From Cyclobacterium xiamenense (GTDB taxonomy: Bacteria; Bacteroidota; Bacteroidia; Cytophagales; Cyclobacteriaceae): a stretch of DNA of 49,339 nt. The translations under genes were made by a program, and so were the position numbers. The notes below the pieces were generated by a model that saw only the letters and a list, made by a program, of their open reading frames with translations, did not search any database and was not told where the DNA came from. The stretch spans positions 1 through 49,339 of the forward strand of contig NZ_WIOK01000036.1 in the NCBI RefSeq assembly GCF_009467825.1, read 5' to 3'. Below, one piece after another: positions 1 to 49,339 of the stretch. Every line of letters starts with the position of its first letter. Position 1 is the first letter of the stretch.

Positions 1-40
1 AACTGGATCTGAAGACAGAGTCCTAAAAAAATAGTGAATT

Positions 41-72
41 TTCCCTTCGGGGGGCTAGCCCCCCGAAGGGAA
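41..72. repeat. Perfect 32-base palindrome, possible terminator
   Basis: Bases 41-56 are the exact reverse complement of 57-72; the centre is GGGCTAGCCC and the arms are rich in C and G. It lies about 115 bases past the end of the minus-strand toxin gene. On the minus strand a run of seven T follows about nine bases after the stem, so it could end the toxin-antitoxin transcript. The T run is not directly adjacent, so a dispersed palindromic repeat is an equally good reading. Bases 73-186 hold nothing else that I recognise. Confidence 0.5.
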
Positions 73-186
73 GCCAGACAGAGTTGAGCTAACACTCCCA
101 GCGTATTTTGCTGACGACTGATGACGAATACCGCCTAATCTGATAAGTCTGTCGTTGGTTCACTCCTCATTTTTGTGGGAGGTTGG

Positions 187-492
187 TTATCCTTTCATTT
201 TTTCCGGGGACTGTCGGGTATCAAAAAAATCCGTTATAAATATCAGGCCGTCTTCTATAAGGTAAATGATCTTAAAATAGCCTTCCACCAACCTTCTGTG
301 CCCTTTTCCCAAATGCATCAGATATTCCTCATATTGGCCCATGTGGGGATTGATGATCAGACCATCTGCCCTGTCCAGTAATTGTTTTCTAATCTCTAAT
401 GCTTTTTCTAATGGAACCTTTTGGACCTTCAGCAAAAACTTTAGGGATTCCTCTAGGCTTTCCAGGGATTGGTCTGTATAAACTACCCTCAT
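187..492 (-). CDS. RelE/ParE-family toxin of a type II toxin-antitoxin pair
   Basis: A 101-residue protein with the size and pattern of the RelE/ParE fold: a helical start (SLESLEESLKFLLK), a middle helix rich in charged residues, and the late strand pattern RRLVEGYFKIIYLIEDG followed by ITDFFDTRQSPEKM. Family members are usually mRNA interferases or gyrase poisons; which one applies here cannot be told. Its ATG overlaps the TGA of the upstream gene in an ATGA junction (489-492), so the two are translationally coupled, as expected of toxin and antitoxin. The final DTRQSPEKM tail matches Bacteroidota ParE-like toxins as I remember them. No catalytic residue can be assigned with confidence. Confidence 0.75.
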   Translation of the reverse strand: MRVVYTDQSLESLEESLKFLLKVQKVPLEKALEIRKQLLDRADGLIINPHMGQYEEYLMHLGKGHRRLVEGYFKIIYLIEDGLIFITDFFDTRQSPEKMKG

Positions 493-944
493 AGACCCAA
501 CCTGTCGTCCAACTTCTTCTCTAACTCTTCCCTTGTATATACGCTACCTGTCCGGATATCTTCTTCGGCTTTTAATGCCCTGGAGGTCAGTCTCTCTTTA
601 AGGACCGGATCTAAACTGGACTTTATAAGTAAGGTTTTAATCGCCTCCAACACATGAAGGTCATTTTCCTTTTCGATCAGCGTTCTTAATTCCTGTTTTA
701 TGTCTATTGCTCCCATAATAATTACTCCTTCCTTTACCTTCTCCCACGAAGTAAACTTCATATCCCCGGTTTCATACTTTCCAAGCCTGCTATCCAGCTC
801 CTTATTTTTTCCTGCACTTAATTCAAAAGAACTTTCCTGCGCTTCCTTTAGACCTTGAAGTTCTTTAAGAACGGATATGTCCTGAAGCTCGGTAAGCCAG
901 TGGATAAGATCGATTTTAATAGATTTCTTGTCCATACCTATCAT
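489..944 (-). CDS. Antitoxin-like protein made of two similar modules
   Basis: A 151-residue acidic protein directly upstream of the toxin. It looks like two antitoxin-like units in one frame. Residues about 4-72 begin with KKSIKIDLIHWLTELQD and end with ELDSRLGKYETGDMKFTSWEKVKE. Residues 77-151 begin at Met77 with DIKQELRTLIEKEND and end with YTREELEKKLDDRLGL. Both units have a short helical N-terminus followed by a Leu/Asp/Arg-rich region, and Bacteroidota antitoxins of this type are normally only about 70-80 residues. The start at 944 has an alternative ATG at 935. Met77 (716) carries its own strong ribosome site, so a short 75-residue form is likely to be made as well. Partner of the toxin by position and overlap; the DNA-binding role is inferred from the family. 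Confidence 0.65.
   Translation of the reverse strand: MIGMDKKSIKIDLIHWLTELQDISVLKELQGLKEAQESSFELSAGKNKELDSRLGKYETGDMKFTSWEKVKEGVIIMGAIDIKQELRTLIEKENDLHVLEAIKTLLIKSSLDPVLKERLTSRALKAEEDIRTGSVYTREELEKKLDDRLGL
725..730 (-). promoter_or_regulatory. Internal Shine-Dalgarno site for a second antitoxin start
   Basis: On the minus strand AAGGAG stands eight bases before an in-frame ATG at 716-714 (Met77 of the antitoxin gene). Most genes in this window lack such a clear Shine-Dalgarno sequence, so its presence at an internal Met supports a separate start for the second module. Confidence 0.55.
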
Positions 945-1105
945 GATTTTACCCAGTAAAGTTAACGATTTATTTATGGATTTGATTCACCCCGGCAGAC
1001 GGTGTTGCCGCACCGCCCTTTTCCGTTCCTCCAAGTTCTCCAAAAAAATCGCAGACTAGCAATTTCTCCTTATCTTTACCCTGCAAATCACTAATCCGGA
1101 ATTTC

Positions 1106-4100
1106 ATGCGTAGTATACTTATCAAGACAACTTTTATACTCCTATTCATCACCTTTCCTATCCTGGCCCAGGAAGAAACCGACTGGGAGGTAGCCGCACC
1201 CGAAGGAGATTGGGAATTTGAAAACGTAACCTTTACTACCGACGAAGGCACCTGGATGAACCTGGATGTCAGCCCTGACGGGAATACCATTGTTTTCGAC
1301 CTGTTGGGAGATATCTACTCCATGCCGATCTCCGGAGGAACCGCAACTGTCCTGAGATCCGGCTTGCCTTTTGAGGTTCAGCCACGTTTTAGCCCGGACG
1401 GGAAATGGATTTCCTTCACATCTGATGCCGGAGGAGGGGACAACGTCTGGGTGATGAGGCCCGATGGCAGCGATGCCCGTCAGGTTACCAAAGAGTCCTT
1501 CCGCCTGCTCAATAATGCGGTGTGGATGCCGGATGGCAACTACCTGGTGGCCCGAAAACACTTTACCTCCGGCCGATCGCTGGGTGCCGGAGAAATGTGG
1601 CAGTACCATATTTCCGGCGGAGAAGGATTGCAGCTTACCCAACGGAAAAACGATCAACAGGACGTCAACGAACCCAGCGTATCCCCCGATGGCAGGTACC
1701 TGTATTTCAGTGAAGACATGGCTCCTGGGGGCCGCTTTGCATACAACCGGGATCCCAATGGACAAATCTATGTCATCAAACGCTACGACTTTGAAACGGG
1801 CGAAACGGAAATCCTCACCGGAGGACCCGGAGGTGCGGCACGGCCTCAGGTTTCTCCGGATGGAAAAAAACTGGCCTTTGTAAAACGAGTCCGAACCAAA
1901 TCGGTGCTCTACATCCACGACCTGGAAACGGGCGAAGAATGGCCGGTCTATGAGGAACTAAACAAAGATCAACAAACCGCCTGGGCTATTTTTGGGGTAT
2001 ACCCCGGATTTGCCTGGATGCCCGACAACCGGCAGATTCTGATTTGGGCCAAGGGGAAAATCCAGAAAATCGATACCGAAAACCTGGACCAAAGCAGCAT
2101 CCCTTTTACGGTAGAAGTGGCTATTCCCGTAGCCGAACGGGTTCATTTCAGCCATTCCATCGCAAGAGAGACCTTCACCCCCCGCATGATCCGGGATGCA
2201 GTCACTTCGCCAGATGGCCGGCAACTCGTATTCCGGGCATTGGGCTATCTCTGGATCAAAGACTTGCCAAATGGAAAACCGAAAAGAATTACGGAGGGTA
2301 CGGACTTTGAGGCGGAACCTGCCTTTTCTCCGACTGGGGACAGACTCCTTTTTGTAACCTGGAATGACCTGAACAAAGGATCCATTAAAGAAGTGAATTT
2401 GAGCAATAATCGGATAACCACCCTCAGCCAGGAAAAAGGAATCTACAGAAATCCCTCCTATTCTCCGGATGGGTCCCAAATTCTTTACCGGAAGGAACCG
2501 GGTAACCCGGATCAGGGCCGTACCTTTACCAAAAACCCCGGCATCTACCTGATGGATCGGCAATCCCGGGAGCCCAAAAAGCTGGTAGAAAATGGCGATT
2601 TCCCGGTATTTACCAAAGAAGGCAAACGGGTGTTTTTTCAGACCGGCGGAAAGTTCTTCGGAAACCTGACCAAAAGCCTGAAGTCAGTAGACCTAAACGG
2701 ACAGGACGAACGCACGCACATTGAATCCAAATACGCCAACCGCCTGGTGCCCAGCCCGGACAACCAATGGGTAGCCTTTATCCACTTGCACAAAGCCTAC
2801 CTGGCACCGCTTGTACTGAATGGCCAACCGGTCAATCTGGATGATAAAACCAAATCCCTGCCGGTGGCCCAACTATCCGAAGATGCGGGCCTGAACCTGC
2901 ACTGGTCTCCAGACAGTGAGACCATTTTTTGGACGCTGGGGGATGCCTATCACAGCACGCGACTGGACGAAAACTTTGATTTTCTGGGCCAATCAGGTCC
3001 GGAAGGGGAAAAAACCGAAACTGAACCGATAAAAATTGGATTGGAGGCTGCGGTCGATCGGCCGGAAGGCATCATTGCCTTTACCGGTGCCACCCTGATC
3101 ACCATGGAAGGAGATGAAGTAATCGAAAACGGCACGGTCATCGTCGAAGGTTCCACCATCAAGGCAGTAGGTGCCTCTGCTGCCGTTTCCATCCCCGATG
3201 GAGCAGTTCTGTACGATATGGCCGGAAAAACCATTATGCCGGGCATCGTGGATGCCCACGCCCATATCGGCGCTTTTCGGGATGGGCTCACCGTGCAGCA
3301 AAACTGGCAATTGTACGCTAACCTGGCCTATGGCGTGACCACCGCCCACGACCCATCGGCCAATACCGAAACGGTCTTTACCCTTTCCGAAATGGTGCAA
3401 AGCGGTGCGCTGGTAGGGCCCCGGATTTTCAGCACGGGTTTTATCCTCTATGGCGCGGATGGCGATTTCAAAGCAGTCATCAACAAGCTGGAAGATGCAC
3501 GGTTTTCGGTACGCCGCACAAAGGCTTTCGGTGCCACGGCCGTAAAATCCTATAACCAGCCCCGAAGGGATCAGCGACAGCAGGTATTGCAGGCTGCCCG
3601 GGAATTGGGGGTAAATGTGGTACCCGAGGGTGGATCCACCTTTTTCCACAACCTTTCCATGATTCAGGACGGGCACACCGGCATCGAACACAACATCCCC
3701 ATCGCACCGGTGTACAAAGACGTGTTGGAGCTCTGGGGCCAAACGGAGGTGGGCTACACCCCCACGCTGATTGTCAACTATGGCGGCATCAACGCAGAGT
3801 ATTACTGGTACCAGAAAACAAACGTTTGGGAAAACGAAAAATTACTTCGTTTCAGTCCCCGGGGAATGATCGATGCGCGGTCCCGCCACCGAACCATGGT
3901 ACCGGAGGAAACCTATGAAAACAGCCATATCCTCACTTCCCGACAGGTCACCGATCTGGCGAATAAAGGCGTCACCGTTAATCTGGGTGGCCACGGACAA
4001 CTGCAAGGCCTGGGTGCTCATTGGGAATTGTGGAGCCTGGCGCAAGGCGGCATGTCCAACCACGAGGCGCTGAAAGCAGCCACCATCAACGGCGCCCGGT

Positions 4101-4390
4101 ATATCGGTATGGATGCGGACCTGGGATCACTCAAGCCCGGTAAACTGGCCGATTTGATCGTTCTGGAAAAAAATCCGCTAGCGGATATCCGCCACTCGGA
4201 AAGCATCACCCATACCATGATCAACGGACGTTTGTATGAAACGGAAAACATGAACGAGATCGGCCACCGTAACCGGGAGCGGCCTCCCTTCTACTGGGAA
4301 AATCGCCTGTTTCAGGAAGCCTTTCCCTGGCACGAGAGCATCCAAACCTACATGCACAGCGGCTGCGGCTGCGGTGTTGGCAGGCACTAA
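1106..4390 (+). CDS. Exported TolB-like beta-propeller fused to an amidohydrolase
   Basis: A 1094-residue protein with a signal peptide (FILLFITFPILAQ). Residues about 45-640 contain many PD40/TolB-type repeats, visible as recurring SPDG motifs followed by short strands. Residues about 665-1060 are a metal-dependent amidohydrolase of the imidazolonepropionase/prolidase-like group. Visible pieces are GKTIMPGIVDAHAH with the HxH metal pair at His718 and His720, AYGVTTAHD, a candidate bridging Lys814 in AVKSYN, and late His residues in GIEHN and LGGHGQ. The ending ADLGSLKPGKLADLIVL is typical of the family. The substrate is unknown; propeller-amidohydrolase fusions are usually thought to act on peptides or cyclic amides outside the cytoplasm. 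The C-terminus GCGCGVGRH is unusual. The stop codon overlaps the stop of the convergent acetyltransferase gene. A possible -7 element TATCTTTA sits at 1071-1078. Confidence 0.88.
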   Translation: MRSILIKTTFILLFITFPILAQEETDWEVAAPEGDWEFENVTFTTDEGTWMNLDVSPDGNTIVFDLLGDIYSMPISGGTATVLRSGLPFEVQPRFSPDGKWISFTSDAGGGDNVWVMRPDGSDARQVTKESFRLLNNAVWMPDGNYLVARKHFTSGRSLGAGEMWQYHISGGEGLQLTQRKNDQQDVNEPSVSPDGRYLYFSEDMAPGGRFAYNRDPNGQIYVIKRYDFETGETEILTGGPGGAARPQVSPDGKKLAFVKRVRTKSVLYIHDLETGEEWPVYEELNKDQQTAWAIFGVYPGFAWMPDNRQILIWAKGKIQKIDTENLDQSSIPFTVEVAIPVAERVHFSHSIARETFTPRMIRDAVTSPDGRQLVFRALGYLWIKDLPNGKPKRITEGTDFEAEPAFSPTGDRLLFVTWNDLNKGSIKEVNLSNNRITTLSQEKGIYRNPSYSPDGSQILYRKEPGNPDQGRTFTKNPGIYLMDRQSREPKKLVENGDFPVFTKEGKRVFFQTGGKFFGNLTKSLKSVDLNGQDERTHIESKYANRLVPSPDNQWVAFIHLHKAYLAPLVLNGQPVNLDDKTKSLPVAQLSEDAGLNLHWSPDSETIFWTLGDAYHSTRLDENFDFLGQSGPEGEKTETEPIKIGLEAAVDRPEGIIAFTGATLITMEGDEVIENGTVIVEGSTIKAVGASAAVSIPDGAVLYDMAGKTIMPGIVDAHAHIGAFRDGLTVQQNWQLYANLAYGVTTAHDPSANTETVFTLSEMVQSGALVGPRIFSTGFILYGADGDFKAVINKLEDARFSVRRTKAFGATAVKSYNQPRRDQRQQVLQAARELGVNVVPEGGSTFFHNLSMIQDGHTGIEHNIPIAPVYKDVLELWGQTEVGYTPTLIVNYGGINAEYYWYQKTNVWENEKLLRFSPRGMIDARSRHRTMVPEETYENSHILTSRQVTDLANKGVTVNLGGHGQLQGLGAHWELWSLAQGGMSNHEALKAATINGARYIGMDADLGSLKPGKLADLIVLEKNPLADIRHSESITHTMINGRLYETENMNEIGHRNRERPPFYWENRLFQEAFPWHESIQTYMHSGCGCGVGRH

Positions 4391-5139
4391 GACTCCTTTC
4401 GGTCTACAAAAAAATAGGGATCCTTCGTTAATTGGAGGGTCCCTTTTTCCCAAAGGCTCCGGGCATCCATCCGTACCGATGCTGCCTGCAACACCTTGCC
4501 TTTTTGGCAGGAATCCGATCCCAACAGCCCTTCCACCCGCTCGTAGCGCTGTTCAAAGCCAGCAAAATCATGCCTAAAATACGATTTCGACATTTTCCTC
4601 CCTGTCTGATCTACTAATGTATAATTAACCCTGGCACCCAATAGATAAGGTGGCTTGATCTCTTCTTCCACGGCATGCATGGAGGTATTGGGCCGGGTCC
4701 CACAACCCAGGAACAGAATCTTTCCATGCACTTCAGGAAGCTTGGCAAAAGGAGAATGCGGACCACAAGGTGTATCGTCCAGTAAATGTTCTGAGAGAAA
4801 ATAATCGCTCAATTCTCCTATAGCACATACCGAATGCGTGGGATGCATGCTTCGTTGCACGCCTGGAAAGGTGCGGAAAAACTCCGGCAAGCCACCGACG
4901 CATACGGGTGTTTTCGACAGATCAAAAATGGGATTCTCCGGAGTGACCGTTTGATAGGATAATGCAGGCATCAATAAGGTTCCACTGGGTCCCAGGAGAT
5001 CCAGAAGGGCATTAACGACGATTTTGGCCCTGTCGGGAAACTTTCCTAAGGAATTCAACGAGGCATGAACCAGCACATGATCCCCCTCGCCTATCCCAAG
5101 CCGGCTCAGGTCTTTATGAATCCGCTGTTTCCAATTCAT
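4387..5139 (-). CDS. AAC(3)-family (aminoglycoside N3-acetyltransferase fold) protein
   Basis: A 250-residue cytoplasmic protein. The ATG at 5139 (MNWKQRIHKDL) is preferred; a further 28 in-frame codons upstream look untranslated. Family features are DHVLVHASLNSLG near the start, GPSGTLLMPALS, the conserved segment RSMHPTHSVCAIG, then DDTPCGPHSPFAKL and GKILFLGCG, the usual acetyl-CoA/antibiotic cleft motifs of the family. Many chromosomal members (for example the YokD type) are not proven to give resistance, so the substrate is left open. The gene is convergent with the amidohydrolase gene and the stops overlap in CTAA (4387-4390). Its upstream region (5140-5561) holds two hairpins and no gene. 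Confidence 0.85.
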   Translation of the reverse strand: MNWKQRIHKDLSRLGIGEGDHVLVHASLNSLGKFPDRAKIVVNALLDLLGPSGTLLMPALSYQTVTPENPIFDLSKTPVCVGGLPEFFRTFPGVQRSMHPTHSVCAIGELSDYFLSEHLLDDTPCGPHSPFAKLPEVHGKILFLGCGTRPNTSMHAVEEEIKPPYLLGARVNYTLVDQTGRKMSKSYFRHDFAGFEQRYERVEGLLGSDSCQKGKVLQAASVRMDARSLWEKGTLQLTKDPYFFVDRKES

Positions 5140-5243
5140 GTTTTTCTGATTTTTTCTTAATGGTGATAACTTGTGCTGCTTCGAAGGTCGGGGTAGGCAG
5201 TTCCGATCCTGAACAGGAAACACCTACCGATTACGGATCTTAA

Positions 5244-5291
5244 CACCCCCTGTCTCCCCCTCCTGTTTTCAGGAGGGGGAGACAGGGGGTG
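5244..5291. repeat. Perfect 22-base-pair hairpin with TTTT loop
   Basis: Bases 5244-5265 and 5270-5291 are exact reverse complements around a four-T loop; the stem is G/C-rich (core TGTCTCCCCCTCCTG). It lies between the end of the PEP-hydrolase-like gene and the start of the acetyltransferase gene, both on the minus strand. No T tract follows on either side, so it is more likely a dispersed palindromic element or an RNA-stability hairpin than a plain terminator. Confidence 0.6.
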
Positions 5292-5413
5292 ATTTGATGC
5301 CATTCTTTAACTTTTTAATATATTGATTTTTAAATAGTTAAAAATCAACACCATCATCCCGATTTCTGCGTTTTTTTAAATATTAGGCTACCATTGACAT
5401 GTGAAAGGTACCT

Positions 5414-5461
5414 ATTTCACGCGGCGAGCGCTGCGGATTCGCTGCGATCGCTGCGTGAAAT
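5414..5461. repeat. Imperfect 21-base-pair inverted repeat
   Basis: Arms 5414-5434 and 5441-5461 pair with three mismatches around a six-base loop; both outer ends carry TTTCACGC or its complement. A further GTGAAA at 5401-5406 can pair with TTTCAC at 5415-5420, giving an alternative smaller stem. The element is about 100 bases past the end of the minus-strand gene at 5562 and could act as its transcript end, but no T run is present. Confidence 0.45.
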
Positions 5462-5561
5462 CAGATGTCTTTTCATTTATTTTAAAACACCATACGTTGC
5501 TTGAGTTATCCCTGTCCTACTCAGACAGATCCAATTTTTTGCCACTGAAAAATCAGTAGGT

Positions 5562-6425
5562 CTATTTTTTTAATCTTAATTGCTTAAAAGAACGCGTAAG
5601 ATCCAGCAGTGATTGTTCCACGCCCATTCGTTCCAGGGAAGAGGCACCCACAAAACCGTGCACCTCCGTGGCATCCAGCACCTGCCGCACGTCCTCCGGG
5701 GTATTGATCGGGCCGCCATGGGTTAGGAAAAAAAGGTCGGAATTAATGGATTGGCAGGCATCCATTATTTCACGGGTTTTGTCAATCGCCTCCTCCATGG
5801 TACAGGAAGCACCGGTAACCCCCACGGAGCCCCCGACGGTGGTCCCTACATGCGCAATAATGGCATCCGCACCGGCTTCCGCCATTTTGATTGCCTCCCC
5901 GGGTTTGGCCACATACACAATGGAAAACAGGTCCATTTTGTCTGCTATACGCACCATTTCGACCTCTTTGTCAAAGCTCATTCCGGTCTCTTCCAATATC
6001 TGACGGAAATTTCCATCTACGATGCAGTGGGTGGGGAAATTATTAATTCCCGAAAAGCCCATGTCTTTCACTTTGAGTAAGTGATGCCAGATCCTTCGTC
6101 GGGGATCCGATCCGTGAACGCCACAAATCACGGGCACTTCTTCCACTACCGGCAAGACCTCAAACTCACCGATTTCCATGGCTACCGCATTGGCATCTCC
6201 ATAGGCCATCAGGCCAGCTGTGGAACCATGCCCGGACATGCGAAATCTCCCCGAGTTGTAAATGATAATCAGGTCTGCCCCGCCTTTTTCTATGAATTTG
6301 GCACTAATACCTGTCCCTGCACCGGCAGCGATTATAGCCTTGTTATCAGCGATTGTTTTCTTTAACCGTTCCCTGACTTCCTGCCGGGTGTACGGGTTTC
6401 CTTTTCCTGTCCACGGATTGGGCAT
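5562..6425 (-). CDS. PEP-hydrolase-like TIM-barrel protein (Tm-1 C-terminal-like)
   Basis: A 287-residue protein without signal peptide, matching the 'phosphoenolpyruvate hydrolase-like' TIM-barrel family. Visible landmarks are IIAAGAGTGISAKFIEKGG, DLIIIYNSGRFRM, GLMAYGDANAVAMEI, PVICGVHGSDPRR, GINNFPTHCIVDG, IIAHVGTTVGG and FFLTHGGPINTPED. In tomato Tm-1 a domain of this type follows the UPF0261 domain in the same protein; here the UPF0261 partner is the adjacent upstream gene, 51 bases away on the same strand. The chemical reaction is not established to my knowledge, although isomerase-class TIM-barrel chemistry is the usual guess. The start ATG overlaps the 10-base word ATAACGTTTT, which also occurs in the LacI-type boxes described elsewhere. 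Confidence 0.88.
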   Translation of the reverse strand: MPNPWTGKGNPYTRQEVRERLKKTIADNKAIIAAGAGTGISAKFIEKGGADLIIIYNSGRFRMSGHGSTAGLMAYGDANAVAMEIGEFEVLPVVEEVPVICGVHGSDPRRRIWHHLLKVKDMGFSGINNFPTHCIVDGNFRQILEETGMSFDKEVEMVRIADKMDLFSIVYVAKPGEAIKMAEAGADAIIAHVGTTVGGSVGVTGASCTMEEAIDKTREIMDACQSINSDLFFLTHGGPINTPEDVRQVLDATEVHGFVGASSLERMGVEQSLLDLTRSFKQLRLKK

Positions 6426-6476
6426 AACGTTTTATTTCGTGTTAAGCCTGCAAGATATTTTAAAACCGGCAGCTAA

Positions 6477-7754
6477 TCAACTTTCCGTAGAAAACCGCCC
6501 GGCGCTGCCTGACCCACCGCTTTGCTTTTTTTCCAACAGATCCAGCAGCAGGTCCACCGCGACGCCGGCAAATCCCATATCGTTGATATGGGCTTCCAGC
6601 GACATTTGTTCGATTCCAGGGTCCAGATAGGTCTCCCATGCACGCTTCAGTGCTGCGGTGCACTTTTGATCATAAAAATGATTCCCAGGCGCATCCAGCT
6701 GCGAAAAGCCCCGCAGGGGTAACAGTACCCGGATACTTTCTTTTGCCCGGCTTTGGTTAAGCTTTTCTGCGATCTGCCGTCCCAGCTCAAAATTTTCCTG
6801 CTCATTGGTACGCATCAGGGTCACATCGGGCGCCCATTGGTAGAAAAGCCGATTGACGTAGGCTTCCGGTACAGCGTCGGGCGTACCGAAGTTGACCATA
6901 TCCAGGCAACCGGGAGCCAGCAAGCAGGGAATCCCTCCTTCGATCGCGGCCGTCAATCGATCCGGCCCGGCGCTCAGGATTCCGCCGCATAGCTCATCCG
7001 CCAGTTCGGTGGTCGTCAAATCCATTACGGCATCGAATACGCCCTCGCGTATCAATGCTTCCATGGCCTTCCCTCCAACGCCATTGGCGTGGAAGGCCAT
7101 TACTTCGTACCCCTTTTGCTCTAGCAAGCGGGTGCAGGCGTTTACGCAATCGGTGGTGTTGCCAAACATGCTAATAGCCACCACCCCCTTTACGCCGTTG
7201 GATTTCTGTTCCGGAACCTTCGCCATGGCAACAATAGCCGCGGCTGCCTGATCGATGAGTGGCCGGATGATGGCATTGAGTCCCGCCACATCCACCACCG
7301 AAGGAATCAAAACGATGTCCTTGACGCCTACTAGATGCGATACATCCCGGGTAGCCAGGGTAGATAGACAGACCTTGGGAAACCCCAGCGGCAGCACCTG
7401 CATGGCTTTTAGCAGGAGATACGTGCCTCCGCCCCCTCCCATACCTATGACTCCGCTGATTTTTCCTTCCTCATAGAGGGCCCGAAGCAATTTTGCAGCA
7501 CCCGCTGCCATCCGCTCCAGGGCGTGAGCCCGATTATTTTTTTTTCGCAGCGCTTCGATGGAGGTTCCAGCCAGGGAAGCCAGGTAGTCCGCTTCCACGT
7601 CTACAGAGATTCGGTCGGTGCTGCCAAAAATTCCGGCATTGATGCCGATCACCTGGGCTCCGCTGACCAATAGCTGCTCGCGTAATCGCGCAAAGACTTC
7701 TGCCTTGGTATCGAAACAACCTAACATCGCGATGGTAGGAGACGGTAGTTCCAT
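6477..7754 (-). CDS. Tm-1-like ATP-binding (UPF0261) protein
   Basis: A 425-residue protein of the UPF0261 family. The ATG at 7754 (MELPSPTIAMLGCFDTKAE) is chosen because family members begin just before the TIAMLGCFDTK strand; the 26 codons upstream are probably leader. Other motifs are VIGINAGIFG, GVIGMGGGGGTYL, KVCLSTLATRDVSHLVGVKD, GVVAISMFGNTTDCV, VMAFHANGVGGKAME, DLTTTELADELCGG and PCLLAPGCLDMVNFG. Structures of the plant relative show ATP binding in the N-terminal part. The native bacterial substrate is unknown. It forms a probable two-gene operon with the TIM-barrel gene downstream and shares a 183-base divergent promoter region with ppc. Confidence 0.9.
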   Translation of the reverse strand: MELPSPTIAMLGCFDTKAEVFARLREQLLVSGAQVIGINAGIFGSTDRISVDVEADYLASLAGTSIEALRKKNNRAHALERMAAGAAKLLRALYEEGKISGVIGMGGGGGTYLLLKAMQVLPLGFPKVCLSTLATRDVSHLVGVKDIVLIPSVVDVAGLNAIIRPLIDQAAAAIVAMAKVPEQKSNGVKGVVAISMFGNTTDCVNACTRLLEQKGYEVMAFHANGVGGKAMEALIREGVFDAVMDLTTTELADELCGGILSAGPDRLTAAIEGGIPCLLAPGCLDMVNFGTPDAVPEAYVNRLFYQWAPDVTLMRTNEQENFELGRQIAEKLNQSRAKESIRVLLPLRGFSQLDAPGNHFYDQKCTAALKRAWETYLDPGIEQMSLEAHINDMGFAGVAVDLLLDLLEKKQSGGSGSAGRFSTES

Positions 7755-7872
7755 TGGTTGATTGCTTGTGTCAGGCGTGAATGTACGGATAAAACCAAGC
7801 TTCTGAAAAACATTTCGGGAAACCGGAAGCATCCAGCCCTTCTTTTTTTACGATAGCCCCCTTCCCGGAAAC

Positions 7873-7903
7873 TTTCATTCCATTGCCTTATCTCGTATAT
7901 TTA
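7873..7903 (+). promoter_or_regulatory. Candidate Bacteroidota promoter for ppc
   Basis: TTTC at 7873-7876 and TATATTTA at 7896-7903 are 19 bases apart, fitting the TTTG-N19-TAnnTTTG pattern with one mismatch in each element. The -7 element ends 34 bases before the chosen ATG at 7938. Confidence 0.35.
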
Positions 7904-7937
7904 ACCATCATTGAAAACCCTACAAATTGAAAAAGGC

Positions 7938-10613
7938 ATGACCACAAGCGACCTTCTTTTTAAAAAAACCAGAAAAGACCTGGAGTTTCTAACGAGCTGT
8001 TTTCAAAAAGTACTGCACCAGCTGGGAGAGCACGAACTGGAAAAAATCCTCGCCCAAAAATCCAATCCGGTGGACATTGATTGGGAAGCGGGCGAATTGG
8101 AGGAAAAGCACATTCAGGTGCTGAGTATCTACCTGCAACTAATGAACCTGGTGGAAGAAAATGCGGCGGTACAGGGAAGAAGAAAGCTGCTTAATGAAAA
8201 GGGATTGGCAGCCATTCGCGGTTCCTGGGGCGAAACCTTCAGTCGATGGAAGGCCCAGGGATTGACCGAGGCTGAGATGATGGACTGCATCAAGCATACC
8301 CAGGTCTATCCCGTTTTGACTGCCCACCCAACGGAGGCCAAACGAAAATCCATTCTAGACCTACACCGGGAGATTTATCTAAACCTTGTCAAGCTGGAAA
8401 ACAACGCTTATTCTCACTTGGAGAGGCAGGCTCTGGAAAGGGAAATAATTGGACTGCTCGAACGGTGGTGGCGCTCGGGCGAAGTGTACCTGGAAAAGCC
8501 CACGCTGGAAATGGAACGCAACAACGTGCTGCACTATTTTTCCAGGGTATTTCCCAAAGCCCTGCAGCATGCGGACCAGCAACTGATCGAAAGTTGGATT
8601 GCCATGGGCTTTGACGCCGATAAATTCAGCGACACGAGCGACTTCCCCGATTTTCAATTGGGCAGCTGGGTAGGTGGTGACCGGGACGGCCATCCCTATG
8701 TAACGGCCGACTTTACCCGAGACACCTTGCTGGAGCACCGGCGTATGGCCCTGATACTGATCAAAGAAAAGCTTCAAATCCTGGGGGCCCAGATGAGTTT
8801 TTCCGAAATCCGTAATCCTGTTCCCACTGGTTTTCGCGAAAAAATCCGGGAAAAAGCCGAGTATATCGGCGCAGACAGCGAACTCGCTTTGCAACGAAAT
8901 CCCCGGGAACCCTGGCGGCAATTCATCAACCTGATGCTGGTACAGGTGGACAACACCCTGGAGAAACGCAAGCAACCCGTCTACTCTCGCTCCGCTGAAT
9001 TGATGGAGGACTTGAAAGTAATCCGTCAAAGTCTGCATGAAATCGATGCCTGGAGCATGGTGCGGCAGTTCTTGCTGCCTGTTGAAAGGCATATCGCCTG
9101 TTTTGGCTTTCACCTGGCTCGGCTGGACATCCGGCAAAACAGTGCTTTTCACGAGAAGGCCATGGACCAAATTCTGGCCGAAACGTTCCGCGAGTCAACC
9201 CCCTACTCCTCCTGGTCCGAAAAAGAACGCGTACGCTTTATTACCGAAGAACTTAGAAGTAACCGTCCCTTTGCCTTTTCCGGGAAATCCTTTGGCCCGG
9301 AAGCGGATAAAGTACTGGGCTGTTTTCAATGCGTCAAAACGCACATCGACCGTTATGGGGACGAAGGCATTGGATCCTTTATTATCAGCATGACACGAAG
9401 TCTAAGCGACCTGCTGGTGGTGTATCTCTTTTTGCGGGAAGCGGGATTGGATCGAAACCGCTACCAAGTGGTACCACTGTTTGAAACCATCGATGACCTG
9501 CAGCGCGCCGACCATATACTTCAGGCTTTCCTAGCGCACGAAGCCTACCCGGATCGTTTCTCCTTTCAGGAAGTAATGCTGGGCTATAGCGACAGCAATA
9601 AGGACGGGGGAATCACCGCTAGCCGCTGGAATATTTACCAGGCAGAGCAAAAACTCACCAACCTGGCTAGTCCCCTCGGCAAGCGCCTGCGCTTTTTTCA
9701 TGGCATAGGTGGAACCATTAGCCGGGGTGGCGGAAAGTACCACCGCTTCCTGGAAAGCATGCCGAATGGCAGCCTGCAAGGATCCATTAAAATCACCATA
9801 CAGGGTGAAACCATTTCCCAGCAGTTTGCCAACTTATTGACGGCAGGGTACAACCTGGAAATGCTTTTCTCTGGAACCGCACTTCAGACGGCTCAATCCC
9901 TATTCACCGGAGAGAAACCCCGGTTTCCTACAGAGGCATTGCAGCACCTTTCCGAATTTGCGCAGGATCACTACCAGGAATTGATCCGGCACCCGGATTT
10001 TCTAGAGTTTTATGGAGAGGCCACCCCGATCGACGTGCTGGAACTCAGCAAAATCGGCTCAAGACCGGCACGAAGAACGGGGAAACGATCCCTGGAAGAC
10101 CTTCGAGCGATCCCATGGGTATTCAGCTGGAGCCAGTCCCGGTTCAACCTGACCGGCTGGTACGGCATCGGAACGGCCTTCAAAAGGATTCGGGATACCC
10201 AACCCGACCATTACCGGGCCTTGCAGGACCATGCTCAATCCTGGCCGCTCCTCCGCTATATCCTGATACAGGTAGAAACCAACCTGCTGAATGCCGACCA
10301 GGAAATCATGAATCAGTACGCCGGACTGGTCTCCAACCGGGATACCGGCATCATCTTTACAAAATGGATCACGGACGAACACAGACGTAGCCTGGAAGAG
10401 ATCGGCGAACTGCTGGGAAAAGAACGAGATATCCGAAGAATGGGTTTGCTCGACAGCATCAACCGAAGAAAAAATGCCCTTCATGGACTGCACCAGCTAC
10501 AGCTAAAAAACCTGAAACTTTGGCGCGCATCCAAAGAACCGGATTCGCCACTGGTAACGCGACTGCTGAAGATCACCACGGCGCTGGCCAGCGGGTTAAA
10601 GAATACGGGTTGA
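7938..10613 (+). CDS. ppc: Phosphoenolpyruvate carboxylase
   Basis: Carboxylates PEP to oxaloacetate (anaplerosis). The ATG at 7938 (MTTSDLLFKKTRKDL) gives 891 residues, normal for the family; an in-frame TTG at 7911 is less likely. Motifs in order are the catalytic VLTAHPTEAKRKS with His130, WVGGDRDGHPYVT near 245, MLGYSDSNKDGGITASRW, the glycine loop FHGIGGTISRGGG at 587-599, GSRPARR, and LRAIPWVFSWSQSRFNL. The C-terminus ends in NTG as in the family. In the glycine loop Ile590 stands where E. coli PEPC has Arg581 (FHGRGG), while Arg596 keeps the essential second arginine (E. coli Arg587). Numbering of E. coli residues is from memory. The gene stands alone on the plus strand. Confidence 0.95.
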   Translation: MTTSDLLFKKTRKDLEFLTSCFQKVLHQLGEHELEKILAQKSNPVDIDWEAGELEEKHIQVLSIYLQLMNLVEENAAVQGRRKLLNEKGLAAIRGSWGETFSRWKAQGLTEAEMMDCIKHTQVYPVLTAHPTEAKRKSILDLHREIYLNLVKLENNAYSHLERQALEREIIGLLERWWRSGEVYLEKPTLEMERNNVLHYFSRVFPKALQHADQQLIESWIAMGFDADKFSDTSDFPDFQLGSWVGGDRDGHPYVTADFTRDTLLEHRRMALILIKEKLQILGAQMSFSEIRNPVPTGFREKIREKAEYIGADSELALQRNPREPWRQFINLMLVQVDNTLEKRKQPVYSRSAELMEDLKVIRQSLHEIDAWSMVRQFLLPVERHIACFGFHLARLDIRQNSAFHEKAMDQILAETFRESTPYSSWSEKERVRFITEELRSNRPFAFSGKSFGPEADKVLGCFQCVKTHIDRYGDEGIGSFIISMTRSLSDLLVVYLFLREAGLDRNRYQVVPLFETIDDLQRADHILQAFLAHEAYPDRFSFQEVMLGYSDSNKDGGITASRWNIYQAEQKLTNLASPLGKRLRFFHGIGGTISRGGGKYHRFLESMPNGSLQGSIKITIQGETISQQFANLLTAGYNLEMLFSGTALQTAQSLFTGEKPRFPTEALQHLSEFAQDHYQELIRHPDFLEFYGEATPIDVLELSKIGSRPARRTGKRSLEDLRAIPWVFSWSQSRFNLTGWYGIGTAFKRIRDTQPDHYRALQDHAQSWPLLRYILIQVETNLLNADQEIMNQYAGLVSNRDTGIIFTKWITDEHRRSLEEIGELLGKERDIRRMGLLDSINRRKNALHGLHQLQLKNLKLWRASKEPDSPLVTRLLKITTALASGLKNTG

Positions 10614-10642
10614 GGTACAGCGAAAGCATCCAACGGTCCAAA

Positions 10643-11875
10643 CTACTCCCGTAAGTCCCGGTAATCCAGCAGATCCCAGTAGCGAAATCCATTACCCGCT
10701 ACGGCAATTTGCTCGGACAAATGCTTGTACGGTTTGTGTTGGTATACGCGGGCAGCGATAGCCAGGGGTTCTGCCAGGCGCTTGTTCCGTTTTTCCTGAA
10801 TCTGATTGTGAGGCCATGTGTTTTTTTCGCTCAGGTACGGAAGCATAAAGTCGATCGCTTTCCGGATGCTTCCGCCCTTCGGGTTTTCATAGGTCCAAAG
10901 ATCCCGACCGGACTGAGCAGCTGCTTGAACATAGCTCATAATTCCCAGGAGATTCATGGCACTGTAATCCCAGGACCGGGTTCGGTCCAGTTCTTTTGGC
11001 TGCGATCCATCTCCCTCGATCATTTCATCCAGGATTAAGGGAAGCCCCACCCTTACCAAGCTATCGGCACGTTCATGCTGATCTACATAAAGTGCCAGCG
11101 GGATCGTCTGAGCAAAATACCAGGTGGTATGGTTGTTTCCATGTATGGCCTCGTCCCTTCCATGCGCGCTATTGACCAGCCAATCCAGGTAGTGACTGAT
11201 CCATTCGTGCATGCCTTGTTCTACCGCGGCATCCCAATGCTCGGAACGGGAAAGAATGTACAAGATATCCGGCAATTCCGCAAAGGAGCGGGTATCGATG
11301 ATGCCGATACCCCTTCCCTCTGTCCTGCCCGGGATTCGCTGGGCGTAGTTGAGATTGGGATTCATTTTCGTTTCCGGATGTATGAACCAGGCCCGGATCA
11401 GGTCGATCGCATGGGCGGCGTACCTTTCGTTTTCCGAAAAAAAATGGGCCTGGCTGAGGACCCGCAAGGCAGTCATTAACTTACCCAACTCTTCCTTATC
11501 CCGGTAATCGTAGTACTCGGGATTTATTTCCCCATCCCGGCGAATATAGGGTAGTCCATCCTCCTTTTCCGGGTCCGGCCACCAGTAGGGACCCATGCTG
11601 GTATAATCGTGGATGTCCCCGCTGGGAGGCAACTGCTTTTTGTGTGTTACTGAAAAAGGGCCTTCCTCAAGCTTCTCATCGGCCTCCCTTAGAAGTGCCT
11701 GCATGGCTGGAAGAAGGGGTTGCTGAGCCCCGAAGGCAATGCGCGCTTTGGCCTTCTCCATGAGTTCCCCATCCAATAGAATAAACTCCCTACCGGCTGT
11801 TTTATCGACCTGCGGAAAGACCAAAAATGGAATACTTCCCAAAAAGAAAATACTGCTATAAATAAATTTTTTCAT
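10643..11875 (-). CDS. Exported alginate-lyase-family (PF05426-type) polysaccharide lyase
   Basis: A 410-residue protein with a signal peptide (residues 1-22, ending FLVFPQ). It shows the marks of the alpha/alpha-toroid alginate lyase family: QLPPSGDIHDYTSMGPYWWP at 81-100, GLPYIRRDGEINPE, NLNYAQRIPGRTEGRG, and HGNNHTTWYFAQ with the Asn248-His249 pair that in PL5-type lyases neutralises and attacks the uronate. PL5 and PL38 both fit the fold, so the exact substrate (alginate, glucuronan or another uronate chain) is open. It is separated by 469 bases from the preceding operon gene and has its own promoter candidate. It is the last gene of the locus on this side. Confidence 0.85.
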   Translation of the reverse strand: MKKFIYSSIFFLGSIPFLVFPQVDKTAGREFILLDGELMEKAKARIAFGAQQPLLPAMQALLREADEKLEEGPFSVTHKKQLPPSGDIHDYTSMGPYWWPDPEKEDGLPYIRRDGEINPEYYDYRDKEELGKLMTALRVLSQAHFFSENERYAAHAIDLIRAWFIHPETKMNPNLNYAQRIPGRTEGRGIGIIDTRSFAELPDILYILSRSEHWDAAVEQGMHEWISHYLDWLVNSAHGRDEAIHGNNHTTWYFAQTIPLALYVDQHERADSLVRVGLPLILDEMIEGDGSQPKELDRTRSWDYSAMNLLGIMSYVQAAAQSGRDLWTYENPKGGSIRKAIDFMLPYLSEKNTWPHNQIQEKRNKRLAEPLAIAARVYQHKPYKHLSEQIAVAGNGFRYWDLLDYRDLRE

Positions 11876-11918
11876 GTGACCTTGGGTTTTGCTGGGATCA
11901 TGGATCCGGTTCTAGTCA

Positions 11919-11950
11919 GAAAAATACAATTTTACCGGAACCTCACCAAA
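11919..11950 (-). promoter_or_regulatory. Promoter for the alginate-lyase-family gene
   Basis: On the minus strand TTTG (11950-11947) is followed after 20 bases by TATTTTTC (11926-11919), a close match to the Bacteroidota TTTG/TAnnTTTG promoter. The -7 element lies 43 bases before the ATG at 11875. This supports separate transcription from the long operon upstream. Confidence 0.5.
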
Positions 11951-11990
11951 AACGGAAACCAGCAAAACGCGAATTTAAATCGGTAAACAC

Positions 11991-12340
11991 CTATTTCAGG
12001 TCAAGGCTACCTTCGCGAATACGCTTCCAGGCGACGATATCCCCGTACGTGCAAAGTCTGGTGGGTACGTATTTTTTCGGTACAGAAGTAACGATCAGGA
12101 ACATCAACGCATCCGGAGGCATGATCCCCTATTCCCCCACGGTACTTTCCTCACAGACCGCAGACGTGTTTTTCCGCAGTTTTTTGATGCTGCCCGGAGA
12201 TACGATCGCTGCCACCCGGCATAACGGTAGCGACCGTACTCGGGAAACCACTCGTTTATTTGGTTTTTGACCTGCACCTTTTTATCGATTAGATTTTCGA
12301 AAAACCTTTTTGAAGGAAAACACGTGAGTACCCCTCCCAC
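11991..12340 (-). pseudogene. Possible decayed coding remnant, family unknown
   Basis: Between the toroid-enzyme gene and the alginate-lyase gene the minus strand stays open in two pieces in different frames. The first (12340-12104) includes VQVKNQINEWFPEYGRYRYA. The second ends at a TAG at 11991 and contains LMFLIVTSVPKKYVPTR and GDIVAWKRIREGSLDLK, which has protein-like composition. A stop and a frame change separate them. I recognise neither piece; KNQIxxxFPEY is vaguely transposase-like. The second piece could also be a free 43-residue ORF (11991-12122). Confidence 0.3.
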
Positions 12341-12344
12341 TAGA

Positions 12345-14648
12345 TTACTTTACCGGGATCCAAACACTTTTTTCGAAAAACCCGTGCCCATAACTAACTT
12401 TTACCTGCGAATGGTCCCCTATGGGAAGCACCTGCCCTCCGGACCTAAGCTCGGATTGGTTTTTTTCCACGATCCCTTCCAGTACCAGGGAAAAGGGGGA
12501 TGTTTCCTGCAAGGTAACCGCCATGCTCTCTCCAGACGGTAGGGCCAGCTGTACCGCAACCGGTTCCTTTTGATCGGGATAGAAATTGAGCGGGGCCTCC
12601 AAATGAATCAGTAGATCACCAGATTCGTTTTGGCTATGGGTTAGGTGGGTATAGTAATTGGCCAGATAGGCCATACTCGTGTTGAAAGCCGTATTGAACT
12701 GAACCCAGCCTTCTGTCCAACCCAGGTCACCCGCTTCGGGCTGATTGGGGTAATGGAAATTCTTCGGGGAACCGTCAAAGACAAAGGGAAGTTCATCCAA
12801 CAGCCCGATCCCTCCTTTGTGCCGACTGTACCAGCCCAGGTCCACGCCCTCTACTTCCTCGGGTCCCTTGAAGGAGAAATGCCTGCCTGTAGGATTTCTG
12901 CCAAAGGCATTCTCAACATGCGCCCAGGCAATTTCTTCGAGCCGGGGGGCCAGTTTGTGGTCCTTTCCTAAAATGGTATTGGCCGCAAAGATGGCCGCCG
13001 GGAAGCCCAGAATATTGCCCGTTTCGTTCCACCCCGGCGGGGTCCATTCGTCTTCCGCATATTTCCGAAAATCCCATAGGTTGTCGGATCGTTGCACCAT
13101 CCATGCTGCCCATTCTTCCACCTTCGCTTTCAAACCCGGTGGATGCCGGTCCGGGTATTGCTGCGCAAAAAAGGCAAAGGCCCGCATGGTGAGATGCTCA
13201 GACATCCGCTGCCCCTTGGTCGTCATCGGGTCCTCCCAATCCAAATGGGCGATCATCCACTCCAATTGACGGTAAGCAGCATCAAAATAGGTTTCTGCCT
13301 GGGGATCTCCCTCCCTCTTTCCAACTTCGTACATCATCAAATTTGGTATCACGGAAAAGCCCGGAGGCATTTCCCCTTTGGTACTGCCCAACTGGGTTTT
13401 GCGTGCGAGCAAGTCGTGTTCGGGACTTAGGTCGTATCGGGAAGTGGCGTGAGGAGATACGCTTGCCTTCGTCCATACCGACCGGGCATAGGCATACACC
13501 CGGTCGAAGTTTTGGCGGGGAAGCCAGCGCGACAGAAATGGCCAGGCATAAAGGAAATGGGCAAGTTCGGCTTTTTGCATCTCGTGGTCCAACTGCTGGG
13601 ATACCTTCACATCGGCATCCCAATGAATCAATTGCACGATATCCGGTGTGCCTTCCGAAAAGGGCTCCAATGCTCCCCACAGTCCCCGGTAATCTTCCGG
13701 AAACGAGTCATTGGCCCGGTAGGTGCCGGTTACCTCCATGCGCTCAAAGGCGGCTGGATTGGCCGCGTACAAGGCGACCAAGCTTTGCATGGACCAGTTG
13801 AAAAAATCTCCGTCCCGCCAGGCAAAAGACAGGATCCTTTTTTCGGATACGTTTCCCACGTAATGCCTCGCCCCCATCATGAAATCCAACATGCCCCGGT
13901 AACTCACCCGCTCCAGCCAGTAGGGCCCGATCCGAAATGGGAAAGATCTCTTATCCCCAGAGGCGACCAAAAATTCCTGATTTGACTCCGGGTTAAAGTC
14001 GGAAAAATCACCTTTTTCTCCGGCGATCCTGCCAGAAAAAACTTCCCGGCCACTCCCTTTTTCCAAAATCACAAAAGAGGTACCATCTGCCATACCCGCA
14101 GCGGTAAAGCGCTTTGGACGGTGAAGGTTGTACCCACTTTGATTTACCAGCAGGGGCATAACTTCTCCTGCACCCTCGTCCACGTATTGCTGCCCCCACA
14201 GCGCCAGTTCGGCAATGCGGAGAGACCGACTTTCCGTCGCAATGAGGCGCACCCGGTCGGTCAGCAATTCTTTCTCAAAAGCAATCGAGACCTCTTCCGC
14301 CTCATTACCGGTGGTTTGGTGAAAGGTCCGCCATTCCCCATTTAGCAAATACTGGAAATCGAAGCCTTCGGCAGGCTTCCCATCTGGATAAAAGTTGAGT
14401 TTAAAACCCGTGATCTCCGTCGCGCCTGGCAGCCGAATCGCGATCCAGGGACGTTCACCTGCGCCACTTTCCCAATACGTCTGCGCATCGTTGTCCAGTG
14501 CCAGCGTAGCGGCGTGGTTTGGTGTTTCCGAACTGCTGGAAACCCGCCCGCTGAGGGATAGATTTCGCTGCGCCTGTACGGGATGTATACATGCCGCCAA
14601 ACAAAGTAGCAGCCCAAAGACAAAAAGGAATAAATGGGATGTTTTCAT
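12345..14648 (-). CDS. Exported discoidin-domain toroid enzyme, possibly GH9-like
   Basis: A 767-residue protein with an N-terminal export signal; Cys20 in CLAAC could be lipidated, or the cut may follow VQAQ. Residues about 30-155 look like an F5/8 type C (discoidin) sugar-binding domain (TLALDNDAQTYWES, ITGFKLNFYP). Residues about 165-260 resemble the Ig-like domain found before GH9 catalytic domains (MPLLVNQSGYNLHRPKRF). The rest is rich in Trp and aromatic residues and helical, in keeping with an alpha/alpha toroid, and includes WTPPGWNETGNILGFPAA, HVENAFGRNPTGRHFSF and FNTAFNTSMAYLANYY. The usual GH9 catalytic signatures are not obvious, so activity is unassigned. It is the last gene of the eleven-gene unit, 11 bases after the FAD gene. 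Confidence 0.75.
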   Translation of the reverse strand: MKTSHLFLFVFGLLLCLAACIHPVQAQRNLSLSGRVSSSSETPNHAATLALDNDAQTYWESGAGERPWIAIRLPGATEITGFKLNFYPDGKPAEGFDFQYLLNGEWRTFHQTTGNEAEEVSIAFEKELLTDRVRLIATESRSLRIAELALWGQQYVDEGAGEVMPLLVNQSGYNLHRPKRFTAAGMADGTSFVILEKGSGREVFSGRIAGEKGDFSDFNPESNQEFLVASGDKRSFPFRIGPYWLERVSYRGMLDFMMGARHYVGNVSEKRILSFAWRDGDFFNWSMQSLVALYAANPAAFERMEVTGTYRANDSFPEDYRGLWGALEPFSEGTPDIVQLIHWDADVKVSQQLDHEMQKAELAHFLYAWPFLSRWLPRQNFDRVYAYARSVWTKASVSPHATSRYDLSPEHDLLARKTQLGSTKGEMPPGFSVIPNLMMYEVGKREGDPQAETYFDAAYRQLEWMIAHLDWEDPMTTKGQRMSEHLTMRAFAFFAQQYPDRHPPGLKAKVEEWAAWMVQRSDNLWDFRKYAEDEWTPPGWNETGNILGFPAAIFAANTILGKDHKLAPRLEEIAWAHVENAFGRNPTGRHFSFKGPEEVEGVDLGWYSRHKGGIGLLDELPFVFDGSPKNFHYPNQPEAGDLGWTEGWVQFNTAFNTSMAYLANYYTHLTHSQNESGDLLIHLEAPLNFYPDQKEPVAVQLALPSGESMAVTLQETSPFSLVLEGIVEKNQSELRSGGQVLPIGDHSQVKVSYGHGFFEKSVWIPVK

Positions 14649-14659
14649 TTTTTAGGTAG

Positions 14660-16939
14660 TTAATAACACACGATGCCAAACAACGCAGCCGGCGTGGTAG
14701 CAGAGGGATGTTCCAGCATGATTTTTAGGGATTGGGTGGTAACAGCCTCGTCGAAGCGAAGGGTAAAACAGGACTGATGGTTGTCGCGAACCTGGGTTAA
14801 CCGATTCCCTTGGTGGTCCGAAATGGAAAAACGCTGCACACAAAAAGGAACCACGTGTTCGGGATGGCCCATTAGGGTAGACTCCAGCGCATGGTCGTAA
14901 TCCGAATCAAAGAACAACTTTATTTCTCTGATTTCCTGTTCACTATCCCACCTTAATTCAACAGAAGGTTCAGTATCATCGAGGGCGGCAGCCCAGGCAT
15001 TGCTCTGGCTACTTGGCCGAAAAATACCATTGCATAAATTTTCCGCGCTAAACATCTGCACGGAACGGTCCAGTTCAAATCCCAGATTGTGTCCATCGGG
15101 CCGACGTTCGGGCAGCCAAAAGTCAAAGGAATCCATCCCAATACCCTCCGGAGGCTCCTGCCGGCTGCTGGTAGCCACGGCTTTATTAAATTTCTGAAAA
15201 ACACTCAAAAGACCCGTCAATCGCGTATTTGAAGTCTTGATTTGTACTAAATCATTCGCAGAAAAGGCAACAAAATAATATTCTGAATTTTTTATAGTAC
15301 ACTCAAAATCAATTAGTAATGTTGATTCACCAGAAGCAATTTCGAATTCCTTTTCCGCTAAAATAAGCTCTGGCGTAAAGTTTCCCTTCCGTTTGCTTCC
15401 CATTAACGAAACTCGGAGTTGGGCGGCTTCCGAGCTCTTCAGCCGTACACGAATGCCCGGCACCTCCCCCTCTGTAAGGGGAAGCAACTGTGCCATGGCA
15501 AACTCCAACGACTTCCAGGGCCCATTCATGGGAAGGCCCTGCAACCGATAGGTAGAAGAGGGTCGCAGCGTTGCCTGTCGGGCCAGTTCCGCCTCATCGG
15601 ACAAGCGCAATCCGGGAATGTATTGCCCTGACCGAATCAGGCGGTTTTGCAAAATTTTCATCCGTGAAGGCGCAAGTAGATCGGCAGGAAGCAGCTTGCT
15701 TTCCCGGCACAAAACCGCAGCCATGGCAACAGCCTGTGCGTTGTGTGCACCGGTAGCCATCACACGGGTAGAACCAAAAGCCACGTGGCTACTGCTGACG
15801 ATTCTTCCTGCAAGGAACAGGTTCTTCAGGTTTCGGCTGTACATGATCCGGTAAGGAATCTGGTACACTCCCTTGGTATGCCATTGGGTACAGCCTGGCA
15901 AGTCACCGTAGACCCCATCTGCCGGATGCAGGTCCAAAGCCCAGCCCCCAAAAGAAACCGCATCCTCAAATTGGCGCTGCTGGACCAGGTCTTTTTGCGA
16001 CAACATGTAGTCGCCCTCAAAACGGCGGCTTTCCCGTTTTCCCGGGATGGTACCCACCCATTCGAGCGTATGGGTAGCCATCTCGGGAAACTCCCCGGAA
16101 TTTTTGAGGTGATCCCAAATACCGTAGATTACGCGCCAAAGTTCCCATTTGATCGTTTCGGACTCATGAACGGTATCCTTCCTTCCTCCGTACTCCACCC
16201 ACCATAGCCGGCAGCCATGGTCCTTGAGGTTAAAGGATTTAAAGCGGGGTAGTTTTTCGATTTCCCGATTGGCATACGAAGGAGGAACAAAGCGTACGGG
16301 CTTACCGGTATCCTTACTGTAGAAATACAGGCTGTGTCCCAGCAGTTCCCCGTAGGTATCATCCGGTGCAAATGGCTCGTCAAATTCATCCGCCGATTCG
16401 GCCCCAATCCGAAAGGCCGCTCCGGCCAAAAAAGCCATGGAGCCGTCGCCGGATGCATCCACAAACAGGGGAGCTTTCAACAGGTATTCCGTAGCGTTCT
16501 GGCTGCAAAAAGCCAATGCCGATTCGATGGTGTCCGGACTACTTTTTACCAGGTCGTACATGGCCGTATTCAATAGCAGTCGGATGCCGGGTTCGTTGCT
16601 TACCATTTCAATTAAAATGGTATCCAGAATCAGCGGATTGCCTTCCGGATTGCGGTATAAATTCTCCAGGAGAATCTCGTCGATAACCCCTCCTTCCCTG
16701 GCCCAACGGTTGTTATTACCCATATGAGAGGTTGCACCCAGGATCCAGAGTCGGATCTCAGACGATCCGTTCCCGCCCAGAACCGGTCGGTCCTGAACCA
16801 GCACGACCTGCAAGCCCTGCCTGGATGCCGTAATGGCACAGCAGGTACCGGCCATACCGCCTCCGATGATCACCAGGTCGGCCTGGCATTCCTCCCGTTT
16901 GAAACTTCTCTTTCTACTACTAAACGCTTCTTTTTTCAT
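14660..16939 (-). CDS. Cytoplasmic FAD-dependent oxidoreductase (PF12831-type) with C-terminal sandwich domain
   Basis: 759 residues from the ATG at 16939; an in-frame TTG at 16957 overlaps the upstream gene and is less likely. No signal peptide. The FAD-binding start is ADLVIIGGGMAGTCCAITA (GxGxxG), followed by DRPVLGGNGSSEIRLW, then APLFVDASGDGSMAFLAGA, GKRESRRFEGDYMLSQ and the late FAD segment NLFLAGRIVSSSHVAFGSTR. After about residue 450 the family core ends; the C-terminal part contains FDFWLPERRPDGHNLGF and a discoidin-like stretch. Substrate unknown; such proteins occur next to glycan-degradation genes and sugar or cyclitol oxidation is plausible. It starts 4 bases after the symporter gene, which suggests it acts on the imported compound. 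Close paralogue at 43862-46147. Confidence 0.85.
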   Translation of the reverse strand: MKKEAFSSRKRSFKREECQADLVIIGGGMAGTCCAITASRQGLQVVLVQDRPVLGGNGSSEIRLWILGATSHMGNNNRWAREGGVIDEILLENLYRNPEGNPLILDTILIEMVSNEPGIRLLLNTAMYDLVKSSPDTIESALAFCSQNATEYLLKAPLFVDASGDGSMAFLAGAAFRIGAESADEFDEPFAPDDTYGELLGHSLYFYSKDTGKPVRFVPPSYANREIEKLPRFKSFNLKDHGCRLWWVEYGGRKDTVHESETIKWELWRVIYGIWDHLKNSGEFPEMATHTLEWVGTIPGKRESRRFEGDYMLSQKDLVQQRQFEDAVSFGGWALDLHPADGVYGDLPGCTQWHTKGVYQIPYRIMYSRNLKNLFLAGRIVSSSHVAFGSTRVMATGAHNAQAVAMAAVLCRESKLLPADLLAPSRMKILQNRLIRSGQYIPGLRLSDEAELARQATLRPSSTYRLQGLPMNGPWKSLEFAMAQLLPLTEGEVPGIRVRLKSSEAAQLRVSLMGSKRKGNFTPELILAEKEFEIASGESTLLIDFECTIKNSEYYFVAFSANDLVQIKTSNTRLTGLLSVFQKFNKAVATSSRQEPPEGIGMDSFDFWLPERRPDGHNLGFELDRSVQMFSAENLCNGIFRPSSQSNAWAAALDDTEPSVELRWDSEQEIREIKLFFDSDYDHALESTLMGHPEHVVPFCVQRFSISDHQGNRLTQVRDNHQSCFTLRFDEAVTTQSLKIMLEHPSATTPAALFGIVCY

Positions 16940-16943
16940 TGAC

Positions 16944-18635
16944 TCACTTCTTGACAACTAATTGATTTTTTGCTTCTCTTCTTTTTTTGGACAAGCGGAT
17001 CAGGCCAACTCCTAACAGGACAATCAGAACCCCCAGAAAAAACAGGTAGAAACGAGCCGATCCAGCCAGCATTCCCAGGGAAACAAACAATAATCCCATA
17101 CTCATAAATGCCCAGCCCAATACCTGTATCCCGTAGGTATTCTGCCGTTCACCCGAGGCAGCCGAAAGGGCCGCTTGTTCGGCTGTAAGCATCGATTCTT
17201 GCACCACCTCTGCTACCGGAAGCAAGCTGCTCCGACGCTGCCGTACGTACGTTTCCACGAGGCCAAGCAACAGAAGGGGTAGAAAAACACCTACCAACAT
17301 TTCACTGCTGCGGTCCAGGGAAAATGAAAACAAACCCGGGGAAATAAATTTGAAATACACATTGATCAGCAGGCTGATCCCGGTAACGAACAAAATGTGC
17401 CTGCCCGCTAATTTTTTGGAAAACAAGCCCCATATCGCCGGGGCATACAAGGCGCCGCCCGTAATGGCGCCTATGCTCAGCACCACCTCCACAATACCTC
17501 CAGCCATGGGGACCATAAAAGCCACCCCAATCGTACCCAGGCCAAACAGCAGGGTAGCTACCCGCGCTACTTGCATCAAACGCCGATTGCCGGCAGCCGG
17601 GAACAAGGGCCGGTATACATCGTTCGTCAGGACGGCAGCAGCCAGGTTTAGCGAGGTGTTGACCGAACTGGCCGTGGCAAAAATCATCCCGCCCAGCATC
17701 AAACCCAACATCCCTGCAGGCAAAACGTTCATGCACATCATCAGGTAGGCTCCTTCCGTCTCCAAACCCGTCAGTCCGGGATTGATGACCCGGTAAATCA
17801 TGGGCGGCAGCATCCAAATCAGCGGACTGATCAGGTAAAGGCCTCCAAATAGGAACCCTACCTTCTTCGCAGCAGCCTGGTCTTTGACTGCGGTGTACCG
17901 CTGCACATAGGCCCAGTTTCCACCGATAAAAATGGTATTGTAACCGATAAATGCGAGAATAAACCCGGGCGTGTAGGTATCGTTGAACAGGTGAAAGAAT
18001 TTTTCCGGTGCCTCCTGAACGAACCTGCCCCAGCCCCCTACGGTCTCCAGGGACAAAGGCAAAACGATTAGCACCGCTGCCGTCAACACAACAAATTGCA
18101 ATACGTCGGTGACCACCACCGCCCACAATCCCCCGACCGCGGTATATACCATGATTAAGCCCCCAAGCAGCAAGATGGAATAGTAGATATTAAACCCGGT
18201 GACCACGTTCAGAATCTTTGCTACCGGATACAAAAAAGCCCCGGTATACCCCAGGGATAGCACCAGAAATAGAAAGGTGTAGTAGCGCTGCGTATTTTTG
18301 CCAAACCGTTGGGTCAGGTAGGCTGCCACCGTTAGCGCATTCGTACGTTTCCAACGAGCTGCCAGAAACGTGCCGATCAAAAATCCGCTGATGCACATGG
18401 CCATCTGTATTGTGATGGCCACCCAGCCCCATTCGTAGGCGATGGAGCCCCAAACCACAAAAGTGCCGGCCGAGAAAAAGCTCATAAAGAGGGACAGCCC
18501 ACTGATGGACCAGGGCACTGCCCCTCCTGCTGCAAAAAACGATTTCATGTCGGCGCCTTGCTTTCCAAAGGACAAACCGGCAATCAAAATAATCCCCGTA
18601 AATACACCTATTGTCAAAAAATCAAGTAGTTCCAT
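16944..18635 (-). CDS. Sodium:solute symporter (SSS family)
   Basis: A 563-residue inner-membrane protein with about 13-14 hydrophobic segments. SSS hallmarks are FAAGGAVPWSISGLSLFMS, TAVGGLWAVVVTDVLQF, the segment IFIGGNWAYVQRYTAVKD, and MLGLMLGGMIFATASSVNTS. It should import a small solute with Na+, most likely the monosaccharide or modified sugar released by the extracellular enzymes. The C-terminus is cytoplasmic and basic (LSKKRREAKNQLVVKK). It is embedded in the operon with 4-base gaps on both sides, between the exported and the cytoplasmic FAD oxidoreductases. Confidence 0.93.
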   Translation of the reverse strand: MELLDFLTIGVFTGIILIAGLSFGKQGADMKSFFAAGGAVPWSISGLSLFMSFFSAGTFVVWGSIAYEWGWVAITIQMAMCISGFLIGTFLAARWKRTNALTVAAYLTQRFGKNTQRYYTFLFLVLSLGYTGAFLYPVAKILNVVTGFNIYYSILLLGGLIMVYTAVGGLWAVVVTDVLQFVVLTAAVLIVLPLSLETVGGWGRFVQEAPEKFFHLFNDTYTPGFILAFIGYNTIFIGGNWAYVQRYTAVKDQAAAKKVGFLFGGLYLISPLIWMLPPMIYRVINPGLTGLETEGAYLMMCMNVLPAGMLGLMLGGMIFATASSVNTSLNLAAAVLTNDVYRPLFPAAGNRRLMQVARVATLLFGLGTIGVAFMVPMAGGIVEVVLSIGAITGGALYAPAIWGLFSKKLAGRHILFVTGISLLINVYFKFISPGLFSFSLDRSSEMLVGVFLPLLLLGLVETYVRQRRSSLLPVAEVVQESMLTAEQAALSAASGERQNTYGIQVLGWAFMSMGLLFVSLGMLAGSARFYLFFLGVLIVLLGVGLIRLSKKRREAKNQLVVKK

Positions 18636-18639
18636 TCAA

Positions 18640-20463
18640 TTAGTTTTGGGGCAGAGTTGGTAAGTTGTAAATGGTGACTGGCGATTCGATGATGTCCATA
18701 AATTCGTTCAGGTGCATGGTGTATACTTCCCTGGGGCTGGCATTGTTTTTCCTGGCCACAAACGCTGCATAGCCCACGGCCTCTCCCATCATCCCACAGG
18801 TACGCATTACCCGGGTACTGCCGAAGGCCACGTGGGTGGTGCTGATATTCCTGCCGGCCATGTATAAGTTGTCGATGTTTCGTGAATACAGGCAGCGGTA
18901 GGGAATGGTGTAGGGCTGTACTTTGATGTGTTTGGTCGCAGCAAAGAATTCCTCACCCTTAAAATATTGGGAGTTTTTGGCATCGGGAAAGTGCAGGTCG
19001 ATCGTCCAGGTAGCGGTCACGCTGCCATCGGGATACATGATGCCGTCCTGAATATCCATTTGGGTCAGAACATGGTCGCCCATCAATCGCCGGGACTCCC
19101 GCTTCCCTCCAATATAAGCCACCCAGGCCAATTCATGATGGCTGTATTTGTCGGCTTTCTCGTTTTTCAGGTAGGACCAGTTGCCGTAAATCGCCCGCAA
19201 ATTATGGTCGCGGATCTGTTCGGCTTCGTAGATGGTATGGAAATTTCCAAAACCGGTCTCCCACTGCCAGTCGGCCTTGTGATCGTCTATGTGGTACTCG
19301 TCGGAAAACTGGATGGCCCAGGGCGTCTCGGGGAAATCAGAAGGCGCTTCCCGCTCCAGGGAAGCCCAGAGGTTGGAGGTACCCAAAGTGAAGTCATCCG
19401 GATTTTCCGGGGCCAGGGACTCGCCGGTTTGTTCGCGACTTTCCCGGCCCATGCGGTATTCGGCTCCCGCCAGAAAACCCAAAGTGCCATCTCCGGTGCA
19501 GTCCGAAAAGTAGACTCCTTCAAACCGGTATTCCTGATTGGTGGCGATATCCCGGCCAATTACTGCTTTGATCGTATTGTCCTCCATTTCCACCTCGTAC
19601 ACGTGTGTATTCAGGTGAAGGGAAATATTGGGTTCGGATCGCACGATCTGCAACTTGCGCTCGTCCCCATACCGGGCAGCATCCGGATTTCCGTTACCCG
19701 GATCGCCGTTGTCCAGTTCCCGAACAATCCTTCCGAGCTTGGGATAGTGATTTTGATCTACGCGGCCCATTAGGTGCACACGAATTTCCGAGCTGTTGTT
19801 ACCTCCCAATACGGGACGGTTTTGAATCAGTGCCACTTTTAACCCCATGCGGGCACCGGATATGGCCGCGCAGGTGCCGGCCATGCCCCCACCTACCACT
19901 ACCAGGTCAAACTTCCCCACGTTTTCCGGACCGTCAGTCAGGTTCAGTAATTCCTTGCGAAAAGTAAGCAGGGCCTCGTTGTCGTTGGTCGGGACGTCGT
20001 CTTTGTCGGTGGAAAAATAAATCGCATCAAAGCGTCCGTTGAACCCGGTAAGATCCTCCACTTCCAGGCTGTTTTCTCCGGCATCCATCTGAACGGTTCC
20101 CCCGTAATACCAGTCCCATTCGGCCATGCCACTTACCCCAAAGGTGGTCTGTAAAGGCGCTCCATTGATGGCGAGTGTAAATGCTCCCGGTCCCGTAGGA
20201 AACGGTGCCCAATCCTTGGTCCGTACCCAGACATGGTATTCGCCTCCACTGCTGAAATCAACCGTGGTATGGGCATTCTCCACCGGTCTTCCCATACCGT
20301 GGGCCATCAGGTAGGAGGAATACAGCACATCAAAGGACTGTTGGTCGATCACCCAGCCTCCGATGTTGTCAAATGATTCGGCCTCTACCAGTACCCGGTT
20401 TTGTGCCTGTGTGAAAAGCGCCAGCCCGACTAGCAGCGCAAGGGTTAAATATATTCGTTTCAT
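18640..20463 (-). CDS. Exported FAD-dependent oxidoreductase with N-terminal jelly-roll domain
   Basis: A 607-residue protein with a signal peptide (ALLVGLALFTQAQ). Residues about 22-152 form a carbohydrate-binding or golvesin-like beta domain (RVLVEAESFDNIGGW, GEYHVWVRTKDWAP, NSLEVEDLTGFNGRFDAIYF). The FAD domain begins at FDLVVVGGGMAGTCAA (Gly191-Gly196), followed by NRPVLGGNNSSEIRVH, CTGDGTLGFLAGAEYRMG, GGKRESRRLMGDHVLTQ and NLYMAGRNISTTHVAFGSTR. Databases often label such proteins 'xanthan lyase', which I consider unsupported. Because it is exported it needs an electron acceptor outside the cytoplasm; the neighbouring FMN protein, 11 bases upstream in the operon, is the obvious candidate. 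Substrate unknown. Confidence 0.85.
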   Translation of the reverse strand: MKRIYLTLALLVGLALFTQAQNRVLVEAESFDNIGGWVIDQQSFDVLYSSYLMAHGMGRPVENAHTTVDFSSGGEYHVWVRTKDWAPFPTGPGAFTLAINGAPLQTTFGVSGMAEWDWYYGGTVQMDAGENSLEVEDLTGFNGRFDAIYFSTDKDDVPTNDNEALLTFRKELLNLTDGPENVGKFDLVVVGGGMAGTCAAISGARMGLKVALIQNRPVLGGNNSSEIRVHLMGRVDQNHYPKLGRIVRELDNGDPGNGNPDAARYGDERKLQIVRSEPNISLHLNTHVYEVEMEDNTIKAVIGRDIATNQEYRFEGVYFSDCTGDGTLGFLAGAEYRMGRESREQTGESLAPENPDDFTLGTSNLWASLEREAPSDFPETPWAIQFSDEYHIDDHKADWQWETGFGNFHTIYEAEQIRDHNLRAIYGNWSYLKNEKADKYSHHELAWVAYIGGKRESRRLMGDHVLTQMDIQDGIMYPDGSVTATWTIDLHFPDAKNSQYFKGEEFFAATKHIKVQPYTIPYRCLYSRNIDNLYMAGRNISTTHVAFGSTRVMRTCGMMGEAVGYAAFVARKNNASPREVYTMHLNEFMDIIESPVTIYNLPTLPQN

Positions 20464-20474
20464 GGTTTGGTTAT

Positions 20475-21593
20475 TTACTGGTTTGTTTCGGTATACTTCT
20501 TCAATGCTTTCTTTGTCGCTGCAGCGGGATTGGATTGGCTAGCTAGTAAGCGGAGCAGCGGCTCCTCCCATTTCCCTTGCTGCAGGTAGGACAAGGCCAA
20601 ATCCTGCTGTTCCTTGCTTAATGCGGCTTGCTTTTCCAGTACGGAAAGAATCGCTCGCTGCTGTGCGGGGTTACTTGCCTCCAGCTCCTGCAGCAACTGC
20701 GTCACCAATGGGGAACGCAGGGACAGTGTCCGAAGCCGATCCAGAATGTCCATTTGCATGCGGTAAGGGCTTTGTTGGTAGGTATCCCAGAGCCATTGTT
20801 GCCTGGCCTCACTGGCAAACAGGCTTTCTGGCAGGACGGCTAGCATGTGCCGGGCGAGGAAAATATTTTTACCCCGAAGCTGTGCCAGCAGGGCTGCTGC
20901 GAAGGGCTGCTCGTTTTCTTTCCCCTGCGCTTGTATGCGTTCCAACGCCCAGTATTGGTAGGGATAATGCTCGCTCTGTAAAAACCGCAGCAGGGTTTCA
21001 TCGGTGTGGTTGGCTACCGTATGCGCCTTTGTTTCTTCGGTCAGGGGTCCATGCGCCAGGTGCCAGAGCGTGTAACAGGAATATACCGCCCCTGAGATAA
21101 CTTCGCTCTGGATGGTTTTGGAGGTAGCCCCTGTGACGGCATCCACCCCATTATTGCTGCCGACCGTCTCCGTACTCACTACCAAATCCGTGATGGAATA
21201 GTCTCCCAGAATGGAGCGTTCGTTGGCCAGAATTGCCTGCAATTTTTCATAATCCTTCTCTTCGAAGGGAACATGGTCCAGCTTGGTCAATATTTCTCCC
21301 TCCGGCATCTCAAAACGATCAAAATTCCCCAACAGGTCCCAAAAAAGATTGATGTACACAGGATAACACTTATTGGTATGGCATACCGGTGTGAAAAGCT
21401 CGGCCATGTACTCCTGAGCCAACCCATCGGTGTCATCGATCACAAACAGCTCGTACCGGATCGAATCGGTCTCTACCTGCCCGATCAGGCGACGCGTGCC
21501 GTCACCCAAATCTGCAGGGAGAGGCAATACCGCTCCGAGGCAAATCAGCAGTACGATACCAAGGGGTATTATTTTCGAATAGGGGTCAATCAT
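20475..21593 (-). CDS. Membrane-anchored covalent-FMN protein with helical C-terminal repeats
   Basis: A 372-residue protein with one N-terminal hydrophobic segment (residues 8-26) that is either a signal peptide or an anchor. Residues 147-160 read SNNGVDAVTGATSK, the D-x-x-T-G-A-T/S motif on which ApbE-type flavin transferases attach FMN, here to Thr157. Two cysteines lie close together at Cys71 and Cys76 (CHTNKC). Residues about 185-372 are all-helical and resemble HEAT-type repeats. FMN-binding domains of this type in RnfG, NqrC and fumarate or urocanate reductases pass electrons to or from FAD or quinone partners. Placed between the 848-residue lipoprotein and the exported FAD enzyme, it may serve as the electron carrier for the latter. 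No apbE gene is in the window. Confidence 0.75.
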   Translation of the reverse strand: MIDPYSKIIPLGIVLLICLGAVLPLPADLGDGTRRLIGQVETDSIRYELFVIDDTDGLAQEYMAELFTPVCHTNKCYPVYINLFWDLLGNFDRFEMPEGEILTKLDHVPFEEKDYEKLQAILANERSILGDYSITDLVVSTETVGSNNGVDAVTGATSKTIQSEVISGAVYSCYTLWHLAHGPLTEETKAHTVANHTDETLLRFLQSEHYPYQYWALERIQAQGKENEQPFAAALLAQLRGKNIFLARHMLAVLPESLFASEARQQWLWDTYQQSPYRMQMDILDRLRTLSLRSPLVTQLLQELEASNPAQQRAILSVLEKQAALSKEQQDLALSYLQQGKWEEPLLRLLASQSNPAAATKKALKKYTETNQ

Positions 21594-21619
21594 GGGTTTG
21601 TTTATCGGTTTCCTGTCAT

Positions 21620-24166
21620 TTATTCGTAGCTAAGCTGGGCAGTCGCCTCGCAGTTTTTGTCCGCCACCAGCCGGATCCAGCGGGCTTCCAGTTCGTCCGG
21701 GAAGGTTTCCCGATAGGTCTCTCCGGGCGAAACCTGCACCTGCTTCCAATCCATCCAGGGGCCGTGGCCAATGGGTTCAAATTGAATGGTAAAGGTGACC
21801 GGTTCGGGGGAATTGTGGCTGAGTGCCAATTGTCGCCGGTCATAGAAAGCAAACAAATACGGGTCGGATGGAACCCCCGGTTTAACGGGGCTTTGGGCCC
21901 AGGGGCCACCCTTTCCGGTAGGTTTGCCCAGTTTCCATAAGTCGTCGATCACTCCGGCCCAAACGGCAAGTTCACCGTCCTCCGATACAATGATGTGATC
22001 GTTGGTTTCGGCTGCCTCCGGGTTCGCACCGGTAAGCAGCAGCATGCCCCTGTAGGAAGCGTAATCGTTGATGCGCAATGTATGGGAAGCGACGGGGCGG
22101 ATCTTCGCAAATCCGTCGGCATTTTCGGCCGGCAACTCATAGAACGTACCATGGCAATTGAACAGGTCCCGTTCGGTAGCTACTTCGCGGGCAATGCGCA
22201 GCTTGCCTTCCAGCGAGGGTCCCGTAAACGCTTCGTCTCCTTTCGGTAGCCGCCACCTTCTGCCCCGGTCGTCGGTTATCAGCACGGATGCTGCAACCAC
22301 CTCGAATACATTTTCGGGAATGGCAAAGCCCTTGTTGATAAAGGCCTCGGTTTCGGGATCGTCTACCCGGACCAATTGGAGTTTCTCGTCCATTTCATAA
22401 TAGCCGGCATTTTCAGTGCTTTCGCCCTGATAACGCCTGGCAGCAATGCCCAGTTTTCGTCGGTTGTCGCCCAGTCCGTACAACAGTCCACCCGTAAATT
22501 CATCTTCCTCAATGGAACGAATCCCTTGAAAAATATTCTCTTGATAGGCCGATCGGGTTTCCGGATTGGAAAAAGAAACATGCACAGTGGCCCGGGTTGC
22601 TACATCGCTTTGGACCCGGATCCATTCCCCTTTCGTATCCTGATCGAAGGAAAGCCAGCTACTTTCAGCTCCGTCCAGGGAAACTAGTTCCAGTTCTTCC
22701 CATTCTCCCTTACCTGACCTATCAATTTCAAGGGTGAAAGTTACTGCCTTGTCACCCTGGTTTTGCAGCCATACATTCTTCTCCTGCCAGCCCGAAAACA
22801 ACATGGGTTCGGAGGGTTCATTGGCACCTACCTGCTCCTCGAGCCAGAGGGCACCGTTGGCGGTGGCCGGTCCCAATTTATCCGGCATATCCATATCGGT
22901 AAACCAGAGATTGGAGTTGGATTGACCGGGGCCTTCGATGTTTCCTTTTGCACTACGCTTGTTGAGAAACTCGCGCTGAGCGGAATCATCGCAGCCGAAA
23001 ACCAATCCGTCCTGCCAGCGTGTAAAATCGCCGATGACCTTCAAGTAGGCCGATCGGGGCCGGATACCGGCAGTCTGGCCCTTCTGGAAGGTCTCCGGAA
23101 ATTTCCAAAACATGCCGTGCATGGTCATCAGGTAATCCGGTGCTTCCTCCGTGCCCACATCCCGGATGCGGGGCCATTCGGTATTCCAGCCATGGGCACC
23201 GTCGTAACTGTGGCTGGCTTTGGGAAGTCGAAAAAACTCCCAACCTTCATCTGCGTCCCGTACCCCAAGGATTACCGATTTGTGATCCCATCCGGTGGCC
23301 CAAATCGGGTCGGTATCCGGATTTGGGTTACCATAAATTCCCCCCGGGCCTGTCACTTCCACAAATTGATTTCTTCTGACCAAGTGCCAATCAATACCGT
23401 CCCATTCGTACAGGGCTCCAGCTTCTATAGAAAAATCCTTAAGGGCTTCCTGACCGGTCTCTCCGTTGTTTGAGTAGACCATTACCCCCTGTCCGGAATA
23501 AAGCCCTTTTCCATGGGCTCCCAGCAGCAATTCCGCTTCCTGCGCCATTTCCCCTTCTTTGCGGGTTACATTCCCGTCTACGTGTAAGGTCTTGGTTTCC
23601 AGGCTGTGCACATCCACTTCGTAAAAACCCTCCTCCATGGTACCGTAATAGATCATATTGGCCGGGTCCGTCAGATGCCTTGCATTTCCGGTATGGCGGC
23701 CCGGCATGGTTTCATACGAGATGGCTCGCACATTACCGGTTTTGTCAATGGCATAGGGGCCAATAAACAGTTGCTCGCTTTCCTTGTGTATCATCCGGTT
23801 GGCCGGGGTTCCGCCTATGCTTTCTTCCCGGGTGGTAAAACTCAGATCCGGATTGATCGCATAGAGTTTATCCGATGAGCCGAAAGGGAAATGGGGACCA
23901 TAGGTCACCACCCAAAGCTTATCCGCCCAGGGCACTACGGCACCGGTGCCACATTCGCCTTCCTCGTTGTAATAGGCCAGGTGGGGATAGATGCCACTTA
24001 TGGAGGGGTGGTAGTTGGAAACCAACGAAGCATTGCTTCCGGAATCACAACCAAACCCGAAAACGAGAAAGACAATGCCCCCTATAAAAACATCCTTTAT
24101 AGCGATCGACCCTAACACGACTTGATTGATCTTAAACATAAGGTGAATAACAAATAATTTATTCAT
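21620..24166 (-). CDS. Large lipoprotein of unrecognised family, probably beta-rich
   Basis: An 848-residue protein with a hydrophobic lead-in and lipobox FGFGC (Cys40), so it should be lipidated and face the periplasm or the cell surface. An alternative ATG at 24139 would shorten the leader to a more usual length. The body has many short strands with Trp and Gly and suggests propeller repeats: DKLWVVTYGPHFPFGSSDK, PDYLMTMHGMFWKFPE, DLFNCHGTFYELP, and near the end FEPIGHGPWMDWKQVQV with ARWIRLVADKNCEATAQL. Two later segments (about 480-560 and 770-848) look like similar sandwich domains (ELVSLDG...WIRVQSDVATRATVHV versus VSPGETY...WIRLVADKNCEATAQ). I do not recognise a catalytic motif. It lies inside the operon, 30 bases after the dioxygenase gene. 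Confidence 0.7.
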   Translation of the reverse strand: MNKLFVIHLMFKINQVVLGSIAIKDVFIGGIVFLVFGFGCDSGSNASLVSNYHPSISGIYPHLAYYNEEGECGTGAVVPWADKLWVVTYGPHFPFGSSDKLYAINPDLSFTTREESIGGTPANRMIHKESEQLFIGPYAIDKTGNVRAISYETMPGRHTGNARHLTDPANMIYYGTMEEGFYEVDVHSLETKTLHVDGNVTRKEGEMAQEAELLLGAHGKGLYSGQGVMVYSNNGETGQEALKDFSIEAGALYEWDGIDWHLVRRNQFVEVTGPGGIYGNPNPDTDPIWATGWDHKSVILGVRDADEGWEFFRLPKASHSYDGAHGWNTEWPRIRDVGTEEAPDYLMTMHGMFWKFPETFQKGQTAGIRPRSAYLKVIGDFTRWQDGLVFGCDDSAQREFLNKRSAKGNIEGPGQSNSNLWFTDMDMPDKLGPATANGALWLEEQVGANEPSEPMLFSGWQEKNVWLQNQGDKAVTFTLEIDRSGKGEWEELELVSLDGAESSWLSFDQDTKGEWIRVQSDVATRATVHVSFSNPETRSAYQENIFQGIRSIEEDEFTGGLLYGLGDNRRKLGIAARRYQGESTENAGYYEMDEKLQLVRVDDPETEAFINKGFAIPENVFEVVAASVLITDDRGRRWRLPKGDEAFTGPSLEGKLRIAREVATERDLFNCHGTFYELPAENADGFAKIRPVASHTLRINDYASYRGMLLLTGANPEAAETNDHIIVSEDGELAVWAGVIDDLWKLGKPTGKGGPWAQSPVKPGVPSDPYLFAFYDRRQLALSHNSPEPVTFTIQFEPIGHGPWMDWKQVQVSPGETYRETFPDELEARWIRLVADKNCEATAQLSYE

Positions 24167-24196
24167 TTACACAAGTGTAATCGTCCCATGCTTTCG

Positions 24197-25006
24197 TCAT
24201 CGTAACGAAACATCACTTTTTTTCTTGTTAAATGAGGTCTTTTCAAATCCTTTTTCCGAAGCGTTTAATATCGATCCAGCCGGAACCGTTTTAATCTCAT
24301 TAAAACAAGAAGATGGTTCGTTGAGGGGTACATTGTTTAGCGTGTTATAACAGGAGATAATGGACCATCTTGGATTCTCCGATGTATTTGGATTGGAAGC
24401 ATGAAGGAGATTGCTGTGAAAGAACAAGGCATCCCCCGGTTTCAATTCACAATATTCCCGATCTACCCGTTTTTCGTATCGGTTGACTCTGTCCAGGGCA
24501 GCACCTACTTGCTCCCCGACTTTCCCATGCTCAATCCTGCCCATTTTATGGGATTTTGGAAGTACCATCAGGCAGCCGTTCTCTTTAGTTGCCGGCGTTA
24601 GCGCGAACATGACACTAAGCATTTCATCCGGATATAAAAAGCCGTTTTTGTACCAGTAACCGTAATCCTGGTGCCATTCCCAGGCGCCACCAACTTTTGG
24701 TACTTTCTGCATCACCTTGGAATGGAAGTGGGCAACTGGTCCTCCGATCAATTGCCGAATAATGGCGACCAATTTCTCATCTCTCGAGAGCATACCAAAA
24801 GGGTCGTTTCCAGGATCGTTCCACAAGGCCAATCTGGATTCATTTCCATTGGCATCCAACACCGCATACGAGTGCTTGGTCAGCCCCGTACTTTGGGTAG
24901 AGGCCTTGCGTAGAAAACGAACTTCATCTGAGGAGAGAAACTGTTCGACAATCAGAAAACCATCCTCCTTGTATGCATGCAATTGTTCTGGGGATAAAAC
25001 GTCCAT
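24197..25006 (-). CDS. Phytanoyl-CoA dioxygenase (PhyH)-family Fe(II)/2OG oxygenase
   Basis: A 269-residue soluble protein without signal peptide. It has the family fold markers EDGFLIVEQFLSSDEV near the start, the Fe-binding pair in WHQDYGYW (His112 and Asp114), the distal ligand His202 in HSNLLHASNPN, and Arg213 (NPRWSIISCYN) for 2-oxoglutarate. All facial-triad residues are therefore present. Members hydroxylate small molecules, including methylated or N-substituted compounds; the substrate here is unknown. Its place between the sulfatase/large-protein genes and the flavin genes of a SusCD operon suggests oxidative trimming of a sugar or a substituent in the cytoplasm. The C-terminal tail (KTSFNKKKSDVSLR) is basic. 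Confidence 0.85.
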   Translation of the reverse strand: MDVLSPEQLHAYKEDGFLIVEQFLSSDEVRFLRKASTQSTGLTKHSYAVLDANGNESRLALWNDPGNDPFGMLSRDEKLVAIIRQLIGGPVAHFHSKVMQKVPKVGGAWEWHQDYGYWYKNGFLYPDEMLSVMFALTPATKENGCLMVLPKSHKMGRIEHGKVGEQVGAALDRVNRYEKRVDREYCELKPGDALFFHSNLLHASNPNTSENPRWSIISCYNTLNNVPLNEPSSCFNEIKTVPAGSILNASEKGFEKTSFNKKKSDVSLR

Positions 25007-25018
25007 AAGTTTATCGGT

Positions 25019-27889
25019 TTAGTATATTTTCACTAATTCTGTTTCGTGATTATTACCTTCGTGGTCCGTCGCTTTCCACTTCCATCGAACCGGTAATGTA
25101 GCATCCCTCACGCGAATACTGAATTCAAAGGGATACATCCGATCCGTTTCTTCCACCCAATCTCCGTCTCCAACTTGGTAATGTAGCTGGACATGGTTTA
25201 CTTCATTTTCGAGGGAAGAACTGTAAAGAAAGATATCTTTGAATTCATCATTTGCCTTCAGACTCATCCCGGTGATTGTACCCAGTGCAGCTTGCCCGAA
25301 CGCATTTCTGTAATAACCCGGAATGGAAGAAACGGTGGCAGCGGTAGTTACTGGAGGGAACGAGGGTTTCTGATTCAGGCCAGAAATCTTGATAACCGTC
25401 AGGCCGTGCGGAGCTAGTTGAATGGGTAGCATCCCCTCTGAAAACAGGTTTTTGGCTTGATAATCAGGCTCGTTTACTATTTCATAGCGGTAGTCTATAT
25501 GATGATCCCATTTGAATACCTCCTGACTGAGGTATAAGGTATCTGAGATCAATCTGGATGTTGTGTTCATCAAAACGATGTAAGTATTCGATCCATCCCT
25601 GCCTAATACGTAATTGAACCCGATATCCTTTGTCTTGAACGGGTTCTTGGGCAACCAGAGATTCACGTTCTCGTGTCCATAAATCGTTCCCGGGGCATGC
25701 CCGTAAACCTTATTCGATAAAAAAGCATATCCTGGAGAAAAAAGACCGGGAAAGTCAACGTTCCCGTCGGATCTGAAATAGGCATCGCTAACGAGGAAAT
25801 CTTGAATTAGCGCTATATGGGGCCAAATGTGGTTGTAGAATACCGCATTGTAGTTGATTTCCAGGTATGGGTGCAACGGATAGTTTGTCTGTTGGTATAC
25901 ATTGGTGTAAAGCGAGGTGAAATAGTAACCCGGAAAGTTCGCATACCGGCCCAATATACCATTGTAGGCTATCTTTTGTAGGATCTCATCCTCTTTTAAA
26001 TAAGCTATTCTCAACAAGGCACCAGCTTGATGAAACAGCATAATGGGCCCATACACATAGGTTCCTGGTTGCTCTGGCAATAATCCTACCAGCGAAGTAT
26101 GCCAAGCCGGGACGACTTGCTCCTGAATTTGCGTAGTCATGTCAAATTCCTGCCATTCGTAGCTATCGGACTTAAACCTCCTCCCGGGAAATACTCCATC
26201 CACTTTACCTCCTTCGTTTACGGTGATGGTTTCTTTTGGAGCGAATGGAGTGGACCTTGTCCAAAGCGAAAGCTGTTTCGCTCCTTCATAGGCAGCACCC
26301 AGGTATTTTTCATCCTTAGTTAATTCGTATAACTCCAGTAATTCCTGCCAGGTAGTCGAATAGTCGTTGACGAACGTAGCTTGTGAATCCCTGAGTCCCG
26401 CATTTGTGGAAAAATCGGTGGGATACTGATAAAACGTTCGGTCCAAATAGGTATCTGCCAAGCGGATCGCAGTATCCAAATATTCCTGGCGTTGGTCTAC
26501 CTGATACCTTGCCAGGTAATCTTTCCAACTTGCGCCACTTACTTCTGTCTGAAGATTCAACTGCCGGCTTTTCCCAAATAGCCGCTCCATTTCTTTTGGC
26601 AGAGCCGAGTTGGATCTCCCAAGTAGCTGGTGGATGCTGGCCATTTCCCAGAGTTCCATCGCCGGGCCGTTGAGTAAATGGGAAGGGTTTTGGTTTTGCT
26701 TTTCTGGAAAGGCATTGATTGCATACAGGTATTTTTCTCTTGACATCAGGTATTCCAACATTGGTAATGCCCTCCGATCATAGATTTGCCGGTTATCGGT
26801 GGTTAAGGCGATACTTAGGGGGTGTAAAGCAGAGACATTTTTTACCGTGTTGGGCACATCAAACTTGTAGTCGTACCCTTTGTACTCCGACACCCAACCC
26901 GAGTAATAATCATCCATGGCAAAGTCAATCATGTTGTGAAACGTATCATTAAGTGATACCATGGCATTTTGCCGTTCAAGCGGGTAGTCCATTACGTTTT
27001 TGTAGAGATAATCTACTCCCTCTATCCAGGTTCCGCCATTTAAAAAGTACTGAACCGAAAAGCGATGTGTCTCGCCCTTTTTCAAAAAAGACTCCTGCCC
27101 CCCATATAGCGGAGCCATTACCATGGGTTTGGCCGCTCCAGTATTCGTTCGTAACATCAAACCGAACCTGGAGTTAGTTGCCGTTGCGAATCGGTAGGGA
27201 ATCTCAACCGATGGTATGGAAAGCCCCTCGGTGATCCCTTCTTTTGCCGTAAACACAGAGGGGGTAGTTGCATACGACTCAGGCGTGACAACGGCCTGAT
27301 CGGGGAACCGCTTCCATGACCAAATCAAGGGCTGGTACAAAAAATCTACTGTTTCCGGATCGCTCTCGGCCAGCCCCGTAAAGGCTACGGCGAAATACCC
27401 ATCTGCCTTAGAAACGATATTCCAGGAAATAATCGGTTCGCTTTCACCTTCAGGCAAGGATACGGCGGCAGAAAATGAAAAAAATTCATTCTCTTCGTAT
27501 TTCCATCGAATGGCATTTCCCTCCTCTACTATTTCTATGGCTGACACGTCGACTTGCTTTGTTTGATTCCAAATATCAGCCTCCATCGCCTCTCCCCAAT
27601 TTGCCACGGGAGACCCACCCGTAGCTCGCTTCCCGAATCCAAATACAGGATCGTCAGTGGAATAGAAAATTGTGAATCTGCCTAGAACCGTCCGGGAAAC
27701 CACTTGATCGCCTTTCCTTTGAACAAGCAACTGTCCAGGGTTTTCGACGTCTCCACGCATTAAGATGGCGTAGGATTGATTCTCAGCCCTAAAAACCGTT
27801 TTCTCTATTTTCCAGCTTTTACCGTGAAAAGAAAGACCTTGTGTTGAAATTGAAAGTAGAAAGACAAATGTATATACTAAATAATGCAT
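25019..27889 (-). CDS. Large exported protein, paralogue of the 34785 gene, likely toroid enzyme
   Basis: A 956-residue protein with a signal peptide (FVFLLSISTQGLS). The N-terminal 300 residues look beta-rich (FTIFYSTDDPVFGFGKRATG, VSLPEGESEPIISW). Residues about 320-720 look like an alpha/alpha toroid with repeated helix pairs (DTFHNMIDFAMDDYY, ELLELYELTKDEKYLGAA) and include NYNAVFYNHIWPH around His687. The C-terminal part is again beta-rich. This layout fits a polysaccharide lyase or glycoside hydrolase, but I cannot match it to a named family. It shares long stretches with the product of 34785-37613, including VKNVSxLxP, LMSREKxL and the YNHIxP motif. It is 12 bases before the dioxygenase gene and 49 bases after the sulfatase gene. 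Confidence 0.75.
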   Translation of the reverse strand: MHYLVYTFVFLLSISTQGLSFHGKSWKIEKTVFRAENQSYAILMRGDVENPGQLLVQRKGDQVVSRTVLGRFTIFYSTDDPVFGFGKRATGGSPVANWGEAMEADIWNQTKQVDVSAIEIVEEGNAIRWKYEENEFFSFSAAVSLPEGESEPIISWNIVSKADGYFAVAFTGLAESDPETVDFLYQPLIWSWKRFPDQAVVTPESYATTPSVFTAKEGITEGLSIPSVEIPYRFATATNSRFGLMLRTNTGAAKPMVMAPLYGGQESFLKKGETHRFSVQYFLNGGTWIEGVDYLYKNVMDYPLERQNAMVSLNDTFHNMIDFAMDDYYSGWVSEYKGYDYKFDVPNTVKNVSALHPLSIALTTDNRQIYDRRALPMLEYLMSREKYLYAINAFPEKQNQNPSHLLNGPAMELWEMASIHQLLGRSNSALPKEMERLFGKSRQLNLQTEVSGASWKDYLARYQVDQRQEYLDTAIRLADTYLDRTFYQYPTDFSTNAGLRDSQATFVNDYSTTWQELLELYELTKDEKYLGAAYEGAKQLSLWTRSTPFAPKETITVNEGGKVDGVFPGRRFKSDSYEWQEFDMTTQIQEQVVPAWHTSLVGLLPEQPGTYVYGPIMLFHQAGALLRIAYLKEDEILQKIAYNGILGRYANFPGYYFTSLYTNVYQQTNYPLHPYLEINYNAVFYNHIWPHIALIQDFLVSDAYFRSDGNVDFPGLFSPGYAFLSNKVYGHAPGTIYGHENVNLWLPKNPFKTKDIGFNYVLGRDGSNTYIVLMNTTSRLISDTLYLSQEVFKWDHHIDYRYEIVNEPDYQAKNLFSEGMLPIQLAPHGLTVIKISGLNQKPSFPPVTTAATVSSIPGYYRNAFGQAALGTITGMSLKANDEFKDIFLYSSSLENEVNHVQLHYQVGDGDWVEETDRMYPFEFSIRVRDATLPVRWKWKATDHEGNNHETELVKIY

Positions 27890-27938
27890 AGTTTAGAAAG
27901 AATTGGATATTGTCATATTTGGTGAGTAACGAATCATA

Positions 27939-29486
27939 CTAGCGGGTATTTGGTATTGGCCAGCTTTCCACTCCTGATTCGTATGCCCACTGATTCCACC
28001 TATTTTTCAGGCTATCTTTCACGATCGAAGGCGATTCTTTTGTTTCATATGGATCTCTCGTTAGGTTATACAACTCCCAGTCTTTTTCATACATCTGAAC
28101 GAGTTTAAATCCATTATTCCAAACGGCTTTATTGCCCTGATGCTCCCAAAAAAGAACCTGATGGTGGTTTTCCTTGGTACCCGATATCAAACCCAAAAAA
28201 CTCTTGCCGTCAAAATCCCCCTTTTCCAACGAAATACCCGCTATATCCAACATAGTAGGCATAATATCAATGATATGGATTGGTTCCTTGATTACTTTTC
28301 CATTTGATTTGGGGTCGCTTGGCCAGGAAAATAGCAAAGGGGTCCGAATTCCACCCTCGTAGGTTTCGCTTTTATACGATCTGAAGGGTGTATTGCTGAC
28401 GTTTGCCCAATGCATTCCGTAAGACACGAATGAATCGGCGCATCCTATCGGCGCATCCGCAGACCTATTTACCTCTTCCCTACTCGCACCATTATCGGAC
28501 AGGAAGACGATTACCGTATTCTCATATACGCCTAAATTTTTTAACTGAGCGATTAGGCTTCCGATATTTCGATCCAACCGATCCACCTGCGCCGCATATA
28601 CTTGCATTTTTTTAGTCTCTTCTGCTTTGTTTTCCACCGTTTCCCACGACGGAAACTCGGGCAAACTTATTTCAATATCATCCGACACGATACCCAGTTT
28701 TTTTTGCTTTTCAAACCGCCTGGATCGTATGAATTCATATCCCTGATCATAGACGCCGTTGTATTTTTTAATGTCCTCAGGTAGCGCCTGTAGGGGAAAA
28801 TGGGGGGCAATATAGGCCAGGTAGGCAAAAAACGGTTTTTGATCCAACACCGCCTCTTCAATAAAGCTATTGGCTTCCGATGTAAAATTATTCGTTGAGT
28901 AAAATGATACGGAGTCAGGGAAAACCTGTTTCTGATTTCTGTAAATGGGTCGCTCTAAATATTTTGAGGGGTAAAAATACAAGCCTCCGCCGGCAGGTAT
29001 TCCGTAAAATCGGTCAAAACCCCTTTTATCGGGCCAGTGGATTCTTTCATTTCCTACGTGCCATTTTCCGGTCATTATTGTTCTATAGTCTTGATCGCGA
29101 AAGGCTTCGGCTATAGTAGTAACATTTTCAGCGAGAAAGCCTTGGTAAGAAGGCAATCCCAGATCGCTGTCCATGTGACCGATCCCGGCTTTATGTGAAT
29201 ACAAACCAGTCAACAGGCTTGCCCTGGAGGGGCAGCACCTGGAAGCATTGTAACAAGCGGTAAACAAGACCCCATTTCTGGCCAGTTTATCCAGATTAGG
29301 CGTAAGGATTTCGGAACCGGTAATTCCCAGATCGGAATACCCCATGTCGTCCGCTAGAACGATGATTACATTCGGTGGATTCTTGACTTCTTCCCTATTC
29401 ACACAGGAAAATAAAACCAAAAATACCAGAAAGTCAGCGAAATTTCGCCTGCTTCGTTTCCATATTCTATAGACGTTTTTCCGCAT
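27939..29486 (-). CDS. Sulfatase (formylglycine type), lipoprotein
   Basis: A 515-residue S1-family sulfatase. After a hydrophobic segment the lipobox LFSC (Cys28) suggests surface or periplasmic anchoring. The catalytic core shows VLADDMGYSD (metal ligands Asp46 and Asp47), the formylglycine signature CCPSRASLLTG with Cys84 as the modified residue, TGKWHVGN, and FLSDNGASREE. It should remove sulfate esters from a glycan, in line with a marine polysaccharide target. The maturation enzyme is not in the window. It follows susD by 163 bases containing a hairpin, so it may be transcribed from SusCD with some attenuation. The subfamily (S1_4 or other) cannot be fixed by eye. Confidence 0.93.
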   Translation of the reverse strand: MRKNVYRIWKRSRRNFADFLVFLVLFSCVNREEVKNPPNVIIVLADDMGYSDLGITGSEILTPNLDKLARNGVLFTACYNASRCCPSRASLLTGLYSHKAGIGHMDSDLGLPSYQGFLAENVTTIAEAFRDQDYRTIMTGKWHVGNERIHWPDKRGFDRFYGIPAGGGLYFYPSKYLERPIYRNQKQVFPDSVSFYSTNNFTSEANSFIEEAVLDQKPFFAYLAYIAPHFPLQALPEDIKKYNGVYDQGYEFIRSRRFEKQKKLGIVSDDIEISLPEFPSWETVENKAEETKKMQVYAAQVDRLDRNIGSLIAQLKNLGVYENTVIVFLSDNGASREEVNRSADAPIGCADSFVSYGMHWANVSNTPFRSYKSETYEGGIRTPLLFSWPSDPKSNGKVIKEPIHIIDIMPTMLDIAGISLEKGDFDGKSFLGLISGTKENHHQVLFWEHQGNKAVWNNGFKLVQMYEKDWELYNLTRDPYETKESPSIVKDSLKNRWNQWAYESGVESWPIPNTR

Positions 29487-29543
29487 AAACTAAACCATTA
29501 GAATTTACTGGAGGTACATCCAAGCAGCGCATTGACGGTGATA

Positions 29544-29599
29544 ATACGCATCATAACCTTACCGTTGCAGCGAGGAAAACAAAAGGTTATGATGCGTAT
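29544..29599. repeat. 17-base-pair inverted repeat between susD and sulfatase
   Basis: Arms 29544-29560 and 29583-29599 pair exactly (core GCATCATAACCTT) around a 22-base loop. On the minus strand it lies about 50 bases past the susD stop and about 58 bases before the sulfatase start. Hairpins at this place commonly protect the SusCD message or lower downstream expression. No T tract follows, so complete termination is unlikely. Confidence 0.55.
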
Positions 29600-29649
29600 G
29601 CTTAAATCAGGAAGCTTACTTGTGCCGTTTAAAGAATCAGTGGGAAGAC

Positions 29650-31374
29650 TTAATACCCCCCGGGATTTTGGGTAATGCTAGCACCATTGGCCCTATAGGT
29701 ATCGATTTCGGCCTGTGGAATGGGTAGCAAGTAATCTCTAGGATTGGCGAATACCCGAATCGCATTGGGAAAACGAGCATCCGTATTGAGATCGTATTGA
29801 GATTCGATTCCCGCGTAGGATACAAAACCATCTTCATCGATATCCGGTACATGTTCGGCGTTAGCTTCATCCAAAATTCTTCCATACAAAACCACCGGCA
29901 TCACCTTGTCGGCAATATTCCAGCGGCGAATATCAAACAGCCGGAATCCTTCGTTGGCAAATTCCACTTTTCGCTCCCTTTTGATCAAGCTTCGGAGAAA
30001 TGACTGGTCCATGGACGTAACGGCTGGATAGCTGTCTGTCGCTTCCACTGGAACTCCGTATGCTCTTGCCCGTACCCGATTCAACGCCTCGTGTACCGAG
30101 GCATCGATTTCATTGAGTTCTATCTTGGATTCGGCATAGTTTAACAAGACCTCTGCGTACCGCATTAATGTGAAGTCTGTATCGCTCCAAAATCGATTTT
30201 GAAGTTGGGATTCAACGTTGGTATATTTTTTCCACAAATACCCGCAAAAAGCAGCTGGCCAGATCACGGTCCTGGAATCGTTGTTCCTACCCCTGATCGT
30301 TCCATCCACATTTCGTACCTCCAGGCTATCGGGGTGGCTTTCGAAAATGATTCCTCCCCATTCACTCTGCGGTGTAATGATCGAGGCTTTCAACCTCGGA
30401 TCACGGTTTTCAAACGGGCTTTTTGGGTCGTATACTGCGGATTCATCTATTGGTAACCCATCGGTAGCTTCGTAACTATCGATCATGGATTGGGTCGGTA
30501 CGACCACGCTATATGCTCCAAAATTCCTGGAACCTTGGGCGACTGAAAAGTTTGGGAGGGTTCCAAAACCATCTCTGAACGGCATTGCCAAAATTGCTTC
30601 TGCGGAACCCTCTCCCTGGGGTGTGAACAACTCTTCATAGTTCGGGTGGAGGTTTAGGTTTCCGCCATTAATTACTGCTTGGGCCGAGGTAGCAGCCTCT
30701 CCATACCTCCCAGCATACAGTGCAATCCTTGAGTGCAACGTAAGCGCAACATCCCTGAATACCCGATTACTTTCCTCCACGTTTGCTGGTAAATTCTGGG
30801 CGGCCTCTTGAAGATCGGCCATCAGATTGTCAATTATCTGCTCTTTGTCTACCCGCGGCAAAAGTGCATCCAGGGGATTTGCTATCACTGTTTCTGTGTA
30901 GGGCACATCACCAAATAGAAATACCAGGTAATGGTAAAAATAGGCTCGCAACACCATTGCCTCATACTTTATTTGGTTTAACCGCTCAGCGGATACTACC
31001 TCGGCGGCCCGATCCAAATTGTTAATCAGGTTATTGGCTCGGCCGATACCCCGGTACATATGGGTGTAAATATTTAAAAAACCTCCACTATTTGCACTGT
31101 GAGAACCGGCTCCCAATTCGTCAAAGCTGCTAAAACCTCCCCTAACAAGCCCAATATCTGTGGCTCCGTTGTCCATATTTACCTGTACCGGCAGGTTGTA
31201 TCCTCCCAGCCAAATCAATGAGTTATAAACTCCTGTGAGTGCCAGGTCTAATTCCTCCTCGTTGGAAAAAAAGGTGGCATCCGTTGGTTCTGTAAGCGAT
31301 TCCAAATCCAACAAGTCGGAATCACATGCTGAAATCATAAACAATGCTACTATAAAATAGATGAATTTTTTCAT
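29650..31374 (-). CDS. SusD/RagB-family glycan-binding lipoprotein
   Basis: A 574-residue surface lipoprotein; the signal ends in the lipobox ISAC with Cys17. It has the N-terminal SusD pattern (LTEPTDATFFSNEEELDLAL, YRGIGRANNLINNLDRA, EAMVLRAYFYHYLVFLFGD) and the C-terminal RagB pattern (TDFTLMRYAEVLLNYAES, LIKRERKVEFANEGFRLFDIRRW, DYLLPIPQAEIDT). It forms the lid of the SusC channel and binds the oligosaccharide before import. It follows susC by 12 bases. Confidence 0.97.
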   Translation of the reverse strand: MKKFIYFIVALFMISACDSDLLDLESLTEPTDATFFSNEEELDLALTGVYNSLIWLGGYNLPVQVNMDNGATDIGLVRGGFSSFDELGAGSHSANSGGFLNIYTHMYRGIGRANNLINNLDRAAEVVSAERLNQIKYEAMVLRAYFYHYLVFLFGDVPYTETVIANPLDALLPRVDKEQIIDNLMADLQEAAQNLPANVEESNRVFRDVALTLHSRIALYAGRYGEAATSAQAVINGGNLNLHPNYEELFTPQGEGSAEAILAMPFRDGFGTLPNFSVAQGSRNFGAYSVVVPTQSMIDSYEATDGLPIDESAVYDPKSPFENRDPRLKASIITPQSEWGGIIFESHPDSLEVRNVDGTIRGRNNDSRTVIWPAAFCGYLWKKYTNVESQLQNRFWSDTDFTLMRYAEVLLNYAESKIELNEIDASVHEALNRVRARAYGVPVEATDSYPAVTSMDQSFLRSLIKRERKVEFANEGFRLFDIRRWNIADKVMPVVLYGRILDEANAEHVPDIDEDGFVSYAGIESQYDLNTDARFPNAIRVFANPRDYLLPIPQAEIDTYRANGASITQNPGGY

Positions 31375-31386
31375 GGTGTTTTCTGG

Positions 31387-34300
31387 TTAAAAGGTTAGAC
31401 TGGCTCCGAAAGTATAGGCTCTGGCAATTGGGAAAAATGCCCCGGAACTACCGTTTGGAGTTAGTGGGTTGGTTCCTTTAGGAAGCCTGTTAAAATTGGC
31501 CAGATTTTGGATCGAAGTGTAAACCCGTAAACTCCTTGCTTTTAATCTATCCTTGAAGGTGGGGAAGTTATACCCCAAACTTAAATTTCGAATGGCAAGG
31601 TAGGATGCATCAAATACCCACACATCGGAAGCTCTCGCATCATTGCTACCAGAGCTTGTAGGCGCAAGTACCGGAATCCTGGCATTTGGCCTCTCAGGAG
31701 TCCAGGATTCTTCCACATGCCATTCTTGCACCTTCCCCGCATTCCACAAGGGCATGATCGCATCACCTTGCAATAACAAATCCCTTTTTCCTACTCCTTG
31801 AAACATCAGCGCAAAATCAAAACCTTTGTAATCCGCCGTCAGGTTTAACGCATAACTGTACCTGGGAAAAGGATCCCCGATGATTACCCTGTCATCGGGG
31901 TTAATGACCTCGTCCGGGGAATCATTTATCCCGTCCCCATTCGTATCCAAGGTAGGTTGATCCACGTATCTGATGTTGCCTGGAATAAGGGCTCCGAATT
32001 GATTGGGAGCATTGTCGATTTCTTCCTGATTCTGAAAATACCCCATGGATTGGTACCCGAATATCGAACCAATAGGGCTTCCTGTGGTGGTAATCGAGTT
32101 TCCACTGATTATCTGTCCCAGGCCACCCAGACTAGTCACCTCATTTTTCACGTCGGAAAAGTTGAAGTTCGCACTGTAATTAAATTGCCCAATTGCATCC
32201 CTCCAATTGATATTGAAATCAATCCCTCTATTTTCAACAGATCCTACGTTTTGAAGAGGAGCACTCAAGCCCACTACTCTGGGTACAGGCAATGCCAATA
32301 AAATATCGTTGGTCGTCCGGACATAATATTCAACCGTAAAGGTCAACTGGTTATTGATCAGGCCCGCATCCAATCCGATATTTGCTGTTTCCGCTGACTC
32401 CCATCGAATTCCGCGGTTGGCCAATACATTTTGTGCAGCACCTGTTGCGACGTTGTCACCGAAAATAAAATTCGATGCCCCCAGAAGAATGTTGGAGGTA
32501 TACGGGAAATCACTACCAATTTGCTGATTCCCCAGCCTGCCCCAGGAAGCCCTTAACTTGAACTCTGTAAAGAAATCTAAGGGACTGAAAAATGCTTCTT
32601 CCGTCAAACGCCAGCCTGCAGAAAATGACGGGAATATGGATACCCGGTTTTCCGGTGCAAATCTTGAGGATGCATCCCTTCGTACGTTTGCCTCAAAAAG
32701 GTACTTGTCCAGGTAGGAGTAGTTAAATCGGGAGAAATAGGAAACCAAACTGGAATGCGTAGCTCTTCCACTGTTTCTCATGTTGGTCTCTGCGCCCGCA
32801 TTCAACTGTTCAAACCGATCAATGATAAAATCCGTTCTCGAAGCACCAAATTGCGTCCAATTGGTCTTAATCATTTCGTAACCGCCGAGTATCGTAAATT
32901 GGTGGTCCGCGACGGCTTTGCTATAGGTGATTAGACCGATGAGGTTGTCCTCGAATATTCTGGTATTGGTATTGCTCAGGGAATTTCTATCGGGCACATT
33001 ACGCGTTGACTTTGAGTCCCAATCCAGAATCGTTGTGTACATCTTATTAAAGTTGCGGTCAAAAAGATCTCGGTATTCCGGAGAATACGTTAGACTTACA
33101 TTTAGGCCTTTCACCGGGGAATAATTTACCCGCATCAACCCACGGAAGTAATTATTCTCATTGCGATTGAGTCCCCCATCTGTGGCGTGAGCAATGGGGT
33201 TTTGACCACTCCAACCATCTCCCCAGGATCCATCGGTATGGATGGCAATTTGTGTGGGGTCAATTCTAAAGGCGTCCAGGAAAACGCGATCCAAACCCGA
33301 ATTGGGCTGGGTAGTCAACTCTTGACTAAAATTCAAATCAAACGTCAGATCGAATTTATCGTTGATCTTGATATCGGAATTGAATCGGCCGTTGTACCGC
33401 TTGAAATTGTAATTCTTTACATTGGCCCCCTGATCCGTATAGGAGATGGATCCCATTAGCTGAACGTTTTCCGTTCCACCATTTACAGTGAGGTTATGGT
33501 ATTGCTGGAATCCATTTTCTGAAAACAACAAATCCATCCAATCAGTGTCCGGATAAATGTCGGGGTTTGTCGCCATGTTCTGCTCGTAATTGGCAATCGC
33601 GGCTTCGTCCGTATTAGTCACTCTTAAAAAGTCAATCGCACCCAAATATGACGGTAGCGTTTGAGGCTCCTGCCAACCGGCATAGGTATTGTAGGAAACC
33701 GTCATCGCTCCCGCTTTCCCCCGCTTCGTGGTCACAAGTATGACTCCGTTGGATCCCCTGGAACCGTAAATTGCAGAAGCCGCAGCATCCTTCAATACCG
33801 AAATACTCTCGATATCCGAAGGATCAATGTTATTGATATCTCCTTGAATACCATCTACAAGTACCAAAGGATCATTGGAGGCGCCTAGAGATCCAGTCCC
33901 CCGTACCCGTAAGGTGGCACCATCCGCTCCCGGACGGCTGCTGGACTGGATAGCTGTCAATCCCGGTGTCATTCCGACAAGGGCCTGAGAAGCCTGGAAT
34001 ACCGGTTGGCGGGAAATGGAGGCCCCATCTATGGATTCAACCGATCCGGTTAGATTGATTCTCCGCTGATCTCCGTATCCAACTACTACCACCTCACTGA
34101 GATCACTCATGTCCGCTTGCAAACTAACGTCGATGGCACGTTGGTTCCCAACAGTAATCTCTTGTTTGAAATACCCCAGAAAGGAATACACCAACACCGA
34201 ATTACTGCCCGGCACCTCGATTTGATACCTTCCATCCAAATCCGTCACCGTACCTGAAGTCGAATTCTTTATCAAAATGCAGACCCCAGGCAATGCAGAC

Positions 34301-34407
34301 CCATTTTCGTCGAAGACAGTACCGCTGACCGTGATCGATTGGGCCAGAGAACTGGTCGCGACGACCATTAGGACCAATACAAATAAACTTGGTAAATTTT
34401 TTTTCAT
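31387..34407 (-). CDS. SusC/RagA-family TonB-dependent outer-membrane transporter
   Basis: A 1006-residue outer-membrane protein with signal peptide (LVLMVVATSSLAQ). Residues about 24-100 form the carboxypeptidase-regulatory-like domain (VSGTVFDENGSALPGV). A short linker SEVVVVGYGDQRRINLTGSV leads to the plug with ALVGMTPGL and the SusC signature SISVLKDAAASAIYGSRG. The barrel follows and ends in the aromatic GASLTF. It imports glycan fragments with energy from TonB. Upstream, 122-145 bases before the ATG, is a 24-base operator that matches the one in front of lacI. It is the first gene of the long operon that runs to 12345. Confidence 0.97.
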   Translation of the reverse strand: MKKNLPSLFVLVLMVVATSSLAQSITVSGTVFDENGSALPGVCILIKNSTSGTVTDLDGRYQIEVPGSNSVLVYSFLGYFKQEITVGNQRAIDVSLQADMSDLSEVVVVGYGDQRRINLTGSVESIDGASISRQPVFQASQALVGMTPGLTAIQSSSRPGADGATLRVRGTGSLGASNDPLVLVDGIQGDINNIDPSDIESISVLKDAAASAIYGSRGSNGVILVTTKRGKAGAMTVSYNTYAGWQEPQTLPSYLGAIDFLRVTNTDEAAIANYEQNMATNPDIYPDTDWMDLLFSENGFQQYHNLTVNGGTENVQLMGSISYTDQGANVKNYNFKRYNGRFNSDIKINDKFDLTFDLNFSQELTTQPNSGLDRVFLDAFRIDPTQIAIHTDGSWGDGWSGQNPIAHATDGGLNRNENNYFRGLMRVNYSPVKGLNVSLTYSPEYRDLFDRNFNKMYTTILDWDSKSTRNVPDRNSLSNTNTRIFEDNLIGLITYSKAVADHQFTILGGYEMIKTNWTQFGASRTDFIIDRFEQLNAGAETNMRNSGRATHSSLVSYFSRFNYSYLDKYLFEANVRRDASSRFAPENRVSIFPSFSAGWRLTEEAFFSPLDFFTEFKLRASWGRLGNQQIGSDFPYTSNILLGASNFIFGDNVATGAAQNVLANRGIRWESAETANIGLDAGLINNQLTFTVEYYVRTTNDILLALPVPRVVGLSAPLQNVGSVENRGIDFNINWRDAIGQFNYSANFNFSDVKNEVTSLGGLGQIISGNSITTTGSPIGSIFGYQSMGYFQNQEEIDNAPNQFGALIPGNIRYVDQPTLDTNGDGINDSPDEVINPDDRVIIGDPFPRYSYALNLTADYKGFDFALMFQGVGKRDLLLQGDAIMPLWNAGKVQEWHVEESWTPERPNARIPVLAPTSSGSNDARASDVWVFDASYLAIRNLSLGYNFPTFKDRLKARSLRVYTSIQNLANFNRLPKGTNPLTPNGSSGAFFPIARAYTFGASLTF

Positions 34408-34528
34408 TGTTACGGTTATTTTGGCGAAACATTGTTACTCTTTCTGCATACACAGAATATCTATCAATACTATATATAAAAAACGTAATAAAAAAGGTAT
34501 TATTCATAAAAATAAGGAACTTTATTCC

Positions 34529-34552
34529 GTAATCGTTACCGATAACGTTTTC
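34529..34552 (-). promoter_or_regulatory. LacI-type composite operator upstream of susC
   Basis: Read on the minus strand this 24-base site matches the site at 42636-42659 in 21 of 24 positions; both contain AACGTTATCGG and a second ACG half six bases on. It also holds the small inverted repeat CGTTA-CCGA-TAACG (34534-34547). The site lies 122 bases before the susC ATG, in a 377-base stretch without genes, and is a good target for the LacI protein encoded at 42745. No clear -7/-33 pair could be assigned near it. Confidence 0.65.
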
Positions 34553-34643
34553 ATTTTAAAATTCAATAACGAATCAATATTATTTTTAACAATTTGATAA
34601 TACTGGAAGGTGATAAAAACTCGATCAGAAAATGGCTATACCG

Positions 34644-34683
34644 CCTGATTTGCAGTAACGGTGAAGTGGTACCGCAAATCAGG
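34644..34683. repeat. 10-base-pair inverted repeat in the susC upstream region
   Basis: CCTGATTTGC at 34644-34653 pairs exactly with 34674-34683 around a 20-base loop. It lies about 100 bases past the end of the large lipoprotein gene (minus strand), so it may mark the end of that transcript before the susC promoter. A TTTTT run occurs about 20 bases further on, which is too far for a classic terminator. Confidence 0.4.
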
Positions 34684-34784
34684 TAAAAAAATACCGACCG
34701 AATGGACGAATCATGGTGAACTTACCTCCAACAACGGCAGATTAGTAGGGCATTTTAAAAAAAATCGCTTTGAACGATAGCAGA

Positions 34785-37613
34785 TCAAAAATTAAATTTT
34801 TCACTTTTTTCGATACTTCCTTCCGTATTACTGGCGGAAAACCAACATGAAATCTCTCCTGCCATTCCCTTCAAAGGAATCGTAAATTCGAAGGGATAGT
34901 GTTCGTCAGTCAGATTTTTGATGGTACCCTCCCGATCCTCGTAATGCAAGGTCACGCTGGAATAGTGTGCATCGTCCTTCTCTAGGTAAACATACCCTCT
35001 GCGGTCGTAAGCTCCCAGATTGATAACCATGGCGCGGGCCTTTCCAAAATCAATTTCTTTTAACCTATCCACGGAATCGGGCCCTTTCGCCAACAAGCGT
35101 TGCTGAAAAGACACCATTGGTGTTAGCCCTTCTACCCGGATCGCCGTAATGCCATGCCCAGCAACCTCCACCTCAAAGAGGGAAGCACTCAGGGTAGCAG
35201 CCTTTCCATCATCCGATAGCACCGTAATATCTTCGATGGTGCCAAGTGCACATTCTGAATTGATTCGTATGGTGGAGGTCACCGCCTGTTCGGATTGGTT
35301 CATAAAAGCCATAAAAAGTCCGGATGCATCATACCCCGATACGTAGTTCAATTCCGAATGAGAAACAGTCAATAGCCTTTTTGGCATCCACAGGTGTACA
35401 CTGTCCTCTTCATAAAACGTTCCGGTTTTGCTGCCATAAAACTTATTTTGCAAATAAGCATAGCCTTCGATGTATTCCGATGGAAAATCAATCTCACCCT
35501 CTGACCGGACAAAGGCATCGGTAACCAGGTAATCCAGCAGCATGCTGGCCATGGGAAGGATGTGGTTGTAGTGAAAAGAATTTACGCTTAGCGCTTTGTG
35601 TTCACGTAGCGGGTAATCGGGTTTTTCATAGGCCGTGGTACGCGCGGTATTGATGTGGTAACCGGGAAAATTTTGGTAGCGGCCAATAATGGCCGATTTG
35701 GCCACTTCCATAAGAAAGGGGTCTTGTGCGTAATACCCTAACCGCAACATCCAGGGTGCGTAATTGGCCATAAATATAGCCCTGTGACCCTGGCTGGTAC
35801 CCGAGGACTCGGGCGTAAGCCCGATTTCAGAGAGTCTCCAGGCCTCCACGTTTTCTTCCGGAAAATACATCTGCTCATGGCCTTTGGATTTCAGGTACCA
35901 GTACAGCGGCGCTTTGCCGCCCTCATTTACCAAAAGACTGGTATCCGGAATAGCAGGTGACATCCAGGTAAACATGGTATAGCGCCTGGCCCCGTCATGG
36001 GCTGCCTCTAAGTACCGTTTGTATTGTGTAATTTCATATAATTCAGTCAAATCCACCCATCTGGGGGTAAACGCATTCCAGAAAAATAATCCTGGGAAGT
36101 AAGGATCCGCAAAATCAGTCTGCTTGACTTCAACCCTTTTTTGAATGTATTCGTCCGCACCTGAAATGGCCAGGTCAAGGTATTTTTTATACCCGGAGGC
36201 CTTGTACAAATGCATGGCATTGACCCAGGAATCTCCCTTTTCGGCGACATCCAGGTTTCGAATACGGCTCCCGGCGAACTCCCTTTCTGCCAATTCCAAA
36301 AAAAACGCATTGGATGGGCCGAAAATGTTGTACAAGGAGGTGAGCTCAGAAACCGGGGCTATGGGCCCCGTCATGCTCCTGGATGGATGCTGGATTTTTT
36401 GTTCGGGGTCAAGCGAAAAAAGAAATTTCTCCCTAGACAACATATACTCCAAGGTAGGGTAGGCTCTTTGTTCAAACATCACCGAGTCATCCATTACGAT
36501 GGCCAATTCCATGGGATTCAAACTGGAAACATTCTTTACGGCGCCGGGAACATCTGTGGAATAAGCAAAGCCCTTTAATGAATCTACAAACCAGGCATAA
36601 TCCGACATGGAATAGTCCACCATATTTTCAAACGTCCGGTTCAGTGATACCGTCTCATTTTTCCTGTAGTTTTTAAAGCCGAAGTCATTCCTCGCAAGTG
36701 TTTCATAGGCTTCATGGATTTTTCCCGGTTCAATTACCAAAAAAGATTTAAACTGAAAGGCCTCCCCGGTTTTCATTTGGGATCCTTGCCCTCCCGGCAC
36801 CGGGGCAAATAACTGAGGCTGGGCTTTTCCATTTTCATTCCTGACCATTACACCAAATCGACTGTTCGTGGACAATGGCAAAGGATCAAAAGGAAATTCC
36901 TCCGATGCAGCCATTACCCCAAGGGAATGGGTGCTGTTATGGACTAAAACCGTAGGAATTGGGCAGCGAAAGACCAAGGTCATAATGGGGCTTTCCGGAA
37001 ATCTTTTTTCCTGCCAAATCAGCGGCTGCCATATTTCTGTTACCTCAGAAAGCGAAAATTCGGGCGCACCGGTATATCCAACTGAGAAAAAACCGTCTTT
37101 TTTGGGTTTGAGTGTAAAGGTGATGGAGGGATTCCGGCCTTCCAAATCTGCTATTTGTCCCGAAAAATCAAACCACTCATGATCATCAAAAATAAGTTGA
37201 ATTGTTCCTTCCGTCATTTCCATTTCTGAAGCACTGATAGAAAAGACAGTTCCTGCATTGAATGGATTGGAGCTTCTTTCGGCTGCCTCACCTTCTAGAA
37301 TTGCATCATCAAACCCATCTCCTACCGAACTTTCACTTCTTTTTACTTCATCCAGGTCCGCATCCTTTCCCTGATAGGCTGTCCAAGTGATGATATTATA
37401 GGGTACCCCCTCTATACCTGCGGGCCTCATGGCCATTTTCGGGTCTTCCTGACTATAAATAATGGAAAATTTCGGTTGAAAATGATACGGTATTCCGTTC
37501 TTCAACAAGACTATTTCGTCCGCTTCTATAAAAACCTTATCTCGACTTCCGGAATTACATCCAACCAATGCATAAAGGCAAAGAAAAACACAAATTTTTG
37601 ACAAGCTAATCAT
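34785..37613 (-). CDS. Large lipoprotein, paralogue of the 25019 gene, likely toroid enzyme
   Basis: 942 residues from the ATG at 37613, chosen because it gives a proper lipoprotein signal (FLCLYALVGC, Cys19); an in-frame TTG at 37715 would place 34 odd residues before it. The architecture equals that of the 25019 product: beta-rich start (PKFSIIYSQEDP), a helical toroid middle (RTFENMVDYSMSDYA, VKNVSSLNPMELAI, EYMLSREKFLF), the YNHI motif at Tyr682-His684, VTDAFVRSEGEIDFPSEY, and a beta C-terminus (VTLHYEDREGTIKNLTDEHY). I cannot name the family. It is the third gene after the promoter at 42.5 kb, with a 106-base gap after the DUF1501 gene, and is followed by the susC control region. Confidence 0.75.
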   Translation of the reverse strand: MISLSKICVFLCLYALVGCNSGSRDKVFIEADEIVLLKNGIPYHFQPKFSIIYSQEDPKMAMRPAGIEGVPYNIITWTAYQGKDADLDEVKRSESSVGDGFDDAILEGEAAERSSNPFNAGTVFSISASEMEMTEGTIQLIFDDHEWFDFSGQIADLEGRNPSITFTLKPKKDGFFSVGYTGAPEFSLSEVTEIWQPLIWQEKRFPESPIMTLVFRCPIPTVLVHNSTHSLGVMAASEEFPFDPLPLSTNSRFGVMVRNENGKAQPQLFAPVPGGQGSQMKTGEAFQFKSFLVIEPGKIHEAYETLARNDFGFKNYRKNETVSLNRTFENMVDYSMSDYAWFVDSLKGFAYSTDVPGAVKNVSSLNPMELAIVMDDSVMFEQRAYPTLEYMLSREKFLFSLDPEQKIQHPSRSMTGPIAPVSELTSLYNIFGPSNAFFLELAEREFAGSRIRNLDVAEKGDSWVNAMHLYKASGYKKYLDLAISGADEYIQKRVEVKQTDFADPYFPGLFFWNAFTPRWVDLTELYEITQYKRYLEAAHDGARRYTMFTWMSPAIPDTSLLVNEGGKAPLYWYLKSKGHEQMYFPEENVEAWRLSEIGLTPESSGTSQGHRAIFMANYAPWMLRLGYYAQDPFLMEVAKSAIIGRYQNFPGYHINTARTTAYEKPDYPLREHKALSVNSFHYNHILPMASMLLDYLVTDAFVRSEGEIDFPSEYIEGYAYLQNKFYGSKTGTFYEEDSVHLWMPKRLLTVSHSELNYVSGYDASGLFMAFMNQSEQAVTSTIRINSECALGTIEDITVLSDDGKAATLSASLFEVEVAGHGITAIRVEGLTPMVSFQQRLLAKGPDSVDRLKEIDFGKARAMVINLGAYDRRGYVYLEKDDAHYSSVTLHYEDREGTIKNLTDEHYPFEFTIPLKGMAGEISCWFSASNTEGSIEKSEKFNF

Positions 37614-37719
37614 ACGTGAAAGGAGTGAATTAGTAAGAAATAAGACAGATGTGCTACTTGTCGTAATTATCAGTCTTTGGGAAATAATATTGAAGTTGCA
37701 GGCAGAATCACCCAAGAGT

Positions 37720-39159
37720 TCAGCTTAAAAGCGATTTCACCACCGTTCCGTGAACGTCGGTGAGGCGATACCTCCTACCCTGGTGTTTAAAATTTAATCG
37801 CTCGTGATCCACACCCATCAAATGCAACAGGGTGGCCTGAAAATCATGTACGTGTACCGGGTTCTCAACGATATTGTATCCCAGTTCATCCGTCTTTCCG
37901 TAGGAATATCCTTTTTTTACGCCTGCCCCAGCCATCCACATCGAAAAGCACTTCGGATGGTGATCCCGGCCGTACGTAGTCTTGGTTATCTGACCCTGTG
38001 AATAACTGGTTCTCCCAAATTCACCTCCCCATATGACCAGCGTATCGTCCAAAAGCCCCCGTTGTTTCAAATCCCGAATCAGTCCTGCTGTGGGCTGATC
38101 CGTACTTCTTGCCATGGTTTGAATATCGTTGGGAAGGTTTCCATGCTGATCCCATCCTTTATGGTACAATTGAATAAATTTTACATTTTTCTCCGCCAAT
38201 CTTCTGGCCAAAAGGCAATTGGCTGCGTAGGTACCCGGAATATGCACGTCGGGCCCGTATAAGTCCAGGACATGTTCTGGTTCTCTAGAAATATCCATGG
38301 TTTCTGGAACCGATGTTTGCATGCGGTAAGCCATTTCGTATTGAGCTATTTTGGAATTGATTTCCTCGTCGGGATTGGATTGAAACGCATGTTCATAAAG
38401 GGCTTTCAAATGACCCATGTACCTGGAACGTTGACCCCTTCCCACACCCGATGGATCATTCAAGTAAAGTACCGGGTCTTTACCCGAACGGAACTGCACG
38501 CCTTGATACTGAGAAGGCAAAAAACCATTGCCCCACAACCTTCCGTAGACGGGTTGCGCACCCGATCTTCCCTTGGAGACCAGGACACAAAAAGCTGGCA
38601 AATTTTCATTGTCACTTCCAAGGCCGTAACTCACCCAGGACCCTATGGAGGGTCTACCTGCTTGCTGAGAGCCCGTCTGGAAAAAGGTAATCGCCGGGTC
38701 GTGGTTGATCGCCTCCGTATGGAGTGATTTGATGACACAAATTTCGTCCGATATAGATGCGATATGCGGCAAAAGTTCACTGATGTACAAGCCGGATTCC
38801 CCCCGTCTTTCGAAGCCAAATCTCGATCCGATCATCGGAAGCGACTGCTGCCCTGCCGACATGCCTGTTAATCGTTGTCCTTGTCGAACCGAGTCAGGAA
38901 GCTGCTCGCCAGTTCGCTTGATCAACTCGGGTTTAAAGTCAAATAATTCAAACTGTGACGGACCACCGCTCTGAAATAAATAGATGACTCGCTTCGCCCT
39001 GGGAGGAAAATGAGTTCCATCCATACCCGGGTCCGGCAAGGCCTGAGAAGAAAGGGGGTTCACCAAACTGGCTAAGGCCATTCCTCCTATTCCCAAACCG
39101 GCTTTGGTAAGAAACTCTCTTCTGGAATAGTGGTTCACCTGGGAACACAAATCTGCCAT
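37720..39159 (-). CDS. DUF1501 protein, Tat-exported
   Basis: A 479-residue protein whose N-terminus has a twin-arginine motif (SRREFLTKAGLGIGG, Arg13-Arg14), so it is probably exported folded. It matches the sulfatase-like DUF1501 family: RVIYLFQSGGPSQFELFDFKP, GESGLYISELLPHIA, KSLHTEAINHDPA, GSWVSYGLGS, LWGGEFGRTSYSQG, GRDHHPKCFSMWMAG and the closing HDFQATLLHLMGVDHERL. Members nearly always stand next to a DUF1549/DUF1553 gene, as here (5-base gap). Biochemical function is not established to my knowledge; the pair is abundant in Planctomycetes and is seen with sulfated-glycan loci. Confidence 0.92.
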   Translation of the reverse strand: MADLCSQVNHYSRREFLTKAGLGIGGMALASLVNPLSSQALPDPGMDGTHFPPRAKRVIYLFQSGGPSQFELFDFKPELIKRTGEQLPDSVRQGQRLTGMSAGQQSLPMIGSRFGFERRGESGLYISELLPHIASISDEICVIKSLHTEAINHDPAITFFQTGSQQAGRPSIGSWVSYGLGSDNENLPAFCVLVSKGRSGAQPVYGRLWGNGFLPSQYQGVQFRSGKDPVLYLNDPSGVGRGQRSRYMGHLKALYEHAFQSNPDEEINSKIAQYEMAYRMQTSVPETMDISREPEHVLDLYGPDVHIPGTYAANCLLARRLAEKNVKFIQLYHKGWDQHGNLPNDIQTMARSTDQPTAGLIRDLKQRGLLDDTLVIWGGEFGRTSYSQGQITKTTYGRDHHPKCFSMWMAGAGVKKGYSYGKTDELGYNIVENPVHVHDFQATLLHLMGVDHERLNFKHQGRRYRLTDVHGTVVKSLLS

Positions 39160-39164
39160 ATCGG

Positions 39165-42100
39165 TTACTGTTTCGTGTAAAAATCGAAATGATTAAACAT
39201 TAAATTCGCCACCATCGTCAAAGCCGCTGTTTTTTCCCCGGAAAGGCTCCGATCTACCGTCGAGGAGCCAACGGTTAATAATGCCTCTCGCTCTCGTTTA
39301 TTCTGATTGAAGTGACCTAGTTCTTCTAAATACATTTTTTGGAAAATATGCATTTCTTCTGGCTCCGGCATTCTTCCCAGCACCCTTCGGAATCCATAGG
39401 TTAATTGATCTTCCAGGCTATTTCCACCTTCTTTTTGCATTTTCTCAGCAAGCACACGGGAAGCCTCGATGATCTGTGGGTCGTTCATCAAAACCAGGGA
39501 CTGCAATGGAGTATTGGTTTCTTGTCTCTCCACGATGCAATCCTCTCTTCCGGGGACATCGAAGGCAGTCATGGCCGGAGGCGGTGAGGTTCTCCGAATA
39601 AAGGTATACATGCTTCTACGGTACAGGTCTTTCCCTCTGTCGGGAATATAGGTGAGTAAAAAATTCGAAAACTCTCCTTTTTCCTTCCATAATCCTTCCG
39701 GCTGATAGGGCTTCACACTCGGTCCGCCTACCTCATCCACCAAAAGACCGCTCGCATGTAAGTAACTGTCACGAATAAACTCTCCCATCAGCCGATGCCG
39801 TGGACCCCTTGCTAAATAGACGTTTTCTGGATCTAACTCCTCCAATTCCTCGCTTGCCAGGGATTGTTGCTTGTACGTGGACGACAGTACCATTTTCTTC
39901 ACCAGGGCTTTTACATTCCAGCCGGATTCTATAAAATCGACCGCTAACCAATCCAATAATAAAGGATGAGAAGGCAATTCGCCCTGACTGCCAAAGTCAC
40001 CAACGGAAGCGACAATACCTCTTCCGAAAAATTGATTCCAATACCTGTTTACCGCTACTCGGCTTACCAATGGATGATCCGAATGCGTGAGCCACTTTGC
40101 CAATCCCAGCCGGTTTCGGGGCCATTCTTCGGCTAAAGGCGGTAATACACCTGGAACAGCTGCTGTCACTTCCTTCGTAGGCAAATTGTAATCACCGCGA
40201 TCCAGCATGTGAGTTTTACGGGGTTGGGCTCTTTCCTTCATGACCATCACTTCCATCTTGTTCGCCAGCATCGCAAGCTGCTCGTTCCTTGCCGCGTGCA
40301 ACAATTCACGGATTTCCCTAGCCTCCCTATTTGTATGAAAGTCCAGGTGCTCCAACATAATAGGACGCTCATGTTGCCTCACCGGAGAAAAATCCTTATT
40401 ATAAAGTAGCTGTGTAATTTCGAGCTCGGTCAATGCCCTGTTATAGACGTACAATTCGTCCAATGCACCCGTAAAAATACCGTTGTCTCCACCGAAGGCA
40501 CGATAACTTCTTGCAAGTCGTAAGGGCCTGTTGACCGAAATTCCCCGACTATCTCCCACCGGTAAAATACTCTTGTAAAGGTTATCCACGAGAACATCGG
40601 AAGCGGATGGTTTTCCATTGATGTATAGCCGAGTACCGGAAGCCGAAGCAGAACCGTCGTAGGTAAGGGCAATGTGACTCCAATCGTTCCCAACAATCGG
40701 ATCCCTGGAAGCTATGTGGATACAATTATGGGGTAACGCATGGATAAGCCGCACATGCAGCCGATTAATGCTATCCAGGTACACCTCATATCCTCTGAAA
40801 AAATTATTTTTATTGCCCGAATTAGCCAGCAGCGAACGATACGGTTCCTGACTTTCTGGCTTCGCCCAAAACGAAAAGGAAAACGACGAAGTCATTTCAA
40901 ATAGCCCCTGCCCGGGAATTTCCAAAAAGTCCGACTCGTTCTTAAAAAGCATCCCGGTGCCCGCAGGAGAAGGGATAAATTCCGGACTCCCTTTCACCTT
41001 TGCCAAAATCTTTCCAGATTTGTCAGGAGTAACACCTTGGTCAACGGTATCGAAACCGAAATGCCCAACCAAGCCCATTTTTAGCGTTTTTTCGGGTGAC
41101 CATTGTTCGGGCAGGCTACGGATCTCCTGCTGTTGCCTAAAACTTTGATGTGCCTTTTCCTTTTTGTTTTCTAATGCGAGGATTTTGGCTTTCAACCTTT
41201 CCAGTTCCCTTTCCTCCTCCTCTTCCAGGTAAAGCATCAGGGGTCCCGAATTTCCATCATTTCCCGTCATCCCCAACTCGTCCATGTTGTTGAAAAAAGC
41301 CGCCATGCTGAAGTAGTCCTTTTGCGATAGTGGATCAAATTTATGGTCATGGCATCGGGCACAATCCAACGTCAACCCCAAAAATGCTTTTCCTATTGTC
41401 TCCGAACGGTCAAATACGTATTCCAGGCGGTATTCCTCATCAATTATTCCAGCTTCCGAATTCGTCTGGTTATTCCGATTGAAAGCTGTTGCCAAAACCT
41501 GTTTTTTGGAGGGATTCGGCATCAAATCACCCGCTACCTGCCACTTAATAAAGCTATCGTAGGGCATGTTTTCGTTAAAGGCCTCAATTACCCAATCTCT
41601 CCAGGGCCACATTAGTCGGTAGCCATCCGCATGCAAGCCATTGGAATCTGCATACCTCGCAACATCGAGCCAGTCCAGGGCCATCCTTTCTGCATAGGCA
41701 ACTGTTGCCAGCAAGCTATCTACCACCTTATCATATGCGTTAGAAGATGTATCCGCTAAAAACCGATCGACGAGGTCCAAATCAGGGGGCAAACCGGTCA
41801 AATCCAAACTGACTCTTCTAATTAGCCGTTCTTTCTCAGCCATGGGGCTGGGAAACAGGCCAACTTGATCCAATTTTGCCAGTACAAAATAATCAATTTC
41901 GTTGTTGGGCCAGGTGGTATCAGAAACGGATGGAAGCATTCCTTTTTCCGGTTTGGTATACGCCCAATGCGGCTTGTATTGCCCCCCCTGCTCTATCCAC
42001 CGTATAATGATGGCCTTTTCTCGTGGAGTAAGGCTTAAATTCGACTGGGGAGGTGGCATCATTCGTTCCGGATCTTCCGAAATCAATCGTTCGTAAACTT

Positions 42101-42416
42101 CGCTGCGACGAAGATTCCCGGGTGAAATAGCTTGTTTATCGGGATCATTTGCCAAACGTCCATAGGCCGCTTCCGCATGATCTAGCCGTAAACCCGCTTC
42201 TCGGGTATTGGGGTCCGGGCCATGACAGGAAAAACAGCGATCGGACAAGATTGGCTTTACGTGGATGTTGTAATCAATTTCTTCCGGTAAGGAATTTTCT
42301 ACCCGAAGTATTTCGGTAGGTTTTTCAACGCCGCAAGAAGCCCCTACGGCTAGAACAAGCCAAAACACGATTCCTTGTGATTTCAAGGAAAATCTGGATA
42401 AACTTCCTCTATTCAT
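39165..42416 (-). CDS. DUF1549/DUF1553 protein with c-type heme site and LamG domain
   Basis: A 1083-residue exported protein; Cys28 (VGASC) suggests a lipoprotein. Residues 61-65 are CFSCH, a CxxCH heme-c site in the planctomycete-type cytochrome domain (SCHGPDPNTREAGLRLD). DUF1549 spans about 170-375 (DYFVLAKLDQVGLFPSP, DWLDVARYADSNGLHADG). A LamG/concanavalin-like insert lies around 440-660 (GHFGFDTVDQG, LYINGKPSASD, LDELYVYNRALTELEI). DUF1553 occupies about 765-1040 (RVAVNRYWNQFFGRGIV, LLLDWLAVDFIESGWNVKAL, RETNTPLQSLVL-like ERQETNTPLQSLVLMND). A role in binding or oxidising a glycan with heme as electron port is inferred only. It is the promoter-proximal gene of the left-going locus, with a LacI-type box about 90 bases upstream. 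Confidence 0.9.
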   Translation of the reverse strand: MNRGSLSRFSLKSQGIVFWLVLAVGASCGVEKPTEILRVENSLPEEIDYNIHVKPILSDRCFSCHGPDPNTREAGLRLDHAEAAYGRLANDPDKQAISPGNLRRSEVYERLISEDPERMMPPPQSNLSLTPREKAIIIRWIEQGGQYKPHWAYTKPEKGMLPSVSDTTWPNNEIDYFVLAKLDQVGLFPSPMAEKERLIRRVSLDLTGLPPDLDLVDRFLADTSSNAYDKVVDSLLATVAYAERMALDWLDVARYADSNGLHADGYRLMWPWRDWVIEAFNENMPYDSFIKWQVAGDLMPNPSKKQVLATAFNRNNQTNSEAGIIDEEYRLEYVFDRSETIGKAFLGLTLDCARCHDHKFDPLSQKDYFSMAAFFNNMDELGMTGNDGNSGPLMLYLEEEEERELERLKAKILALENKKEKAHQSFRQQQEIRSLPEQWSPEKTLKMGLVGHFGFDTVDQGVTPDKSGKILAKVKGSPEFIPSPAGTGMLFKNESDFLEIPGQGLFEMTSSFSFSFWAKPESQEPYRSLLANSGNKNNFFRGYEVYLDSINRLHVRLIHALPHNCIHIASRDPIVGNDWSHIALTYDGSASASGTRLYINGKPSASDVLVDNLYKSILPVGDSRGISVNRPLRLARSYRAFGGDNGIFTGALDELYVYNRALTELEITQLLYNKDFSPVRQHERPIMLEHLDFHTNREAREIRELLHAARNEQLAMLANKMEVMVMKERAQPRKTHMLDRGDYNLPTKEVTAAVPGVLPPLAEEWPRNRLGLAKWLTHSDHPLVSRVAVNRYWNQFFGRGIVASVGDFGSQGELPSHPLLLDWLAVDFIESGWNVKALVKKMVLSSTYKQQSLASEELEELDPENVYLARGPRHRLMGEFIRDSYLHASGLLVDEVGGPSVKPYQPEGLWKEKGEFSNFLLTYIPDRGKDLYRRSMYTFIRRTSPPPAMTAFDVPGREDCIVERQETNTPLQSLVLMNDPQIIEASRVLAEKMQKEGGNSLEDQLTYGFRRVLGRMPEPEEMHIFQKMYLEELGHFNQNKREREALLTVGSSTVDRSLSGEKTAALTMVANLMFNHFDFYTKQ

Positions 42417-42505
42417 AACCCCAACGTGGTTTGTGGGAAATAGATACCTCTGGTTGTGTCAACGCTTTACAGGCACCGTTCACTCGCATGGTGCAACAGC
42501 TAATT

Positions 42506-42521
42506 GAGAAAACGTTTAACG
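42506..42521 (-). promoter_or_regulatory. LacI-type box and promoter candidate for the DUF1553 gene
   Basis: GAGAAAACGTTTAACG resembles the LacI-family consensus around a central ACGT. Just upstream on the minus strand is TACCGTTG (42539-42532), one mismatch from TAnnTTTG, with a TTTA 20 bases before it (42563-42560). The box would cover the start of transcription, as expected for repression. Confidence 0.45.
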
Positions 42522-42615
42522 CATTTCTTTTCAACGGTATAGGATATTGTATTCACTATTAAAATTATATTCTAAATTACTGTTATATTGCAACACAAAA
42601 AACGATCGCTCTATT

Positions 42616-42659
42616 TATTTTTGTTCTTTTATACCGGAAACGTTATCGGAAACGTTTAC
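42616..42659 (+). promoter_or_regulatory. lacI promoter -7 element and composite LacI operator
   Basis: TATTTTTG at 42616-42623 is a full match to TAnnTTTG; a -33 match at the right distance is missing (ATTG lies 25 bases upstream). From 42636 to 42659 runs the composite operator: AAACGTT (42638-42644) and AACGTTT (42651-42657) form an inverted repeat, and CGGAAACGTT occurs twice directly (42635-42644 and 42647-42656). It lies directly after the -7 element, pointing to negative autoregulation. The whole 328-base region between the divergent genes holds no other gene. Confidence 0.6.
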
Positions 42660-42744
42660 ATTTAAAAAATCATCAACGAAGTTCGGTTGTTTTACAAAAT
42701 AGGCAAACAGCCGTCGGGGTATTTAACATGGGACTATTTAGTAA

Positions 42745-43824
42745 ATGGATAACAAATGGTTTAATTTACAGACAATACCAGCAACAATATCGAGTAAACC
42801 AAACCTAACTTTGAAAAAACCAACCACCATAAAAGACATTGCCGAAAAACTCCAGGTTTCCATTGCCACTGTTTCCAGAGCTTTGAGAGGTTCCACTGAA
42901 ATTAAAAAGGAGACAAAAAATGCCGTGTTGGAGATGGCCAGGCAAATGGATTACCACCCCAACCTGCTGGCAAGTAGCCTGAGCAGTAAAAAATCCAAAA
43001 TCATCGGCGTGGTCGTTCCCACCATAAACCGTTACTTCTGGTCCAATTCCATCGCCGGTATCGAAAATATGGCCTACCAGGAAGGCTATAAAGTGATGAT
43101 TTTCCAGTCCGGTGAATCTTTCAATAAGGAAGTTGAAATTGTGGAAACCCTGGCCAATAGTAAAGTGGATGGCATTATTATCGCCTTTTCAAAAGAGACC
43201 TGGACTTTTGATCATGTGCAACATGTGATTGATAGGGATGTTCCCGTGGTGCTTTATGAAAGGGCCTGTGCCAATCTGGGAACCTCAAAGATCAAAACAG
43301 ACGATAAAAACGGAGCCTTTGTTTTGACCAACCATTTGATAGCGAGAGGAAGAAAAAATATCGCTTATATCGGTGGCCCGCTTGCCCTAGGGGTATGCAA
43401 GGATAGATTGGAAGGCTTTCATATGGCCCTACAGGCGGCAGGCTTACAGGTGAAGCAGCAGCTAATCATTACCCTTGAGGATTTTACTTTTGATCTTGCC
43501 GGGGAAGCTCTCCAAAAATTATGGGCCAATCATGACAAGCCGGATGGACTCATTTGCTTTGCGGATATCCTGGCAATAGGGGCCATGCACGCTGCCCACC
43601 AATTGGGCATTCAAGTTCCGGAGCAATTGTCTATCGCCGGTTTCGGGAATGATGAAACGAGTCGCTTCATCAGTCCCCCCATCACCACCATGGCGCAACC
43701 TTCTTTTGAAATGGGGGAAATGGCTGCCCGGGTACTGCTTGACGAGATTGCCTATTCCGGGGAAGCTTCTGAGAAAAGGCATGAGGTCATCAAATCCAGG
43801 CTGATCATCCGGGAAAGCACCTGA
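42745..43824 (+). CDS. LacI-family transcriptional regulator
   Basis: A 359-residue regulator. The helix-turn-helix is at about 28-47 (TTIKDIAEKLQVSIATVSRA) and the hinge helix at MDYHPNLLASSLSSKK. The effector domain starts with KIIGVVVPTINRYFWSN and shows GYKVMIFQSGESFNKE, KTDDKNGAFVLTNHLI, IAYIGGPLALGVCKDR, DGLICFADILAIGAM and LSIAGFGNDETSRFISPPITT. There is a 25-residue extension before the HTH. It is transcribed away from the polysaccharide locus and has the composite operator in front of it. It probably binds the same motif before susC and the DUF1553 gene, with a sugar from the pathway as inducer. Confidence 0.95.
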   Translation: MDNKWFNLQTIPATISSKPNLTLKKPTTIKDIAEKLQVSIATVSRALRGSTEIKKETKNAVLEMARQMDYHPNLLASSLSSKKSKIIGVVVPTINRYFWSNSIAGIENMAYQEGYKVMIFQSGESFNKEVEIVETLANSKVDGIIIAFSKETWTFDHVQHVIDRDVPVVLYERACANLGTSKIKTDDKNGAFVLTNHLIARGRKNIAYIGGPLALGVCKDRLEGFHMALQAAGLQVKQQLIITLEDFTFDLAGEALQKLWANHDKPDGLICFADILAIGAMHAAHQLGIQVPEQLSIAGFGNDETSRFISPPITTMAQPSFEMGEMAARVLLDEIAYSGEASEKRHEVIKSRLIIREST

Positions 43825-43861
43825 ATCCAATCCCCCGAAAACACCTGGACCCTAAAGGGTT

Positions 43862-46147
43862 TCAGCTTTCGTATACACCAATACCAAACAATCCCGCTGG
43901 TACGTTCTTTCCCGGGTGTTGGAGCTGAAGAACCAGTTTTTTTATTGTAACCGTCGAACCAAACACAATCTCATACCTGCTTTGGTGATTGTTTTTTTCC
44001 TCAAAAAGCAGGCTGCCCCGCTCATCGAGCAGCCGAAACTCCCGCACACAAAAAGGCATCACCCGCTCCTCATGGCCCCTTAGGGTCGACTCCAGGGGGT
44101 GATCGTAGTCCGTATCAAACCAAAGCAAAATTTTCCTGATTTCCTGCTGCACGGGCCAGGAAAAAGTAAGGGTCGGTTCGGGATCCGTTGGATCCGCTAC
44201 CCAGGCATTGGTTTGTGTAGTCGGCCGGAAGCTGCCATTGAGCAGGTTTTCAGGACGGTATAATCGCAGTGCTGGTTCGCAGCCGATGGCCAGGTTATGC
44301 CCTCCCGGCCGCCGTTCCGGCAACCAGAAATCAAAGGCATCCACACCCAACCCTTCCGGCGGCTCCTGCCGGCTGCCTTTGGCAACATCCAAATTGACCC
44401 GGTTAAATACCGTCAAAATCCCGGTTAGCCTAAGCTGACTAATGGCTAGCTGAACAAAGGGATTTGCGGCAAAAGCTATAAAGTAGTACGCTGACGCATC
44501 TAGCAGCCTATCAAAATCTACGGTCAGTTTCTGTATCCCTCTTGATACTGCAATCTCCTTTTCCGCCAATTGCCTGTCCGGGGTAAAGTTGCCCGGCAGA
44601 CTACTGCCCCATAAGCGGAGTACCAGATGGGTTGCTTTTTTTGCCTTCACCACAAAGGTAAAAACCGGAATCCTGCCTGCTTCCAGTGGAAGCAGTTGCG
44701 CCATGCTGCAATCCAGGTCTTTCCATCCGGCATCAGCCGGCAACTGCTGCAAACTAAACGTAGAAGAAACAGATACCGAAGCCGTTTTGACCCGGTTATC
44801 GGTATCCCGCAAATGCCTGCCAGGCAGGTATTGGCCCATGCCCATCAGGCGTTGCTGCAAATTATCCATCAGCGCGTCTTCCATAAGATCCCGGGGCAAC
44901 AGACCCTCCGCTTTACAGAGCGCGGCAGCCATTCCCACGGCCTGGGCATTGTGAGCGCAGGTAGCCATCACCCGGGAGGAACCAAAGGCCACATGGCTGG
45001 CGCTGATGATCCTGCCTGCCAGAAATAAGTTATCGATATTTCTACTATACAGGCAGCGGTAGGGAATGCCGTACACCCCTTTGGCATGCCATTGGGTACA
45101 GCCGGGCAACTCCCCGTAGATGCCATCTGCCGGATGCAGGTCCAGGGCCCAGCCCCCGTAGGAAACGCGATCCGGGTGGGTACGCTGCTCCACTACATCC
45201 CGCTGGGAAAGCATGTAATCCCCCTCAAAACGTCGGCTTTCCCGCTTCCCGGGGATCATGCCCACCCATTCCAGCGTATGGGTTTCCATCTCGGGGTAGT
45301 CTCCGGAATTTTTGATATGGTGCCAGATCCCGTGGATGATGCGCCAGAGTTCCCATTTGATGGTTTCGGTGGCGTGTATGGTATCCAATCGACCCCCGTA
45401 TTCCACCCACCACAAGCGGCAACCCCTGTCGTACAGGTTGAAGGTATGGAAACGGGGCAGACTGGCCAGGTCGGTGTTGGCAAATGCCGGAGGAAAGAAC
45501 TGCACCGGCTTTCCCGTATCCTTGCTGTGGAAATACAGGGAATGGCCCAACAGCTCCCCATAGGCCTTTTCCGGAGCAAAAGCTTCGTCAAACTCTTCCC
45601 TGGATTCCGCGCCGATGCGAAAGGCGGCCCCGGACAAAAATCCGAGGATACCATCTCCCGAAGCGTCTACGAACAAGGGAGCATCTAGCCGGTACTCCGT
45701 ACTGTTTTGGCTGCAAAAGGCCAGCACTTTGGCAATTCGGCTGCTGCCTGCTTTTTCACAGGCATGGACAGCGGTATTCAGCAACAGGGTAATGTTGGAT
45801 TCGCTGGTCACTTTTTCCAGCAGTACCGTATCCAGAATCAGGGCATTTCCCTCGGGATTGCGGTATTGGTTTTCCAGAAGAATCTCATCAATGACACCAC
45901 CCTCCCTGGCCCAGCGGTTGTTATTGCCCATGCTGGAAGTGGCTCCCAGTATCCAAAGCCGGATTTCAGAGGATGCATTGCCGCCCAGTACCGGCCGGTC
46001 CTGCACCAGGATGACTTCCATGCCTTGCCGGGCAGCCGTGATGGCGGCACAAATGCCTGCCATTCCACCACCAACGACAACCAGGTCGGCAGAAAGGGTT
46101 TGGGAGTCTAGGGATCTATTCCCGGAAAAAGGAGCTTCAATAAGCAT
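43862..46147 (-). CDS. FAD-dependent oxidoreductase, close paralogue of the 14660 gene
   Basis: A 761-residue cytoplasmic protein (no signal peptide). FAD motif ADLVVVGGGMAGICAAITA, then DRPVLGGNASSEIRLWILG, GNNNRWAREGGVIDEILLEN, FVDASGDGILGFLSGA, GKRESRRFEGDYMLSQRD and NLFLAGRIISASHVAFGSSR. It is nearly line-for-line like the 14660 product in the N-terminal 400 residues and still similar in the C-terminal discoidin-like part (FDFWLPERRPGGHNLAI). It may act on a related substrate or be an isoenzyme under separate control. It lies convergent with lacI (37-base gap) and outside the main operon. Confidence 0.87.
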   Translation of the reverse strand: MLIEAPFSGNRSLDSQTLSADLVVVGGGMAGICAAITAARQGMEVILVQDRPVLGGNASSEIRLWILGATSSMGNNNRWAREGGVIDEILLENQYRNPEGNALILDTVLLEKVTSESNITLLLNTAVHACEKAGSSRIAKVLAFCSQNSTEYRLDAPLFVDASGDGILGFLSGAAFRIGAESREEFDEAFAPEKAYGELLGHSLYFHSKDTGKPVQFFPPAFANTDLASLPRFHTFNLYDRGCRLWWVEYGGRLDTIHATETIKWELWRIIHGIWHHIKNSGDYPEMETHTLEWVGMIPGKRESRRFEGDYMLSQRDVVEQRTHPDRVSYGGWALDLHPADGIYGELPGCTQWHAKGVYGIPYRCLYSRNIDNLFLAGRIISASHVAFGSSRVMATCAHNAQAVGMAAALCKAEGLLPRDLMEDALMDNLQQRLMGMGQYLPGRHLRDTDNRVKTASVSVSSTFSLQQLPADAGWKDLDCSMAQLLPLEAGRIPVFTFVVKAKKATHLVLRLWGSSLPGNFTPDRQLAEKEIAVSRGIQKLTVDFDRLLDASAYYFIAFAANPFVQLAISQLRLTGILTVFNRVNLDVAKGSRQEPPEGLGVDAFDFWLPERRPGGHNLAIGCEPALRLYRPENLLNGSFRPTTQTNAWVADPTDPEPTLTFSWPVQQEIRKILLWFDTDYDHPLESTLRGHEERVMPFCVREFRLLDERGSLLFEEKNNHQSRYEIVFGSTVTIKKLVLQLQHPGKNVPAGLFGIGVYES

Positions 46148-46257
46148 AGAGAAAGATGTTATGGATACTACTACTTTTTCGCAAGGTACATAACCCGATG
46201 CAATTCGAATTTCCTATTTGGGAAAAAAGTTTGATTCGTATGATTCCGAAAATCCGC

Positions 46258-46331
46258 AAACCTGTCAGGTTTTTGTAGACCTTCAACCCAATACAATCTT
46301 TCTTTGCGTAGATAAAACCTGACAGGTTTTA
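46258..46331. repeat. Two palindromes of the AAACCTGTCAGGTTT type in opposite orientation
   Basis: Bases 46258-46273 (AAACCTGTCAGGTTTT) and 46313-46331 are each self-complementary and are reverse complements of each other, separated by about 40 bases. They stand in the 279-base gap between the GDPD gene and the FAD gene. This word is, as I recall, a common intergenic element in Bacteroidota. It may act as a two-way transcription end. Nothing else is seen in the gap. Confidence 0.5.
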
Positions 46332-46426
46332 CCCTTTTTCAATAACATATAGTAGCGTAATATTGCGGATTAAGCGAAATTAGTAACCAGAAACTGGATG
46401 AACGGGGCAAAGCAAAATTGGCAACC

Positions 46427-47218
46427 TTACCTGAAAAACGGCTCGTAGACGGAATCAATTTGAAAGGTACGAACGCCGGCCCGTTTTAGGTTTTCGACGA
46501 CCGTTTCGGCCGGCTCCCGGATCCGGCCGCTTTCAAACACCCAGGCATTCACGGCGGCTACCACCAGAAAACCCTGTTCGGTGGCCCATTCGAACTCCTG
46601 CGGGGAAATAGCCGTGGAAAACAGGTAGTAATGGTCCGGGCTGAAATCGGCCCGGTTCCGGTTTTCCTTTAGTTGGTCCATGCTACAACTCAATTTGATT
46701 TTTCCGGTGAAATACTCCGTCGATGCTTCGGTTCCGATCAGCAGGGCTTCTGACCGAAGATCGTAAAAATCCAGCAGTGCTATCAGCGAATCGAACAGCT
46801 CCTCATTAAACCCGGAGATTTTATTATCAATCATTACCTGAATGCGACCCTGACAATGCGCCAACAGGGTGGACAATCGCAACACCCCTTGTCCCTGCTT
46901 TCCGGTCAGGGATTGGATTTCCTCCCAGGTCATATCAGAAACCTCCCGATTCACCCCATAATAGCGCTGAAAATCCTTGTCGTGGTGGCTGATGAGCACG
47001 CTGTCTTTGGTCAGCCGTACGTCAATCTCCACCCGGTTATAGCCCCTTTTGATGGCTTCCTCCAGGGCGGCCAGGCTGTTTTCAGGCAGGGTATCGTTGA
47101 CCACCCCTCCCCGGTGGGCAATAAGTTGATAAGAAGCAAACCCTGATTCCTGAGCCAAAAGAGTGGAATGGCAACATCCCGAAAAAAGCAGAATCAGTAG
47201 AAATTTAATTCGCTGCAT
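46427..47218 (-). CDS. Glycerophosphodiester phosphodiesterase (GDPD)-family protein, exported
   Basis: 263 residues from the ATG at 47218 (MQRIKFLLILLFSGCC), giving a proper signal or lipoprotein leader; a longer in-frame start at 47260 is less likely. The GDPD catalytic set is present: IAHRGGVVNDTLPENSLAA, the metal ligands in VEIDVRLTKDSV, and SHHDKDF. It should hydrolyse a phosphodiester or a related substrate outside the cytoplasm. It is divergent from the isomerase gene at 47454. Confidence 0.85.
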   Translation of the reverse strand: MQRIKFLLILLFSGCCHSTLLAQESGFASYQLIAHRGGVVNDTLPENSLAALEEAIKRGYNRVEIDVRLTKDSVLISHHDKDFQRYYGVNREVSDMTWEEIQSLTGKQGQGVLRLSTLLAHCQGRIQVMIDNKISGFNEELFDSLIALLDFYDLRSEALLIGTEASTEYFTGKIKLSCSMDQLKENRNRADFSPDHYYLFSTAISPQEFEWATEQGFLVVAAVNAWVFESGRIREPAETVVENLKRAGVRTFQIDSVYEPFFR

Positions 47219-47412
47219 TCGTTTATTCACAGGTAGGGAATAGTTTAAATTAGCCTTCATGAGTCAATAGATTGATGCTTAGTGGATGCCTTTCATTCTC
47301 AAAGGAAGTAGTCGCCTACGAGAATGGTCGTTTCTCCACGAAAATTGGGTATAAAACCATTTTCTTCCGGTTTAACGCAAGTAAGCCAATTTTAGAATTC
47401 GGTAAAAATAAG

Positions 47413-47434
47413 TAGTTTTAACAAAACGTTATTT
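47413..47434 (+). promoter_or_regulatory. Promoter and LacI-like box before the isomerase gene
   Basis: TAGTTTTA (47413-47420) fits a -7 element, with TTTA at 47391-47394 18 bases upstream. It is followed directly by AAAACGTTAT (47423-47432), a word shared with the susC operator and, in nine of ten bases, with the lacI operator. The arrangement of -7 element then box equals that in front of lacI. Confidence 0.35.
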
Positions 47435-47453
47435 CCCAAAAAACCCGATCTCT

Positions 47454-48290
47454 ATGAAAACCTTATTCCTTCGCTCCCTTATCCTAGCATTGACTGCCTT
47501 CCTTACCCTATCTGTCCATGCGCAGCAGGAAATTCCCTCCGGATGGAAACTGGGCAGTCAGGCCTATACCTTTCGCCTCTTTTCCCTGGAAGAAACCCTC
47601 GAAAAACTCAACAGTATCGGCGTACGCTATGTGGAGCTGTACCCAGGGCAAAAAATCACCAAAACCGGTGATGCCACCACGCATTTTTCCGCTTCCCAAG
47701 CAGATAAAGATAAAATCAAGTCTTTACTGCAACAGTACGGTATCGAAGCCGTGGCCTACGGGGTAGCCAGTCCCAGTGATGAGGAATGGCCGGACTTGTT
47801 TGCCTTCGCCAAAGAAATGGGCATCGGCATCCTGACCACAGAGCCCCGGCCCAATCAGTTTGACCTGATTGAGAAGCTGGCAGTGGAACATCAAATCAAG
47901 ATTGCCCTGCACAACCATCCCCTGCCTTCTATGTACTGGCACCCGGAAGTGCCCTTGCGCTTTCTGGAAGGCCGGTCCGAACTGATGGGGGTCTGTGCGG
48001 ATATTGGCCATTGGGTGCGCTCCGGCCTGGACCCGGTAGCAAGCCTGCGCAAACTGGAAGGAAGAATCATCAGCCTGCACATGAAAGACCTGAACAAAGC
48101 CGGCGTCCGGGATGCGCACGATATCCCCTGGGGTACGGGCACTTGCGATGTGGCCGGGGTCCTGCACGAATTAAATCGGCAAGGGTTTGAAGGCGTCTTT
48201 TCCGCCGAATACGAACACAACTGGGAAAACAACCTGCCGGAAGTCAAGGAAAGCATGGATTATTTCAAGCGGGTAGCGGCGCAGTTTTAG
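47454..48290 (+). CDS. Exported sugar phosphate isomerase/epimerase-like TIM barrel
   Basis: A 278-residue protein with a signal peptide (LALTAFLTLSVHAQ). It belongs to the xylose-isomerase-like TIM-barrel (AP-endonuclease-2 fold) group: KLGSQAYTFRLFSLEETLEK, VRYVELYPGQ, IKIALHNHPLPSMYW, LMGVCADIGHWVRSG, RIISLHMKDLNKAG, IPWGTGTCDVAGVL and VFSAEYEHNW with the last metal-binding Glu. Because it is exported it cannot act on sugar phosphates in the cytoplasm; relatives in Bacteroidota glycan loci act on keto-sugars or keto-glycosides, which would fit with oxidation by the exported FAD enzyme of this window. That link is inference. Confidence 0.85.
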   Translation: MKTLFLRSLILALTAFLTLSVHAQQEIPSGWKLGSQAYTFRLFSLEETLEKLNSIGVRYVELYPGQKITKTGDATTHFSASQADKDKIKSLLQQYGIEAVAYGVASPSDEEWPDLFAFAKEMGIGILTTEPRPNQFDLIEKLAVEHQIKIALHNHPLPSMYWHPEVPLRFLEGRSELMGVCADIGHWVRSGLDPVASLRKLEGRIISLHMKDLNKAGVRDAHDIPWGTGTCDVAGVLHELNRQGFEGVFSAEYEHNWENNLPEVKESMDYFKRVAAQF

Positions 48291-48405
48291 GGTGGAAAAA
48301 GGGCGATTGGTAGTAATCGGTATAGGAGGTACATTAAGCGCTTCACTTTTGGACAGCCCGATCAAATGACACCTACTCAACATTCCCGTTCCCGCTGCAT
48401 TTCAG

Positions 48406-48660
48406 CAAATCCCTCAACTGCGGCGGAGGGATTTGGCTTCGATCGGCTTGCGGCAGCATTGGAAACGGTAGGCGGTGCTAGTAATTTGCCACAACGTGCA
48501 TGTATTTACGTACCTAAAAATCCCAACGTAAACAATTCCCCCTTTTTTAAAGGGGGTTGGGGGATTTTTTCGAGGATTTCAACTATTCAATATACTGAAA
48601 TATTGATAGTTACGTAGGTAAATCCCCCTTGCCCTTCGCCGCGGCGGAGGGATTGGTTCA
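48406..48660. repeat. Cluster of palindromic intergenic repeats
   Basis: Three elements of a common type: CAAATCCCTC / GAGGGATTTG arms at 48406-48415 and 48426-48435; CCCCCTT...AAGGGGG around 48538-48556 followed by GGGGGATTTTTT; and a GC-rich AATCCCCC...GGAGGGATT unit around 48623-48656. The word GCGGCGGAGGGATT occurs twice. They look like dispersed intergenic repeats, not genes. The first could end the isomerase transcript. Bases 48661-48980 hold nothing that I recognise. Confidence 0.45.
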
Positions 48661-48981
48661 CAATCCAATTAATGTCTACGATATGACCCGTCCTGAAAAA
48701 AGTTTTACATAAATAATGTGTTAAATGGAAAAAAAGAGTAAACCTAATTTAGGACAATGGTGACCAGGTTTGCTCAGGAGATTCCAGTGGTTGATAAGCT
48801 TATGTTTAGTACTATTTTCTGCCATTTATGAATTGGAATAGAGTTAATCATAAAAAACATGAATTTCAAAGTGTTTATCATGAGAATTGGTGTTTTGTAT
48901 GCAACTCTTTTAAATAAAAACATGACGTCAATCCTGTGGAAGTTTAGGGTTTAAATTAGAATAAATTCATTAATAATTCAT

Positions 48982-49003
48982 CTTGCTATAAACTTGCTAT
49001 AAA
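48982..49003 (+). repeat. Exact 11-base tandem duplication before a start codon
   Basis: CTTGCTATAAA occurs twice in a row (48982-48992 and 48993-49003), ending three bases before the ATG at 49007. It may be a recent duplication or a paired control site. Confidence 0.6.
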
Positions 49004-49006
49004 TTA

Positions 49007-49267
49007 ATGGTAGTAAATGGAAAATATTATATTCTGTTCTTCGCACTGATTTGGGCTTGTAGTGAGCCAGTTTCTAACGATGCAAAGCATGTTAGTGTGA
49101 TAAAGTTGGATCCCCTGCTTACGGGTAAGAAGGAAACCGTAAATTTGGGTGAGATTGCTGAAAGTATTGAATACATTTCTTTGGAAACCAACGAACAGAG
49201 TATCTTCGGTCATATTGTAAAACCTAGTGAACAAATCAAATTTTTGAATAAGGCACTTATCAAATAA
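49007..49267 (+). pseudogene. Truncated propeller-type lipoprotein
   Basis: An 86-codon frame with a lipoprotein leader (LFFALIWACSE, Cys18). The following part, KLDPLLTGKKETVNLGEIAE then IEYISLETNEQS, is the typical start of the six-bladed beta-propeller lipoproteins of Bacteroidota, which are normally about 350-400 residues. Here the similarity stops after IFGHIV and a TAA follows at 49265-49267; the remaining bases of the window do not continue the protein in that frame. The gene looks cut short by deletion or rearrangement. Expression as a short lipoprotein cannot be excluded. Confidence 0.55.
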
Positions 49268-49284
49268 AGGCTTTGTACGGATAC

Positions 49285-49299
49285 GGTGGCTTCGCCACC
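49285..49299 (+). terminator. Short hairpin after the truncated lipoprotein gene
   Basis: GGTGGC and GCCACC form a six-base-pair stem with a TTC loop, followed by ATCCTTTG. It is 18 bases after the stop codon. The T content downstream is low, so termination strength is doubtful. Confidence 0.35.
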
Positions 49300-49339
49300 A
49301 TCCTTTGTATTAGATTTTCAAAAATCCCTTCTTTCATTT

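Follow-up and report, generated by a model that had tools for sequence, protein, structure and literature searches.

A Candidate Flavinylated Carrier for Exported FAD Oxidoreductases in Glycan Loci of Bacteroidota

Covalent flavin carriers and exported flavoenzymes

Proteins that carry covalently attached FMN have been described in respiratory complexes, in reductases, and in iron uptake. The flavinylated urocanate and fumarate reductases combine FMN_bind and FAD_binding_2 domains, and they run electrons from the membrane via the covalent FMN to the FAD enzyme. Exported FAD sugar dehydrogenases, such as glucoside 3-dehydrogenase, pass electrons to cytochrome c. The glycan machinery of Bacteroidota, for its part, is usually described in terms of hydrolases, lyases, and sulfatases.

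The ApbE motif is D-x-x-[S/T]-G-A-[S/T], with FMN attached to the last residue, as given in PMC12052999. Two ApbE-substrate families, DUF2271 and DUF3570, were recognized first from apbE gene clusters and confirmed later at the bench, according to PMC8238504. The known flavinylated FAD enzymes are described in PMC10979944 as reductases that use different acceptors in anaerobic respiration. Our search of openly licensed PMC text found nothing joining covalent-FMN carriers with glycan loci, which is weak evidence that no such description exists; PMC6232662 contains both "ApbE" and "polysaccharide utilization."

A putative flavoprotein gene pair in a putative polysaccharide utilization locus

The window, by which we mean the whole 49,339-nucleotide stretch of Cyclobacterium xiamenense DNA that was analyzed, contains a single minus-strand gene run, reading from 42416 down to 12345, that includes both genes considered here. 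The run begins with a PSD1/PSCyt1 protein, a DUF1501 protein, and a protein without a Pfam match, followed by a SusC-like TonB-dependent receptor with Plug and carboxypeptidase-regulatory domains (31387..34407), a SusD-like protein (29650..31374; SusD_RagB, E of 5e-48), and a sulfatase (27939..29486; Pfam E of 6.5e-65). Its middle part encodes a protein with a weak GH88 hint only, a PhyH-type oxygenase, and a large protein that no Pfam model matches over the cut-off. Then come the gene for a 372-amino-acid protein of an unnamed family, our carrier candidate (20475..21593), and that for a 607-amino-acid FAD oxidoreductase of Pfam family PF12831, apparently exported (18640..20463). A sodium:solute symporter family protein (16944..18635; Pfam SSF, E of 5e-36), a second PF12831 protein, and an F5/8 type C domain protein that looks GH9-like complete the run, and every gene in it lies on the minus strand.

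The initial annotation had described the pair as part of a SusCD operon, with the two genes 11 bases apart. SusC and SusD homologues do lie upstream on the same strand, and the FAD oxidoreductase frame follows the 372-amino-acid frame directly at that distance. With SusC/SusD and glycan-active genes in one run, the window appears, from its gene content, to hold a polysaccharide utilization locus.

Several other products of the window deserve mention. At 37720-42416, upstream of SusC in the same minus-strand run, lie genes for two proteins that are a familiar combination in planctomycetes: the DUF1501 protein and a PSCyt1/PSCyt2/PSD1 protein. The latter has a cytochrome-type domain and might be one more redox component of the locus. 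Two large conserved proteins (21620-24166 and 25019-27889) match no Pfam family over the cut-off, and homologues of both are found again beside the pair in many relatives, so placed that they may serve as pointers to the substrate. Two PF12831 proteins besides the partner, of 765 and 761 amino acids (14660-16957 and 43862-46147), are 62% identical and have no obvious signal peptide; they may act in the cytoplasm as the equivalent of the exported enzyme.

An unnamed family with a flavinylation motif

The 372-amino-acid protein matches no Pfam family at an E of 1 or below, FMN_bind (PF04205), DUF2271, and DUF3570 included, and its matches in NCBIfam and PHROGs are insignificant. Judged by alignment, it is a member of a real, unnamed Bacteroidota family. 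All 33 members of an alignment deduplicated from 54 hits conserve Cys71, Cys76, Trp85, Leu102, Phe110, Tyr115, Asp151, Gly155, Thr157, and Ala169, and among the 54 sequences of another set Cys71, Cys76, Asp151, Ala156, and Thr157 are invariant and Gly155 is nearly so. The motif and the cysteine pair are not products of chance, because Cys71, Cys76, Trp85, Asp151, Gly155, and Thr157 are retained in 33/33 aligned, deduplicated members.

The motif itself, DAVTGAT, occupies 21123..21143 on the minus strand. The initial annotation had singled out DAVTGATS with Thr157 as a covalent-FMN site; the sequence is present, and it fits the published ApbE motif, with FMN predicted on Thr157 (PMC12052999). 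The Cys71/Cys76 pair (Cys71-x4-Cys76; 21366..21383, minus strand), also pointed out there, is likewise present and unchanged throughout the 33-member alignment. Closer to the N terminus, a hydrophobic helix at residues 8-22, seen in the structure model (21528..21572, minus strand), is a signal peptide or an anchor; a cleaved signal and an anchor look alike here, and 108 of 113 family open reading frames (ORFs) pass a simple hydropathy rule at the N terminus.

The motif varies among relatives. Position 4, Ser or Thr in the published consensus, is Ala in 32 of the 82 ORFs of a set of 80 loci (DAKAGAT in 28, DVKAGAT in 4); a linked apbE accompanies 24 of these 32 ORFs, and the loci of the other 8 have none. 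One copy in the same set reads DAVTSAT. We strongly infer that the 372-amino-acid protein carries a covalently attached flavin.

Of 296 genomes sampled from the phylum, 8 contain the family, that of the window counted; of 194 sampled from the order, 22 do. Three weak profile hits (G002, G016, and G541; E of 2e-5 to 8e-4) were dropped, as they covered the helical part only; without them, the family occurs in 8/395 phylum-sample genomes instead of 11/395. In a GTDB contig set, 226 stretches with the family were confirmed, from which the best 80 were kept, so that the 80-locus set is biased toward near kin. The rows of the family tree and of the ApbE tree include Cyclobacteriaceae, Spirosomataceae, Cytophagaceae, Chitinophagaceae, Sphingobacteriaceae, and Flammeovirgaceae, and no relatives were confirmed on viral contigs. 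The closest relative on a named contig belongs to Cyclobacterium (65% to C. jeungdonense, with records of the window's own genome possibly left out). The window's genome has three copies of the family, the third of which lies at a contig end (G000:C17:120975-121823, locus L046).

The FAD oxidoreductase partner

The initial annotation had placed an exported FAD oxidoreductase directly after the 372-amino-acid gene, and the product of the adjacent frame fits that description, to judge from a PF12831 (FAD_oxidored) domain behind a signal-like N terminus. The domain spans residues 186-587 (18703..19908, minus strand; E of 4.3e-77) and scores 260.6 bits against a cut-off of 27, covering profile positions 1-414 of 416. 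Between the signal-like start and this domain lies a region without a Pfam name, about residues 22-155 (19999..20400, minus strand), that has conserved tryptophans in the alignment and by eye resembles a carbohydrate-binding domain.

Partners from 110 pairs fall into three types: type A, of about 600 amino acids with the N-terminal domain (92 proteins); type B, of about 640 amino acids (15 proteins); and type C, of about 1050 amino acids (3 proteins). All 18 partners of types B and C have a twin-arginine start, and the hydropathy rule at the N terminus is passed by 73/92 of type A, 5/15 of type B, and 0/3 of type C. From these N termini, the partners look exported.

The type C proteins (L047:9334-12495, L048:9790-12954, and the 1056-amino-acid protein of L227) are exported to all appearances, with Tat-type starts and three PF12831 stretches, and two Rossmann-like starts are seen in each of those from L047 and L048. 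Each of the three adjoins a gene of the FMN-motif family, one copy being in the window's genome, and the system may here exist in a two-FAD form. The same genome also holds four more PF12831 genes close together at G000:C10:113147-123271, with signal-like or lipoprotein-like N termini and a YGGTSAG-type start, and the family search found no FMN-motif gene there.

A co-occurrence search, in which at most four candidates per genome were scored, found near full-length type A enzymes (E below 1e-140) in 7 genomes of apparently the same 296-genome sample, 6 of which have the FMN-motif family. The seventh, G150, encodes a full-length enzyme with a twin-arginine start next to genes that look GH9-like and GH95-like, and no FMN-motif gene was found in that genome. 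The genomes G107 and G154 have the family with type B partners. A different contig of G154 encodes a second exported FAD enzyme, of Tat type, and the ORFs listed around it include no partner. The FAD enzyme can therefore exist without an FMN-motif neighbor, given the partnerless enzymes of G150 and G154.

Conservation and co-inheritance of the pair

The initial annotation had made its reading depend on conservation of the pair in other genomes, and the pair is indeed conserved: a PF12831 gene lies within two genes of 110 of the 113 family ORFs. These ORFs, based on longest-ORF gene calls, come from 111 loci in two overlapping sets, one of 80 loci and one of 32 contexts, and they are not independent, since several genomes are in both sets (e.g., L035 and L091) and one locus (L149) is split in two. 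In the 80-locus set, a PF12831-type gene is the direct same-strand neighbor in 79 loci and, by direct reading, in the 80th (L136) as well. The broader set has it adjacent in 27/32 contexts and within two genes in 29/32; of the three exceptions, L045 and L046 lie near a contig end, and L233 is a genuine one, a family member whose 18 kb contain no FAD gene. Nine of ten neighbors checked against Pfam matched PF12831, the exception being the one beside L045. The FAD gene may precede or follow the FMN-motif gene, depending on the locus; the pair is therefore not one frozen operon.

The family tree (52 members) sorts by partner type. Partner types A, B, and C need three changes on it, with type B forming two clades. 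When two partnerless rows are treated as a fourth state, five changes are needed, against a mean of 18.0 for shuffled labels; five was never reached in 200 shuffles, a test inflated by near-copies. Evidence independent of the shuffle test comes from genomes with two pairs of different types (the window's genome, G162, G423, L118, and L142), in each of which every copy falls in the clade of its own partner type. This tree and the ApbE tree described below are quick searches with SH-aLRT support only.

Linkage to apbE

A search for apbE elsewhere in the genome had also been proposed, and the window's genome does contain one apbE, on another contig, together with one FMN_bind protein. The gene was found in 28/28 carrier genomes searched and in 7/14 control genomes; its presence alone is weak evidence because half of the controls have it too. 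Gene linkage is stronger evidence. In 40 of the 80 loci, apbE belongs to the pair's own gene run and shares its strand, two genes after the FMN-motif gene in 37 loci and directly before a second FMN-motif gene with its own FAD gene in 3; a 41st linked ApbE, in L136, was recognized by eye. The order in G154 is FAD-apbE-FMN.

An ApbE tree of 57 sequences was built from 16 of the 40 linked proteins of the 80-locus set, 7 linked proteins from other genomes, 33 unlinked proteins, and the window genome's own. It places 22 of the 23 linked ApbEs in one clade (SH-aLRT of 100). The linked ApbE of G154 falls elsewhere, and the linkage therefore arose at least twice. An FMN_bind match was absent from 8/28 carrier genomes, of which 7 are among the 27 genomes with completeness of 90% or more and contamination of 5% or less.

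In three loci (L118:11884-12846, L126:11770-12783, and L142:11900-12937), a second FMN-motif gene and its own gene for a 632-amino-acid FAD enzyme follow FAD-apbE in tandem. There, one apbE appears to serve two pairs.

Predicted structure and possible kinship with FMN_bind

A structure model computed from 54 sequences (mean pLDDT of 90.6, pTM of 0.82) has an N-terminal helix, five strands, a helix at residues 152-164 with Thr157 near its start, and after that a helical solenoid; confidence is lower for the residues immediately preceding the motif. In it, the conserved N-terminal domain (residues 31-184; 21042..21503, minus strand) consists of the five strands followed by helices bearing the motif, and the two cysteines sit at the facing ends of a hairpin formed by strands 59-72 and 75-85. 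The solenoid occupies residues 185-371 (20481..21041, minus strand). A helical domain, called HEAT-like in the initial annotation, is thus seen in the model, and the top Foldseek matches are armadillo-type solenoids, albeit weak ones (best E of 0.012). These fill the list for the whole model, with no match at or below 0.001, and for the N-terminal domain alone, no FMN-binding protein is among the 50 matches listed (best E of 0.24).

Profile comparisons bear on kinship with FMN_bind more directly. Searched against the PDB, the family profile finds its best match in 8p2b, a protein with an FMN domain (E of 0.03), and the two motifs align. Against 42 FMN_bind domains (48 loci fetched, less 6 without the motif), hhalign gave probabilities of only 27-53. 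The local match spans the motif for three small groups of the five FMN_bind groups compared, and it misses the motif for the NqrC group and for all groups together.

A proposed two-flavin relay

We propose, with considerable though incomplete confidence, that the 372-amino-acid protein is a flavinylated carrier, bearing covalent FMN, for the PF12831 FAD enzyme and that it represents a new family of ApbE substrates. The pair would form a two-flavin electron relay outside the cytoplasm, as the initial annotation had envisaged, and that reading is supported. ApbE would very probably attach FMN to Thr157; the exported PF12831 enzyme would bind a substrate, and its FAD would exchange electrons with the covalent FMN. 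In the direction that we favor, FAD would take electrons from the substrate and hand them to the FMN, from which they would enter the respiratory chain. The helical solenoid might be the docking surface, which is a guess, and the invariant cysteine pair could form a disulfide with a structural role or act as a second redox center.

The substrate is likely a glycan or a glycan fragment, whose identity may differ between loci. The 86 neighbor proteins scanned, which come from 18 loci and exclude those of SusC size, are led by SusD (10), sulfatase (4), and GH43 (4), and the keto-glycoside family DUF1080 is absent among the 25 neighbor families listed of 104. Of three neighbor enzymes whose profiles were searched against the PDB, the first gave nothing, the second hinted faintly at an unsaturated glucuronyl hydrolase, and the third matched mainly the F5/8-type lectin domain.

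For the carrier reading speak the invariant motif residues, the PF12831 neighbor, the partner-type tree, the linked apbE, the export-like partners, and the glycan-gene neighbors. Against it stand the Ala-4 motifs, the DAVTSAT copy, the partnerless FAD enzymes, the FAD-less L233, and a gene run of the window in which no membrane electron-transfer module is seen. Some of these observations would suit an FAD enzyme that is an ordinary O2-using oxidase, with the neighbor a non-redox accessory and its motif either relic or coincidental: exported FAD enzymes without an adjoining partner occur in G150 and G154, other export-like PF12831 proteins of the window's genome are also partnerless, and motif position 4 deviates in 32 of 82 ORFs. 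Set against the invariance of Thr157 in both alignments, the linkage of apbE in half of the 80 loci, and a co-inheritance specific to partner type, this explanation seems to us very improbable. Within the relay, the direction of flow is a separate matter. The genetic evidence is silent on it, and electrons could run in reverse, with the membrane supplying the covalent FMN and the exported FAD enzyme receiving them from it to reduce an acceptor; the known flavinylated FAD enzymes are, after all, described as reductases (PMC10979944). We lean modestly toward oxidation, because the hosts of the pair are mostly aerobes and because no electron-feeding module is seen in the window's gene run. Together with the setting of glycan degradation, these points make the reverse relay unlikely, if well worth keeping in mind.

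A further alternative leaves the relay intact and concerns its novelty, which would lie in the context only if the 372-amino-acid protein were a very divergent member of FMN_bind (PF04205). The top PDB profile match, the modeled order of strands followed by the motif helix, and the local alignments that cover the motif in three of five FMN_bind groups all speak for such kinship; the lack of a PF04205 match even at an E of 1, the low hhalign probabilities, and the absence of FMN-binding proteins among the 50 Foldseek matches listed for the domain speak against it. We regard this as a serious contender that falls somewhat short of an even chance. More doubtful, and about as speculative as the reverse relay, is the boldest form of our proposal, by which the family would be a new class of ApbE substrates not descended from FMN_bind, forming an FAD-FMN-disulfide relay for extracytoplasmic oxidative glycan breakdown in which the invariant cysteines are a second redox center, with a dedicated ApbE that tolerates a relaxed motif in some lineages.

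Comparison with known systems

The pair and the linked apbE suggest a hitherto undescribed movement of electrons during glycan breakdown outside the cytoplasm. If the carrier reading is true, it adds electron transfer to the glycan-locus machinery of Bacteroidota, gives a function to an unnamed family, and names an electron acceptor for the PF12831 enzymes of glycan loci.

Among described systems, the FMN_bind carriers NqrC, RnfG, and PplA would be alike in being extracytosolic and ApbE dependent, with D-x-x-[S/T]-G-A-T and, as predicted here, FMN on the Thr; the 372-amino-acid protein differs from them in lacking a PF04205 match and in having an invariant cysteine pair, a helical solenoid, and a PF12831 partner. 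The urocanate and fumarate reductases share the use of covalent FMN with an exported FAD enzyme, as predicted for the pair; the pair differs in placing the motif on a separate protein, from another family, and in using PF12831. An enzyme of the glucoside 3-dehydrogenase type would share extracytoplasmic FAD-dependent sugar oxidation with a separate acceptor; the pair differs in its PF12831 family, in an FMN protein in place of the cytochrome, and in neighborhoods whose listed families do not include DUF1080. Finally, DUF2271 and DUF3570 were likewise recognized outside FMN_bind from apbE linkage and the motif (PMC8238504), but the 372-amino-acid protein matches neither of them, and its family is set apart by a glycan-locus context and a constant FAD partner.
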